A DNA stretch of 64,000 nt, taken from positions 16,046,148 to 16,110,147 of the forward strand of contig OZ020593.1 of NCBI GenBank assembly GCA_963971535.1, in the 5' to 3' direction. The notes under the pieces are model-generated. The model was not told where the DNA came from. It ran no database searches and saw only the letters and a list, made by a program, of their open reading frames with translations. The position numbers and the translations under genes were made by a program. Below, one piece after another: positions 1 through 64,000 of the stretch; the stretch's first letter is position 1, and each line of letters starts with the position of its first letter. The stretch is from Notolepis coatsorum (lineage: Eukaryota > Chordata > Actinopteri > Aulopiformes > Paralepididae).

Positions 1-52
1 ACGGCCCTGGGCGTCCACGCCACTGTTGAACGACTTGATGTCGTCCTGGGCG
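1..52 (-). CDS. Probable host-gene exon, partial (runs off the left edge)
   Basis: On the minus strand this reads [17 protein letters not shown] in one open frame, with C or G in nearly every third codon position, which is typical of fish coding sequence and unlike the AT-rich repeats around it. It directly follows a CCAG splice acceptor (AG at 54-53) preceded by more than 200 nt of almost pure CT. A second acceptor, CGCCCAG (AG at 47-46), would start the exon at 45 with GAC GAC ATC and is phase 0. The rest of the exon lies outside the window. I do not recognise the protein. A chance open frame is possible because only 52 nt are visible. Confidence 0.5.
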
Positions 53-54
53 CT

Positions 55-325
<271 letters not shown>

Positions 326-463
326 GAGAAGGTAGAATCGGTAGAGATGAGGAAGAGGGTCGAGTGTGTGTGTGCCCACGCAACAGAATATCAAGCAGAA
401 AATGTAAATAAAGTTCTAATCGACCACAGGAAAAAAGGCACATAGGCTAATGTATGTTATAAA

Positions 464-1332
464 TAGGGATGTCCGATATTATCGGCCGATATTGGCATTA
501 AAATGTAATATCGGAAGATATCGGTATCGGTTTTCAATTTTTTTTTTAAACTTTTTTTTTTTTTTTTTTTTACATTTATTTAACCTTTATTTAGCCAGGC
601 AAGCAAGTAAGAACAAATTATTATTTTTATTTATTGTCAAAAGTATGGATAATGTTGTGTTAATTCCACGACAAGAGATATGTAATGTTAGGGGGCGGCT
701 AGGTGGTGTAGTGGGCAAGGCACTCGCCACCAGTGTGGAGACGCTAGGATTCGCGTGTTCGAATCCAGCTCTCCACATTGTTTTCAGTTTAGCTGGTCGT
801 CCGCAGTAATACACATTGGCCGTATTACGGGGAGGGAAAACTGAAGGGTGGGGATCGAACGTTGTGAACAAGCGACTCCTACAAGTCGGTTGGTGCGCCT
901 GCGCAGTAGAATCAGGAAGTGTCGGGGGCAGCGTGAGCCTCCCACGCGTTACTCCTCGACACTGAGAGATCGAGCTGCGCAGGTGAAAAGATGCGACTGC
1001 TGTTACCTCAAGTACCGGAGGGGACTTGTGCTATGTATGACTTAGTCCACATTGCAGCCGGCTTGTGGGAGGCAAGAAACAGCGTTCGTGACAGGGGAGG
1101 GTTGAATTGGATGATACGAAATTGGGATGGGAGAAAAATATAGAAAAAAATGGGAGAAAAAAAGTGGATCAAAAAGAGATATGTAATGTTAATTACCTGG
1201 AATTATTCTGTTTTTTGGGGGGCGGGAAACCCTGCATATATCGGTATCGGTTGATATCGGTATCGGAGATTAAGAGTTGGACAATATCGGTATATCGGAT
1301 ATCGGTAAAAAAGCCAATATTGAACACCCCTA
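464..1332. mobile_element. Non-autonomous hAT element (TIR TAGGGATGTCCGATATT)
   Basis: The element runs from TAGGGATGTCCGATATT to AATATTGAACACCCCTA, imperfect terminal inverted repeats, and is flanked by a perfect 8-bp target duplication GTTATAAA (456-463 and 1333-1340). An 8-bp duplication with TAGGG-type ends is the hAT signature. Inside each end are tandem variations of TATCGG/CGATA. It encodes no transposase. A poly-T tract at about 548-570 is followed by ATTTATTTAACCTTTATTTAGCCAGGCAAG, resembling a sequence common in teleost repeats. A SINE is nested at 691-1173. Confidence 0.85.
691..1173 (+). mobile_element. tRNA-derived SINE nested in the hAT element
   Basis: The head carries a pol III A box TGGTGTAGTGG (704-714) and B box GTTCGAATCC (757-766) at tRNA-like spacing. 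The body is GC-rich and the tail A-rich (1132-1173). It is flanked by an 18-bp direct repeat AAGAGATATGTAATGTTA (673-690 and 1174-1191), the expected L1-type target-primed duplication. Perfect flanking repeats suggest recent insertion. I cannot name the family; the body does not match a SINE I know. Confidence 0.75.
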
Positions 1333-1548
1333 GTTATAAATATAATATATTTACGTTTTGTAGTGGCAAAACTCCAAAACAAACACTACGATCACAAGTC
1401 GAACCGATCACAGCTCTCACCACTAGACTGAGACACAGGGTTCTTACACCTTTTCCAAAGCAAAATTCAAGCACTTTTCAAGAATTTTCAAGGTGCATTT
1501 TCAAGCTTTTCCAGCATCTTATGCGGCTGTGGTAAATTAAATATTTAC
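1333..1548. other. Unclassified AT-rich spacer
   Basis: This begins with the second GTTATAAA target duplicate. It holds a stretch at 1440-1520 of imperfect TTTCAAG/TTTTCCAG direct repeats that resembles the TTTCCATG/TTTTCCAG-rich sequence at 1937-2050, possibly two parts of one old MITE. No gene is evident. Confidence 0.4.
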
Positions 1549-1680
1549 GTTGGTAAGGGCTGAGGTAGAGGTGTTGGAGGTGGAGGAGATGGTGGTGGTG
1601 ATGTTGGTGGTGATGTTGGAGGTGAAGGTGGACGCCTGCAGGCTGTTGGGAGGCTGCTGAGCGGAGGCATCAGAGGCATC
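1549..1680 (-). CDS. Candidate host-gene internal exon, Ser/Thr-rich
   Basis: On the minus strand this 132-nt open segment has an acceptor TTTCTCCAG (AG at 1682-1681), a plausible branch point CTAAT about 20-25 nt upstream, and a donor AAC/GTAAAT (GT at 1548-1547). In phase 0 it encodes 44 residues starting DASDASAQQPPNSLQ and then rich in Thr, Ser and Asn. Third positions in this frame are strongly C-biased. A second, Pro-rich frame is also open but has A-rich third positions, so I prefer the first. Length divisible by three means it could be skipped without a frameshift. It may belong to the same gene as the exon at 1-52. The protein is not recognised. Confidence 0.45.
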
Positions 1681-2066
1681 CTGGAGAAAGACCGACGTCA
1701 TTAGACAATTTCCAATATTCCACCTCCTGTATTTACAAGATATCATATCTCTCTCATATATATATACATATATTGTATGTATATTGTATGCATGTATTTG
1801 TATTGTATTGCATGTACTTTTATGTATTATAAAATACCATTGTAAGTGGATGCGTACAATTGCTATAACAAGTCTCTTAGGTTAAGGTTAAAGTTGATGC
1901 CTGTGGCCTTGATCATTGCATCACACGTCATCCAATACAATTTTCCAGGAAAACTGTTTCAATTTCCATGTAAGTGTTCACTTTTTCTCAGTTTCCATGA
2001 CTTTTCCATACCTGGAAAATGAAAAAAATAAATTCCATGTTTTCCAGGTACCGGGGGAACCCCCTG
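1681..2066. other. AT-rich intron-like spacer with TA/TG repeats
   Basis: It contains a short (TA)n/(TGTAT)n-rich stretch at 1750-1830 and, at 1937-2062, imperfect TTTCCATG/TTTTCCAG repeats of a type seen in old fish MITEs. I see no gene. Confidence 0.4.
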
Positions 2067-2244
2067 CATTATCAGCAGGTCAGGACTACAAGCGTACGAT
2101 TAAAGCCAAGCTATCTACCTAGCCACTAGCATGCTAATGAAATAGACCAGATTTGAGTGTAGTTAGCATGCTAACGTTAACAGTGTTACAATTCCACCAT
2201 CCGATACGACACGGCATCAGAACGGTGTGGTAACGTTAGCATGC
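2067..2244. repeat. Block duplicated at 63521-63700
   Basis: The sequence from CATTATCAGCAGGTCAGGAC to GTTAGCATGC is repeated near the right end of the window with only a few differences. It contains GCATGCTAACGTTAAC-type palindromic words. It ends about 8 bp before the block shared with the tandem units, so 2245-2251 is a junction between two different duplicated sequences. Confidence 0.85.
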
Positions 2245-2251
2245 GTGTGGT

Positions 2252-3014
2252 ACACAGAGGCTCCTATTGCCTCCGGCAGTCTGCTCTAGTCTGGTGCATG
2301 GGACCTTTGTGAGCTAACGTTATCTACCTAGCTATCGTTACTGTTTAAACTAAATGACCCAGTCAACTATTCACTTTTAGTTTAATACATGAGGCATTGT
2401 CTAACGGTATCTAGCTGGCGGGCTACTGATAGCTCCTGATATCAACAAATGCTCCAGCAATAGTCTAGTAGTGGATGATACCTCCGTTAGTTAGGTAGCT
2501 CACGTTAGCTCACTGTTCAAAACGAAATGTCCCAGTAAACTAAATAGTTCACTGAGGCGTTGTCTTAACGTTATCTAGCCGGCTAGCAGTAGCTACAGAT
2601 AGCTCCTGATATCAATGTCTTATAACATTGATTCGATGCGTATTCGAGCCCCTGGCTTGCATCGCAGTCACGAAAGGGGCTAGCTGAGGGAGTAGGATAT
2701 ATCTGCTGAGCCGCAGATATACCCTGCTGAGGGCATGCTGAATGTGATTTGACCAAAGCAGAGTATACACACAGACAGTGGAGCTGTTTGTAGATAGCAA
2801 GCATTTTGACTTGTTGCGTGGTGTCTCGCAGATAATACAACTACAAGTATAATTATATAATATATATATATTTTATAAAAAATAAAAAATAAAGTATATA
2901 TTTAATTTATTTTCTATTTTTTATAAAACCAAAAACGATTGGTATCGGTATCGGTCGATATGGCGCATAGACGATCGGTGATCGGTGGCAAAAAACGTGA
3001 TCGAGGCATCCCTA
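2252..3014. mobile_element. 5'-truncated hAT-like element (TIR ...GAGGCATCCCTA)
   Basis: This is the right-hand 760 bp of the hAT-like element found complete in the tandem units (33189-34193). It ends GATCGAGGCATCCCTA, the reverse complement of a TAGGGATGC-type hAT terminus. The interior holds a palindrome ATATCTGCTGAGCCGCAGATAT near 2700 and an A/T-rich tract at 2850-2930. The left terminus is missing because the copy joins the 2067-2244 block. No transposase is encoded. Confidence 0.6.
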
Positions 3015-3634
3015 TGATCTGTTCCTGAGTCAAATAAACCGATACAAAACGGGACAGCAGACCTGGGAACCACCGTTAAGAGCTGAGGGTTTGGGGTTCA
3101 GTCATGGAGACAGCGGGGGGGCGGGTCAAATCGGGGGCCGATAGATGTTTTCCGGATCCTTCATGTAATGGTCACCAGGGTGGTTGTTTAACCCACTGAA
3201 CTTAACCTACAAGCACATTACGGCCCCAAACGTACCTTGTTGACTGCATGCAATAAGAGAGGAAATTTAGGCGCTCTGGTGTCGGTGTGTCTCGGCTGAT
3301 GGTTGTGGAGGAGTGAGAGATTGACCCTTGTAACTTCTCTCTATTTATACAGTGTAGGGCGCAGTTCTGGAAGGTTCTGCTATGACATCACTGCTATGAC
3401 ATCACACCGTTCCAGAACGTTCTAGCCTGTTCTAACCGGTTTTACTATGACATCACACTGAAGCTTAACTTGAATTACACTATGACACGGCTGCAGTTAC
3501 ACTCCCACCAAACATATATAAGCATTGTATATGATTCTTACTATAACTTAGAGACAATAACTGCCCACATACTGCCTAAAACGTAAAGCAATAACTACAA
3601 TAACTATGGTCCTTGGCCTCCACAGGACGAATCA
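3015..3634 (-). mobile_element. LTR of degenerate BEL/Pao element (3' LTR)
   Basis: The minus-strand segment runs from TGATTCGTCC to GGAACAGATCA, so it has TGAT...ATCA ends and directly follows a purine-rich tract and the end of the pol frame. It contains promoter-like features (see 3342-3455). The left end abuts the CCCTA terminus of the hAT element. It is 620 bp; the copies in the tandem units are 606 bp, the difference being mainly an extra TGACATCACTGCTA-type duplication here. No matching 5' LTR was found upstream of gag, so LTR identity rests on position, ends and promoter content. Confidence 0.6.
3342..3455 (-). promoter_or_regulatory. LTR promoter: TATA box with heat-shock-like and CRE-like motifs
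   Basis: On the minus strand a TATAAATA box lies at 3349-3342. Just upstream are two heat-shock-element-like triplets, TTCTGGAAGGTTC (3365-3377) and TTCCAGAACGTTC (3410-3422), and three TGACATCA words (3383-3390, 3397-3404, 3448-3455), which are one base from a CRE. The same arrangement recurs in the three tandem LTR copies. Binding by HSF or CREB/ATF factors is inference from motif match only. Confidence 0.5.
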
Positions 3635-3718
3635 CCTCAGCCTGCGCCTGGAGGGAGAGGGAAAGATAGAAAGATAGACGGATAGAGATATAGAGAAAGA
3701 TAGAGGGCGCAAGAGACT

Positions 3719-4996
3719 TCATTCTGCTTCCACCAGCGTCACCGTCTTATGGATGGGCCTCTCCAGGTGGACTGGTGTGGAGATGCGCTTTCCTTTCTTA
3801 TCCAGGTTGGGGTCGCTGATAAGCAACTTAAGTCTTCGCACTCTCCCATCTCTCCCTGGGTACACCTCGATAACCTTTGCCATCCTCCACTGGTTACGTG
3901 GTGTGGACTCATGCTGTAGAAGTACAATGTTGTCGACCCTTGCGTTCCTACGATCCTTGGTCCACTTCTGTCTCGGTTGGAGTGTCGTGAGGTACTCCTT
4001 CTTCCATCTTGTCCAGAAGTGGTTGGCTAAGAGTTGCACTCGCCGCCATCTTTTGCGGAGGTACAGATCTTCCTTGACGAGCCTTCCGGGCGGCGGAGCG
4101 AGGATTGTGGACTTCATGGTCAGGATGTGGTTTGGTGTCAGGGGCTCTGGACTAGATGAATCATTGAGACAATCCGTGGTCGGAGGTCTGCTGGTTCCAA
4201 GCGCTATGACTGTCAAGACACTTCTGATGGTCAAGACAAGCCACGTCCAGACACTTCTGATGGTGCGTATTTGTCCTTCCCAGAAAGCAGCAGGCTTCTT
4301 CGTTGCCGCCTTCGTGGGCCCGTTGGCCATGACAGGGTTCTTGGCTGCTGACTTCGTGACTTTCGGAACGGCTTTCCTTGCGGGCCTTTTGGCTTTAACC
4401 TCAGCCTTGGTGATCTTGAAAGAGCCAGAGGCTCCAGTACCCTTGATCCTGACCTGGATGAGAGCTAGAGCCTTCTTTACGGTAGCCAGAGACACCCCGC
4501 TCACTCCCACCTTGACTTCTTCTCCACTTTGTAGCTCGTTCTGCCAAAGCAAGTCTGGGCCTGTGAGCCCGTTAGAGGATATCAGTTGCTCTGCGGTGAG
4601 ACCTCTGGAGGCATGGTCGGCTGGCTTCTCTTCCGGAACCACATACCTCCAATTTGTAGACTCTGTGCTTTGTTTGCTGCGTTCCAAGTTCGACTGGAAC
4701 CTTAGCTCCTCCTGAGCGCTGGGGCTGGCCTCTGCCGCAAGAGCCACGTCCGACTCCAGCATCTTTATGCCATCTGTAGGTATCACAACTTCTGTGATCT
4801 GTGTTCTACCGACATCGTGCCCTTCACTTGTGAGGTCTAAAGAGGACGGTAGATCTGGCAGCACTTGCTTCACACGGACATGGTTACTGATACCGATTGT
4901 ATCTCCATGGTTGCGACCCGGGTTACCACATCCCACCACACTCCAGCCTAAGTTTGTTTGCACTGCAAACGGCTGGTGGTGCTCACCAGCCACCAT
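3719..4996 (-). CDS. BEL/Pao pol remnant with embedded histone H1 fragment (425 aa, degenerate)
   Basis: Residues 1-80 match the A17/BEL-Pao protease-to-RT linker (LGWSVVG near 17-22, IKMLESD near 77-83). The RT and most of RNase H are missing. Residues 114-157 are the end of RNase H/linker (NWRYVVPEEKPADHASRG, then LLWQNE). Residues about 166-237 (4501-4286) read as linker histone H1: GVSLATVKKALA, RIKGTGASGSFKI, KAKRPARKAVPK and KAATKKPA. Then FWEGQIRTIRSV is the region around the integrase catalytic Glu, and 290-425 is the integrase C-terminal domain (LTPNHILTMKS, then LANHFWTRWKKEYL). The zinc-binding and first two Asp motifs of integrase are missing. Not a functional enzyme; a relic open frame carrying a captured gene fragment. 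Confidence 0.8.
   Translation of the reverse strand: MVAGEHHQPFAVQTNLGWSVVGCGNPGRNHGDTIGISNHVRVKQVLPDLPSSLDLTSEGHDVGRTQITEVVIPTDGIKMLESDVALAAEASPSAQEELRFQSNLERSKQSTESTNWRYVVPEEKPADHASRGLTAEQLISSNGLTGPDLLWQNELQSGEEVKVGVSGVSLATVKKALALIQVRIKGTGASGSFKITKAEVKAKRPARKAVPKVTKSAAKNPVMANGPTKAATKKPAAFWEGQIRTIRSVWTWLVLTIRSVLTVIALGTSRPPTTDCLNDSSSPEPLTPNHILTMKSTILAPPPGRLVKEDLYLRKRWRRVQLLANHFWTRWKKEYLTTLQPRQKWTKDRRNARVDNIVLLQHESTPRNQWRMAKVIEVYPGRDGRVRRLKLLISDPNLDKKGKRISTPVHLERPIHKTVTLVEAE
4286..4501 (-). pseudogene. Histone H1 gene fragment inside BEL/Pao pol
   Basis: Translated in the pol frame, about 72 residues resemble linker histone H1. They start with the GVSL..KKALA helix of the globular domain and jump, with about 25-30 residues missing, to the KGTGASGSFK end of the winged helix, a highly conserved H1 motif. 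A tail rich in Lys, Ala and Pro follows. The fragment has no intron, as expected for H1 genes, which are normally intronless. It probably arose by template switching or recombination between H1 and Pao sequence. The H1 match is strong by eye, but which H1 variant cannot be told. Confidence 0.8.
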
Positions 4997-5048
4997 GACT
5001 AGTGGCCGGAGGGCTTGAGCACAGTTGTAGCCAATTAACAGGCCAACA

Positions 5049-6180
5049 TCACAGCGTTGCTCCGGCGCGATATCCTCTGCTATATGTGCCAGATGAGGCC
5101 ATGCCTTCGCTGTCCCTGGTGTGGGAATATGGTCTGTTTGCCGGGATAAACTCTCTTGAGTAGGTCACTGGCAGCGGGATTAGCTTGGTTGAATAGAATC
5201 CTCTTACTTGTAGGCCAGTTAGTTTCCAACTGGGCACGACTGTGTTTCTGGAAGCCAGTGTCGAGAGCTGTAGCTGCACTGCTTCACCCTTGGTTTTGAG
5301 AGCCTTTGCGGTCTTCTCGAGGATAAAGGTGGTGTCACTTTGTGTATCGAGGAGTGCATACACCAGGACTTCCCGGCTTGGCTCCCCTGTAGATGACACC
5401 CACACTGGAACTATTGTGGAGGTATGCGTGTCCCCATCATTCTGGATGACTCTAAACGACGTTGCCTGGTCGTGTGGTGGAGTATTTGTACCTTGGAGTC
5501 ATCCTTTCTTCCGTGGTGTGATCATCATGGAGGCGAGTCATATGTCTTCTATCACAGATCTCGCAGTTGGTTCTATCTCTACAGTCCCTACAGCGATGGC
5601 CCGACTTCAGACAACCAAAGCACAACTGATTTTCGCGAACAAACTTGTTTCGTTCAAACATGGTCTTCTGCATAAACTTGCGACACCTTTGTAGATTATG
5701 GCCGGTCGTAGCACAAAGGACACAGCGTGTGGCGCCGGCTGTCTCATGGACACTGGTTGCTAAGACCCTTGCTCCCAGGTCCCTGCGTCTTGCGCCCAGG
5801 TCCCTCATACCTTCCCGTGGGTTCAGGGCATGAATCGATGTTACTGGGTTGCAAGCTATTTTGGCTTCACGTGTGAGCAACTTGACAAACTGGCTGAAGC
5901 TCGGGAACGTGTGAGTTTCGTCGTTCATGTCTACGACTTTCCTATTCCATCTTGCCGTCACTCCGTCTGGGAGTTTAGAGAGTATTTTCTGGTTCTCGTG
6001 GCAATCATTAAGTATTTCAAGACCTTTGATCTGAGGCATGGCAGCCTCACGCAACATGGCTTTCTTGGCGCCTCCCCCCACGTACTGGCGTATGACACTG
6101 CGTGAAGCCTCTGTGCTCCTAAATAACCTTTTCCAGTTCGCACATCTATTATGACTAATTCTATCTATTTTTAGGGGCAA
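5049..6180 (-). pseudogene. BEL/Pao gag and protease, frameshifted (dispersed copy)
   Basis: The gag frame (5452-6180, 242 aa) carries a Pao-type capsid segment (MPQIKGLEILND, then ILSKLPDGV) and Cys/His knuckles including CFGCLKSGHRCRDC and CEICDRRHMTRLH. A deletion of about 38 nt near 5493, relative to the tandem copies, ends this frame early. The protease segment (5049-5405) keeps YALLDTQSDTTFI, the aspartic protease active site of this family. A 2-nt deletion near 5141 shifts the frame before the IAEDI..VGLLIGYN segment. This copy extends about 90 nt further into gag (FRSTEASRSVIRQYV) than the tandem copies do. Confidence 0.7.
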
Positions 6181-6316
6181 ATACGAGTGAAATAGTCGCG
6201 CCCTGGCTGTGGTTACATGACGTCATTGCTATTTTAGAGCTGCTCTACCGGTTATAAGGTATAGTCAAAATCCATACCATAGCGCAAATTCATACCGTTT
6301 ATACCGTCCACCCCTA
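6181..6316 (-). mobile_element. hAT-like terminal fragment
   Basis: Read on the minus strand from 6316, the sequence starts TAGGGGTGGACGGTATAAAC and has internal GGTATG/GGTATA repeats, like an hAT terminus. The opposite end is not present; the fragment runs into the Pao gag copy. Assignment rests on one terminus only. Confidence 0.35.
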
Positions 6317-6888
6317 TGTCAAACTACACAGCTATCACCCCCTTACATCCCCCCTCCCTCTTCTCCCCTACTCTCGCTACCTTACTTATACCCACCCCAC
6401 CAATGCTCCTCATCTTCCTAGCCCTCTCCACCTGCTCCTCACTACCACACCCTACGGCCAGATTACCATCCCACAAAACTCTCGCATACTTTACCTCACC
6501 TAATTGCTCGACAATGAGTTTGGGCAACTCGAGCCTACCTACTTTCCTCACTCCCCTCTCCCCCTCAAGCCTAACCACTATATGAATCACTTCTGCAACA
6601 TCATTTCCTCCACCCTCGCCTTCTGACCCACTTGAGCTATCGTCCCTCACTTTCTTCCTCTTGCTCTCCTTCCCCTCTCTTACCTCCCTCTTCTTCTCCT
6701 CCTTCTCCATATCATCACCACCCGACCCCTTACCCTTGCCCTGGCTATTCTCGCCCCCATCGCTGTCGTTCCTCCCCTTTCCCTCACTTACCCTCCTCTT
6801 CTTCCCCACCCTTTCCCACCCTTCTTTCTCACTCTCCTCCCCACTATACTCCATTCTGTCACAACCCGACTCCTTCCCTTTGCCCTGA
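6317..6888 (-). pseudogene. LINE ORF1, N-terminal half (I/Nimb-type)
   Basis: The open frame on the minus strand encodes a highly charged Lys/Glu/Gly/Ser-rich N-terminal region. A more ordered segment follows (VIHIVVRLEGERGVRKVGRLELPKLI, then YARVLWDGNLAVGCG), which stops at GVIAV. The C-terminal half of what looks like the same ORF1 starts at GVIAG at 20561, and the two share CAGCTATCACCCCCTTACAT at the break. The frame reads on to 7049 only because it runs into the 45-bp repeat. The right edge abuts TTGTTGAATATAT of the hAT-related repeat, as in the nested LINE at 23647. Confidence 0.5.
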
Positions 6889-7225
6889 GACTTGTTGAAT
6901 ATATATAGGTACACAAATGTTCTAGAATGTTTGATTATGACAGCATACTGTGACATCACGAATGCTCTAGAATGTTCCATTATGACAGCATACTGTGACA
7001 TCACAAATGTTCTAGAATGGTTGACTATGACATCATACTGTGACATCACGAATGTTCTAGAAGGTTCTATTATGACAAATAATCCGGTTCAATGACTTTA
7101 TCTAAATCCAATCAATATTCCTAATGCCGTTTCAATGTAAGGTTATAAAAATAAACATATAAACATTCATATAATACAATAACCTAAATATATAGCTTTG
7201 GCTCCTCTACAATACACTTACCTAG
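6889..7225. mobile_element. hAT-array copy 0, left portion (interrupted by the BEL element)
   Basis: The sequence from TTGTTGAATATATATAGG to ACAATACACTTACCTAG is the same middle segment present in array copies at 16766, 18011 and 23651. It continues after the BEL element at 15850-16058. It holds the 45-bp repeat cluster (6910-7075). Confidence 0.8.
6910..7075. repeat. 45-bp tandem repeat x ~4 with HSE-like and CRE-like motifs
   Basis: TCTAGAA occurs at 6921, 6966, 7011 and 7056, an exact 45-bp period. Each unit pairs a heat-shock-element-like core with TGACATCA or TGACAGCA. The fourth unit reads GAATGTTCTAGAAGGTTC (7051-7068), four perfect alternating GAA/TTC half-sites. Further copies lie at about 16785-16945, 18030-18190, 18401-18535 and 23674-23835. 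The period of 15 codons explains the repetitive peptide frames here. Confidence 0.9.
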
Positions 7226-8599
7226 TGTAACTGAGGGGTACAATTCCCTGACTGTATTGATAAGTATGGTATCATTAAACCACTACCGCTTTATGTACTT
7301 TAACTACTGACCATATAGTACACGATATCTAAATATGATGAACACTTTCCCACCATGAAACCAGGTCCACACAAAGGTAATAATCAAATATTTAATATAT
7401 AGCAAAGGGTACATATAATATTCACCATTACATTTATGATTTGAATGCTCTTGTAAGGCAAATGAGTACTCGTAGGCAAATCAACACTGAATGTCCAATC
7501 TCTGGTTACGCAGGAAGCAAGTATACAACCTGGCTCTTAGGGAATTATAACGATGGCACACTTAATGATTATAGCTGGATATACTGTAGGGGTCCTCCCG
7601 GTTGTAAGCCAGTAGGGGGGGTAGGAGAGCCGTCGGCTGTATCCCGTCTGGTCAACGATGTCTAGGGAGACTTCACGTACAGAAGACAGTGCAGTAGAAT
7701 CTTGATCCACAGATGAATACACCTTGGCTCTCTTGTAGGCTGTAGCTGTAGCTCCACAGTGAAGAAGAAGCGAGGCGACCTCAGTCTGGTCTGAGCGCCG
7801 TCTCACCTTGACTCCTTTCGGGGTAAATCCAACACTCACCGGTGTTGGCGATTATCCGCTCCACAAATCAAAGTACCAAAGCAAATATATATTCCATGCC
7901 GCATAGGGCTCAGCAGTCGTCGGGTAGGTAATCCAATGTACAGGTCCACTCGGTCCTCGCCTAGAACTCCTCGGATGAAAGCACCACGTGTGGTCTGCCC
8001 AACCTGGTTAAGACTCTAGATAACACGAGGAAGCGATGGGGGTGCTGCTCACTTTAGAACTCTAACCGCACGATGCACCATACATAATAGACTATTATTA
8101 CTTAATAGAAATACGGTGCCAAACTCTGGCAATTCAGCTATTAATTCGCACGAGGTCTCAATGCTATTCTAAGGCCAAACAGGCCATACTACACCGCACG
8201 CGGTATCGTGGGGTGAGGCTTCACGTTCTGTTACTTAGTTGGGTAGAAGGGTAAAGGACTAAGGGATAAGAGGACTTCTACATTTCTTGCGCCATATTTA
8301 TATGCACGGTGAACAAATAGTGCCACTCTCTTTTCGGTAGCCGTATTCCTGCGCAGAGCCGGGGCTAGTAGGGACATGTTTCGTCGGTACCATTGAACTT
8401 GGCTCCAAGGGGCTTGTCCCTGGCGCCAGGTCCTTGTCCAATAAGAGAATGAACTATTATGGGCTATTAGTAGACTAAAGGGATATTCCGTGTATATGTA
8501 CAAGGAATATACAAGGGATATCAAACGATATACAAATACTATTCAATATATATCCATAAATAAATATATATATTCGGTTTAATCTGATCCTTCACAACA
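7226..8599 (-). mobile_element. BEL/Pao 3' LTR
   Basis: A 1374-bp repeat with TG...CA ends, near-identical to 14471-15849. By eye I count three substitutions, one 6-bp difference (GTAGCT copy number) and one single-base indel, so the insertion is recent. The flanking target duplicate CCTAG is at 7221-7225. Relative to the minus-strand coding sequence this is the downstream LTR. A purine-rich tract (minus-strand AGGGGGCGGC, 8609-8600) abuts it. Confidence 0.95.
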
Positions 8600-8612
8600 G
8601 CCGCCCCCTAAT
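8600..8612 (-). other. Polypurine tract of the BEL element
   Basis: The minus strand reads TTAGGGGGCGGC immediately upstream of the 3' LTR, in the position and composition expected for the plus-strand primer of an LTR retrotransposon. Confidence 0.6.
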
Positions 8613-8691
8613 TAGTCCCACCTAATTAGCTAAGCAGAGACAGATTAACCGCACTGTCCACTACTCAATGTCCGCTGTAAGGTCAGTCAAC

Positions 8692-11691
8692 TCACAAAGT
8701 CATAGGGTCATGGTCGTCATCGATAGTATCGGGGAGCCTTGGCAGTTCTATTAGCCTCGCCACGGGTCGGGTGTAGGTCCGCCCTTGGACGAGCACTTCA
8801 GCTGCTCGGACCTTTCCATCGGCACCGGTGATCACTTTGCTTACGCGGCCAGCCGGCCACATAGCTCGGGGTAGTGACTGGTCGATAATCATGACGACTG
8901 TTCCTTCTGTCAAATTGTCTCTCTCTTTTACCCACTTCTGGCGGGTCTGTAGAGACGGCAGGTAGTGGAGTAGGAAGCTGTTCCAAAACTTGTCAACCAG
9001 TACTTGACTGTACCTCCACATTCTTCGGCCGTTCGCTTCTTCAGGCCTGTACATTGTCTGGGGTAGCGCGGGGTCCAGCCGCCCCATCAAGAGTGTGTTG
9101 GGGGTGACTGGGTCGACATCTGCTACATCACTTGAGACGTAACCGAGGGGCTTTGAGTTCAATACTCCCTCGATCTCCGTGAGGACTGTCATTAGGACTT
9201 CTTCCGCCACAGTCTGGGCCCCAAGCACGGCGTACAGGGCTGTCTTTATGGAACGTACTTCTCGTTCCCAGGTTCCACCGAAGTGAGGTGCGTTCGGGGG
9301 ATTAAACTGGAAGTCAATCTGGGATGGAGCGAGGTGGGTCTTAAGTTCTGGGCCCATAGCTTGGAAGCTCTCTCTCAGCTCTCTTTCTCCGCCTTTGAAG
9401 TTTGTCCCGTGATCAGACAATAATGTAGACGGTTTTCCTTTCCGTGATGTGAATCTTCGGAAGGCCATAAGGAATGAGTCTGTGCTCATGGTTGGAAGGA
9501 GTTCGATATGTATCGCTCTGGTGGTCATGCATTTGAATACAATACCCCACCGCTTCTCGGTTCCTCTTCCTTTCTTTATATACAGCGGGCCAAAACAGTC
9601 CATACCGGTGGAGTGAAAGGGCTTGTCGCCGAGTCGGAGGCGACAGGGAGGTAGGTCAGCCATCCGGGGTATACTGGGCTGGGCTCGCCACTTACGACAG
9701 TCTATGCAGGTTCGCTGGAAGCGCCGCACTGCTTCTCTCCCTTGCAGTATCCAATAACGACGTCTGATCTCCGCGAATACTCTCTCTGCCCCTGCGTGGT
9801 GCACATCCTCGTCGTATTTCTTTATGATCAGCTCTGTGACCTTGTGTCGGCTGTTCAAGACTATCGGGTACTTGACGTCATCCGGTAAGTCTGGGGCTCT
9901 CCGCAGACGACCACCCACTCTGATGAGATTATGGGCGTCGCTCTCGGGGGCTAGGTGGAGCAGTCTGCTGTCTGATGGGACGGGCTTTGCTCCCTGTAGA
10001 CAGGCTAGCTCATCGGGGAACGAGTCTCTCTGGGCTCGTTGTAGTAGAAGAAGTTCTGCTTCTTCGTAGTCAGCTGCTGAAATGTCAGTTGTGGGCTGAA
10101 CCTCTGGGTGGTGCCACAGAAATGTCTTTAGCTGCGCACTCTGTAGGGTGATGCAATCGTCTATATCGGGGTCTGTGGGGACGAGTGTGTGTGTCAACCC
10201 ACAGAACATAGGTTTCTTGTTCTCTGCCTCCTCTTTACTCGCCTCCCGTGGGGTGGGTGTAGGCCACTCTTCTTCCGGGAGCTTGAGGAACTCTGGCCCG
10301 TCACTGTAGAGGTTGTGACGGGTGAGGTCATCCAGGGACATTCCCCGGGTGATGACGTCAGCTGGGTTGTGTTTGGTGTCCACATACCTCCAGCTGGTTA
10401 CTTCTGTTAACTCTTGAATCTCGGTGACTCTGACTCCCACGAAGACCTTGTATCTGCACGAATCAGACCGGATCCATGTGAGTACGGTCGTGGAGTCTGA
10501 CCACAAGATTGTTCTTTGCACCGGGATGGTGAGTTCACGTTGGATTAACGTGGCGAGCTGCGCTCCTGCTAGGGCTGCGCAGAGCTCTAGACGCGGGATA
10601 GATTGTTGCTTTCGTGGGGCTATTCTTGAGCGAGCCAGGATGAAGGCAGTATGTATTTCTCCTCCCTCCTCTCGGGCACGCAAGTAGGCCACCGAACCGT
10701 AGGCTACTTCGGAGGCGTCGCTGAATACGTGCAGGTCGATCTTGCATGTCTCTGGCCTCACTGTGGGTGGGAAGTAGCTGCGGCGTATATTAACACCTGG
10801 GAGTGAGCGGAGTTCCGTCTCCCACTCTCTCCATGTGGATGCAAGGTGTTCGGGTATGGGATCGTCCCAGCCCTGGTCCTTGTCCCATAGCGCTCTTACA
10901 ATCATCTTTGCCCTGGTGGTGTAAGGTAGAATACATCCCAACGGGTCATATTGTCTGGCGAGTGTTCTGTATACACTCCGTCTGGTGGTCGGTATTGCCG
11001 TCGACCTTCCCTGCTCCTTGGTCAGGGGTTTGTGTCTATAATGGAGCGAGTCTGTTTTGAAGCGCCAGACTAGTCCTAGTGTCATTTCTTGGGCTTCTCC
11101 TGGGATGGTCGCCATCCAGGTGTCGCTGCTCGCTGCCTTGTCCTCGGGGGAGAGGCTGCGCAATACTGGGGGGTCGCTGCTGGCCCGCTGCCGGAGATCA
11201 AAGCCGTCTTTGATCAGGGAGGCGCGGAGCAGCGCACGACGTCGCCAGTCAATTTTCTTTATGTGTCCCGCTGTGATTAGCTTGTTAATCTCAGCGCGGT
11301 ACACAGCTTCTTGAGCGGGGTCTTTGGCTAGGCGCCGCTCTGTGTTCAATAGATACCGCTCCGTCGCCTCTTTTGTGGCGTGAAAGGTGGGCAGTCCCTC
11401 TCGCCTCAGGAGTGGAGTTGCGTATCTCATCACTCCGTTGACGTTGACTCTCTTTGTCCCGTGCTCGAGGAGGGCTATAGCGTAGATATCTTCCTTAGAA
11501 CGAATGTCTTTCTTTTCGCTCTTAAAGGGCATTGTCTCTAGTGTCCATAGCCTCTCGACATGCTGCAGGAGTGTGGTGTCTCCTTCTGTCGCTCTGGAGT
11601 GGAGGCAGCTAGTGGCTGCTGTTCGGTAAGAGACTTGGCGAGGGGGCCTTGTAATGTCCATCCTAGGCGGGTCTCGACTGCTGCAGGACAA
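8692..11691 (-). CDS. BEL/Pao pol: RNase H and integrase, RT core missing (999 aa frame)
   Basis: Residues about 92-147 are the start of the RT region (TPLLRREGLPTFHATKEATE, then INKLITAGHIKKI). The frame then jumps to KDGFDLRQ and the RT connection, so the palm with the YVDD-type active site (roughly 150 residues in relatives) is absent. RNase H is intact: Asp325 in FSDASE, Glu369 in PRLEL, Asp399 in WSDS, Asp445 in NPAD. Integrase is intact: HH near 641 and C662/C665 for zinc; Asp698, Asp760 and Glu809 for DDE; then the C-terminal domain (NTLLMGRLDP, then FWNSFLLHYLPSLQTRQKW). It overlaps gag-protease by 154 nt in another frame. The element should be unable to copy itself without a helper reverse transcriptase. 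Confidence 0.9.
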   Translation of the reverse strand: MSCSSRDPPRMDITRPPRQVSYRTAATSCLHSRATEGDTTLLQHVERLWTLETMPFKSEKKDIRSKEDIYAIALLEHGTKRVNVNGVMRYATPLLRREGLPTFHATKEATERYLLNTERRLAKDPAQEAVYRAEINKLITAGHIKKIDWRRRALLRASLIKDGFDLRQRASSDPPVLRSLSPEDKAASSDTWMATIPGEAQEMTLGLVWRFKTDSLHYRHKPLTKEQGRSTAIPTTRRSVYRTLARQYDPLGCILPYTTRAKMIVRALWDKDQGWDDPIPEHLASTWREWETELRSLPGVNIRRSYFPPTVRPETCKIDLHVFSDASEVAYGSVAYLRAREEGGEIHTAFILARSRIAPRKQQSIPRLELCAALAGAQLATLIQRELTIPVQRTILWSDSTTVLTWIRSDSCRYKVFVGVRVTEIQELTEVTSWRYVDTKHNPADVITRGMSLDDLTRHNLYSDGPEFLKLPEEEWPTPTPREASKEEAENKKPMFCGLTHTLVPTDPDIDDCITLQSAQLKTFLWHHPEVQPTTDISAADYEEAELLLLQRAQRDSFPDELACLQGAKPVPSDSRLLHLAPESDAHNLIRVGGRLRRAPDLPDDVKYPIVLNSRHKVTELIIKKYDEDVHHAGAERVFAEIRRRYWILQGREAVRRFQRTCIDCRKWRAQPSIPRMADLPPCRLRLGDKPFHSTGMDCFGPLYIKKGRGTEKRWGIVFKCMTTRAIHIELLPTMSTDSFLMAFRRFTSRKGKPSTLLSDHGTNFKGGERELRESFQAMGPELKTHLAPSQIDFQFNPPNAPHFGGTWEREVRSIKTALYAVLGAQTVAEEVLMTVLTEIEGVLNSKPLGYVSSDVADVDPVTPNTLLMGRLDPALPQTMYRPEEANGRRMWRYSQVLVDKFWNSFLLHYLPSLQTRQKWVKERDNLTEGTVVMIIDQSLPRAMWPAGRVSKVITGADGKVRAAEVLVQGRTYTRPVARLIELPRLPDTIDDDHDPMTL

Positions 11692-14426
11692 CCTCTGGGT
11701 CCTGTATGGACCCGGTCTATCGGGACTATGAGGTCTGCATGGTCGGAGCCTATCAGCAGGGTCGGGGTGGCGCCGTCTATGAGCGGGATAGGGAGTTGAC
11801 GCAGGTGCACATATTTATCCATCAGCTTGGCGATGGGGTAGGTGTACTGCGATAGTCCTATTTCTTGGCTGGTGAAAGCATTAGTAATCCTATACCGTCT
11901 CTCGGGCTGCCCGCTTGCTGCGATAGTGAAGGAGACATTCTCGCCCTTTATCGTCTTTAGATCTCTTCTTATTGTCCGAATCGTCATCTGGTTCTCGCTC
12001 CCCCGCAGCCCCAGCTGGGCCGCAGCGGACGCGAGGAGAAGGGTCTTCTCTGACCCGTCATCAAGGACGGCGTAAGTGTCCATGACCTTATCTTGGTAAC
12101 TCAGTGTTACGCGGACCACCTTTAAGAGCACCTGGGCGCCGCTGCTGCTAGCGGGGTCAATATACATAACACTTGCCTTTGTGCTGCTGGATGGTGCAGG
12201 CTTTCTTTTGTTACTGTCGTGTAGGACATCTAGGTGGGCTCCGTCACACCTACTACACCTCTTCTTGAGGCGGCACTCGGCTGCCATGTGACTGCGCGCA
12301 CATCGGTAACAGCGCCTGTTGGACTTTATCCAGTGACTCACTTCTTCAGCGGTCATCTTCTTGAACTGGTCACATAGTGACAACCAGTGTTCCTTCTCGC
12401 AGTACGGGCACACCATCTTCCACTTCTCTTTCATCGAGGGGGTACTGTGGTTCTTGCTGCTCGGTACTGATTCTGATTGGTGCATGACAGTCACCGATCT
12501 TCGGCCATCGTTTGCTCTCCTAGGTCCCTCTCTGGAGCTGGGTGTGCTCCGCACGAACGTATCCAGCCGTAGGCTGCTGACTTCTCTCGCCAGGAAGTCG
12601 GCTAGGTCTAGGAGGGATGGCTCGGGACCGTTAGGATCACGGTGGTCTCTTTGCCGCCTGAAGCGCTCTTGTCGGGCGGGCGGCAGCTTCTCTAAAATCC
12701 TCTCGACGTTCGAGTTTGCGTATAGTTCGTGCATACCCTTTTCTCGTTGCGCCCCCAGCATCCCTACCAGGGATTGTACTTTGATAGACAGGTCGTCTAG
12801 TGAGCGATTGTCTGTTGCTGGGGGTAGGCGGTCAATATGCCTTATCTCTTGTATTACGTAATCCCATATACGTCCATATCTTTGGTCTAGTGCTGCTAGA
12901 GCCGCTGTGTATGGGGTAGTAGAGGTGGCATAGGCCAGCGCTATGTTGTGCGCTCTGGGCACTTTCAGGTGCTTCAATAGGATTGCATACTTGTGGCGTT
13001 CATCAGCGACATCCACCATCATTGTCTCTAAGCACATCCGTAGCTCCGTGTACTGTGCTCGGTTCTCATGGGTGAAGTCTGGAAACGTCGGTGTGCCAAT
13101 GTATGACGCCGTGGATGGCTGGCACATCGGTGAGCGTTGGAAGAGAGGCCTCCTGGGCGAGTCTCCTCTTACGCCTCTCGGTGGGCTGGTACTGGCAGGG
13201 TACCATGGCCCGCTGGTCCAGGTGCTATTCCTCGGGACTGGTCGTGCGTCATGCTCACCCGTGAATCGAGTCAGGGGTCTGTAGCGCAGAGCCGCGGGGG
13301 TATAGCCTGGGCTGTACTGGACCTCCTGGTCCTGTGGAGTAATGTGCTGCTGTAGGGCTTGACTCTCCTCTTCTCCCTCTTCTTCCTCTGCCAGGTCTTC
13401 TAGATCCTGTAGTCGTCTATTTAGCCTCTCCGCGGTGTCCGCTGTTCCTTCCTTGTAGCTGGGTCTCACTTGGACCGGTCGGGGAAGGAGTTCGGAGGGG
13501 GGTGTGGGCTCTCTCTGGCGGTCGGGCTCAGGGTCGCTTAATCGGTTAGGGGAGGGTGCCCTTGACCCGTGTCTTGACGAGGCCCTGGAACCCCTTGTGG
13601 AGGGAGGGGGTGTTGCCCTGGTGATCAGCTGCTCCATTAGCTGCGCTTGTAGTCTGTCGCGCTCGGCTTGTAGTCTGTCGCGCTCGGCTTCGCGCTGGAT
13701 GAGAGCGATGTCGCGCTCTGCTTCTCTTTGGGCACCGTCAGTGGCGCGCTGGGTGTCGGCCCGGTCTCTTGCCATATTCTCTTCCGTCTGAAGGCGTCTC
13801 AGCTCCAGACGTATGTGCTCTTCTTCGCTGCGTTGCTGTGTTTGGAGTCGATCGCGTTCACCCTGAAGTCGATCGTGTTCACCCTGAAGTCGATCGCGTT
13901 CGGTAGAGGCTGTCAGGGTGGCGAGGAACGCCTGTGACAGCATCCTCTCCGCCTCGCTGGGGGAAAACGCTTGTTGAGGTGATCCGCTCCTGGCAGTACC
14001 GGTCGGGGATGCGTTCCCCTGCGGGGAGTCCTGGAGCTCTATCTCCTCGGCGCTCTCCTCATCTTGTTCCGTGCAGAGTTCCATCTCTGAAGGGTTGTCT
14101 TCCTCCCGGAGCTCTTGGGGGACTACTTCTTCGGTCTTGGCGGGGGGTAAAGTCGTGTCAGTTCCCTCCTGGTCCCCACCGTGAGCTTGGTCAGTTACAT
14201 TAGAACCCACTAGGGCCTCTGTGGTCGGGGTATCCTGGTTGATAGGGTCGGACATAATTTTACTTTCTACTTTTACCGCGTTTACCGTTTGTAGAAGGCT
14301 AGGTAGTATACTGGCAGCGTAATCCTCTAAGTACTGAGGTGGCTGTCGTCTACGCTGCGGGCGTTCTACTTTAGGAGGACCGTTTCGTGGAGTGTTCATC
14401 ATAGGCCATTTCAATATTAATACCAC
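11538..14426 (-). CDS. BEL/Pao gag-protease (962 aa)
   Basis: Met9/Met10 (MNTPRNGPPK) may be the true start. Residues 155-270 form a charged coiled coil with repeated RDRLQxE units. About 450-620 is the Pao gag capsid-like domain (TELRMCLETMM, then VERILEKLPPARQERF). Cys/His knuckles lie at 672-736 (CPYCEKEHWLSLC, CYRCARSHMAAEC, CSRCDGAHLDVLH). The aspartic protease has VLDDGSE at about 787-793, followed by LLIGSDHADLI and LGWTLQGPL. The frame ends shortly after, and pol continues in another frame. Because BEL/Pao elements usually encode one long polyprotein, a frameshift near 11570-11600 is the likely cause; a programmed shift cannot be excluded. Confidence 0.88.
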   Translation of the reverse strand: MVLILKWPMMNTPRNGPPKVERPQRRRQPPQYLEDYAASILPSLLQTVNAVKVESKIMSDPINQDTPTTEALVGSNVTDQAHGGDQEGTDTTLPPAKTEEVVPQELREEDNPSEMELCTEQDEESAEEIELQDSPQGNASPTGTARSGSPQQAFSPSEAERMLSQAFLATLTASTERDRLQGEHDRLQGERDRLQTQQRSEEEHIRLELRRLQTEENMARDRADTQRATDGAQREAERDIALIQREAERDRLQAERDRLQAQLMEQLITRATPPPSTRGSRASSRHGSRAPSPNRLSDPEPDRQREPTPPSELLPRPVQVRPSYKEGTADTAERLNRRLQDLEDLAEEEEGEEESQALQQHITPQDQEVQYSPGYTPAALRYRPLTRFTGEHDARPVPRNSTWTSGPWYPASTSPPRGVRGDSPRRPLFQRSPMCQPSTASYIGTPTFPDFTHENRAQYTELRMCLETMMVDVADERHKYAILLKHLKVPRAHNIALAYATSTTPYTAALAALDQRYGRIWDYVIQEIRHIDRLPPATDNRSLDDLSIKVQSLVGMLGAQREKGMHELYANSNVERILEKLPPARQERFRRQRDHRDPNGPEPSLLDLADFLAREVSSLRLDTFVRSTPSSREGPRRANDGRRSVTVMHQSESVPSSKNHSTPSMKEKWKMVCPYCEKEHWLSLCDQFKKMTAEEVSHWIKSNRRCYRCARSHMAAECRLKKRCSRCDGAHLDVLHDSNKRKPAPSSSTKASVMYIDPASSSGAQVLLKVVRVTLSYQDKVMDTYAVLDDGSEKTLLLASAAAQLGLRGSENQMTIRTIRRDLKTIKGENVSFTIAASGQPERRYRITNAFTSQEIGLSQYTYPIAKLMDKYVHLRQLPIPLIDGATPTLLIGSDHADLIVPIDRVHTGPRGCPAAVETRLGWTLQGPLAKSLTEQQPLAASTPERQKETPHSCSMSRGYGH

Positions 14427-14451
14427 TATATTAATATTACACTAATTACCC

Positions 14452-14468
14452 TCCGGCTCGAAGGACCA
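14452..14468 (-). other. Primer binding site, tRNA-Tyr type
   Basis: The minus strand reads TGGTCCTTCGAGCCGGA two bases inside the 5' LTR. Its complement TCCGGCTCGAAGGACCA matches, from memory, the 3' end including CCA of eukaryotic tRNA-Tyr over all 17 positions. This fixes the orientation of the element. Confidence 0.8.
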
Positions 14469-14470
14469 AT

Positions 14471-15849
14471 TGTAACTGAGGGGTACAATTCCCTGACTGT
14501 ATTGATAAGTATGGTATCATTAAACCACTACCGCTTTATGTACTTTAACTACTGGCCATACAGTACACGATATCTAAATATGATGAACACTTTCCCACCA
14601 TGAAACCAGGTCCACACAAAGGTAATAATCAAATATTTAATATATAGCAAAGGGTACATATAATATTCACCATTACATTTATGATTTGAATGCTCTTGTA
14701 AGGCAAATGAGTACTCGTAGGCAAATCAACACTGAATGTCCAATCTCTGGTTACGCAGGAAGCAAGTATACAACCTGGCTCTTAGGGAATTATAACGATG
14801 GCACACTTAATGATTATAGCTGGATATACTGTAGGGGTCCTCCCGGTTGTAAGCCAGTAGGGGGGGTAGGAGAGCCGTCGGCTGTATCCCGTCTGGTCAA
14901 CGATGTCTAGGGAGACTTCACGTACAGAAGACAGTGCAGTAGAATCTTGATCCACAGATGAATACACCTTGGCTCTCTTGTAGGCTGTAGCTGTAGCTGT
15001 AGCTCCACAGTGAAGAAGAAGCGAGGCGACCTCAGTCTGGTCTGAGCGCCGTCTCACCTTGACTCCTTTCGGGGTAAATCCAACACTCACCGGTGTTGGC
15101 GATTATCCGCTCCACAAATCAAAGTACCAAAGCAAATATATATTCCATGCCGCATAGGGCTCAGCAGTCGTCGGGTAGGTAATCCAATGTACAGGTCCAC
15201 TCGGTCCTCGCCTAGAACTCCTCGGATGAAAGCACCACGTGTGGTCTGCCCAACCTGGTTAAGACTCTAGATAACACGAGGAAGCGATGGGGGTGCTGCT
15301 CACTTTAGAACTCTAACCGCACGATGCACCATACATAATAGACTATTATTACTTAATAGAAATACGGTGCCAAACTCTGGCAATTCAGCTATTAATTCGC
15401 ACGAGGTCTCAATGCTATTCTAAGGCCAAACAGGCCATACTACACCGCACGCGGTATCGTGGGGTGAGGCTTCACGTTCTGTTACTTAGTTGGGTAGAAG
15501 GGTAAAGGACTAAGGGATAAGAGGACTTCTACATTTCTTGCGCCATATTTATATGCACGTGAACAAATAGTGCCACTCTCTTTTCGGTAGCCGTATTCCT
15601 GCGCAGAGCCGGGGCTAGTAGGGACATGTTTCGTCGGTACCATTGAACTTGGCTCCAAGGGGCTTGTCCCTGGCGCCAGGTCCTTGTCCAATAAGAGAAT
15701 GAACTATTATGGGCTATTAGTAGACTAAAGGGATATTCTGTGTATATGTACAAGGAATATACAAGGGATATCAAACGATATACAAATACTATTCAATATA
15801 TATCCATAAATAAATATATATATTCGGTTTAATCTGATCCTTCACAACA
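14471..15849 (-). mobile_element. BEL/Pao 5' LTR
   Basis: A 1379-bp partner of 7226-8599 with TG...CA ends. The target duplicate CCTAG follows at 15850-15854. Other copies of the host repeat keep the uninterrupted site ACTTACCTAGGATTTG (for example near 17090, 18335, 18680 and 23980), confirming a 5-bp duplication and exact element ends at 7226 and 15849. Confidence 0.95.
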
Positions 15850-16058
15850 CCTAGGATTTGACTTGTTTCAACAACAAAGCAGTCGGGGCAATGGCAAGTC
15901 GAAAACGGTCGAAAGTGTAGTTATTTGAAGTTTGGATTTTTTTTTCCGACTGAGGTAGGTAGATTACATTTTTAGAGACTAAAGTACCGAAAAATGGTAC
16001 CATTGGGTACCGGTATCGATTCACAGGTACCGGTACCGTATCGGTTCAAATGTGAACG
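15850..16058. mobile_element. hAT-array copy 0, right portion
   Basis: This continues the 6889-7225 segment after the BEL insertion and ends at ...AAATGTGAACG. There it joins ATAAATAAAGATC, which is host sequence flanking the left end of the next copy, rather than the true terminus GTACCCATCCCTA. It contains paired GGTACCGG/ATCGAT subterminal repeats. Confidence 0.8.
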
Positions 16059-16159
16059 ATAAATAAAGATCAAATCAAATCTAACTGAAGAAGTTATCCC
16101 TCTTCTAACAAGAGAGAAAAACGTATAGTTTAGCTTTAAACTATAACGTCATTGCTTAT

Positions 16160-17300
16160 TAGGGATGGGTACCGAATTCGGTACTTTTAAAGGTACTTAC
16201 CGAAACACATCGGTACTACCGAGTATCGATTCACGTGATACCGTAAAAGAAAGAAAAAAAAATCTTTTTTTTTGCACTTTTTTTATATATTTTTTAACCT
16301 TTTTTCTTTTCATGTCGTTCACACGCACAATATACGTATCAGGGCCGACGTTCCACTCTATTGGTTAAAGTTGCTTACTCGTGAGTAGTACGTTCGTTGA
16401 TAAAGAAAAATAAGGTCCACAGCCGCTCCAGTGTAAAACAAAGATATCCAAATGGTTTATTTCTCTTCCACAGCGAAGTCTTTCTTTACAGAAGTGATCC
16501 TAAAGCTATTTTCCTAAATATTCATGTCACTACAAGGTAAGAAAACTGTATTTTCCCCGTCTCCTAAATCACCGCAGACTCGACACATGAAAATTCCTCC
16601 TCACCTGAAAGCCGTAAATAAACTTGCCGGCTCTTTCCACAGCAAAACGGTCGGCAAGGCACCTTGGTTGAGAGATGCAGGCTTCAATCTATGTTGTTTA
16701 GTCTATCTGTTCAGTACTGCTCAGCACTGTTTCAAGATGCACACTGAGCTCTTCAGAGAGAATTGTTGAATATATATAGATACACAAATGTTCTAGAATG
16801 TTTGATTATGACAGCATACTGGACATCACGAATGCTCTAGAATGTTCCATTATGACAGCATACTGTGACATCACAAATGTTCTAGAATGGTTGACTATGA
16901 CATCATACTGTGACATCACGAATGTTCTAGAAGGTTCTATTATGACAAATAATACGGTTCAATGACTTTATCTAAATCCAATCAATATTCCTAATGCCGT
17001 TTCAATGTAAGGTTATAAAAATAAACATATAAACATTCATATAATACAATAACCTAAATATATAGCTTTGGCTCCTCTACAATACACTTACCTAGGATTT
17101 GACTTGATTCAACAACAAAGCAGTCGGGGCAATGGCAAGCCGAAAACGGTCGAAAGTGTAGTTAGTTGAAGTTTGGATATTTTTTTTCCGACTGAGGTAG
17201 GTAGATTACATTTTTAGAGACTAAAGTACCGAAAAAGGGTACCGTTGGGTACCGGTATCGATTCACAGGTACCGGTACCGTATCGGTTCAAATGTGAACG
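16160..17300. mobile_element. hAT-array copy 1
   Basis: The left terminus TAGGGATGGGTACCG is preceded by the target duplicate TTGCTTAT (16152-16159). The right side stops at GTGAACG without the final 13 bp. It contains an exon-like segment (16474-16536) and the 45-bp repeats. The period to the next copy is 1242 bp, including about 100 bp of host flank (16059-16159) that was duplicated along with the element. Confidence 0.85.
16474..16536 (+). other. Exon-like 63-nt segment in hAT copy 1
   Basis: It is bounded by TTTCTCTTCCACAG and AAG/GTAAGA, near-consensus splice sites on the plus strand. One frame is open (EVFLYRSDPKAIFLNIHVTT). It could be a lost transposase exon or a chance pair of sites. 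Copy 2 (17719-17781) keeps both sites; copy 3 (19297-19359) has GTTAGA as donor. Confidence 0.3.
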
Positions 17301-17401
17301 ATAAATAAAGATCAAATCAAATCTAACTGAAGAAGTTATCCCTCTTCTAACAAGAGAGAAAAACATATAGTTTAGCTTTAAACTATAACGTCATTGCTTA
17401 T

Positions 17402-18889
17402 TAGGGATGGGTACCGAATTCGATACTTTTAAAGGTACTTACCGAAACACATCGGTACTACCGAGTATCGATTCACGTGATACCGTAAAAGAAAGAAAAA
17501 AAAATATATTTTTTTGCACTTTTTTTATATATTTTTTAACCTTTTTTCTTTTCATGTCAACGTTCACACGCACAATATACGTATCAGGGCCGACGTTCCA
17601 CTCTATTGGTTAAAGTTGCTTACTCGTGAGTAGTACGTTCGTTGATAAAGAAAAATAAGGTCCACAGCCGCTCCAGTGTAAAACAAAGATATCCAAATGG
17701 TTTATTTCTCTTCCACAGCGAAGTCTTTCTTTACAGAAGTGATCCTAAAGCTATTTTCCTAAATATTCATGTCACTACAAGGTAAGAAAACTGTATTTTC
17801 CCCGTCTCCTAAATCACCGCAGACTCGACACATGAAAATTCCTCCTCACCTGAAAGCCGTAAATAAACTTGCCGGCTCTTTCCACAGCAAAACGGTCGGC
17901 AAGGCACCTTGGTTGAGAGATGCAGGCTTCAATCTATGTTGTTTAGTCTATCTGTTCAGTACTGCTCAGCACTGTTTCAAGATGCACAATGAGCTCTTCA
18001 GAGAGAATTGTTGAATATATATAGATACACAAATGTTCTAGAATGTTTGATTATGACAGCATACTGGACATCACGAATGCTCTAGAATGTTCCATTATGA
18101 CAGCATACTGTGACATCACAAATGTTCTAGAATGGTTGACTATGACATCATACTGTGACATCACGAATGTTCTAGAAGGTTCTATTATGACAAATAATAC
18201 GGTTCAATGACTTTATCTAAATCCAATCAATATTCCTAATGCCGTTTCAATGTAAGGTTATAAAAATAAACATATAAACATTCATATAATACAATAACCT
18301 AAATATATAGCTTTGGCTCCTCTACAATACACTTACCTAGGATTTGACTTGATTCAACAACAAAGCAGTCGGGGCAATGGCAAGCCGAAAACGGTCGAAA
18401 CAGCATACTGGACATCACGAATGCTCTAGAATGTTCCATTATGACAGCATACTGTGACATCACAAATGTTCTAGAATGGTTGACTATGACATCATACTGT
18501 GACATCACGAATGTTCTAGAAGGTTCTATTATGACAAATAATACGGTTCAATGACTTTATCTAAATCCAATCAATATTCCTAATGCCGTTTCAATGTAAG
18601 GTTATAAAAATAAACATATAAACATTCATATAATACAATAACCTAAATATATAGCTTTGGCTCCTCTACAATACACTTACCTAGGATTTGACTTGATTCA
18701 ACAACAAAGCAGTCGGGGCAATGGCAAGCCGAAAACGGTCGAAAGTGTAGTTAGTTGAAGTTTGGATATTTTTTTTCCGACTGAGGTAGGTAGATTACAT
18801 TTTTAGAGACTAAAGTACCGAAAAAGGGTACCGTTGGGTACCGGTATCGATTCACAGGTACCGGTACCGTATCGGTTCAAATGTGAACG
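17402..18889. mobile_element. hAT-array copy 2, with internal 344-bp tandem duplication
   Basis: It has the same termini and flank as copy 1, with TTGCTTAT at 17394-17401. Positions 18057-18400 are repeated at 18401-18744, starting with CAGCATACTGGACATCACG, which carries extra HSE/CRE-like units. It ends at GTGAACG/ATAAATAAAG (18889/18890). Confidence 0.85.
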
Positions 18890-19577
18890 ATAAATAAAGA
18901 TCAAATCAAATCTAACTGAAGAAGTTATCCCTCTTCTAACAAGAGAGAAAAACATATAGCTTTAAACTATAACGTCATTGCTTATTAGGGATGGGTACCG
19001 AATTCGATACTTTTAAAGGTACTTACCGAAACACATCGGTACTACCGAGTATCGATTCACGTGATACCGTAAAAGAAAAAAAAAATAATAATTGCACTTT
19101 TTTTTTAAATTTTTTAACCTTTTTTCTTTTCATGTCAACGTTCACACGCACAATATACGTATCAGGGCCGACGTTCCACTCTATTGGTTAAAGTTGCTTA
19201 CTCGTGAGTAGTACATTCGTTGATAAAGAAAAATAAGGTCCACAGCCGCTCCAGTGTAAAACAAAGATATCCAAATGGTTTATTTCTCTTCCACAGCGAA
19301 GTCTTTCTTTACAGACGTGATCCTAAAGCTATTTTCCTAAATATTCACGTCACTACAAGGTTAGAAAACTGTATTTTCCCCGTCTCCAAAATCACCGCAG
19401 ACTCGACACATGAAAATTCCTCCTCACCTGAAAGCCGTAAATCAACTTGCCGGCTCTTTCCACAGCAAAACGGTCGGCAAGGCACCTTGGTTGAGAGATG
19501 CAGGCTTCAATCTATGTTGTTTAGTCTATCTGTTCAGTACTGCTCAGCACTGTTTCAAGATGCACAATGAGCTCTTC

Positions 19578-20561
19578 TTCTTCTTCTTCTTATTTGAATT
19601 TCCGGCAGAGTAGACGCATCGTGGCGTATTACTGCCCTCCGCAATTCTTTTTATGGGCTCTTCTTCTTCTCCTTCTTCTCCTTCTTCACCTTCTTTTTCT
19701 TCTTCTACTGGACCCCGTCATCAACTACATTGTCCATTGGAGTGCAGCTACTGCTGCTACTTCCTGCCTGAGCCCCCCTCCGCGGGACCCTCCTTGCCCC
19801 CTGCTATCTTATCCTGGGCTGCTTTGTCCCTCGCAGCCTTGTCCCTCGCAGCCCCCTCAGCCAATTCACTATACACCTCCTTCCAGTCCAGACCTTCCAA
19901 TCCCAGATGTTGAACCGCTATCCTAACAATCATCTTCACCATCTCTGTTCTACCCTTAGCCTCTGCCATACCAGTAACTACCCCTGCCACGAAGGCCACA
20001 ATACCTAATTTCTCCTCCCTTCCCCTCTCTCTTTCCACCTGCTCTACCCTCACTGCCAAATGCCCTCCTTCAACCCCCTGCACCCTTTCTTGGCTACCCT
20101 GTCCTGCCCTGCTAACCGCCCCAGCATACGTCAACTTACCCTCCCTTCTCTCTCTCCGATCCGCGACCTCCTTCATCATCACCTCGCACCCCCTAAACGC
20201 TACACTATGCTCCCCACCACAACTACAGCACTTCGGCTTCACTCCCTCTCCACAATTCCCATATTCATGTTCCCCGGAACACATAGCGCACCTCAGCCCC
20301 TTCCTACACGTGGTAGCTATATGGCCAAACTCCTGGCACCTATAGCACCTAAGAGGATTATGAACAAATTCCCTAACCCTATACATCCTACGCCCTACAA
20401 ACACCTCCCTAGGAACAACCCCACCCTCAAACGTGATCACTACCGTCCCCGTCACTGCCCTCTCTGCTCCCCTCTTAACTATGCCATTACGCCCGTTCTC
20501 CATTAGCTCTTCCACCAGCTGCTCTACTGTAACCTCGACCGGTACCCCAGCTATCACCCCC
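19578..20561 (-). mobile_element. LINE-derived fragment: ORF1 C-half plus 3' end with (AAG)n tail
   Basis: On the minus strand the ORF1 C-terminal half (20561-19757) is followed directly by a short 3' region, (GAA)n, then TGCGGAGGGCAGTAATACGC-like sequence, and an (AAG)n tail at 19600-19578. The whole of ORF2 is missing between ORF1 and the 3' end, so it is a deletion derivative. Nearly the same terminal sequence occurs at the end of the adjacent ORF2-bearing copy (20560-20645). Confidence 0.6.
19757..20561 (-). pseudogene. LINE ORF1, C-terminal half with Cys/His knuckles
   Basis: The frame starts at GVIAGVPVEVTVEQL and carries three Cys/His motifs: CYRCQEFGHIATTC, CAMCSGEHEYGNC and CCSCGGEHSVAFRGC. 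This is the gag-like ORF1 organisation of I-clade LINEs. A basic/Ala-rich tail with DKAARDKAAQDK repeats follows. The poly-Lys run ahead of it comes from the (AAG)n tail of the neighbouring LINE and is not part of the protein. The N-half appears at 6317-6888. Confidence 0.65.
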
Positions 20562-23500
20562 TTCTTCTTCTTCTTCTTCTTCTTCTTCTTTTTGAATTTC
20601 CGGCAGAGTAGACGCATCGTGGCGTATTACTGCCCTCCGCACTTCTTTTGATGATCTCTTCTTCTTCTTCTTCTTCTTCTTCTTTCTTGGCGTATTTCTT
20701 CCCTCCTCATTTCTTATACTACACTAGTGGTGTTCCATCTTTAGGCCTCTTCAACTCACACTTTCTCCTTCTTCTCTGCTCCTCTTGCCTGTCCAATACT
20801 AATACATACACTAACGCTATATCCTCTGGTACAACTCTGAAGCATGCAGAAATGTCAGCACTGCCTCTGTGATCAACTGGTGGTTCTCATTATCCATGCC
20901 AAAGAATGATTTAAGAGAGAAGGAAGAGACTCCCAGCTCTACCAGACTTTTATAAAAGATTTCCCTCTCTTTCCTATACCTTTCACATTTTAGGAAGACA
21001 TGCCCGACAGTTTCAGTCTCTCCACATTCACACACCCCATCTGGATGTTTGCCCACAATGCACAAGCTACTGTTCAACCCACAGTGTCCCAGCCTCAGTC
21101 TACACATCTTCACCCTATCACTCCTTGACCCATATCCCTCCACCTTGATCTTGACCCGAGGCTGCAGAGAGAAATAGTGCCTTCCCTTGGTCCCTCTTTC
21201 CCACTCATCCTGCCACTCAGCCTCAACTCCTTTCTTTATCTTATCTCTGAGTTCTACTCTTCCCATTGAAATACCTATCTCTTCCTCCCTTCCCAGGCTC
21301 TGTTTGGCAAGGGAGTCAGCCATCTCATTCCCCGCAATCCCAGCGTGCCCCGGGACCCAACAAAACTCCACTGACCAGCCTGCCTTCGCAATCCTATATA
21401 AAACCAACATTATTTCCTGAATGAGATCAGGGCGAGCTTTAGACCCACCTGCACTCAGAGCCATCAGTGCAGCAGCCGAGTCAGAGCATATAATCACCTG
21501 GCTTGGTCCCACTTCCTCCACCCACCACAATGCCCAGAGGATGGCAAGCAACTCTGTCACAAATACTGAGCTGCCATCGGATATTCTTTGTCCCTTACCG
21601 ATCCCTAACCGAGGCACCCACCACCCAAATCCTGCCCTCCCACTTTCAGGATCCACAGAGCCATCAGTGTACACCTCCAGAGCCCCTGATTCCAGAAGGA
21701 ACCTCTCTATTTCCTCCACAATCTCGCCCTTATCCTCCTCCTTCAAGAACCTAAGTTCAATGACTCGATCAGGCACTAGCCAAAATGGCACTGATAGCCA
21801 CCGAGTGTGCTCCGCCACTCCCCCCTGATGCAATCTCAACTTCCTGGCCCACTGATCAATACTGGCCAAAAAAGGTTTATACTTATCCCCATCTCCTGAA
21901 AGTAAACACCTAGCTGGGAAGGACAGACTTGTCCCACTCAATTTTGCCCAGTACTGTAGCCCTAACTTTACTCTCCTCAGGTTTAGGGGCAACTCCCCCA
22001 TTTCCACCAATAGTGCTGAAGCAGGGGTGGTCTTAAAAGCTCCACAGCAGATTCTCAGAGCCTTGCACTGAAGCACATCCAGCTTTCGCAAATTAGACTT
22101 GGCCGCAGAGCCGTACACATAACAACCATAATCAATTGTTGACCTGATCATCGCCTGGTATATCATGCACGTGGTCTCTCTATCCGCTCCCCACCCACTC
22201 CCAGCCAAACTTCTCAGCACATTCACTATTCTTTCACACTTTGCCAGGATTTTCTCTATATGAACAGCCCAATTCAATCTTTCGTCAAACCAAACTCCCA
22301 AAAATTTAAACACCTTTACTCTCTCTAAGGGAGATCCATACATAACCAGCCTTCCCCTAGGCACCCTCTTTCTAAAACCAAAAATCATATAATTAGACTT
22401 AGAGGCGGATATTTTAAAACCCCACTTGTCTCCCCATTCCTCTACATCCCCCAGAGCTCTTTGTACCTGCTTTAAACAATACTCAACATTCTTCCCTCTT
22501 TTCCATATGGCCCCATCGTCCGCAAATAAAGACAACCCATATCCTTTTCCAATTTGCCCAAAAATGTCATTAATCATCACATCGAAGAGGACCGGACTAA
22601 TCACGCTTCCTTGCGGGGTGCCATTTTCTATTTTTACAGTTTTTGAGGTTTGCCCCCCCACACGTACTTGGATCGTCCTGTCTAATAGAAAATCCTTTAT
22701 CCAATTAAACAATCTCCCTCTAACTCCTAGGTCATACAATTTCAAAAGCAGCCCCTCTTTCCACAAAGAGTCATACGCCTTCTCAATATCCAAAAATACA
22801 CTTATCACTACTTCCTTATTGTCAAAAGCCTGTCTAATGTCCTGGTCTAGCACAGCTACTGATTCCATTGTAGACCTGCCATTTCTAAACCCATTCTGAT
22901 ACCCAACATAAAGATCCTTACTTTCTAAAAAGTAAACTAATCTATTAGTAATCATCCTTTCCATAATTTTACACAATACAGACGTCAAGGCTATGGGTCG
23001 GTAAGACCCTGGGTCAGCCGCTACTTTACCTGGCTTCAAAATAGGAATGATGACGGCATGCTTCCACTCCTTTGGCAAGCAGCCTTCTAGCCACACATTA
23101 TTAAACAAACCCAGTATTTCAATCATTACAAATTCGTCCAAATTCTTAAATAATTCATAGGGTAATCCATCTCTGCCAGGCGTCGTATTTGCACCAGCCT
23201 GGATAGCATCCCCTAACTCTTTCATTGTAAAGTACAAATTAATCGGATTAGTATTTTCTGAGCTTCTTCTCAACTTCCACTCATTCTGCGATAGCAGTTC
23301 AGTCCTCTTTCTCCCTCTCTCCTCCCCCAGACTCCCAGAGTTATGCACTGCCTGAAATGCCTCCACCAGCATGTCTGCCTTCTCTTTATTGGTTACTGCT
23401 TCTACCCCCCCCTTCTGAATCACTGGAATCGAGCTTTTTTTTATATATTCCAGCCATTCTGTGTACGACTGCCCACATCTGCCTCACAGAAGTCTCAGGG

Positions 23501-23647
23501 CCTAGTGTTTCACAGAACTTCCTCCAACTACTCTTTTTAGCATCTTTAATAACTCTTCGTGCTACTCCCCTTAACCTCTTATATTCTACTGACTGGCACA
23601 ACCCTGGATACCGTCTCACCCTCTTGTATGCTTTCCCCCCCTTACAT
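20562..23647 (-). mobile_element. I/Nimb-type LINE, 5'-truncated, with ORF2 and (AAG)n tail
   Basis: The minus-strand copy begins inside ORF2 (endonuclease absent) and ends in (AAG)n at about 20562-20587, with another (AAG)n block at 20660-20690. It carries RT and RNase H (next entry). It sits in the final hAT-array copy between GAGCTCTTC and AGAATTGTTG. The 5' junction has CCCCCTTACAT, which is also part of the ORF1 sequence at 6330-6350. Confidence 0.75.
20817..23423 (-). pseudogene. LINE ORF2: reverse transcriptase + RNase H (868 aa, 5'-truncated)
   Basis: RT motifs: YRPIALTSVLCKIMERMI (141-158), LDIEKAYDSL with Asp212, NGTPQGSVISPVLFDV (267-282), and FADD with Asp302/303. The RNase H domain keeps all four acidic residues: Asp587 in YTDGS, Glu624 in TELLAI, Asp648 in CSDS, Asp703 in NEMAD; WVPGHAGIAGNEMAD is diagnostic. 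A C-terminal CECGETETVGHVFLKC knuckle (798-813) follows. RT plus C-terminal RNase H points to the I superfamily. A further 80 codons upstream (23647-23430) are in another frame, a one-base slip in an A8 run near 23435. The apurinic endonuclease is missing. Confidence 0.85.
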
Positions 23648-24211
23648 AGAATTGTTGAATATGTATAGATACACAAATGTTCTAGAATGTTTGATTATGA
23701 CAGCATACTGTGACATCACAAATGCTCTAGAATGTTCCATTATGACAGCATACTGTGACATCACAAATGTTCTAGAATGGTTGACTATGACATCATACTG
23801 TGACATCACGAATGTTCTAGAAGGTTCTATTATGACAAATAATACGGTTCAATGACTTTATCTAAATCCAATCAATATTCCTAATGCCGTTTCAATGTAA
23901 GGTTATAAAAATAAACATATAAACATTCATATAATACAATAACCTAAATATATAGCTTTGGCTCCTCTACAATACACTTACCTAGGATTTGACTTGATTC
24001 AACAACAAAGCAGTCGGGGCAATGGCAAGCCGAAAACGGTCGAAAGTGTAGTTAGTTGAAGTTTGGATATTTTTTTTCCGACTGAGGTAGGTAGATTACA
24101 TTTTTAGAGACTAAAGTACAGAAAAAGGGTACCGTTGGGTACCGGTATCGATTCACAGGTACCGGTACCGTGTCGGTTCAAATGTGAACGGTACCCATCC
24201 CTATTGCTTAT

Positions 24212-24535
24212 GTCCAGAGATTCCAGCTTTGATAACTAAAGTAATGACACTTGACTTATTTTGCCTTTTTAAACATGTCCCTTATCACGCTGTCCACGAC
24301 AGCTGTCACGAGACGCGCACTGAGACCTTTTATGAAACATTCTGATATTTTCGCGGGCACGAGACCACTGCACAAGACCCGCGAAAATATCTCCATAACA
24401 GTTAAATACGCCTATACAGGCTAAAGAGTTATGATAATAATAATAAATGTAACGAGTGATCCTAATAAAATGTCTATTCGATTCATGCATGTCTGACTGT
24501 TAAACAAGTAAAAAATTATGTAAATATGTTGTTAG
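24212..24535. other. Unique-looking AT-rich spacer
   Basis: Host flank to the right of the hAT target site. I see no coding or repeat signal apart from a short (TAA)n at 24430. Confidence 0.4.
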
Positions 24536-24537
24536 AA

Positions 24538-25180
24538 TTAGGGCTGGGCGATATGACGATATTATATAAATATCGGGTACAGTTCATTAACGATACACTT
24601 TTTAAACGTATCGTGGATATCGTGATGTTTTGCCCAAGAGGATTGTGTCGCGTCAATCTGGTCCACACGTTGAAACTTTTGAACAGCGCCACCCCACACA
24701 CACACTACTGCATCAAAGTTACTACTTATGATAACAAAGGCATTCGTTTTGTGGCATTAACATTATATAGTTACACGTTCAATAACATCAGCGTATTTAC
24801 ATAGCAACGTCCGAGGTCGACCTAGATATAGCAAGCATTAGTCGTTCATATCTCAGCCCGTGCTGACTCAGTTGTGCCCATTCTGCGGTCTGTTAATAAA
24901 GTTTTCAATCAGACAGATGTATGGAAAGGCTTTTATTATAACATCCGTTGCAGTAAAATCATTATGCCTCCAGTCGTTTAGTCATCCTGCGGAGCTAAAA
25001 GCTAAACGTCGGCCGCGGGGAGCTACCGCTACCATTGTTGTTGTCATTGAGCTCTCCAATGGCGGAAGTAAAAAATTTATACGCGCTTGCCGATTGGTGC
25101 TAAGAACAGCAGGGCGGGTGCAAGCGGTGTGACGTAATTGGCAGACTCGACTGTCAATCAAAATGATTCTGTTTGCCGTC
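24538..25180. mobile_element. hAT-like fragment (left end TAGGGCTGGGCGATATGACG)
   Basis: The terminus TAGGGCTGGGCGATATGACGATATT followed by CGATA-rich sequence resembles a common vertebrate hAT end. No matching right terminus is present. The sequence runs into an inverted LINE 3' end at 25181. Confidence 0.4.
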
Positions 25181-25325
25181 TGAATGAATGAAAACGTTAT
25201 TAACAGATTGCAGCATGGGTACAATACAGTACAGCTCAATACAACAACAGTGGACTGGAGGATGCAGACCAGAGAAAGACTTTCGTCTTGTTTACATCAG
25301 GGTCCCCCATTTTCAATTCATCATA
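25181..25325 (-). mobile_element. L2/CR1-like LINE 3' terminus, inverted
   Basis: On the minus strand this matches the 3' end of the LINE fragment at 27620-27768, ending CTGTTAATAACGTTTTCATTCATTCA. It is about 150 bp outside the left edge of the tandem array and in opposite orientation to the copies inside it. Confidence 0.7.
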
Positions 25326-25479
25326 TTTCATATCTAAATCATATAATATCTCATTGCTAAATATATGCAATATATAATCTAATAATCCAATAATCTAAAT
25401 CTAATATATAATATAAAAATGCTAAATGGATGGGTATTTTATTTTGTCTTTAATGTTAGCTTGCAAACTCAAATACTGT
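25326..25479. other. AT-rich sequence at the left array boundary
   Basis: (TAATATA)-rich simple sequence lies immediately left of the point, 25480, at which similarity to 36559 begins. No gene. Confidence 0.5.
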
Positions 25480-26194
25480 CTGGAACTATTGTGGAGGTAT
25501 GCGTGTCCCCATCATTCTGGATGACTCTAAACGACGTTGCCTGGTCGTGTGGCGGAGTATTTGTACCGTTGTGTAGGTACTTAGCACGGTTCCTTGCATC
25601 TGACCTTGGAGTCATCCTTTCTTCCGTGGTGTGATCATCATGGAGGCGAGTCATATGTCTTCTATCACAGATCTCGCAGTTGGTTCTATCTCTACAGTCC
25701 CTACAGCGATGGCCCGACTTCAGACAACCAAAGCACAACTGATTTTCGCGAACAAACTTGTTTCGTTCAAACATGGTCTTCTGCATAAACTTGCGACACC
25801 TTTGTAGACTATGGCCGGTCGTAGCACAAAGGACACAGTGTGTGGCGCCGGCTGTCTCATGGGCACTGGTTGCTAAGACCCTTGCTCCCAGGTCCCTGCG
25901 TCTTGCGCCCAGGTCCCTCATACCTTCCCGTGGGTTCAGGGCATGAAGCGATGTTACTGGGTTGCAAGCTATTTTGGCTTCACGTGTGAGGAACTTGACA
26001 AACTGGCTGAAGCTCGGGAACGTGTGAGTTTCGTCGTCCATGTCTACGACTTTCCTATTCCATCTTGCCGTCACTCCGTCTGGGAGTTTAGAGAGTATTT
26101 TCTGGTTCTCGTGGCAATCATTAAGTATTTCAAGACCTTTGATCTGAGGCATGGCAGCCTCACGCAACATGGCCTTCTTGGCGCCTCCCCCCAC
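25480..26194 (-). pseudogene. BEL/Pao gag, truncated by array boundary (U1)
   Basis: The same capsid segment and knuckles as the other copies, ending at THTSTIV where the array begins, so protease is missing. It begins at MGGGAKKAML; sequence upstream of this is not gag. Confidence 0.75.
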
Positions 26195-26249
26195 GTACTG
26201 GCGTAGACAGTAAAACTGGCTGCACCCCGATGGCTCTTCAGTAGCAGCA

Positions 26250-26350
26250 CTACATTGAGTCTAGAACATTACCGCTGCCACAACATTCTGGAACGTTCTG
26301 GAGGAAGTCATAGCGGACCATTCTAGAACATCGAACATCCTGGCATTACA
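26250..26350. promoter_or_regulatory. Heat-shock-element-like cluster upstream of a small plus-strand ORF (U1)
   Basis: TTCTGGAACGTTCTGGAG (26286-26303) contains alternating TTC/GAA half-sites, and TTCTAGAA follows at 26321-26328, less than 40 bp before the ATG at 26356. Repeated in U2-U4 (offsets 11079, 10616, 10631). No TATA box is obvious on the plus strand. Function is inferred from motif only. Confidence 0.35.
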
Positions 26351-26355
26351 TCAAG

Positions 26356-26589
26356 ATGTCTGATAGTGGCAGCCATTCCAAGACTATGGTGGAGGAGGAG
26401 CCAACAGCCGCGGCAGAGGGCCAAGACAAGCCCAGAGAGCGCAAGTTGACGGCCGTGGCTCAAGAACTGAAGGATGAGCAAACGGCAAAGATTGAACGGA
26501 AGTTCAATACGTGCAAGGAAAGATGGCAGGAGGCGATGCGGGAAGCTGAGAACGCGCTGCGTCCCCCGGGGCGCACTCAACCCACTTAA
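26356..26589 (+). CDS. Small charged ORF, possibly a BEL/Pao gag N-terminus (77 aa, U1)
   Basis: The ORF starts MSDSGSHSKTMVEEEP and contains RERKLTAVAQELKDEQTAKI, then RWQEAMREAENAL, a predicted charged helix. The RERKLT...-helix layout resembles the start of fish Pao gag proteins as I remember them, but this is on the strand opposite to the neighbouring gag relic. It is identical in protein in all four units (26356, 37435, 48051, 58682). Alternatives are an unrelated short gene or chance. Coding status is uncertain. Confidence 0.4.
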   Translation: MSDSGSHSKTMVEEEPTAAAEGQDKPRERKLTAVAQELKDEQTAKIERKFNTCKERWQEAMREAENALRPPGRTQPT

Positions 26590-26859
26590 ACACGGCGGCT
26601 GGCTTGCACGATGGTCACAAACGACCGAGTGATCGGTGTTGCCAGTCAGAGCAGAACATTAATTCCATTTTAGAAGGGAGTCTGGTTGTTTCCCTGCCAA
26701 CGTCTCTAGTAGACAAACATACCAGCCACAGACTAGATTTACCAACAACTGGCTGGTGTTAATCTCCCACCCTGCTGTCAGTACTCAAGATAGTGGGAGT
26801 GTTGGAAGAGTAACAGGGTGAGGTTTGGGGGGCGATTCCCGTAAGGAGTCCAGTGATTC

Positions 26860-27768
26860 CGAGGCGCTGCTGTCCAACGGGGTCTTTCATCTTACGTTGT
26901 TGACAACCTAGGATGGCTTAGAGTAGACGACAGAGTACAGCAACTTGCAATGGGCCTGGTCTACAAGATACACTACACGACCAAGGTACCCATGTACATG
27001 TCAAAATACTTCCCAAAGGTCAGTGAATACCACGATCACAACACCAGAGGGAGCTCCACAAATCATGTGCAACCCAGATTCGGCTCAAACAAGGGACTAA
27101 ACACGTTTCGCAATTATGCCACATCAATGTGGAACGCCCTACCCAAAGCTGTAAAGGAATGTGAATCACTACCCACTTTCAAAACCACTCTCAAGGAACA
27201 CCTACGGGAGACTGCAATTCGAAACTGGCCCCTGTAAATGTCCTAACCCAACCCCCTCCAATGTACAGTAATGTACCTAGTATGGTTGTCAATATTCCAA
27301 TGTACAGTTTTGCTTGTTTGTACAGTGTCCCCCCCCCAACGTAAATTACCTAGTATGGTTGTCAATATCCCAATGTACAGTTTTGCTTGTACAGTTGTAC
27401 AGTGTTTCCCCCCCCAACCCCTCCCTACCCAACCCCCCCCCCCCCACACAACCCCACCCAACCTCCTCCAATGTACAGTTTTTACGTCAAATGTATATAC
27501 TCCCTTTTCTGGACTCTTTTTGTATCACAAACAGTACTGTATTTGCAAATCTGGTATGTCATAAATGTATAGATGTAGCAGTACTGTCTATCTGTATGTC
27601 ATGTATGTCATATATGTCCTGATGAATTGAAAATGGGGGACCCTGATGTAAACAAGACGAAAGTCTTTCTCTGGTCTGCATCCCCTTAACAATTGTGTGT
27701 ATTGAGCTGTACTGTATTGTACCCATTCTGCAATCTGTTAATAAAGTTTTCAATCAATCAATCAATCA
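26860..27768 (+). mobile_element. L2/CR1-type LINE 3' fragment (U1)
   Basis: The frame from about 26890 to 27237 encodes the C-terminal tail of a LINE reverse transcriptase: LGWLRVDDRVQQLAMGLVYK, HDHNTRGSS, then YATSMWNALPKAVKECESLPTFK, matching the conserved LW+ALP...SL..FK..L pattern of L2/CR1-like elements. A 3' UTR with two copies of an approximately 77-bp repeat (ATGTACAGT...CCTAGTATGGTTGTC) and C tracts follows, ending in an (ATCA)n tail after a TTAATAAAG polyadenylation-like word. RT catalytic motifs are absent. Copies end at 38846, 49462 and 60093. Confidence 0.75.
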
Positions 27769-27778
27769 GTCGGCACCA

Positions 27779-28690
27779 GGGTTTCCGTTAGAAATCTTTT
27801 TTGCCGGTCTCAGTGTCTTGCAAGATTTCAATCTACCGGACAAATGGGATCAATTCCGGTCAGAGTTTATTGAGCTTAAAAACAATTGATAGGCAGGCTA
27901 TTTTTATAAAGAATGACATCCTCAAGGCATGTAGATTTGGCTACTTTTGTGTATATACAATCATTAATATATTCCAAATAAAATAAGTCCCTCGAGACTT
28001 CGTGCTGCTGCCGACTTGAAATCAAATAGGTGTCGGTGGGCAGTCGGCCCGACATTAATAAACAGCAGTCTGTTATAATCACATTTTTATGAGCTAACGA
28101 ATTCCGTTATATTGGACATTTGTATTAATTATATCAAGCGAAGAACTGAGAAATTTGGCAGAGAGAGACGGCAACATTATCGTGGGTTTGCGTGATGACT
28201 ATCTCCGCCTCCCAACGACTTGGTGCTGGATTTGCGAGAGCGTGCAGCTGCAGAGCCGCAGAGCCAGCGGTGCTTTCAGGTCCGGTCTGGGGACCGCTCA
28301 GCAGCGCCCCCCACCCAACAGCTGAATTGCCAATGGCTGAATTGGAGTATTGCACTGTGCGGGCACAACTGTCAGCCCTGCGGCTCTGCAGTTGCATGCT
28401 TCTCGCAAATCTAGCTCCCGCTGCCAAACCCAAATGAATCTCGACATCGCTTCACCAATAGTCGTTATCAGAACACTACACACATATCATAATAGAACAC
28501 ACATCGTTGTCATTATTAGACCTGCTTGGTGAAGCAACAATGAAACAAATGTAACTATTTTAATACAATTCAAATTGTGCTTAGAGGGAATTATTTTCAC
28601 CGGACATTATGACCGGAGAGATTTAAATATGTCGGACTTCAACAGATTTTGCCGGTCAAAAACCGGTAATTACCGGATAGCGGGATCCTC
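27779..28690. mobile_element. Possible MITE with CCGGT-rich ends and internal hairpin (U1)
   Basis: The left part starts CAGGGTTTCCGTTAG, followed by TTGCCGGTCTC. The right part contains CCGGACATTATGACCGGAG and GCCGGTCAAAAACCGGTAATTACCGGATAGCGGGATCC, roughly inverted relative to the left. Termini are diverged and no target duplication is clear. A strong inverted repeat sits at 28227-28410. Equivalent copies: 38857-39768, 49473-50399 and 60104-61030, the last two with the shared 24-bp insertion. Confidence 0.4.
28227..28410. repeat. Inverted repeat, ~32-bp arms (U1)
   Basis: The left arm from 28228 (GATTTGCGAGAGCGTGCAGC...) pairs with the right arm ending near 28410 (...GCATGCTTCTCGCAAATCT), with a few mismatches and a loop of about 120 bp. 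Also in U2 (from 39306), U3 (from 49936) and U4 (from 60567). Confidence 0.7.
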
Positions 28691-29400
28691 GGGACGCACA
28701 TCCATCTCCAGCAAAGGCCTCCGTTTCTTCGCCTCTTCTTTTTCCTATGGCGATACATCACACAGTTAACAGTCAAAAGCTTTTCATCATTAGTCACACT
28801 GGGAAGTGAACCTTCTGCCAAAAAGGGACAAGGACGGGGGGAGACAATCACACGCATACATACTGATGATGTACAGTAGGGTGTGTCAAGAAATGAAAAT
28901 TTGAGAAATGAGAGGTGGCCCTATGGTTTCAAGTTGTGTTATGATATAATAAAGCATAATCGAAAGCAAAAAAGTGGGTTTGACTTTATTTACCTACCCC
29001 GTTTTTCGATTGAAAAATTGCATTTTTTGCGGATTTCTGACAGTTTCCGCCAAAATCACATTTTCATATATGTGACTGCTTGTCTACATCCTGGGACCTC
29101 ATTCAGACTTACTACCCCTACCTTAAGCTTGGTATAGTAGCCCATACCATGTTACAATGCAATAACATACAATACCATGGTATACCATAAATAAATAATC
29201 GGAAGTGTGTGGTACTGTATAATTAGTGAAAACAGGGCAGGACAGCATTTTGGTTTTTATAATGCTTTATTTTTTTTGCCTTTGTTATTTTATACTTTTT
29301 ATTTTATTAAATTTGTTTATCAGATACTGTAGCAATACATCTAGCTGTATTTCAAAGCCATAAATGTGGAGATTCAGTTTGATTGCATACTTCATGGCAA

Positions 29401-31194
29401 CAGTGGCGGCCGGTCGGTTTTCGCCACTAGGGGCGCTATACCAAATATTTTGTACAGTACAGTACAGTACCACGCAACACTTGTGATTCGACTCACGCTC
29501 ACGGCAATGAATCGGCTCTTATGAACGAGTCGCTCAGCTGTTACTACAACAACACACAACCAGTCAAATAAAGTATAGTCTAGACTCTAATTCACAACTT
29601 GAAACACAATATATAAATAGAAAAGTTAGAAACAAAACTCGCCCGTCTACAAACACAGGCAGATCTCTCCCTCTCTCCTTCTCTCTCTCACACACAGCGC
29701 GACGTGGAATCGATTCGTTACACAATCAGACCTATTATATACCAAGAATAACTTCAGTATGAGTACAGGGCTGTACACATATTTTGCATATTGTTAAACG
29801 AGCCAAGGCTAGCTATTAAACTATCGATATGAATCGAAAATCTGGGACCCTGATGTAAACAAGACAAACGTCTTTCTCTGGTCTGCATCCCCTTAACAAT
29901 TGTGTGTATTGAGCCGTACTGTATTGTACCCATTCTGCAATCTGTTAATAAAGTTCTCATTCATTCAAACATAGACGATCTCTCTGTCTCTCGGATCAAT
30001 CAAATCAAATAATTAACACATGTATGTTGTCATTTTAAACAACTCACCATTCATTCATTATGCATCAGCAGCATCAGAGAGCATTTTAGTAGTTACATTT
30101 TCAACAAGATTGCTGCTATTTAAACACTTACACTTCATGGAAACGGGGTAACATTAACCTTATGTCGACTGTAGTATTGTATGACCTCGACATAACGTTT
30201 AAACGTTAACGTTACTCCGTTCCATGCACTTCTAAGTGGCCAGCTAAGCTAACGGAGCTAACAGCTAGCAGTAGCTGTAACGTTAGGCGGCATCAGTAGA
30301 CAACGTATCATGTATTAAACTAGAGTTAAGATCGCTAATCTACCTTGTTGTTGGCTTGTTGATAAAGTATATCCACTCCATGGCATTGTCCATCCAGCCT
30401 GTGTTGATGTCCATCCGGATCTCAGGTTGGTGTGGTCCAAGTAGTTTCAAGTCTTTTTTTTCTTGCATTGTCCGTCTTTCAAACGGTGTTGATTTGATGG
30501 ATTTAACAGAATTATCCAATTCCATGGTGGTAGCTTTAGCTAACTATAAATCGAAATGAAAATACTCAGTCCTTGAATAAACCGAAGGCGTCTTTTCTTT
30601 TTCTCTATTGTGAACTGTAGTAGTGTAGTTGCTGTTGTTGACGAGTAGACTGAACTTGCTGACTTGCTGTGATAAGATACCTCCTCCTGGCGCGAGAAAT
30701 GCGGCTATGGAAAAAAACTGGCATCGCGTCGGCCAATCAGAGAGCGTCTCCGCGAAATGCGGCTATGGAAATTCTTCACGGAAGTTCACTTTTGCTGCCT
30801 AGACCGCTTCAAATAGCGCTCGGATTCCAACATAATAGTCATATTTCAACGCACAACGCCGTATGCACTGATTGGCTGTGACGGAGACAGCGATCAAACT
30901 GTGACGCGCAGTCAGAGCGCTATCGCTTATTGCCCGGGCGAGAAATACGAAAAAATAAAAAAAAACTTCACTTCCTGCCCATGAAAACGCTGTTTTTTTT
31001 ATTTAGATAATAACGTTATATTGTGCATTGGAAATACAAACATACTTAAAACGAGTAAATATTATTCATTTTAAACATGTTTATATTATTTATAGGGCTA
31101 TAAAACAAAAAACAAAAAAGTTTTTTTTTTTCTTATTCTCTCATTTAACAGGTGGGTCGGCGCCCATAGCGCCACCAGTGGCGAGCCGCCACTG
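29401..31194 (-). mobile_element. hAT element with CAGTGGCGG termini (U1, 1794 bp)
   Basis: It starts CAGTGGCGGCCGGTCGG and ends CGAGCCGCCACTG, flanked by a perfect 8-bp duplication CATGGCAA (29393-29400, 31195-31202). Subterminal CGCCACTAGGGGCGC/GGCGCCCATAGCGCC sequence mirrors the other end. It contains one transposase-like exon on the minus strand (30340-30525), a 3' fragment of the L2/CR1-like LINE (29833-29972), and no catalytic domain, so it is internally deleted. Copies: 40479-42272 (U2), 51110-52903 (U3), and 61741-61842 left end only (U4). Confidence 0.85.
30340..30525 (-). pseudogene. hAT transposase N-terminal exon (61 aa, U1)
   Basis: The frame MELDNSVKSIKSTPFERRTM continues EKKDLKLLGPHQPEIRM, then WMDNAMEWIYF. 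The SxPFxRRTxxEKxxIxxLGxPxP pattern is typical of the N-terminus of ZMYM1-like/Tip100-type hAT transposases. It ends AACAAG/GTAGAT, a good splice donor, so it was probably exon 1 of a now-deleted gene. Identical at 41418-41603 and 52049-52234. Confidence 0.5.
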
Positions 31195-31271
31195 CATGGC
31201 AAGCTTCATGATGCCGATGAGGTCCTGCTTGCTGTTGATCCTGGACGTTATATCTACCATGTACAAGTAGA
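31195..31271 (-). other. Candidate host exon interrupted by the hAT element (U1)
   Basis: On the minus strand, TTCTAG (AG at 31273-31272) precedes an open stretch reading LYMVDITSRINSKQDLIGI and then MKLAMK, with GC-rich third positions unlike the flanks. The end of the segment lies across the hAT insertion at 29391-29392, where ATGAA is followed by GTATGC, a plausible donor. The CATGGCAA target duplication falls inside the exon. Joined length would be 79 nt. Copies lie at 42273-42349 and 52904-52980. Protein not recognised; chance similarity to an exon is possible. Confidence 0.3.
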
Positions 31272-31440
31272 CTAGAAGTCAACAGAATCAGGGCCGCCAC
31301 AGTCTAATTGGTCCCGCCACAGTTTTATAATGAACCAAAAAAGATTAATAGAAATAATTCATTTTTTTTTGGGTAATTTTAATTTTTTTAAACTTTGGCC
31401 ATTTCCCTGGCTCTTTTATACGTTTATCGCATTTATACTT

Positions 31441-31625
31441 GGTCAAGTTCGACCGACAGAAGCAGGCTGAAAGGGTTCAGATGGGGGGGAAGACACTCTG
31501 GGAAAGGCACGGCTGCAGTCCGGGATTCGAACTCGCTCAGCCCCAGATCCGTGACGAGCACGGTTGTCCACGGCGCTGAAATAGCACTCGCGGTACGTGG
31601 TGAGCTACTGGAGCTCCCCTGGGTA
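31441..31625 (-). mobile_element. tRNA-derived SINE-like element (U1)
   Basis: On the minus strand a perfect B box GTTCGAATCC (31532-31523) lies about 80 nt downstream of a weaker A-box-like AGTAGCTCACC near 31600. A GC-rich body of about 80 nt follows. No clear target duplication or A-tail. Copies: 42519-42703 and 53150-53334. Confidence 0.4.
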
Positions 31626-31668
31626 ATATTTTTTTAAATATAAAGTTTGCCAATAGGGATGTATCAGT

Positions 31669-32122
31669 CATAGATATCTATAGAACACTAGATAGCTTAA
31701 GGCGGAGTCACCAGCGTCACTGAACCGCCGCCATCTTGCTCCAGTTAGCCTTGAGTGAGAGTGAGTGAGCTGCACAGACAAAAATACTCATAACTCGCTG
31801 AAATATTGACGGATTTACAAACGGGTTGGTTTGTTATAAACATCGAAGATGTAGTTATGATACTGCATACTTATAAAAAAAAAATTTAAAGATGTTTTTT
31901 TTTTACAAACCGCTTGAATCATAGCCACGTTAATAATGCTTGTAATAAACCAAACCGTTTGTAAATCCGTCAATATTTCAGCGAGTTATGAGTATTTTTG
32001 TCTGTGCAGCTCACTCACTCTCACTCAAGGCTAACTGGAGCAAGATGGCGGCGGTTCAGTGACGTCGCTCTCCATTGGCCGGCAGCGCGGGCAAGCTATC
32101 TAGTGTTCTATATATATCTATG
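31669..32122. mobile_element. 454-bp long-inverted-repeat MITE, U1 only
   Basis: It starts CATAGATATCTATAGAACAC and ends with the near-perfect complement GTGTTCTATATATATCTATG, with ~30-bp terminal inverted repeats. A further long inverted pair (CTTGAGTGAGAGTGAGTGAG... / ...CTCACTCACTCTCACTCAAG; AATATTGACGGATTTACAAAC / complement) makes it nearly a foldback. Perfect 8-bp duplication GTATCAGT (31661-31668, 32123-32130). U2 and U3 have an empty site with a single GTATCAGT (42739-42746 and offset 10631). The 8-bp duplication and CA...TG ends fit hAT or P superfamily. Confidence 0.9.
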
Positions 32123-32130
32123 GTATCAGT

Positions 32131-33188
32131 ATAGTGCGGTGGCTTAGCAAAAAAATTTGGACGCGCCGGACAAAAGCACAAAATTTTTTCCACGTGTTCC
32201 CCATCACCATAGCTTTCATTTTGGGGTAGGGGGCCACATCATCATGATGGATTTCAAGATGGCTGCCATGTAAAATCAAGGTTCTGCCCATTAATAAATA
32301 TCTTGGTCCATAGCGCGCTCAATATTTGAGCGAACACAAAAGTATTGGTATCCCTGTAAACTAGAGAAGCTAAGCTTTCCATTGGTACCATTTTCATTAA
32401 GCCCAACTGTTGGGAAGGGGGTTTTAATAGGCAATGATTCAAAATGATGTAAAATTTTCGCCTAGAAAAAACTGCCATGCTTATCTTCCAAAAGGTCCCT
32501 TGGCTGTTCACATGAATATATCAGAGTGAACATTGGTTTTATAGGTACCCACAAACCTCTTCTTTCCAGACATACCCACTTTGTCCAACTTGCATGCTAT
32601 TTGGGGCAATAATCAAGCAGGTTTGTGCATGTGGTACAAATGTGTCGAACATTCTAACAACTGCCAAAAATGTGAATGTTGGGTTAGGGTTTGTTGTTAG
32701 AATGTTGAACATAGAAGATACATTTTGGTGTCAAACTATACATTTTGTGGGTCAATAAATGTGTTAATGCTATGAAGAATGTCACCAGATGACCGCTGCG
32801 GGGTGGAAGACAATCACACGCATACATACTGTAAAAGTGGCCTTCCTTTAAGAGGCCTTTTCACCTCTTAAGTATTCTAGACCACAGACAGTTTTACAAG
32901 TTATAATTGAGCACATCGTGTTCAAAAAATTCTCAGATTTCAACATATGACACATCATTTGAAAGCTTAGATTCTGTACTTTAGCAATCTGGAATAATCT
33001 GAAAAATTAAAATGTAGACATCTGGTACAAACCGAAAAGAAGCGCTGCATATCTTTTACTAGAGAAGGCGTCTCCTTGGGCTGCGCAGGACGGCTGGGGT
33101 TGGACCTGGGGACACAGACGCTGCCGTTAGACAACCCTGGGCGGCACGCACTTCCCCAGCCTCTCAACCAGTGTGGTAGCTCATAGTG
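32131..33188. other. Unclassified repeat-like sequence (U1)
   Basis: AT-rich, no gene seen. It includes a CAAGATGGCTGCCAT word (32258) and, at 33060-33180 on the minus strand, a GC-rich stretch with a TGGTTGAGAGG A-box-like word and GGTCCAACCC, perhaps a decayed SINE. 32808-32830 repeats 28842-28864 exactly (23 bp). Equivalent regions: 42747-43804 and 53378-54435. Confidence 0.4.
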
Positions 33189-34193
33189 TAGTATGCATCG
33201 ATCGATCGGCCAGCGATCAGTATCGGCCGATATTCAGTATAAATATGAGATCGGTGAATTCCGATAATGCTTTATTTTCGCCGATCGTGAAAACCGATCG
33301 AAAAACATGATCCAATTCTTAGCGGAGATCTCACTCGCTGACTTCTCTCTCAAGCACACAGAGCTGCAGCGCACAGCCCCTCCTCCTCCTCCTGCCCCTC
33401 CCGCACCCGTGTCAACACAGAGGCTCCTATTGCCTCCGGCAGTCTGCTCTAGTCTGGTGCATGGAACCTCTGTGAGCTAACGTTATCTACCTAGCTATCG
33501 TTACTGTTTAAACTAAATGACCCAGTCAACTATTCACTTTTAGTTTAATACATGAGGCATTGTCTAACGGTATCTAGCTGGCGAGCTACTGATAGCTCCT
33601 GATATCAACAAATGCTCCAGCAATAGTCTAGTAGTGGATGATACCTCCGTTAGTTAGGTAGCTCACGTTAGCTCACGTTAGCTCACTGTTCAAAACTAAA
33701 TGTCCCAGTAAACTAAATAGTTCACTGAGGCGTTGTCTTAACGTTATCTAGCCGGCTAGCAGTAGCTACAGATAGCTCCTGATATCAATGTCTTATAACA
33801 TTGATTCAATGCGTATTCGAGCCCCTGGCTTGCATCGCAGTCACGAAAGGGGCTAGCTGAGGGAGTAGGATATATCTGCTGAGCCGCAGATATACCCTGC
33901 TGAGGGCATGCTGAATGTGATTTGACCAAAGCAGAGTATACACACAGACAGTGGAGCTGTTTGTAGATAGCAAGCATTTTGACTTGTTGCGTGGTGTCTC
34001 GCAGATAATACAACTACAAGTATAATTATATAATATATATATATTTTATAAAAAATAAAAAATAAAGTATATATTTAATTTATTTTTTATTTTTTATAAA
34101 ACCAAAAACTATTGGTATCGGTATCGGTCGATATGGCGCATAGACGATCGGTGATCGGTATCGGTGGCAAAAAACGTGATCGAGGCATCCCTA
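33189..34193. mobile_element. hAT-like element with TAGGGATGC-type ends (U1)
   Basis: The left end TAGTATGCATCGATCGATCGGCC is a diverged match to the reverse complement of the right end (TAGGGATGCCTCGATCACG). The interior has CGGCCGATA/ATCGGT repeats, many GCTAACGTTAGC-like words and an A/T tract. No transposase. A target duplication cannot be verified because the Pao LTR starts at the next base. Copies: 43805-44809 and 54436-55440; truncated copy 2252-3014. Confidence 0.55.
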
Positions 34194-34799
34194 TGATCTG
34201 TTCCTGAGTCAAATAAACCGATACAAAACAGGACAGCAGACCTGGGAACCACCGTTAAGAGCTGAGGGTTTGGGGTTCAGTCATGGAGACAGCGGGGGGG
34301 CGGGTCAAATCGGGGGCCGATAGATGTTTTCCGGATCCTTCATGTAATGGTCACCAGGGTGGTTGTTTAACCCACTGAACTTAACCTACAAGCACATTAC
34401 GGCCCCAAACGTACCTTGTTGACTGCATGCAATAAGAGAGGAAATTTAGGCGCTCTGGTGTCGGTGTGTCTCGGCTGATGGTTGTGGAGGAGTGAGAGAT
34501 TGACCCTTGTAACTTCTCTCTATTTATACAGTGTAGGGCGCAGTTCTGGAAGGTTCTGCTATGACATCACACCGTTCCAGAACGTTCTAGCCTGTTCTAA
34601 CCGGTTTTACTATGACATCACACTGAAGTTTAACTTGAATTACACTATGACACAGCTGCAGTTACACTCCCACCAAACATATATAAGCATTGTATATGAT
34701 TCTTACTATAACTTAGAGACAATAACTGCCCACATACTGCCTAAAACGTAAAGCAATAACTACAATAACTATGGTCCTTGGCCTCCACAGGACGAATCA
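34194..34799 (-). mobile_element. Degenerate BEL/Pao LTR (U1)
   Basis: 606 bp with TGAT...ATCA ends, HSE-like and CRE-like motifs and a TATAAATA box as in 3015-3634. It directly abuts the CCCTA end of the hAT element. Copies: 44810-45415 (U2) and 55441-56046 (U3). Confidence 0.6.
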
Positions 34800-34883
34800 C
34801 TTCAGCCTGCGCCTGGAGGGAGAGGGAAAGATAGAAAGATAGACGGATAGAGATATAGAGAAAGATAGAGGGCGCAAGAGACT

Positions 34884-35717
34884 TCATTCTGCTTCCACCA
34901 GCGTCACCGTCTTATGGATGGGCCTCTCCAGGTGGACTGGTGTGGAGATGCGCTTTCCTTTCTTATCCAGGTTGGGGTCGCTGATAAGCAACTTAAGTCT
35001 TCGCACTCTCCCATCTCTCCCTGGGTACACCTCGATAACCTTCGCCATCCTCCACTGGTTACGTGGTGTGGACTCATGCTGTAGAAGTACAATGTTGTCG
35101 ACCCTTGCGTTCCTACGATCCTTGGTCCACTTCTGTCTCGGTTGGAGTGTCGTGAGGTACTCCTTCTTCCATCTTGTCCAGAAGTGGTTGGCTAAGAGTT
35201 GCACTCGCCGCCATCTTTTGCGGAGGTACAGATCTTCCTTGACGAGCCTTCCGGGCGGTGGAGCGAGGATTGTGGACTTCATGGTCAGGATGTGGTTTGG
35301 TGTCAGGGGCTCTGGACTAGATGAATCATTGAGACAATCCGTGGTCGGAGGTCTGCTGGTTCCAAGCGCTATGACTGTCAAGACACTTCTGATGGTCAAG
35401 ACAAGCCACGTCCAGACACTTCTGATGGTGCGTATTTGTCCTTCCCAGAAAGCAGCAGGCTTCTTCGTTGCCGCCTTCGTGGGCCCGTTGGCCATGACAG
35501 GGTTCTTGGCTGCTGGCTTCGTGGCTTTCGGAACGGCTTTCCTTGCGGGCCTTTTGGCTTTAACCTCAGCCTTGGTGATCTTGAAAGAGCCAGAGGCTCC
35601 GGTACCCTTGATCCTGACCTGGATGAGAGCTAGAGCCTTCTTTACGGTAGCCAGAGACACCCCGCTCCCTCCCACCTTGACTTCTTCTCCACTTTGTAGC
35701 TCGTTCTGCCAAAGCAA
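34884..35717 (-). CDS. Chimeric histone H1 fragment / BEL integrase C-terminal frame (277 aa, U1)
   Basis: Residues 1-10 are the Pao linker (MLWQNELQSG). Residues 18-89 (35666-35451) are the histone H1 fragment (GVSLATVKKALA, KGTGASGSFK, Lys/Ala/Pro tail). About 90-105 is FWEGQIRTIRSV from the integrase Glu region, and about 140-277 is the integrase C-terminal domain (LTPNHILTMKS, RKRWRRVQLLANHFWTRWKKEYL). Compared with the dispersed copy the H1 part differs at three residues (Gly for Val, Ala for Val, Pro for Ser), all tolerated by the frame. Expression is unknown; the nearby LTR lies downstream of this frame, not upstream. Confidence 0.7.
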   Translation of the reverse strand: MLWQNELQSGEEVKVGGSGVSLATVKKALALIQVRIKGTGASGSFKITKAEVKAKRPARKAVPKATKPAAKNPVMANGPTKAATKKPAAFWEGQIRTIRSVWTWLVLTIRSVLTVIALGTSRPPTTDCLNDSSSPEPLTPNHILTMKSTILAPPPGRLVKEDLYLRKRWRRVQLLANHFWTRWKKEYLTTLQPRQKWTKDRRNARVDNIVLLQHESTPRNQWRMAKVIEVYPGRDGRVRRLKLLISDPNLDKKGKRISTPVHLERPIHKTVTLVEAE

Positions 35718-35750
35718 GTCTGGGCCTGTGAGCCCGTTAGAGGATATCAG

Positions 35751-36383
35751 TTACTGGCTGGCTGGCTTCTCTTCCGGAACCACATACCTCCAATTTGTAG
35801 ACTCTGTGCTTTGTTTGCTGCGTTCCAAGTTCGACTGGAACCTTAGCTCCTCCTGAGCGCTGGGGCTGGCCTCTGCCGCTCTTGCGGCAGCCACGTCCGA
35901 CTCCAGCATCTTTATGCCATCTGTAGGTATCACAACTTCTGTGATCTGTGTTCTACCGACATCGTGCCCTTCACTTGTGAGGTCTAAAGAGGACGGTAGA
36001 TCTGGCAGCACTTGCTTCACAAGGACATGGTTACTGATACCGATTGTATCTCCATGGTTGCGACCCGTGTTACCACATCCCACCACACTCCAGCCTAAGT
36101 TTGTTTGCACTGCAAACGGCTGGTGGTGCTCACCAGCCACCGTGACTAGTGGCCGGAGGGCTTGAGCACAGTTGTAGCCAATTAACAGGCCAACATCACA
36201 GCGTTGCTCCGGCGCGATATCCTCTGCTATACAGTATGTGCCAGATGAGGCCATGCCTTCGCTGTCCCTGGTGTGGGAATATGGTCTCTGTTTGCCGGGA
36301 TAAACTCTCTTGAGTAGGTCACTGGCAGCGGGATTAGCTTGGTTGAATAGAATCCTCTTACTTGTAGGCCAGTTAGTTTCCAA
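35751..36383 (-). pseudogene. BEL/Pao protease-to-RT linker relic (210 aa, U1)
   Basis: From about residue 50 the frame is the genuine one: IAEDIAPEQRCDVGLLIGYN, LGWSVVG, IKMLESD. RT is deleted and the frame reaches NWRYVVPEEKPA, then stops because about 24 nt coding DHASRGLTAEQ-type sequence are lost compared with 4583-4625. The first 50 residues are out of frame relative to protease. Also at 46367-46999 and 56998-57630. Confidence 0.7.
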
Positions 36384-37273
36384 CTGGGCACGACTGTGTT
36401 TCTGGAAGCCAGTGTCGAGAGCTGTAGCTGCACTGCTTCACCCTTGGTTTTGAGAGCCTTTGCGGTCTTCTCGAGGATAAAGGTGGTGTCACTTTGTGTA
36501 TCGAGGAGTGCATACACCAGGACTTCCCGGCTTGGCTCCCCTGTAGATGACACCCACACTGGAACTATTGTGGAGGTATGCGTGTCCCCATCATTCTGGA
36601 TGACTCTAAACGACGTTGCCTGGTCGTGTGGCGGAGTATTTGTACCGTTGTGTAGGTACTTAGCACGGTTCCTTGCATCTGACCTTGGAGTCATCCTTTC
36701 TTCCGTGGTGTGATCATCATGGAGGCGAGTCATATGTCTTCTATCACAGATCTCGCAGTTGGTTCTATCTCTACAGTCCCTACAGCGATGGCCCGACTTC
36801 AGACAACCAAAGCACAACTGATTTTCGCGAACAAACTTGTTTCGTTCAAACATGGTCTTCTGCATAAACTTGCGACACCTTTGTAGACTATGGCCGGTCG
36901 TAGCACAAAGGACACAGTGTGTGGCGCCGGCTGTCTCATGGGCACTGGTTGCTAAGACCCTTGCTCCCAGGTCCCTGCGTCTTGCGCCCAGGTCCCTCAT
37001 ACCTTCCCGTGGGTTCAGGGCATGAAGCGATGTTACTGGGTTGCAAGCTATTTTGGCTTCACGTGTGAGGAACTTGACAAACTGGCTGAAGCTCGGGAAC
37101 GTGTGAGTTTCGTCGTCCATGTCTACGACTTTCCTATTCCATCTTGCCGTCACTCCGTCTGGGAGTTTAGAGAGTATTTTCTGGTTCTCGTGGCAATCAT
37201 TAAGTATTTCAAGACCTTTGATCTGAGGCATGGCAGCCTCACGCAACATGGCTTTCTTGGCGCCTCCCCCCAC
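36227..37273 (-). pseudogene. BEL/Pao gag-protease relic (348 aa, U1/U2 junction)
   Basis: Residues about 1-90 are a capsid-like segment (MPQIKGLEILND, ILSKLPDGV). Knuckles CVLCATTGHSLQRC, CFGCLKSGHRCRDC and CEICDRRHMTRLH lie around 115-190. The aspartic protease with YALLDTQSDTTFI follows around 255-270. The frame runs through IPTPGTAKAWPHLAH and then stops, because of a 4-nt ACAG/CTGT insertion near 36232 that the dispersed copy lacks. Identical frames occur at 46843-47889 and 57474-58520. No gag N-terminus or start-site context is present. Confidence 0.8.
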
Positions 37274-37434
37274 GTACTGGCGTAGACAGTAAAACTGGCT
37301 GCACCCCGATGGCTCTTCAGTAGCAGCACTACATTGAGTCTAGAACATTACCGCTGCCACAACATTCTGGAACGTTCTGGAGGAAGTCATAGCGGAACAT
37401 TCTAGAACATCGAACATCCTGGCATTACATCAAG

Positions 37435-37668
37435 ATGTCTGATAGTGGCAGCCATTCCAAGACTATGGTGGAGGAGGAGCCAACAGCCGCGGCAGAGGGC
37501 CAAGACAAGCCCAGAGAGCGCAAGTTGACGGCCGTGGCTCAAGAACTGAAGGATGAGCAAACGGCAAAGATTGAACGGAAGTTCAATACGTGCAAGGAAA
37601 GATGGCAGGAGGCGATGCGGGAAGCTGAGAACGCGCTGCGTCCCCCGGGGCGCACTCAACCCACTTAA
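37435..37668 (+). CDS. Small charged ORF (77 aa, U2)
   Basis: Identical protein to 26356-26589, with the same upstream heat-shock-like motifs. Confidence 0.4.
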   Translation: MSDSGSHSKTMVEEEPTAAAEGQDKPRERKLTAVAQELKDEQTAKIERKFNTCKERWQEAMREAENALRPPGRTQPT

Positions 37669-37938
37669 ACACGGCGGCTGGCTTGCACGATGGTCACAAA
37701 CGACCGAGTGATCGGTGTTGCCAGTCAGAGCAGAACATTAATTCCATTTTAGAAGGGAGTCTGGTTGTTTCCCTGCCAACGTCTCTAGTAGACAAACATA
37801 CCAGCCACAGACTAGATTTACCAACAACTGGCTGGTGTTAATCTCCCACCCTGCTGTCAGTACTCAAGATAGTGGGAGTGTTGGAAGAGTAACAGGGTGA
37901 GGTTTGGGGGGCGATTCCCGTAAGGAGTCCAGTGATTC

Positions 37939-38846
37939 CGAGGCGCTGCTGTCCAACGGGGTCTTTCATCTTACGTTGTTGACAACCTAGGATGGCTTAG
38001 AGTAGACGACAGAGTACAGCAACTTGCAATAGGCTTGGTCTACAAGATACACTACACGACCAAGGTACCCATGTACATGTCAAAATACTTCCCAAAGGTC
38101 AGTGAATACCACGATCACAACACCAGAGGGAGCTCCACAAATCATGTGCAACCCAGATTCGGCTCAAACAAGGGACTAAACACGTTTCGCAATTATGCCA
38201 CATCAATGTGGAACGCCCTACCCAAAGCTGTAAAGAAATGTGAATCACTACCCACTTTCAAAACCACTCTCAAGGAACACCTACGGGAGACTGCAATTCG
38301 AAACTGGCCCCTGTAAATGTCCTAACCCAACCCCCTCCAATGTACAGTAATGTACCTAGTATGGTTGTCAATATTCCAATGTACAGTTTTGCTTGTTTGT
38401 ACAGTGCCCCCCCCCCCCCCAACGTAAATTACCTAGTATGGTTGTCAATATCCCAATGTACAGTTTTGCTTGTACAGTTGTACAGTGTTTCCCCCCCCAA
38501 CCCCTCCCTACCCAACCCCCCCCACACAACCCCACCCAACCTCCTCCAATGTACAGTTTTTACGTCAAATGTATATACTCCCTTTTCTGGACTCTTTTTG
38601 TATCACAAACAGTACTGTATTTGCAAATCTGGTATGTCATAAATGTATAGATGTAGCAGTACTGTCTATCTGTATGTCATGTATGTCATATATGTCCTGA
38701 TGAATTGAAAATGGGGGACCCTGATGTAAACAAGACGAAAGTCTTTCTCTGGTCTGCATCCCCTTAACAATTGTGTGTATTGAGCTGTACTGTATTGTAC
38801 CCATTCTGCAATATGTTAATAAAGTTTTCAATCAATCAATCAATCA
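37939..38846 (+). mobile_element. L2/CR1-type LINE 3' fragment (U2)
   Basis: Same as 26860-27768 with a shorter second C tract, a longer first C tract and CTGCAATATG in the tail, states shared with U3 and U4. Confidence 0.75.
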
Positions 38847-40478
38847 GTCGGCACCAGGGTTTCCGTTAGAAATCTTTTTTGCCGGTCTCAGTGTCTTGCA
38901 AGATTTCAATCTACCGGATAAATGGGATCAATTCCGGTCAGAGTTTATTGAGCTTAAAAACAATTGATAGGCAGGCTATTTTTATAAAGAATGACATCCT
39001 CAAGGCATGTAGATTTGGCTACTTTTGTGTATATACAATCATTAATATATTCCAAATAAAATAAGTCCCTCGAGACTTCGTGCTGCTGCCGACTTGAAAT
39101 CAAATAGGTGTCGGTGGGCAGTCGGCCCGACATTAATAAACAGCAGTCTGTTATAATCACATTTTTATGAGCTAACGAATTCCGTTATATTGGACATTTG
39201 TATTAATTATATCAAGCGAAGAACTGAGAAATTTGGCAGAGAGAGACGGCAACATTATCGTGGGTTTGCGTGATGACTATCTCCGCCTCCCAACGACTTG
39301 GTGCTGGATTTGCGAGAGCGTGCAGCTGCAGAGCCGCAGAGCCAGCGGTGCTTTCAGGTCCGGTCTGGGGACCGCTCAGCAGCGCCCCCCACCCAACAGC
39401 TGAATTGCCAATGGCTGAATTGGAGTATTGCACTGTGCGGGCACAACTGTCAGCCCTGCGGCTCTGCAGTTGCATGCTTCTCGCAAATCTAGCTCCCGCT
39501 GCCAAACCCAAATGAATCTCGACATCGCTTCACCAATAGTCGTTATCAGAACACTACACACATATCATAATAGAACACACATCGTTGTCATTATTAGACC
39601 TGCTTGGTGAAGCAACAATGAAACAAATGTAACTATTTTAATACAATTCAAATTGTGCTTAGAGGGAATTATTTTCACCGGACATTATGACCGGAGAGAT
39701 TTAAATATGTCGGACTTCAACAGATTTTGCCGGTCAAAAACCGGTAATTACCGGATAGCGGGATCCTCGGGACGCACATCCATCTCCAGCAAAGGCCTCC
39801 GTTTCTTCGCCTCTTCTTTTTCCTATGGCGATACATCACACAGTTAACAGTCAAAAGCTTTTCATCATTAGTCACACTGGGAAGTGAACCTTCTGCCAAA
39901 AAGGGACAAGGACGGGGGGAGACAATCACACGCATACATACTGATGATGTACAGTAGGGTGTGTCAAGAAATGAAAATTTGAGAAATGAGAGGTGGCCCT
40001 ATGGTTTCAAGTTGTGTTATGATATAATAAAGCATAATCGAAAGCAAAAAAGTGGGTTTGACTTTATTTACCTACCCCGTTTTTCGATTGAAAAATTGCA
40101 TTTTTTGCGGATTTCTGACAGTTTCCGCCAAAATCACATTTTCATATATGTGACTGCTTGTCTACATCCTGGGACCTCATTCAGACTTACTACCCCTACC
40201 TTAAGCTTGGTATAGTAGCCCATACCATGTTACAATGCAATAACATACAATACCATGGTATACCATAAATAAATAATCGGAAGTGTGTGGTACTGTATAA
40301 TTAGTGAAAACAGGGCAGGACAGCATTTTGGTTTTTATAATGCTTTATTTTTTTTGCCTTTGTTATTTTATACTTTTTATTTTATTAAATTTGTTTATCA
40401 GATACTGTAGCAATACATCTAGCTGTATTTCAAAGCCATAAATGTGGAGATTCAGTTTGATTGCATACTTCATGGCAA

Positions 40479-42272
40479 CAGTGGCGGCCGGTCGGTTTTC
40501 GCCACTAGGGGCGCTATACCAAATATTTTGTACAGTACAGTACAGTACCACGCAACACTTGTGATTCGACTCACGCTCACGGCAATGAATCGGCTCTTAT
40601 GAACGAGTCGCTCAGCTGTTACTACAACAACACACAACCAGTCAAATAAAGTATAGTCTAGACTCTAATTCACAACTTGAAACACAATATATAAATAGAA
40701 AAGTTAGAAACAAAACTCGCCCGTCTACAAACACAGGCAGATCTCTCCCTCTCTCCTTCTCTCTCTCACACACAGCGCGACGTGGAATCGATTCGTTACA
40801 CAATCAGACCTATTATATACCAAGAATAACTTCAGTATGAGTACAGGGCTGTACACATATTTTGCATATTGTTAAACGAGCCAAGGCTAGCTATTAAACT
40901 ATCGATATGAATCGAAAATCTGGGACCCTGATGTAAACAAGACAAACGTCTTTCTCTGGTCTGCATCCCCTTAACAATTGTGTGTATTGAGCCGTACTGT
41001 ATTGTACCCATTCTGCAATCTGTTAATAAAGTTCTCATTCATTCAAACATAGACGATCTCTCTGTCTCTCGGATCAATCAAATCAAATAATTAACACATG
41101 TATGTTGTCATTTTAAACAACTCACCATTCATTCATTATGCATCAGCAGCATCAGAGAGCATTTTAGTAGTTACATTTTCAACAAGATTGCTGCTATTTA
41201 AACACTTACACTTCATGGAAACGGGGTAACATTAACCTTATGTCGACTGTAGTATTGTATGACCTCGACATAACGTTTAAACGTTAACGTTACTCCGTTC
41301 CATGCACTTCTAAGTGGCCAGCTAAGCTAACGGAGCTAACAGCTAGCAGTAGCTGTAACGTTAGGCGGCATCAGTAGACAACGTATCATGTATTAAACTA
41401 GAGTTAAGATCGCTAATCTACCTTGTTGTTGGCTTGTTGATAAAGTATATCCACTCCATGGCATTGTCCATCCAGCCTGTGTTGATGTCCATCCGGATCT
41501 CAGGTTGGTGTGGTCCAAGTAGTTTCAAGTCTTTTTTTTCTTGCATTGTCCGTCTTTCAAACGGTGTTGATTTGATGGATTTAACAGAATTATCCAATTC
41601 CATGGTGGTAGCTTTAGCTAACTATAAATCGAAATGAAAATACTCAGTCCTTGAATAAACCGAAGGCGTCTTTTCTTTTTCTCTATTGTGAACTGTAGTA
41701 GTGTAGTTGCTGTTGTTGACGAGTAGACTGAACTTGCTGACTTGCTGTGATAAGATACCTCCTCCTGGCGCGAGAAATGCGGCTATGGAAAAAAACTGGC
41801 ATCGCGTCGGCCAATCAGAGAGCGTCTCCGCGAAATGCGGCTATGGAAATTCTTCACGGAAGTTCACTTTTGCTGCCTAGACCGCTTCAAATAGCGCTCG
41901 GATTCCAACATAATAGTCATATTTCAACGCACAACGCCGTATGCACTGATTGGCTGTGACGGAGACAGCGATCAAACTGTGACGCGCAGTCAGAGCGCTA
42001 TCGCTTATTGCCCGGGCGAGAAATACGAAAAAATAAAAAAAAACTTCACTTCCTGCCCATGAAAACGCTGTTTTTTTTATTTAGATAATAACGTTATATT
42101 GTGCATTGGAAATACAAACATACTTAAAACGAGTAAATATTATTCATTTTAAACATGTTTATATTATTTATAGGGCTATAAAACAAAAAACAAAAAAGTT
42201 TTTTTTTTTCTTATTCTCTCATTTAACAGGTGGGTCGGCGCCCATAGCGCCACCAGTGGCGAGCCGCCACTG
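40479..42272 (-). mobile_element. hAT element with CAGTGGCGG termini (U2)
   Basis: Same as 29401-31194, with CATGGCAA on both sides; the transposase-like exon is at 41418-41603. Confidence 0.85.
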
Positions 42273-43804
42273 CATGGCAAGCTTCATGATGCCGATGAGG
42301 TCCTGCTTGCTGTTGATCCTGGACGTTATATCTACCATGTACAAGTAGACTAGAAGTCAACAGAATCAGGGCCGCCACAGTCTAATTGGTCCCGCCACAG
42401 TTTTATAATGAACCAAAAAAGATTAATAGAAATAATTCATTTTTTTTTGGGTAATTTTAATTTTTTTAAACTTTGGCCATTTCCCTGGCTCTTTTATACG
42501 TTTATCGCATTTATACTTGGTCAAGTTCGACCGACAGAAGCAGGCTGAAAGGGTTCAGATGGGGGGGAAGACACTCTGGGAAAGGCACGGCTGCAGTCCG
42601 GGATTCGAACTCGCTCAGCCCCAGATCCGTGACGAGCACGGTTGTCCACGGCGCTGAAATAGCACTCGCGGTACGTGGTGAGCTACTGGAGCTCCCCTGG
42701 GTAATATTTTTTTAAATATAAAGTTTGCCAATAGGGATGTATCAGTATAGTGCGGTGGCTTAGCAAAAAAATTTGGACGCGCCGGACAAAAGCACAAAAT
42801 TTTTTCCACGTGTTCCCCATCACCATAGCTTTCATTTTGGGGTAGGGGGCCACATCATCATGATGGATTTCAAGATGGCTGCCATGTAAAATCAAGGTTC
42901 TGCCCATTAATAAATATCTTGGTCCATAGCGCGCTCAATATTTGAGCGAACACAAAAGTATTGGTATCCCTGTAAACTAGAGAAGCTAAGCTTTCCATTG
43001 GTACCATTTTCATTAAGCCCAACTGTTGGGAAGGGGGTTTTAATAGGCAATGATTCAAAATGATGTAAAATTTTCGCCTAGAAAAAACTGCCATGCTTAT
43101 CTTCCAAAAGGTCCCTTGGCTGTTCACATGAATATATCAGAGTGAACATTGGTTTTATAGGTACCCACAAACCTCTTCTTTCCAGACATACCCACTTTGT
43201 CCAACTTGCATGCTATTTGGGGCAATAATCAAGCAGGTTTGTGCATGTGGTACAAATGTGTCGAACATTCTAACAACTGCCAAAAATGTGAATGTTGGGT
43301 TAGGGTTTGTTGTTAGAATGTTGAACATAGAAGATACATTTTGGTGTCAAACTATACATTTTGTGGGTCAATAAATGTGTTAATGCTATGAAGAATGTCA
43401 CCAGATGACCGCTGCGGGGTGGAAGACAATCACACGCATACATACTGTAAAAGTGGCCTTCCTTTAAGAGGCCTTTTCACCTCTTAAGTATTCTAGACCA
43501 CAGACAGTTTTACAAGTTATAATTGAGCACATCGTGTTCAAAAAATTCTCAGATTTCAACATATGACACATCATTTGAAAGCTTAGATTCTGTACTTTAG
43601 CAATCTGGAATAATCTGAAAAATTAAAATGTAGACATCTGGTACAAACCGAAAAGAAGCGCTGCATATCTTTTACTAGAGAAGGCGTCTCCTTGGGCTGC
43701 GCAGGACGGCTGGGGTTGGACCTGGGGACACAGACGCTGCCGTTAGACAACCCTGGGCGGCACGCACTTCCCCAGCCTCTCAACCAGTGTGGTAGCTCAT
43801 AGTG

Positions 43805-44809
43805 TAGTATGCATCGATCGATCGGCCAGCGATCAGTATCGGCCGATATTCAGTATAAATATGAGATCGGTGAATTCCGATAATGCTTTATTTTCGCCGA
43901 TCGTGAAAACCGATCGAAAAACATGATCCAATTCTTAGCGGAGATCTCACTCGCTGACTTCTCTCTCAAGCACACAGAGCTGCAGCGCACAGCCCCTCCT
44001 CCTCCTCCTGCCCCTCCCGCACCCGTGTCAACACAGAGGCTCCTATTGCCTCCGGCAGTCTGCTCTAGTCTGGTGCATGGAACCTCTGTGAGCTAACGTT
44101 ATCTACCTAGCTATCGTTACTGTTTAAACTAAATGACCCAGTCAACTATTCACTTTTAGTTTAATACATGAGGCATTGTCTAACGGTATCTAGCTGGCGA
44201 GCTACTGATAGCTCCTGATATCAACAAATGCTCCAGCAATAGTCTAGTAGTGGATGATACCTCCGTTAGTTAGGTAGCTCACGTTAGCTCACGTTAGCTC
44301 ACTGTTCAAAACTAAATGTCCCAGTAAACTAAATAGTTCACTGAGGCGTTGTCTTAACGTTATCTAGCCGGCTAGCAGTAGCTACAGATAGCTCCTGATA
44401 TCAATGTCTTATAACATTGATTCAATGCGTATTCGAGCCCCTGGCTTGCATCGCAGTCACGAAAGGGGCTAGCTGAGGGAGTAGGATATATCTGCTGAGC
44501 CGCAGATATACCCTGCTGAGGGCATGCTGAATGTGATTTGACCAAAGCAGAGTATACACACAGACAGTGGAGCTGTTTGTAGATAGCAAGCATTTTGACT
44601 TGTTGCGTGGTGTCTCGCAGATAATACAACTACAAGTATAATTATATAATATATATATATTTTATAAAAAATAAAAAATAAAGTATATATTTAATTTATT
44701 TTTTATTTTTTATAAAACCAAAAACTATTGGTATCGGTATCGGTCGATATGGCGCATAGACGATCGGTGATCGGTATCGGTGGCAAAAAACGTGATCGAG
44801 GCATCCCTA
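43805..44809. mobile_element. hAT-like element with TAGGGATGC-type ends (U2)
   Basis: Same as 33189-34193. Confidence 0.55.
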
Positions 44810-45415
44810 TGATCTGTTCCTGAGTCAAATAAACCGATACAAAACAGGACAGCAGACCTGGGAACCACCGTTAAGAGCTGAGGGTTTGGGGTTCAGTCAT
44901 GGAGACAGCGGGGGGGCGGGTCAAATCGGGGGCCGATAGATGTTTTCCGGATCCTTCATGTAATGGTCACCAGGGTGGTTGTTTAACCCACTGAACTTAA
45001 CCTACAAGCACATTACGGCCCCAAACGTACCTTGTTGACTGCATGCAATAAGAGAGGAAATTTAGGCGCTCTGGTGTCGGTGTGTCTCGGCTGATGGTTG
45101 TGGAGGAGTGAGAGATTGACCCTTGTAACTTCTCTCTATTTATACAGTGTAGGGCGCAGTTCTGGAAGGTTCTGCTATGACATCACACCGTTCCAGAACG
45201 TTCTAGCCTGTTCTAACCGGTTTTACTATGACATCACACTGAAGTTTAACTTGAATTACACTATGACACAGCTGCAGTTACACTCCCACCAAACATATAT
45301 AAGCATTGTATATGATTCTTACTATAACTTAGAGACAATAACTGCCCACATACTGCCTAAAACGTAAAGCAATAACTACAATAACTATGGTCCTTGGCCT
45401 CCACAGGACGAATCA
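44810..45415 (-). mobile_element. Degenerate BEL/Pao LTR (U2)
   Basis: Same as 34194-34799, with TGAT...ATCA ends and the promoter-like motif set. Confidence 0.6.
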
Positions 45416-45499
45416 CTTCAGCCTGCGCCTGGAGGGAGAGGGAAAGATAGAAAGATAGACGGATAGAGATATAGAGAAAGATAGAGGGCGCAAGAGACT

Positions 45500-46333
45500 T
45501 CATTCTGCTTCCACCAGCGTCACCGTCTTATGGATGGGCCTCTCCAGGTGGACTGGTGTGGAGATGCGCTTTCCTTTCTTATCCAGGTTGGGGTCGCTGA
45601 TAAGCAACTTAAGTCTTCGCACTCTCCCATCTCTCCCTGGGTACACCTCGATAACCTTCGCCATCCTCCACTGGTTACGTGGTGTGGACTCATGCTGTAG
45701 AAGTACAATGTTGTCGACCCTTGCGTTCCTACGATCCTTGGTCCACTTCTGTCTCGGTTGGAGTGTCGTGAGGTACTCCTTCTTCCATCTTGTCCAGAAG
45801 TGGTTGGCTAAGAGTTGCACTCGCCGCCATCTTTTGCGGAGGTACAGATCTTCCTTGACGAGCCTTCCGGGCGGTGGAGCGAGGATTGTGGACTTCATGG
45901 TCAGGATGTGGTTTGGTGTCAGGGGCTCTGGACTAGATGAATCATTGAGACAATCCGTGGTCGGAGGTCTGCTGGTTCCAAGCGCTATGACTGTCAAGAC
46001 ACTTCTGATGGTCAAGACAAGCCACGTCCAGACACTTCTGATGGTGCGTATTTGTCCTTCCCAGAAAGCAGCAGGCTTCTTCGTTGCCGCCTTCGTGGGC
46101 CCGTTGGCCATGACAGGGTTCTTGGCTGCTGGCTTCGTGGCTTTCGGAACGGCTTTCCTTGCGGGCCTTTTGGCTTTAACCTCAGCCTTGGTGATCTTGA
46201 AAGAGCCAGAGGCTCCGGTACCCTTGATCCTGACCTGGATGAGAGCTAGAGCCTTCTTTACGGTAGCCAGAGACACCCCGCTCCCTCCCACCTTGACTTC
46301 TTCTCCACTTTGTAGCTCGTTCTGCCAAAGCAA
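45500..46333 (-). CDS. Chimeric histone H1 fragment / BEL integrase C-terminal frame (U2)
   Basis: Same 277-residue frame as U1; the H1 part is at 46282-46067. Confidence 0.7.
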   Translation of the reverse strand: MLWQNELQSGEEVKVGGSGVSLATVKKALALIQVRIKGTGASGSFKITKAEVKAKRPARKAVPKATKPAAKNPVMANGPTKAATKKPAAFWEGQIRTIRSVWTWLVLTIRSVLTVIALGTSRPPTTDCLNDSSSPEPLTPNHILTMKSTILAPPPGRLVKEDLYLRKRWRRVQLLANHFWTRWKKEYLTTLQPRQKWTKDRRNARVDNIVLLQHESTPRNQWRMAKVIEVYPGRDGRVRRLKLLISDPNLDKKGKRISTPVHLERPIHKTVTLVEAE

Positions 46334-46366
46334 GTCTGGGCCTGTGAGCCCGTTAGAGGATATCAG

Positions 46367-46999
46367 TTACTGGCTGGCTGGCTTCTCTTCCGGAACCACA
46401 TACCTCCAATTTGTAGACTCTGTGCTTTGTTTGCTGCGTTCCAAGTTCGACTGGAACCTTAGCTCCTCCTGAGCGCTGGGGCTGGCCTCTGCCGCTCTTG
46501 CGGCAGCCACGTCCGACTCCAGCATCTTTATGCCATCTGTAGGTATCACAACTTCTGTGATCTGTGTTCTACCGACATCGTGCCCTTCACTTGTGAGGTC
46601 TAAAGAGGACGGTAGATCTGGCAGCACTTGCTTCACAAGGACATGGTTACTGATACCGATTGTATCTCCATGGTTGCGACCCGTGTTACCACATCCCACC
46701 ACACTCCAGCCTAAGTTTGTTTGCACTGCAAACGGCTGGTGGTGCTCACCAGCCACCGTGACTAGTGGCCGGAGGGCTTGAGCACAGTTGTAGCCAATTA
46801 ACAGGCCAACATCACAGCGTTGCTCCGGCGCGATATCCTCTGCTATACAGTATGTGCCAGATGAGGCCATGCCTTCGCTGTCCCTGGTGTGGGAATATGG
46901 TCTCTGTTTGCCGGGATAAACTCTCTTGAGTAGGTCACTGGCAGCGGGATTAGCTTGGTTGAATAGAATCCTCTTACTTGTAGGCCAGTTAGTTTCCAA
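46367..46999 (-). pseudogene. BEL/Pao protease-to-RT linker relic (U2)
   Basis: Same 210-residue frame and same internal deletion as at 35751-36383. Confidence 0.7.
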
Positions 47000-47889
47000 C
47001 TGGGCACGACTGTGTTTCTGGAAGCCAGTGTCGAGAGCTGTAGCTGCACTGCTTCACCCTTGGTTTTGAGAGCCTTTGCGGTCTTCTCGAGGATAAAGGT
47101 GGTGTCACTTTGTGTATCGAGGAGTGCATACACCAGGACTTCCCGGCTTGGCTCCCCTGTAGATGACACCCACACTGGAACTATTGTGGAGGTATGCGTG
47201 TCCCCATCATTCTGGATGACTCTAAACGACGTTGCCTGGTCGTGTGGCGGAGTATTTGTACCGTTGTGTAGGTACTTAGCACGGTTCCTTGCATCTGACC
47301 TTGGAGTCATCCTTTCTTCCGTGGTGTGATCATCATGGAGGCGAGTCATATGTCTTCTATCACAGATCTCGCAGTTGGTTCTATCTCTACAGTCCCTACA
47401 GCGATGGCCCGACTTCAGACAACCAAAGCACAACTGATTTTCGCGAACAAACTTGTTTCGTTCAAACATGGTCTTCTGCATAAACTTGCGACACCTTTGT
47501 AGACTATGGCCGGTCGTAGCACAAAGGACACAGTGTGTGGCGCCGGCTGTCTCATGGGCACTGGTTGCTAAGACCCTTGCTCCCAGGTCCCTGCGTCTTG
47601 CGCCCAGGTCCCTCATACCTTCCCGTGGGTTCAGGGCATGAAGCGATGTTACTGGGTTGCAAGCTATTTTGGCTTCACGTGTGAGGAACTTGACAAACTG
47701 GCTGAAGCTCGGGAACGTGTGAGTTTCGTCGTCCATGTCTACGACTTTCCTATTCCATCTTGCCGTCACTCCGTCTGGGAGTTTAGAGAGTATTTTCTGG
47801 TTCTCGTGGCAATCATTAAGTATTTCAAGACCTTTGATCTGAGGCATGGCAGCCTCACGCAACATGGCTTTCTTGGCGCCTCCCCCCAC
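46843..47889 (-). pseudogene. BEL/Pao gag-protease relic (U2/U3 junction)
   Basis: Identical in protein sequence to the copy at 36227-37273, with the same terminating 4-nt insertion. It spans the point I chose as the U2/U3 boundary, so the unit boundary is arbitrary inside the array. Confidence 0.8.
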
Positions 47890-48050
47890 GTACTGGCGTA
47901 GACAGTAAAACTGGCTGCACCCCGATGGCTCTTCAGTAGCAGCACTACATTGAGTCTAGAACATTACCGCTGCCACAACATTCTGGAACGTTCTGGAGGA
48001 AGTCATAGCGGAACATTCTAGAACATCGAACATCCTGGCATTACATCAAG

Positions 48051-48284
48051 ATGTCTGATAGTGGCAGCCATTCCAAGACTATGGTGGAGGAGGAGCCAAC
48101 AGCCGCGGCAGAGGGCCAAGACAAGCCCAGAGAGCGCAAGTTGACGGCCGTGGCTCAAGAACTGAAGGATGAGCAAACGGCAAAGATTGAACGGAAGTTC
48201 AATACGTGCAAGGAAAGATGGCAGGAGGCGATGCGGGAAGCTGAGAACGCGCTGCGTCCCCCGGGGCGCACTCAACCCACTTAA
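48051..48284 (+). CDS. Small charged ORF (77 aa, U3)
   Basis: Identical protein to 26356-26589, with the same upstream heat-shock-like motifs. Confidence 0.4.
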   Translation: MSDSGSHSKTMVEEEPTAAAEGQDKPRERKLTAVAQELKDEQTAKIERKFNTCKERWQEAMREAENALRPPGRTQPT

Positions 48285-48554
48285 ACACGGCGGCTGGCTT
48301 GCACGATGGTCACAAACGACCGAGTGATCGGTGTTGCCAGTCAGAGCAGAACATTAATTCCATTTTAGAAGGGAGTCTGGTTGTTTCCCTGCCAACGTCT
48401 CTAGTAGACAAACATACCAGCCACAGACTAGATTTACCAACAACTGGCTGGTGTTAATCTCCCACCCTGCTGTCAGTACTCAAGATAGTGGGAGTGTTGG
48501 AAGAGTAACAGGGTGAGGTTTGGGGGGCGATTCCCGTAAGGAGTCCAGTGATTC

Positions 48555-49462
48555 CGAGGCGCTGCTGTCCAACGGGGTCTTTCATCTTACGTTGTTGACA
48601 ACCTAGGATGGCTTAGAGTAGACGACAGAGTACAGCAACTTGCAATAGGCTTGGTCTACAAGATACACTACACGACCAAGGTACCCATGTACATGTCAAA
48701 ATACTTCCCAAAGGTCAGTGAATACCACGATCACAACACCAGAGGGAGCTCCACAAATCATGTGCAACCCAGATTCGGCTCAAACAAGGGACTAAACACG
48801 TTTCGCAATTATGCCACATCAATGTGGAACGCCCTACCCAAAGCTGTAAAGAAATGTGAATCACTACCCACTTTCAAAACCACTCTCAAGGAACACCTAC
48901 GGGAGACTGCAATTCGAAACTGGCCCCTGTAAATGTCCTAACCCAACCCCCTCCAATGTACAGTAATGTACCTAGTATGGTTGTCAATATTCCAATGTAC
49001 AGTTTTGCTTGTTTGTACAGTGCCCCCCCCCCCCCCAACGTAAATTACCTAGTATGGTTGTCAATATCCCAATGTACAGTTTTGCTTGTACAGTTGTACA
49101 GTGTTTCCCCCCCCAACCCCTCCCTACCCAACCCCCCCCACACAACCCCACCCAACCTCCTCCAATGTACAGTTTTTACGTCAAATGTATATACTCCCTT
49201 TTCTGGACTCTTTTTGTATCACAAACAGTACTGTATTTGCAAATCTGGTATGTCATAAATGTATAGATGTAGCAGTACTGTCTATCTGTATGTCATGTAT
49301 GTCATATATGTCCTGATGAATTGAAAATGGGGGACCCTGATGTAAACAAGACGAAAGTCTTTCTCTGGTCTGCATCCCCTTAACAATTGTGTGTATTGAG
49401 CTGTACTGTATTGTACCCATTCTGCAATATGTTAATAAAGTTTTCAATCAATCAATCAATCA
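48555..49462 (+). mobile_element. L2/CR1-type LINE 3' fragment (U3)
   Basis: Same as the U2 copy. Confidence 0.75.
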
Positions 49463-51109
49463 GTCGGCACCAGGGTTTCCGTTAGAAATCTTTTTTGCCG
49501 GTCTCAGTGTCTTGCAAGATTTCAATCTACCGGATAAATGGGATCAATTCCGGTCAGAGTTTATTGAGCTTAAAAACAATTGATAGGCAGGCTATTTTTA
49601 TAAAGAATGACATCCTCAAGGCATGTAGATTTATAATATTTTAACTTAAAACTAGGCTACTTTTGTGTATATACAATCATTAATATATTCCAAATAAAAT
49701 AAGTCCCTCGAGACTTCGTGCTGCTGCCGACTTGAAATCAAATAGGTGTCGGTGGGCAGTCGGCCCGACATTAATAAACAGCAGTCTGTTATAATCACAT
49801 TTTTATGAGCTAACGAATTCCGTTATATTGGACATTTGTATTAATTATATCAAGCGAAGAACTGAGAAATTTGGCAGAGAGAGACGGCAACATTATCATG
49901 GGTTTGCGTGACTCCGCCTCCCAACGACTTGGTGCTGGATTTGCGAGAGCGTGCAGCTGCAGAGCCGCAGAGCCAGCGGTGCTTTCAGGTCCGGTCTGGG
50001 GACCGCTCAGCAGCGCCCCCCACCCAACAGCTGAATTGCCAATGGCTGAATTGGAGTATTGCACTGTGCGGGCACAACTGTCAGCTCTGCGGCTCTGCAG
50101 TTGCATGCTTCTCGCAAATCTAGCTCCCGCTGCCAAACCCAAATGAATCTCGACATCGCTTCACCAATAGTCGTTATCAGAACACTACACACATATCATA
50201 ATAGAACACACATCGTTGTCATTATTAGACCTGCTTGGTGAAGCAACAATGAAACAAATGTAACTATTTTAATACAATTCAAATTGTGCTTAGAGGGAAT
50301 TATTTTCACCGGACATTATGACCGGAGAGATTTAAATATGTCGGACTTCAACAGATTTTGCCGGTCAAAAACCGGTAATTACCGGATAGCGGGATCCTTG
50401 CGACCCACATCCATCTCCAGCAAAGGCCTCCGTTTCTTCGCCTCTTCTTTTTCCTATGGCGATACATCACACAGTTAACAGTCAAAAGCTTTTCATCATT
50501 AGTCACACTGGGAAGTGAACCTTCTGCCAAAAAGGGACAAGGACGGGGGGAGACAATCACACGCATACATACTGATGATGTACAGTAGGGTGTGTCAAGA
50601 AATGAAAATTTGAGAAATGAGAGGTGGCCCTATGGTTTCAAGTTGTGTTATGATATAATAAAGCATAATCGAAAGCAAAAAAGTGGGTTTGACTTTATTT
50701 ACCTACCCCGTTTTTCGATTGAAAAATTGCATTTTTTGCGGATTTCTGACAGTTTCCGCCAAAATCACATTTTCATATATGTGACTGCTTGTCTACATCC
50801 TGGGACCTCATTCAGACTTACTACCCCTACCTTAAGCTTGGTATAGTAGCCCATACCATGTTACAATGCAATAACATACAATACCATGGTATACCATAAA
50901 TAAATAATCGGAAGTGTGTGGTACTGTATAATTAGTGAAAACAGGGCAGGACAGCATTTTGGTTTTTATAATGCTTTATTTTTTTTGCCTTTGTTATTTT
51001 ATACTTTTTATTTTATTAAATTTGTTTATCAGATACTGTAGCAATACATCTAGCTGTATTTCAAAGCCATAAATGTGGAGATTCAGTTTGATTGCATACT
51101 TCATGGCAA

Positions 51110-52903
51110 CAGTGGCGGCCGGTCGGTTTTCGCCACTAGGGGCGCTATACCAAATATTTTGTACAGTACAGTACAGTACCACGCAACACTTGTGATTCGA
51201 CTCACGCTCACGGCAATGAATCGGCTCTTATGAACGAGTCGCTCAGCTGTTACTACAACAACACACAACCAGTCAAATAAAGTATAGTCTAGACTCTAAT
51301 TCACAACTTGAAACACAATATATAAATAGAAAAGTTAGAAACAAAACTCGCCCGTCTACAAACACAGGCAGATCTCTCCCTCTCTCCTTCTCTCTCTCAC
51401 ACACAGCGCGACGTGGAATCGATTCGTTACACAATCAGACCTATTATATACCAAGAATAACTTCAGTATGAGTACAGGGCTGTACACATATTTTGCATAT
51501 TGTTAAACGAGCCAAGGCTAGCTATTAAACTATCGATATGAATCGAAAATCTGGGACCCTGATGTAAACAAGACAAACGTCTTTCTCTGGTCTGCATGCC
51601 CTTAACAATTGTGTGTATTGAGCCGTACTGTATTGTACCCATTCTGCAATCTGTTAATAAAGTTCTCATTCATTCAAACATAGACGATCTCTCTGTCTCT
51701 CGGATCAATCAAATCAAATAATTAACACATGTATGTTGTCATTTTAAACAACTCACCATTCATTCATTATGCATCAGCAGCATCAGAGAGCATTTTAGTA
51801 GTTACATTTTCAACAAGATTGCTGCTATTTAAACACTTACACTTCATGGAAACGGGGTAACATTAACCTTATGTCGACTGTAGTATTGTATGACCTCGAC
51901 ATAACGTTTAAACGTTAACGTTACTCCGTTCCATGCACTTCTAAGTGGCCAGCTAAGCTAACGGAGCTAACAGCTAGCAGTAGCTGTAACGTTAGGCGGC
52001 ATCAGTAGACAACGTATCATGTATTAAACTAGAGTTAAGATCGCTAATCTACCTTGTTGTTGGCTTGTTGATAAAGTATATCCACTCCATGGCATTGTCC
52101 ATCCAGCCTGTGTTGATGTCCATCCGGATCTCAGGTTGGTGTGGTCCAAGTAGTTTCAAGTCTTTTTTTTCTTGCATTGTCCGTCTTTCAAACGGTGTTG
52201 ATTTGATGGATTTAACAGAATTATCCAATTCCATGGTGGTAGCTTTAGCTAACTATAAATCGAAATGAAAATACTCAGTCCTTGAATAAACCGAAGGCGT
52301 CTTTTCTTTTTCTCTATTGTGAACTGTAGTAGTGTAGTTGCTGTTGTTGACGAGTAGACTGAACTTGCTGACTTGCTGTGATAAGATACCTCCTCCTGGC
52401 GCGAGAAATGCGGCTATGGAAAAAAACTGGCATCGCGTCGGCCAATCAGAGAGCGTCTCCGCGAAATGCGGCTATGGAAATTCTTCACGGAAGTTCACTT
52501 TTGCTGCCTAGACCGCTTCAAATAGCGCTCGGATTCCAACATAATAGTCATATTTCAACGCACAACGCCGTATGCACTGATTGGCTGTGACGGAGACAGC
52601 GATCAAACTGTGACGCGCAGTCAGAGCGCTATCGCTTATTGCCCGGGCGAGAAATACGAAAAAATAAAAAAAAACTTCACTTCCTGCCCATGAAAACGCT
52701 GTTTTTTTTATTTAGATAATAACGTTATATTGTGCATTGGAAATACAAACATACTTAAAACGAGTAAATATTATTCATTTTAAACATGTTTATATTATTT
52801 ATAGGGCTATAAAACAAAAAACAAAAAAGTTTTTTTTTTTCTTATTCTCTCATTTAACAGGTGGGTCGGCGCCCATAGCGCCACCAGTGGCGAGCCGCCA
52901 CTG
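51110..52903 (-). mobile_element. hAT element with CAGTGGCGG termini (U3)
   Basis: Same as 29401-31194; the transposase-like exon is at 52049-52234. Confidence 0.85.
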
Positions 52904-54435
52904 CATGGCAAGCTTCATGATGCCGATGAGGTCCTGCTTGCTGTTGATCCTGGACGTTATATCTACCATGTACAAGTAGACTAGAAGTCAACAGAATCAG
53001 GGCCGCCACAGTCTAATTGGTCCCGCCACAGTTTTATAATGAACCAAAAAAGATTAATAGAAATAATTCATTTTTTTTTGGGTAATTTTAATTTTTTTAA
53101 ACTTTGGCCATTTCCCTGGCTCTTTTATACGTTTATCGCATTTATACTTGGTCAAGTTCGACCGACAGAAGCAGGCTGAAAGGGTTCAGATGGGGGGGAA
53201 GACACTCTGGGAAAGGCACGGCTGCAGTCCGGGATTCGAACTCGCTCAGCCCCAGATCCGTGACGAGCACGGTTGTCCACGGCGCTGAAATAGCACTCGC
53301 GGTACGTGGTGAGCTACTGGAGCTCCCCTGGGTAATATTTTTTTAAATATAAAGTTTGCCAATAGGGATGTATCAGTATAGTGCGGTGGCTTAGCAAAAA
53401 AATTTGGACGCGCCGGACAAAAGCACAAAATTTTTTCCACGTGTTCCCCATCACCATAGCTTTCATTTTGGGGTAGGGGGCCACATCATCATGATGGATT
53501 TCAAGATGGCTGCCATGTAAAATCAAGGTTCTGCCCATTAATAAATATCTTGGTCCATAGCGCGCTCAATATTTGAGCGAACACAAAAGTATTGGTATCC
53601 CTGTAAACTAGAGAAGCTAAGCTTTCCATTGGTACCATTTTCATTAAGCCCAACTGTTGGGAAGGGGGTTTTAATAGGCAATGATTCAAAATGATGTAAA
53701 ATTTTCGCCTAGAAAAAACTGCCATGCTTATCTTCCAAAAGGTCCCTTGGCTGTTCACATGAATATATCAGAGTGAACATTGGTTTTATAGGTACCCACA
53801 AACCTCTTCTTTCCAGACATACCCACTTTGTCCAACTTGCATGCTATTTGGGGCAATAATCAAGCAGGTTTGTGCATGTGGTACAAATGTGTCGAACATT
53901 CTAACAACTGCCAAAAATGTGAATGTTGGGTTAGGGTTTGTTGTTAGAATGTTGAACATAGAAGATACATTTTGGTGTCAAACTATACATTTTGTGGGTC
54001 AATAAATGTGTTAATGCTATGAAGAATGTCACCAGATGACCGCTGCGGGGTGGAAGACAATCACACGCATACATACTGTAAAAGTGGCCTTCCTTTAAGA
54101 GGCCTTTTCACCTCTTAAGTATTCTAGACCACAGACAGTTTTACAAGTTATAATTGAGCACATCGTGTTCAAAAAATTCTCAGATTTCAACATATGACAC
54201 ATCATTTGAAAGCTTAGATTCTGTACTTTAGCAATCTGGAATAATCTGAAAAATTAAAATGTAGACATCTGGTACAAACCGAAAAGAAGCGCTGCATATC
54301 TTTTACTAGAGAAGGCGTCTCCTTGGGCTGCGCAGGACGGCTGGGGTTGGACCTGGGGACACAGACGCTGCCGTTAGACAACCCTGGGCGGCACGCACTT
54401 CCCCAGCCTCTCAACCAGTGTGGTAGCTCATAGTG

Positions 54436-55440
54436 TAGTATGCATCGATCGATCGGCCAGCGATCAGTATCGGCCGATATTCAGTATAAATATGAGATCG
54501 GTGAATTCCGATAATGCTTTATTTTCGCCGATCGTGAAAACCGATCGAAAAACATGATCCAATTCTTAGCGGAGATCTCACTCGCTGACTTCTCTCTCAA
54601 GCACACAGAGCTGCAGCGCACGGCCCCTCCTCCTCCTCCTGCCCCTCCCGCACCCGTGTCAACACAGAGGCTCCTATTGCCTCCGGCAGTCTGCTCTAGT
54701 CTGGTGCATGGAACCTCTGTGAGCTAACGTTATCTACCTAGCTATCGTTACTGTTTAAACTAAATGACCCAGTCAACTATTCACTTTTAGTTTAATACAT
54801 GAGGCATTGTCTAACGGTATCTAGCTGGCGAGCTACTGATAGCTCCTGATATCAACAAATGCTCCAGCAATAGTCTAGTAGTGGATGATACCTCCGTTAG
54901 TTAGGTAGCTCACGTTAGCTCACGTTAGCTCACTGTTCAAAACTAAATGTCCCAGTAAACTAAATAGTTCACTGAGGCGTTGTCTTAACGTTATCTAGCC
55001 GGCTAGCAGTAGCTACAGATAGCTCCTGATATCAATGTCTTATAACATTGATTCAATGCGTATTCGAGCCCCTGGCTTGCATCGCAGTCACGAAAGGGGC
55101 TAGCTGAGGGAGTAGGATATATCTGCTGAGCCGCAGATATACCCTGCTGAGGGCATGCTGAATGTGATTTGACCAAAGCAGAGTATACACACAGACAGTG
55201 GAGCTGTTTGTAGATAGCAAGCATTTTGACTTGTTGCGTGGTGTCTCGCAGATAATACAACTACAAGTATAATTATATAATATATATATATTTTATAAAA
55301 AATAAAAAATAAAGTATATATTTAATTTATTTTTTATTTTTTATAAAACCAAAAACTATTGGTATCGGTATCGGTCGATATGGCGCATAGACGATCGGTG
55401 ATCGGTATCGGTGGCAAAAAACGTGATCGAGGCATCCCTA
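54436..55440. mobile_element. hAT-like element with TAGGGATGC-type ends (U3)
   Basis: Same as 33189-34193, with a GCACGGCCCC variant near 54617. Confidence 0.55.
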
Positions 55441-56046
55441 TGATCTGTTCCTGAGTCAAATAAACCGATACAAAACAGGACAGCAGACCTGGGAACCACC
55501 GTTAAGAGCTGAGGGTTTGGGGTTCAGTCATGGAGACAGCGGGGGGGCGGGTCAAATCGGGGGCCGATAGATGTTTTCCGGATCCTTCATGTAATGGTCA
55601 CCAGGGTGGTTGTTTAACCCACTGAACTTAACCTACAAGCACATTACGGCCCCAAACGTACCTTGTTGACTGCATGCAATAAGAGAGGAAATTTAGGCGC
55701 TCTGGTGTCGGTGTGTCTCGGCTGATGGTTGTGGAGGAGTGAGAGATTGACCCTTGTAACTTCTCTCTATTTATACAGTGTAGGGCGCAGTTCTGGAAGG
55801 TTCTGCTATGACATCACACCGTTCCAGAACGTTCTAGCCTGTTCTAACCGGTTTTACTATGACATCACACTGAAGTTTAACTTGAATTACACTATGACAC
55901 AGCTGCAGTTACACTCCCACCAAACATATATAAGCATTGTATATGATTCTTACTATAACTTAGAGACAATAACTGCCCACATACTGCCTAAAACGTAAAG
56001 CAATAACTACAATAACTATGGTCCTTGGCCTCCACAGGACGAATCA
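55441..56046 (-). mobile_element. Degenerate BEL/Pao LTR (U3)
   Basis: Same as 34194-34799, with TGAT...ATCA ends and the promoter-like motif set. Confidence 0.6.
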
Positions 56047-56130
56047 CTTCAGCCTGCGCCTGGAGGGAGAGGGAAAGATAGAAAGATAGACGGATAGAGA
56101 TATAGAGAAAGATAGAGGGCGCAAGAGACT

Positions 56131-56964
56131 TCATTCTGCTTCCACCAGCGTCACCGTCTTATGGATGGGCCTCTCCAGGTGGACTGGTGTGGAGATGCGC
56201 TTTCCTTTCTTATCCAGGTTGGGGTCGCTGATAAGCAACTTAAGTCTTCGCACTCTCCCATCTCTCCCTGGGTACACCTCGATAACCTTCGCCATCCTCC
56301 ACTGGTTACGTGGTGTGGACTCATGCTGTAGAAGTACAATGTTGTCGACCCTTGCGTTCCTACGATCCTTGGTCCACTTCTGTCTCGGTTGGAGTGTCGT
56401 GAGGTACTCCTTCTTCCATCTTGTCCAGAAGTGGTTGGCTAAGAGTTGCACTCGCCGCCATCTTTTGCGGAGGTACAGATCTTCCTTGACGAGCCTTCCG
56501 GGCGGTGGAGCGAGGATTGTGGACTTCATGGTCAGGATGTGGTTTGGTGTCAGGGGCTCTGGACTAGATGAATCATTGAGACAATCCGTGGTCGGAGGTC
56601 TGCTGGTTCCAAGCGCTATGACTGTCAAGACACTTCTGATGGTCAAGACAAGCCACGTCCAGACACTTCTGATGGTGCGTATTTGTCCTTCCCAGAAAGC
56701 AGCAGGCTTCTTCGTTGCCGCCTTCGTGGGCCCGTTGGCCATGACAGGGTTCTTGGCTGCTGGCTTCGTGGCTTTCGGAACGGCTTTCCTTGCGGGCCTT
56801 TTGGCTTTAACCTCAGCCTTGGTGATCTTGAAAGAGCCAGAGGCTCCGGTACCCTTGATCCTGACCTGGATGAGAGCTAGAGCCTTCTTTACGGTAGCCA
56901 GAGACACCCCGCTCCCTCCCACCTTGACTTCTTCTCCACTTTGTAGCTCGTTCTGCCAAAGCAA
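56131..56964 (-). CDS. Chimeric histone H1 fragment / BEL integrase C-terminal frame (U3)
   Basis: Same 277-residue frame as U1; the H1 part is at 56913-56698. Confidence 0.7.
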   Translation of the reverse strand: MLWQNELQSGEEVKVGGSGVSLATVKKALALIQVRIKGTGASGSFKITKAEVKAKRPARKAVPKATKPAAKNPVMANGPTKAATKKPAAFWEGQIRTIRSVWTWLVLTIRSVLTVIALGTSRPPTTDCLNDSSSPEPLTPNHILTMKSTILAPPPGRLVKEDLYLRKRWRRVQLLANHFWTRWKKEYLTTLQPRQKWTKDRRNARVDNIVLLQHESTPRNQWRMAKVIEVYPGRDGRVRRLKLLISDPNLDKKGKRISTPVHLERPIHKTVTLVEAE

Positions 56965-56997
56965 GTCTGGGCCTGTGAGCCCGTTAGAGGATATCAG

Positions 56998-57630
56998 TTA
57001 CTGGCTGGCTGGCTTCTCTTCCGGAACCACATACCTCCAATTTGTAGACTCTGTGCTTTGTTTGCTGCGTTCCAAGTTCGACTGGAACCTTAGCTCCTCC
57101 TGAGCGCTGGGGCTGGCCTCTGCCGCTCTTGCGGCAGCCACGTCCGACTCCAGCATCTTTATGCCATCTGTAGGTATCACAACTTCTGTGATCTGTGTTC
57201 TACCGACATCGTGCCCTTCACTTGTGAGGTCTAAAGAGGACGGTAGATCTGGCAGCACTTGCTTCACAAGGACATGGTTACTGATACCGATTGTATCTCC
57301 ATGGTTGCGACCCGTGTTACCACATCCCACCACACTCCAGCCTAAGTTTGTTTGCACTGCAAACGGCTGGTGGTGCTCACCAGCCACCGTGACTAGTGGC
57401 CGGAGGGCTTGAGCACAGTTGTAGCCAATTAACAGGCCAACATCACAGCGTTGCTCCGGCGCGATATCCTCTGCTATACAGTATGTGCCAGATGAGGCCA
57501 TGCCTTCGCTGTCCCTGGTGTGGGAATATGGTCTCTGTTTGCCGGGATAAACTCTCTTGAGTAGGTCACTGGCAGCGGGATTAGCTTGGTTGAATAGAAT
57601 CCTCTTACTTGTAGGCCAGTTAGTTTCCAA
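56998..57630 (-). pseudogene. BEL/Pao protease-to-RT linker relic (U3)
   Basis: Same 210-residue frame and same internal deletion as at 35751-36383. Confidence 0.7.
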
Positions 57631-58520
57631 CTGGGCACGACTGTGTTTCTGGAAGCCAGTGTCGAGAGCTGTAGCTGCACTGCTTCACCCTTGGTTTTGA
57701 GAGCCTTTGCGGTCTTCTCGAGGATAAAGGTGGTGTCACTTTGTGTATCGAGGAGTGCATACACCAGGACTTCCCGGCTTGGCTCCCCTGTAGATGACAC
57801 CCACACTGGAACTATTGTGGAGGTATGCGTGTCCCCATCATTCTGGATGACTCTAAACGACGTTGCCTGGTCGTGTGGCGGAGTATTTGTACCGTTGTGT
57901 AGGTACTTAGCACGGTTCCTTGCATCTGACCTTGGAGTCATCCTTTCTTCCGTGGTGTGATCATCATGGAGGCGAGTCATATGTCTTCTATCACAGATCT
58001 CGCAGTTGGTTCTATCTCTACAGTCCCTACAGCGATGGCCCGACTTCAGACAACCAAAGCACAACTGATTTTCGCGAACAAACTTGTTTCGTTCAAACAT
58101 GGTCTTCTGCATAAACTTGCGACACCTTTGTAGACTATGGCCGGTCGTAGCACAAAGGACACAGTGTGTGGCGCCGGCTGTCTCATGGGCACTGGTTGCT
58201 AAGACCCTTGCTCCCAGGTCCCTGCGTCTTGCGCCCAGGTCCCTCATACCTTCCCGTGGGTTCAGGGCATGAAGCGATGTTACTGGGTTGCAAGCTATTT
58301 TGGCTTCACGTGTGAGGAACTTGACAAACTGGCTGAAGCTCGGGAACGTGTGAGTTTCGTCGTCCATGTCTACGACTTTCCTATTCCATCTTGCCGTCAC
58401 TCCGTCTGGGAGTTTAGAGAGTATTTTCTGGTTCTCGTGGCAATCATTAAGTATTTCAAGACCTTTGATCTGAGGCATGGCAGCCTCACGCAACATGGCT
58501 TTCTTGGCGCCTCCCCCCAC
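57474..58520 (-). pseudogene. BEL/Pao gag-protease relic (U3/U4 junction)
   Basis: Identical in protein sequence to 36227-37273, with the same knuckles, active-site motif and premature end. Confidence 0.8.
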
Positions 58521-58681
58521 GTACTGGCGTAGACAGTAAAACTGGCTGCACCCCGATGGCTCTTCAGTAGCAGCACTACATTGAGTCTAGAACATTACCG
58601 CTGCCACAACATTCTGGAACGTTCTGGAGGAAGTCATAGCGGAACATTCTAGAACATCGAACATCCTGGCATTACATCAAG

Positions 58682-58915
58682 ATGTCTGATAGTGGCAGCC
58701 ATTCCAAGACTATGGTGGAGGAGGAGCCAACAGCCGCGGCAGAGGGCCAAGACAAGCCCAGAGAGCGCAAGTTGACGGCCGTGGCTCAAGAACTGAAGGA
58801 TGAGCAAACGGCAAAGATTGAACGGAAGTTCAATACGTGCAAGGAAAGATGGCAGGAGGCGATGCGGGAAGCTGAGAACGCGCTGCGTCCCCCGGGGCGC
58901 ACTCAACCCACTTAA
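58682..58915 (+). CDS. Small charged ORF (77 aa, U4)
   Basis: Identical protein to 26356-26589, with the same upstream heat-shock-like motifs. Confidence 0.4.
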   Translation: MSDSGSHSKTMVEEEPTAAAEGQDKPRERKLTAVAQELKDEQTAKIERKFNTCKERWQEAMREAENALRPPGRTQPT

Positions 58916-59185
58916 ACACGGCGGCTGGCTTGCACGATGGTCACAAACGACCGAGTGATCGGTGTTGCCAGTCAGAGCAGAACATTAATTCCATTTTAGA
59001 AGGGAGTCTGGTTGTTTCCCTGCCAACGTCTCTAGTAGACAAACATACCAGCCACAGACTAGATTTACCAACAACTGGCTGGTGTTAATCTCCCACCCTG
59101 CTGTCAGTACTCAAGATAGTGGGAGTGTTGGAAGAGTAACAGGGTGAGGTTTGGGGGGCGATTCCCGTAAGGAGTCCAGTGATTC

Positions 59186-60093
59186 CGAGGCGCTGCTGTC
59201 CAACGGGGTCTTTCATCTTACGTTGTTGACAACCTAGGATGGCTTAGAGTAGACGACAGAGTACAGCAACTTGCAATAGGCTTGGTCTACAAGATACACT
59301 ACACGACCAAGGTACCCATGTACATGTCAAAATACTTCCCAAAGGTCAGTGAATACCACGATCACAACACCAGAGGGAGCTCCACAAATCATGTGCAACC
59401 CAGATTCGGCTCAAACAAGGGACTAAACACGTTTCGCAATTATGCCACATCAATGTGGAACGCCCTACCCAAAGCTGTAAAGAAATGTGAATCACTACCC
59501 ACTTTCAAAACCACTCTCAAGGAACACCTACGGGAGACTGCAATTCGAAACTGGCCCCTGTAAATGTCCTAACCCAACCCCCTCCAATGTACAGTAATGT
59601 ACCTAGTATGGTTGTCAATATTCCAATGTACAGTTTTGCTTGTTTGTACAGTGCCCCCCCCCCCCCCAACGTAAATTACCTAGTATGGTTGTCAATATCC
59701 CAATGTACAGTTTTGCTTGTACAGTTGTACAGTGTTTCCCCCCCCAACCCCTCCCTACCCAACCCCCCCCACACAACCCCACCCAACCTCCTCCAATGTA
59801 CAGTTTTTACGTCAAATGTATATACTCCCTTTTCTGGACTCTTTTTGTATCACAAACAGTACTGTATTTGCAAATCTGGTATGTCATAAATGTATAGATG
59901 TAGCAGTACTGTCTATCTGTATGTCATGTATGTCATATATGTCCTGATGAATTGAAAATGGGGGACCCTGATGTAAACAAGACGAAAGTCTTTCTCTGGT
60001 CTGCATCCCCTTAACAATTGTGTGTATTGAGCTGTACTGTATTGTACCCATTCTGCAATATGTTAATAAAGTTTTCAATCAATCAATCAATCA
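59186..60093 (+). mobile_element. L2/CR1-type LINE 3' fragment (U4)
   Basis: Same as the U2 and U3 copies. Confidence 0.75.
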
Positions 60094-61842
60094 GTCGGCA
60101 CCAGGGTTTCCGTTAGAAATCTTTTTTGCCGGTCTCAGTGTCTTGCAAGATTTCAATCTACCGGATAAATGGGATCAATTCCGGTCAGAGTTTATTGAGC
60201 TTAAAAACAATTGATAGGCAGGCTATTTTTATAAAGAATGACATCCTCAAGGCATGTAGATTTATAATATTTTAACTTAAAACTAGGCTACTTTTGTGTA
60301 TATACAATCATTAATATATTCCAAATAAAATAAGTCCCTCGAGACTTCGTGCTGCTGCCGACTTGAAATCAAATAGGTGTCGGTGGGCAGTCGGCCCGAC
60401 ATTAATAAACAGCAGTCTGTTATAATCACATTTTTATGAGCTAACGAATTCCGTTATATTGGACATTTGTATTAATTATATCAAGCGAAGAACTGAGAAA
60501 TTTGGCAGAGAGAGACGGCAACATTATCATGGGTTTGCGTGACTCCGCCTCCCAACGACTTGGTGCTGGATTTGCGAGAGCGTGCAGCTGCAGAGCCGCA
60601 GAGCCAGCGGTGCTTTCAGGTCCGGTCTGGGGACCGCTCAGCAGCGCCCCCCACCCAACAGCTGAATTGCCAATGGCTGAATTGGAGTATTGCACTGTGC
60701 GGGCACAACTGTCAGCTCTGCGGCTCTGCAGTTGCATGCTTCTCGCAAATCTAGCTCCCGCTGCCAAACCCAAATGAATCTCGACATCGCTTCACCAATA
60801 GTCGTTATCAGAACACTACACACATATCATAATAGAACACACATCGTTGTCATTATTAGACCTGCTTGGTGAAGCAACAATGAAACAAATGTAACTATTT
60901 TAATACAATTCAAATTGTGCTTAGAGGGAATTATTTTCACCGGACATTATGACCGGAGAGATTTAAATATGTCGGACTTCAACAGATTTTGCCGGTCAAA
61001 AACCGGTAATTACCGGATAGCGGGATCCTTGCGACCCACATCCATCTCCAGCAAAGGCCTCCGTTTCTTCGCCTCTTCTTTTTCCTATGGCGATACATCA
61101 CACAGTTAACAGTCAAAAGCTTTTCATCATTAGTCACACTGGGAAGTGAACCTTCTGCCAAAAAGGGACAAGGACGGGGGGAGACAATCACACGCATACA
61201 TACTGATGATGTACAGTAGGGTGTGTCAAGAAATGAAAATTTGAGAAATGAGAGGTGGCCCTATGGTTTCAAGTTGTGTTATGATATAATAAAGCATAAT
61301 CGAAAGCAAAAAAGTGGGTTTGACTTTATTTACCTACCCCGTTTTTCGATTGAAAAATTGCATTTTTTGCGGATTTCTGACAGTTTCCGCCAAAATCACA
61401 TTTTCATATATGTGACTGCTTGTCTACATCCTGGGACCTCATTCAGACTTACTACCCCTACCTTAAGCTTGGTATAGTAGCCCATACCATGTTACAATGC
61501 AATAACATACAATACCATGGTATACCATAAATAAATAATCGGAAGTGTGTGGTACTGTATAATTAGTGAAAACAGGGCAGGACAGCATTTTGGTTTTTAT
61601 AATGCTTTATTTTTTTTGCCTTTGTTATTTTATACTTTTTATTTTATTAAATTTGTTTATCAGATACTGTAGCAATACATCTAGCTGTATTTCAAAGCCA
61701 TAAATGTGGAGATTCAGTTTGATTGCATACTTCATGGCAACAGTGGCGGCCGGTCGGTTTTCGCCACTAGGGGCGCTATACCAAATATTTTGTACAGTAC
61801 AGTACAGTACCACGCAACACTTGTGATTCGACTCACGCTCAC

Positions 61843-62330
61843 TCACTTCCTTCACACCTCTCTCTATAACCCTCCCTCAGGTCCCTGCACGACTCCAGGG
61901 CGCTGAAGAGGGCGAGGAAGATCATGGCCGACCCCTCCCACCCCGGTCACAGCCTCTTCACCCTGCTCCCCTCTGGGAGAAGGCTGAGGATCCCAAAGGC
62001 TGTGAAAGCTCGTCACAGACTGAGCTTCTTCCCCTCAGCCGCCAGGCTGATCAATGCCTCAGGCGCCCCCCTCTGCCCCCAAGTGACACTGGCACAATGA
62101 CACTGACTGCACTAGTCCTTACTGGAACTCTGCACTTTTCACTTTATATATATATATGTATTTAAATTATTAATCCTCCACTGCACTGTTTTTTGTCCTG
62201 TGTCTGTGTTGGTGTTTGTCGTTACTGTGAAAAAAGAAATGAAAAAATGCATACACTGTAGTGCTGCAACAATTACCAATGTGTTTTGCACCGATGGCTT
62301 AATAAAGGAATCTGAATCTGAATCTAAAAA
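61843..62330 (+). mobile_element. LINE 3' end (L2/Rex1-like) with (GAATCT)n tail
   Basis: The frame from about 61890 to 62099 reads DSRALKRARKIMADPSHPGH, then LLPSGRRLRIPKAVKARH and FFPSAARLINA, a C-terminal RT tail very common in fish LINEs. It is followed by a stop (TGA 62098-62100), a 3' UTR with (TA)n, and AATAAAGGAATCTGAATCTGAATCT. It is 5'-truncated and starts at or near the array edge. Confidence 0.75.
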
Positions 62331-62378
62331 ATCCTAACTAACCTTACTGGCATGCACTTGATATACTAACCTACACTG

Positions 62379-63228
62379 TAGGGGTGGGAATCACCAGTTT
62401 AATCACGATACGATACGATATCGATTCTTTGGACAACGATACGATATTATCCGATATCACACAGTCTGCCACGATACGATACGATTCGATTCAGGTGCCT
62501 GCGATCGATATGAGACGATATTATGTGCCCATTTAATACAATCAGTAACATTTAAATCAACAAAAAAAAAGGCAATGGAAATATCCTGACATTTTTATTT
62601 TTGAGCTCTTCCAGACATTTAAATGAAAAACAATCTATTGTTTTTAATACAAATAGACCTCCTGTTCACTGTTTTTGGTTAGTTTTTCTTTTTTCTCTCG
62701 ATATTAATATCCTATTCACTGTCACAGAGCTGTATTTTGGCTCGAAAAGCATATTGGGAGTCCCAAGGTGCAGTACCGGCCAGATCCTGTTAGTGGGGCT
62801 ATCCCGAGAATGCACCCTCCCAGTCCCCACTTCTCTCTGCCTATGGCTCTGGGTTAGCTTGTTAGCTCACGCTAACGTAACGTTATCTTCGATCTTTAAC
62901 GCGACGTGGGCATAATGGAGTGACAAGGATTGCAAAGCAGGTTAGATGCATTGGACCCGTTGTGGAATAAAACAGCAGGGACATGTTTTGGGTCACAGAA
63001 TAGGCACACTAGTCTTGCTCTAGTGACGCTCTAGACGCTACTGCTGTTGATGTTAAACGGAGTTTGAGTTTCACAACACTGGGCGCGGGGCGATGACGTC
63101 GCCGTCGCCGGATTTTCAAAATAAGAGTATCGCAATATGAATAGATCTTTTTACGTGGCATCGATCCTATTTGATTATTGATAATAGATCGATATATCGA
63201 TCTGGATCGATGTATCGTCCCACCCCTA
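62379..63228. mobile_element. Non-autonomous hAT element (TIR TAGGGGTGGGA)
   Basis: 850 bp from TAGGGGTGGGAATCACC to GTCCCACCCCTA with a perfect 8-bp duplication CTACACTG (62371-62378, 63229-63236). The subterminal regions are full of CGATACGATA/ATCGATATATCGAT words. No transposase; a GCTAACGTAACGTTA word occurs at 62872. Confidence 0.88.
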
Positions 63229-63236
63229 CTACACTG

Positions 63237-63370
63237 TAGCACTCAACACTTTGATGAACATTGTTACTCAGCTGATAAGAGTTGTACCCTTCCTGCTGTC
63301 TTGTTATACAAAACTTGTAAGTCACTTTGGATAAAAGCATCAGCCAAATGTAAATGTAAAAAAAAAAACT
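63237..63370 (+). mobile_element. SINE/LINE 3' tail
   Basis: TTGTAAGTCACTTTGGATAAAAGCATCAGCCAAATGTAAATGTAAAA is a 3' end shared by many fish L2-related LINEs and their SINEs (GTCGCTTTGGATAAAAGCGTCTGC is the usual form). It ends in an A-run. The tRNA head is not evident, so this is a truncated copy. Confidence 0.65.
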
Positions 63371-63520
63371 CTTAGCGATTGTACCAGCCAGACACTTAAT
63401 AACAATGAGCTACCGTTAACTAATTGCTAATTCAATGGCCCATCTGAAAATAAAGACTATGTTACACCGAGTTGTCCTTCTATACGCCTCTTGCGGGTCT
63501 CAAACTGTTATAACTTATGT

Positions 63521-63700
63521 CATTATCAGCAGGTCAGGACTACAAGCATACGATTAAAGCCAAGCTATCTACCTAGCCACTAGCATGCTAATGAAATAGA
63601 CCAGATTTGAGTGTAGTTTTAGCATGCTAACGTTAACAGTGTTACAATTCCACCATCCGATACGACACAGCATCAGAACGGTGTGGTAACGTTAGCATGC
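63521..63700. repeat. Block duplicated at 2067-2244
   Basis: Near-identical to 2067-2244 (a 2-nt TT insertion after GTGTAGTT and a few substitutions). It continues CTACGTATCTTG instead of joining the Pao-bearing block. Confidence 0.85.
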
Positions 63701-64000
63701 TACGTATCTTGTAACTAGTCAAAACGGGTCTATTTCACTAGCACGCCGGTGGCTAGCTCCACTAAGGTCACAAATCACAATGAGGGTCTACAACCATAGT
63801 ACGCATGCGTTAGCAGCATCCCAATGGGTGTGGTCGGGTCTTTGTTGGGCTATGTTTGCCCCATTAGGGCACGTAGTCTTTATCAGCAGCAAATTCAAGT
63901 AGAAAGTTGTGTGGTACTTTATCGTGTTCCGAGGACAAGGCAGATGAAGGCTCGACATACAGTCACTGCACTTCCAACCAAAGTCATTAATATGACAGTA
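63701..64000. other. Unclassified sequence at right edge
   Basis: No gene, RNA or repeat structure that I can support. Confidence 0.4.

Follow-up and report, generated by a model that had tools for sequence, protein, structure and literature searches.

A piece of a host histone H1 gene in frame within a dispersed BEL/Pao element

We analysed a window of 64 kb (G000:C27:16046148-16110147) of a 3.42-Gb assembly, and found a 425-codon open frame on the minus strand (4996-3719) that runs from a Pao-like pol remnant through a histone H1 stretch into an integrase C-terminal domain. The H1 stretch reads GVSLATVKKALA, followed by KGTGASGSFK and then a Lys/Ala/Pro tail. The H1 piece itself covers 217 nt (4287..4503, minus strand), and its parts are 89-91% identical to host H1 genes. 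It is made up of the GVSL helix region, a net 69-nt deletion, KGTGASGSFK and part of the Lys/Ala/Pro tail. At its 3' joint are two nucleotides (4285..4286, minus strand) that fit neither H1 nor the H1-less relatives of the element, and may be filler or mutation. These are followed by a BEL/Pao integrase remnant (3719..4284, minus strand), extending from the catalytic-E region, which we take to be marked by WERQIRT in the relatives, through the C-terminal domain. A profile search found DUF5641 in this frame with an E value of 5.5e-27.

On the other side of the H1 piece, the RNase H C-terminal tail and linker (4504..4690, minus strand) end at the 5' H1 joint. The joint left by the RT/RNase H deletion is at ~4678-4690 (minus strand) and occurs likewise in an H1-less copy, L025. 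Next come a protease-like and pre-RT part of the Pao remnant (4691..5489, minus strand) and a gag-like part (5490..6097, minus strand), at the end of which homology to the other window copies stops. The RNase H tail, the protease-like part and a zinc knuckle in the gag-like part were named from motifs, and these names are presumptive. Two remnants of a 3' LTR were also found on the minus strand, its start (TGTAACTGCAG type; 3446..3504) and its middle (3177..3351), with 89.8% and 81.9% identity, respectively, to an LTR on contig C1. A tRNA scan of the window found none.

The initial annotation had described an H1 gene fragment in frame in a BEL/Pao pol. The PF00538 scores at the four window places bearing the piece (14.6-15 bits) were under the 22.4-bit cut-off, and a solved-structure search with the whole window frame gave three matches, the best of them to H1.0 (E 0.084). 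Part of the set passed the gathering score, namely a relative on contig C13 (L012; 52.4 bits, E 6.2e-14), whereas the four window places fell below it and L028 had no reported match. The H1 piece of L012 is contiguous, 290 nt long and 97.2% identical to a host H1 gene, which rules out a chance or low-complexity Lys/Ala/Pro likeness. Seven host H1 stretches matched pieces of window 4287-4506 at 89-91% identity. Based on these DNA matches and on the PF00538 score of the C13 relative, we identify window 4287-4503 as a fragment derived from the host's H1 gene that lies in frame within a BEL/Pao pol remnant, despite the sub-threshold window profile. Thus the description stood, borne out by host H1 genes, by two relatives that lack H1 and by many chimeras joined at the same two points; the profile was negative at the window and positive in the C13 relative, and DNA identity decided the case of the window. 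The captured piece is an H1 fragment and no H1 gene: its winged-helix domain is incomplete, as the piece starts at SGVSL and the window type lacks a net 69 nt.

We read six of the host H1 stretches. All encode an H1-like protein, one of which (C46) ends early. None of these six frames is interrupted by an intron, and therefore an origin from mRNA and one from genomic DNA are indistinguishable. The H1 piece of L012 starts at SGVSL, presumably past the first helix of its globular domain, and stops within the tail. The distance between the joint strings is 291 nt in L012 versus 222 nt in the window type, a net loss of 69 nt; in other lineages it ranges from 210 to 237 nt. The nucleotides missing from the window fragment lie between KKALA and KGTG and are retained in the C13 copy. 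Both shortened lineages lost the middle helix stretch of H1, which we take to be the recognition helix.

The H1 piece recurs in the window as three tandem copies with a period of ~10.6 kb (copy 1, 35452..35668; copy 2, 46068..46284; copy 3, 56699..56915; all minus strand). The first place (2252-6097) is 97% identical to these copies, which are near-identical among themselves. An open frame had been proposed at all four places. It extends over 425 codons at the first, whereas at the tandem three the H1-bearing frame is open for 288 codons, with a stop upstream in the RNase H tail. In a wider search, at least 10 full-length matches were located on C27 at 15.90-16.45 Mb among the best 40 of 221 candidates scored. 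Since these matches lie within that interval, we regard them as local duplicates and not as independent events. Separate captures at the four window places are ruled out by the tandem array structure. The first window copy is truncated: gag-like homology ends near 6097, and only parts of the 3' LTR are left near 3177-3504. The window copies are a truncated insertion that was tandemly duplicated later.

Two relatives without H1, L025 (C9) and L029 (C6), both frame-broken, indicate what the H1 piece replaced. In these the linker GEVKVG continues into integrase sequence and then WERQIRTIRSV, whereas in the chimeras GEVKVG continues into H1, and the H1 tail into FWERQIRT or its variants. H1 therefore sits where the zinc domain and most of the core would be. 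This agrees with the earlier proposal that H1 replaced the integrase zinc domain and catalytic core, as most of the core, from the linker to the catalytic-E region, is gone by comparison with the two H1-less relatives. L029 retains the end of RNase H, as we name it from its motif.

RT and most of RNase H are also absent from the chimeras, and this loss is common to H1-less L025. Among 15 H1-bearing copies searched for the RT/RNase H deletion joint, 12 had it, as did L025, whereas L011, L047 and L049 gave no match to the motif. A search of L025 for H1 found none. Since L025 lacks both RT and H1, the simplest order is RT loss followed by capture, and the capture was probably made by a non-autonomous derivative. 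DUF5641 was found in P0001 and L028 and DUF1759 in L012, both of which we take as BEL/Pao markers. The H2C2 zinc domain scored below the curated cut-off of 25.5 (21.0 bits in L028, 18.2 bits in L029). With RT and a complete integrase absent, the chimera appears to be a non-autonomous BEL/Pao derivative, and the copies that we read are predicted to be incapable of their own reverse transcription or integration.

The chimera is dispersed in the genome. We compared 34 H1-in-Pao stretches: 30 lie outside the C27 cluster, on 16 contigs, and four within it, two of these in the window. The set did not include nine more stretches of that cluster (L001-L008, L022). The chimera thus occurs at no fewer than 30 places outside the C27 cluster, on 16 contigs, and such copy numbers are lower bounds. 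Both joint strings were matched with at most two mismatches in 30 of the 34 stretches. The exceptions are L024 and L027, which are poor at the 5' string (L027 with intervening sequence), L049 without the 3' joint and L050 without the 5' joint. In the search with the 5' joint, 20 of 40 matches cross the joint, on nine contigs (best 40 of 157 candidates); all 40 do so in the search with the 3' joint, on 14 contigs (best 40 of 154 candidates). The genome search for Pao-H1 junctions therefore confirmed that both joints recur at many unlinked places. Joints recurring at so many unlinked places rule out misassembly. Because the joints are common to the copies, we infer a single H1 capture that was later dispersed. 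In L027 (C23), ~1.2 kb of other sequence lies between the Pao linker and H1, and contains a 249-codon frame that, in our view, resembles part of a LINE.

LTR pairs were found in some copies. The C13 copy has an LTR-like pair that is 97.7% identical over 561 nt, with no clear target duplication on reading, and the copy at C32:57.5 Mb has one that is 97.4% identical over 349 nt. In the C1 copy the 5' LTR is 471 nt long, and 389 nt of it recur at the 3' side with 100% identity; this 3' LTR is split by inserted sequence. The C1 LTR ends are TGTAAC...GTTACA, and GTGAT is present on both outer sides, a 5-bp target duplication recognised by eye in this one copy. TGAT just outside the 5' LTR is common to C1 and C27. 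No 5' flank is common to C1 and C27, or to C1 and C7, over 100 nt. The 3' sides of C1 and C7 have 466 nt in common (99.6%), which in C1 lie within the inserted sequence. A 3' LTR was not found in the C27 and C7 stretches fetched. We read the C1, C27 and C7 copies as separate insertions that were altered later on their 3' side. LTR pairs and the target duplication were found outside the window only, and the window copy has 3' LTR remnants.

A further form, represented by L028, has an integrase N-part ahead of GEVKVG-H1. At its extra joint, the string ACCA is common to an integrase-bearing relative and an H1-bearing one. At least six matches, including the query's own place, are identical over 321 nt on five contigs (C1, C4, C6 with two, C7 and C27), among the best 40 of 260 candidates. 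Having regained the integrase N-part, this later form has spread in recent times. With an integrase probe from L029, 22 of 40 matches (best 40 of 101 candidates) fell, by comparison of coordinates, at places also found for the L028 type; two of the remaining 18, L025 and L029, were read.

Taken together, we propose the following course of events, to which we assign a probability of roughly 0.85: an RT-less BEL/Pao derivative captured H1 once, was mobilised through its LTRs, and carries the H1 piece as a tolerated passenger. The derivative, already without RT and most of RNase H, would have acquired a host H1 coding piece of ~290 nt. Inserted in frame, this piece would have replaced the stretch between the RNase H-integrase linker and the catalytic-E region. 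The acquisition most likely took place by two template switches, from Pao RNA to a co-packaged H1 mRNA and back to Pao RNA, while a related autonomous element was carrying out reverse transcription. The resulting chimeric LTR element would then have been mobilised in trans, probably by a related element bearing RT and integrase (a putative helper). It would have diverged into two types, the window type, in which H1 is 69 nt shorter, and a second one that has different in-frame deletions. The second type would then have been joined to the integrase N-part by another switch, at the common ACCA, giving the youngest form seen. The joints do not prove template switching: overlapping microhomology is missing from the 5' joint, and at the 3' joint two bases match neither parent.

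The same joint features could result from end joining, and recombination or break repair at the DNA level between a Pao copy and an H1 gene would likewise give a single chimera with later transposition. This route remains a rival because the host H1 frames have no intron to lose. H1-like matches are also numerous on C9 and C32 (among the best 40 of 221 candidates scored). However, DNA repair would need two breaks and the loss of the integrase segment, yet the outcome is in frame, and the later ACCA joint between two element forms resembles a switch. We consider this route unlikely, although it has to be weighed seriously.

We also examined selection on the H1 part. Compared with host gene H13, the dN/dS of the H1 part was 1.30 for the window array, 1.07 for L010, 1.02 for L047, 0.67 for L012 and 0.60 for L028, whereas dN/dS between two host H1 genes was 0.08. 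Against two other host genes, L012 gave 0.27 and 0.44. Between element copies the H1 values ranged from 0.22 to 4.59, on few changes. These values rule out strong purifying selection on the H1 residues. For the integrase end, dN/dS was 0.15 (window array and L028), 0.44 (L029 and window array) and 0.88 (L012 and window array); it was lower than that of H1 in many pairs but not in all, and exceeded 1 in some pairs with broken copies. In 29 of 30 stretches the length between the joints changes in steps of three nucleotides; many of these stretches share events by descent, and such steps leave other frame breaks possible. H1 and the integrase end share one uninterrupted frame in 19 of the 34 stretches, and four (L030, L037, L049, L050) yielded no in-frame KGTG motif. 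We read these observations as a frame that was mostly kept while the H1 residues drifted almost neutrally. The frames could be open partly through the youth of the copies.

The H1 part might instead be a selected new domain, a basic segment that helps the element protein to bind nucleic acid or chromatin. The in-frame length steps favour this idea, and so does the net charge, which remains between +9 and +21 across the 14 copies compared. The youngest copies seen carry H1. In a related experiment, whole human H1, not a piece of it, fused to parts of LEDGF/p75 bound chromatin in a study of HIV-1 cofactors, according to the part of the report available (PMC2706977). However, dN/dS is near 1 in most host comparisons. 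The charge also falls: it is +23 in the host stretch and +21 in L012, but ranges from +13 to +16 among copies of the window type and from +9 to +12 among those of the second type. The middle helix stretch is gone in both of these lineages. We therefore regard a selected domain as improbable. The more specific version, in which the H1 segment is a histone-derived basic tether that replaces the integrase parts and works in a recently spreading, trans-mobilised element, is equally doubtful; if true, such a role would explain why the frame was kept while the element spread. Instead, the H1 piece is probably a tolerated in-frame passenger carried in trans, for which the frame matters more than the residues.

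Histone mRNA normally carries no poly-A tail, and LINE retroposition is for this reason a less natural route for the H1 piece. An H1 retrocopy made by a LINE could have been inserted into a Pao copy, with its ends and the integrase part deleted afterwards. Such retrocopies are common in general, as stated in the available part of PMC5408686. However, both joints lie within H1 coding sequence, no poly-A is present at the joints read, and even the copy that has changed least (C13) shows these joints, which makes this origin very improbable. An assembly or chance artefact, in the form of misassembly or low-complexity Lys/Ala/Pro sequence, would fit the window profile score under the cut-off, but is hardly conceivable given 97.2% identity over 290 nt, the PF00538 match (E 6e-14) and the recurrence of both joints at many unlinked places.

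Host gene pieces in LTR elements are already known. As far as the available parts of the cited papers describe them, the following systems are comparable. Bs1 of maize is an LTR element with host coding pieces in a hybrid frame (PMC13317346, PMC5408686). The likeness lies in a host coding piece between LTRs, which in our case is also found in dispersed copies. However, Bs1 belongs to a plant and has taken up pieces of three other genes, whereas here a BEL/Pao element has a single H1 piece in place of the integrase core, as well as a later form that regained the integrase N-part and spread. The model of LTR-mediated retroposition invokes a template switch between LTR RNA and cellular mRNA (PMC5408686, PMC13317346). 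Like the chimeras in PMC5408686, the one found here has joints inside coding sequence and lies between LTRs. Those chimeras showed microsimilarity at the switch points, whereas no overlap is present at our 5' joint; unlike them, our chimera forms a multi-copy subfamily. Surveys of rice and sorghum reported many host genes captured by LTR elements, some of them expressed (PMC3726574). These are plant surveys, and the capture of host genes by LTR elements is what they have in common with our case. Like canonical BEL/Pao elements, the chimera has LTRs, a gag with DUF1759 and an integrase C-terminal DUF5641, but RT and most of RNase H are lost and the integrase core gave way to H1. The initial annotation had known of no described BEL/Pao element with H1. 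Likewise, we found no H1 in BEL/Pao or any other LTR element among the records listed from the literature searched, whose scope did not extend to subscription journals and preprints, nor in the accessible part of PMC8616336.

The case presents a multi-step gene capture by an LTR element, of which one genome preserves several stages: the H1-less element, a copy that lacks RT as well as H1, the primary chimera and the secondary recombinant. It also makes testable whether a histone piece exceeds a passenger role in a mobile element.

Several minor observations were made in the window and its surroundings. The tandem array spans 25480-61842, in units of ~10.6 kb, of which the two longest pairs show 99.6-99.8% identity. 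Judging by the coordinates of the H1 matches, the block seems to occur again ~146 kb off on C27 (15.90-15.96 Mb), either as a segmental duplication or as an assembly duplicate. A gag-start-like frame (KMSDSGSHSK...) is present on the plus strand at 26314-26589 and 37393-37668, in opposite orientation beside the Pao remnant, and suggests an inversion inside the array unit. A second, different element adjoins the H1-bearing remnant at 8692-14426 (minus strand), with open frames of 962 and 999 codons; we call it BEL/Pao-like from its motifs. It is flanked by direct repeats (7220-8599 and 14465-15849) that are 99.1% identical over 1386 nt. Finally, a 45-nt minisatellite (CACAAATGTTCTAGAATG...) recurs in the window at 6912-7077, 16783-16947, 18028-18744 and 23672-23837.
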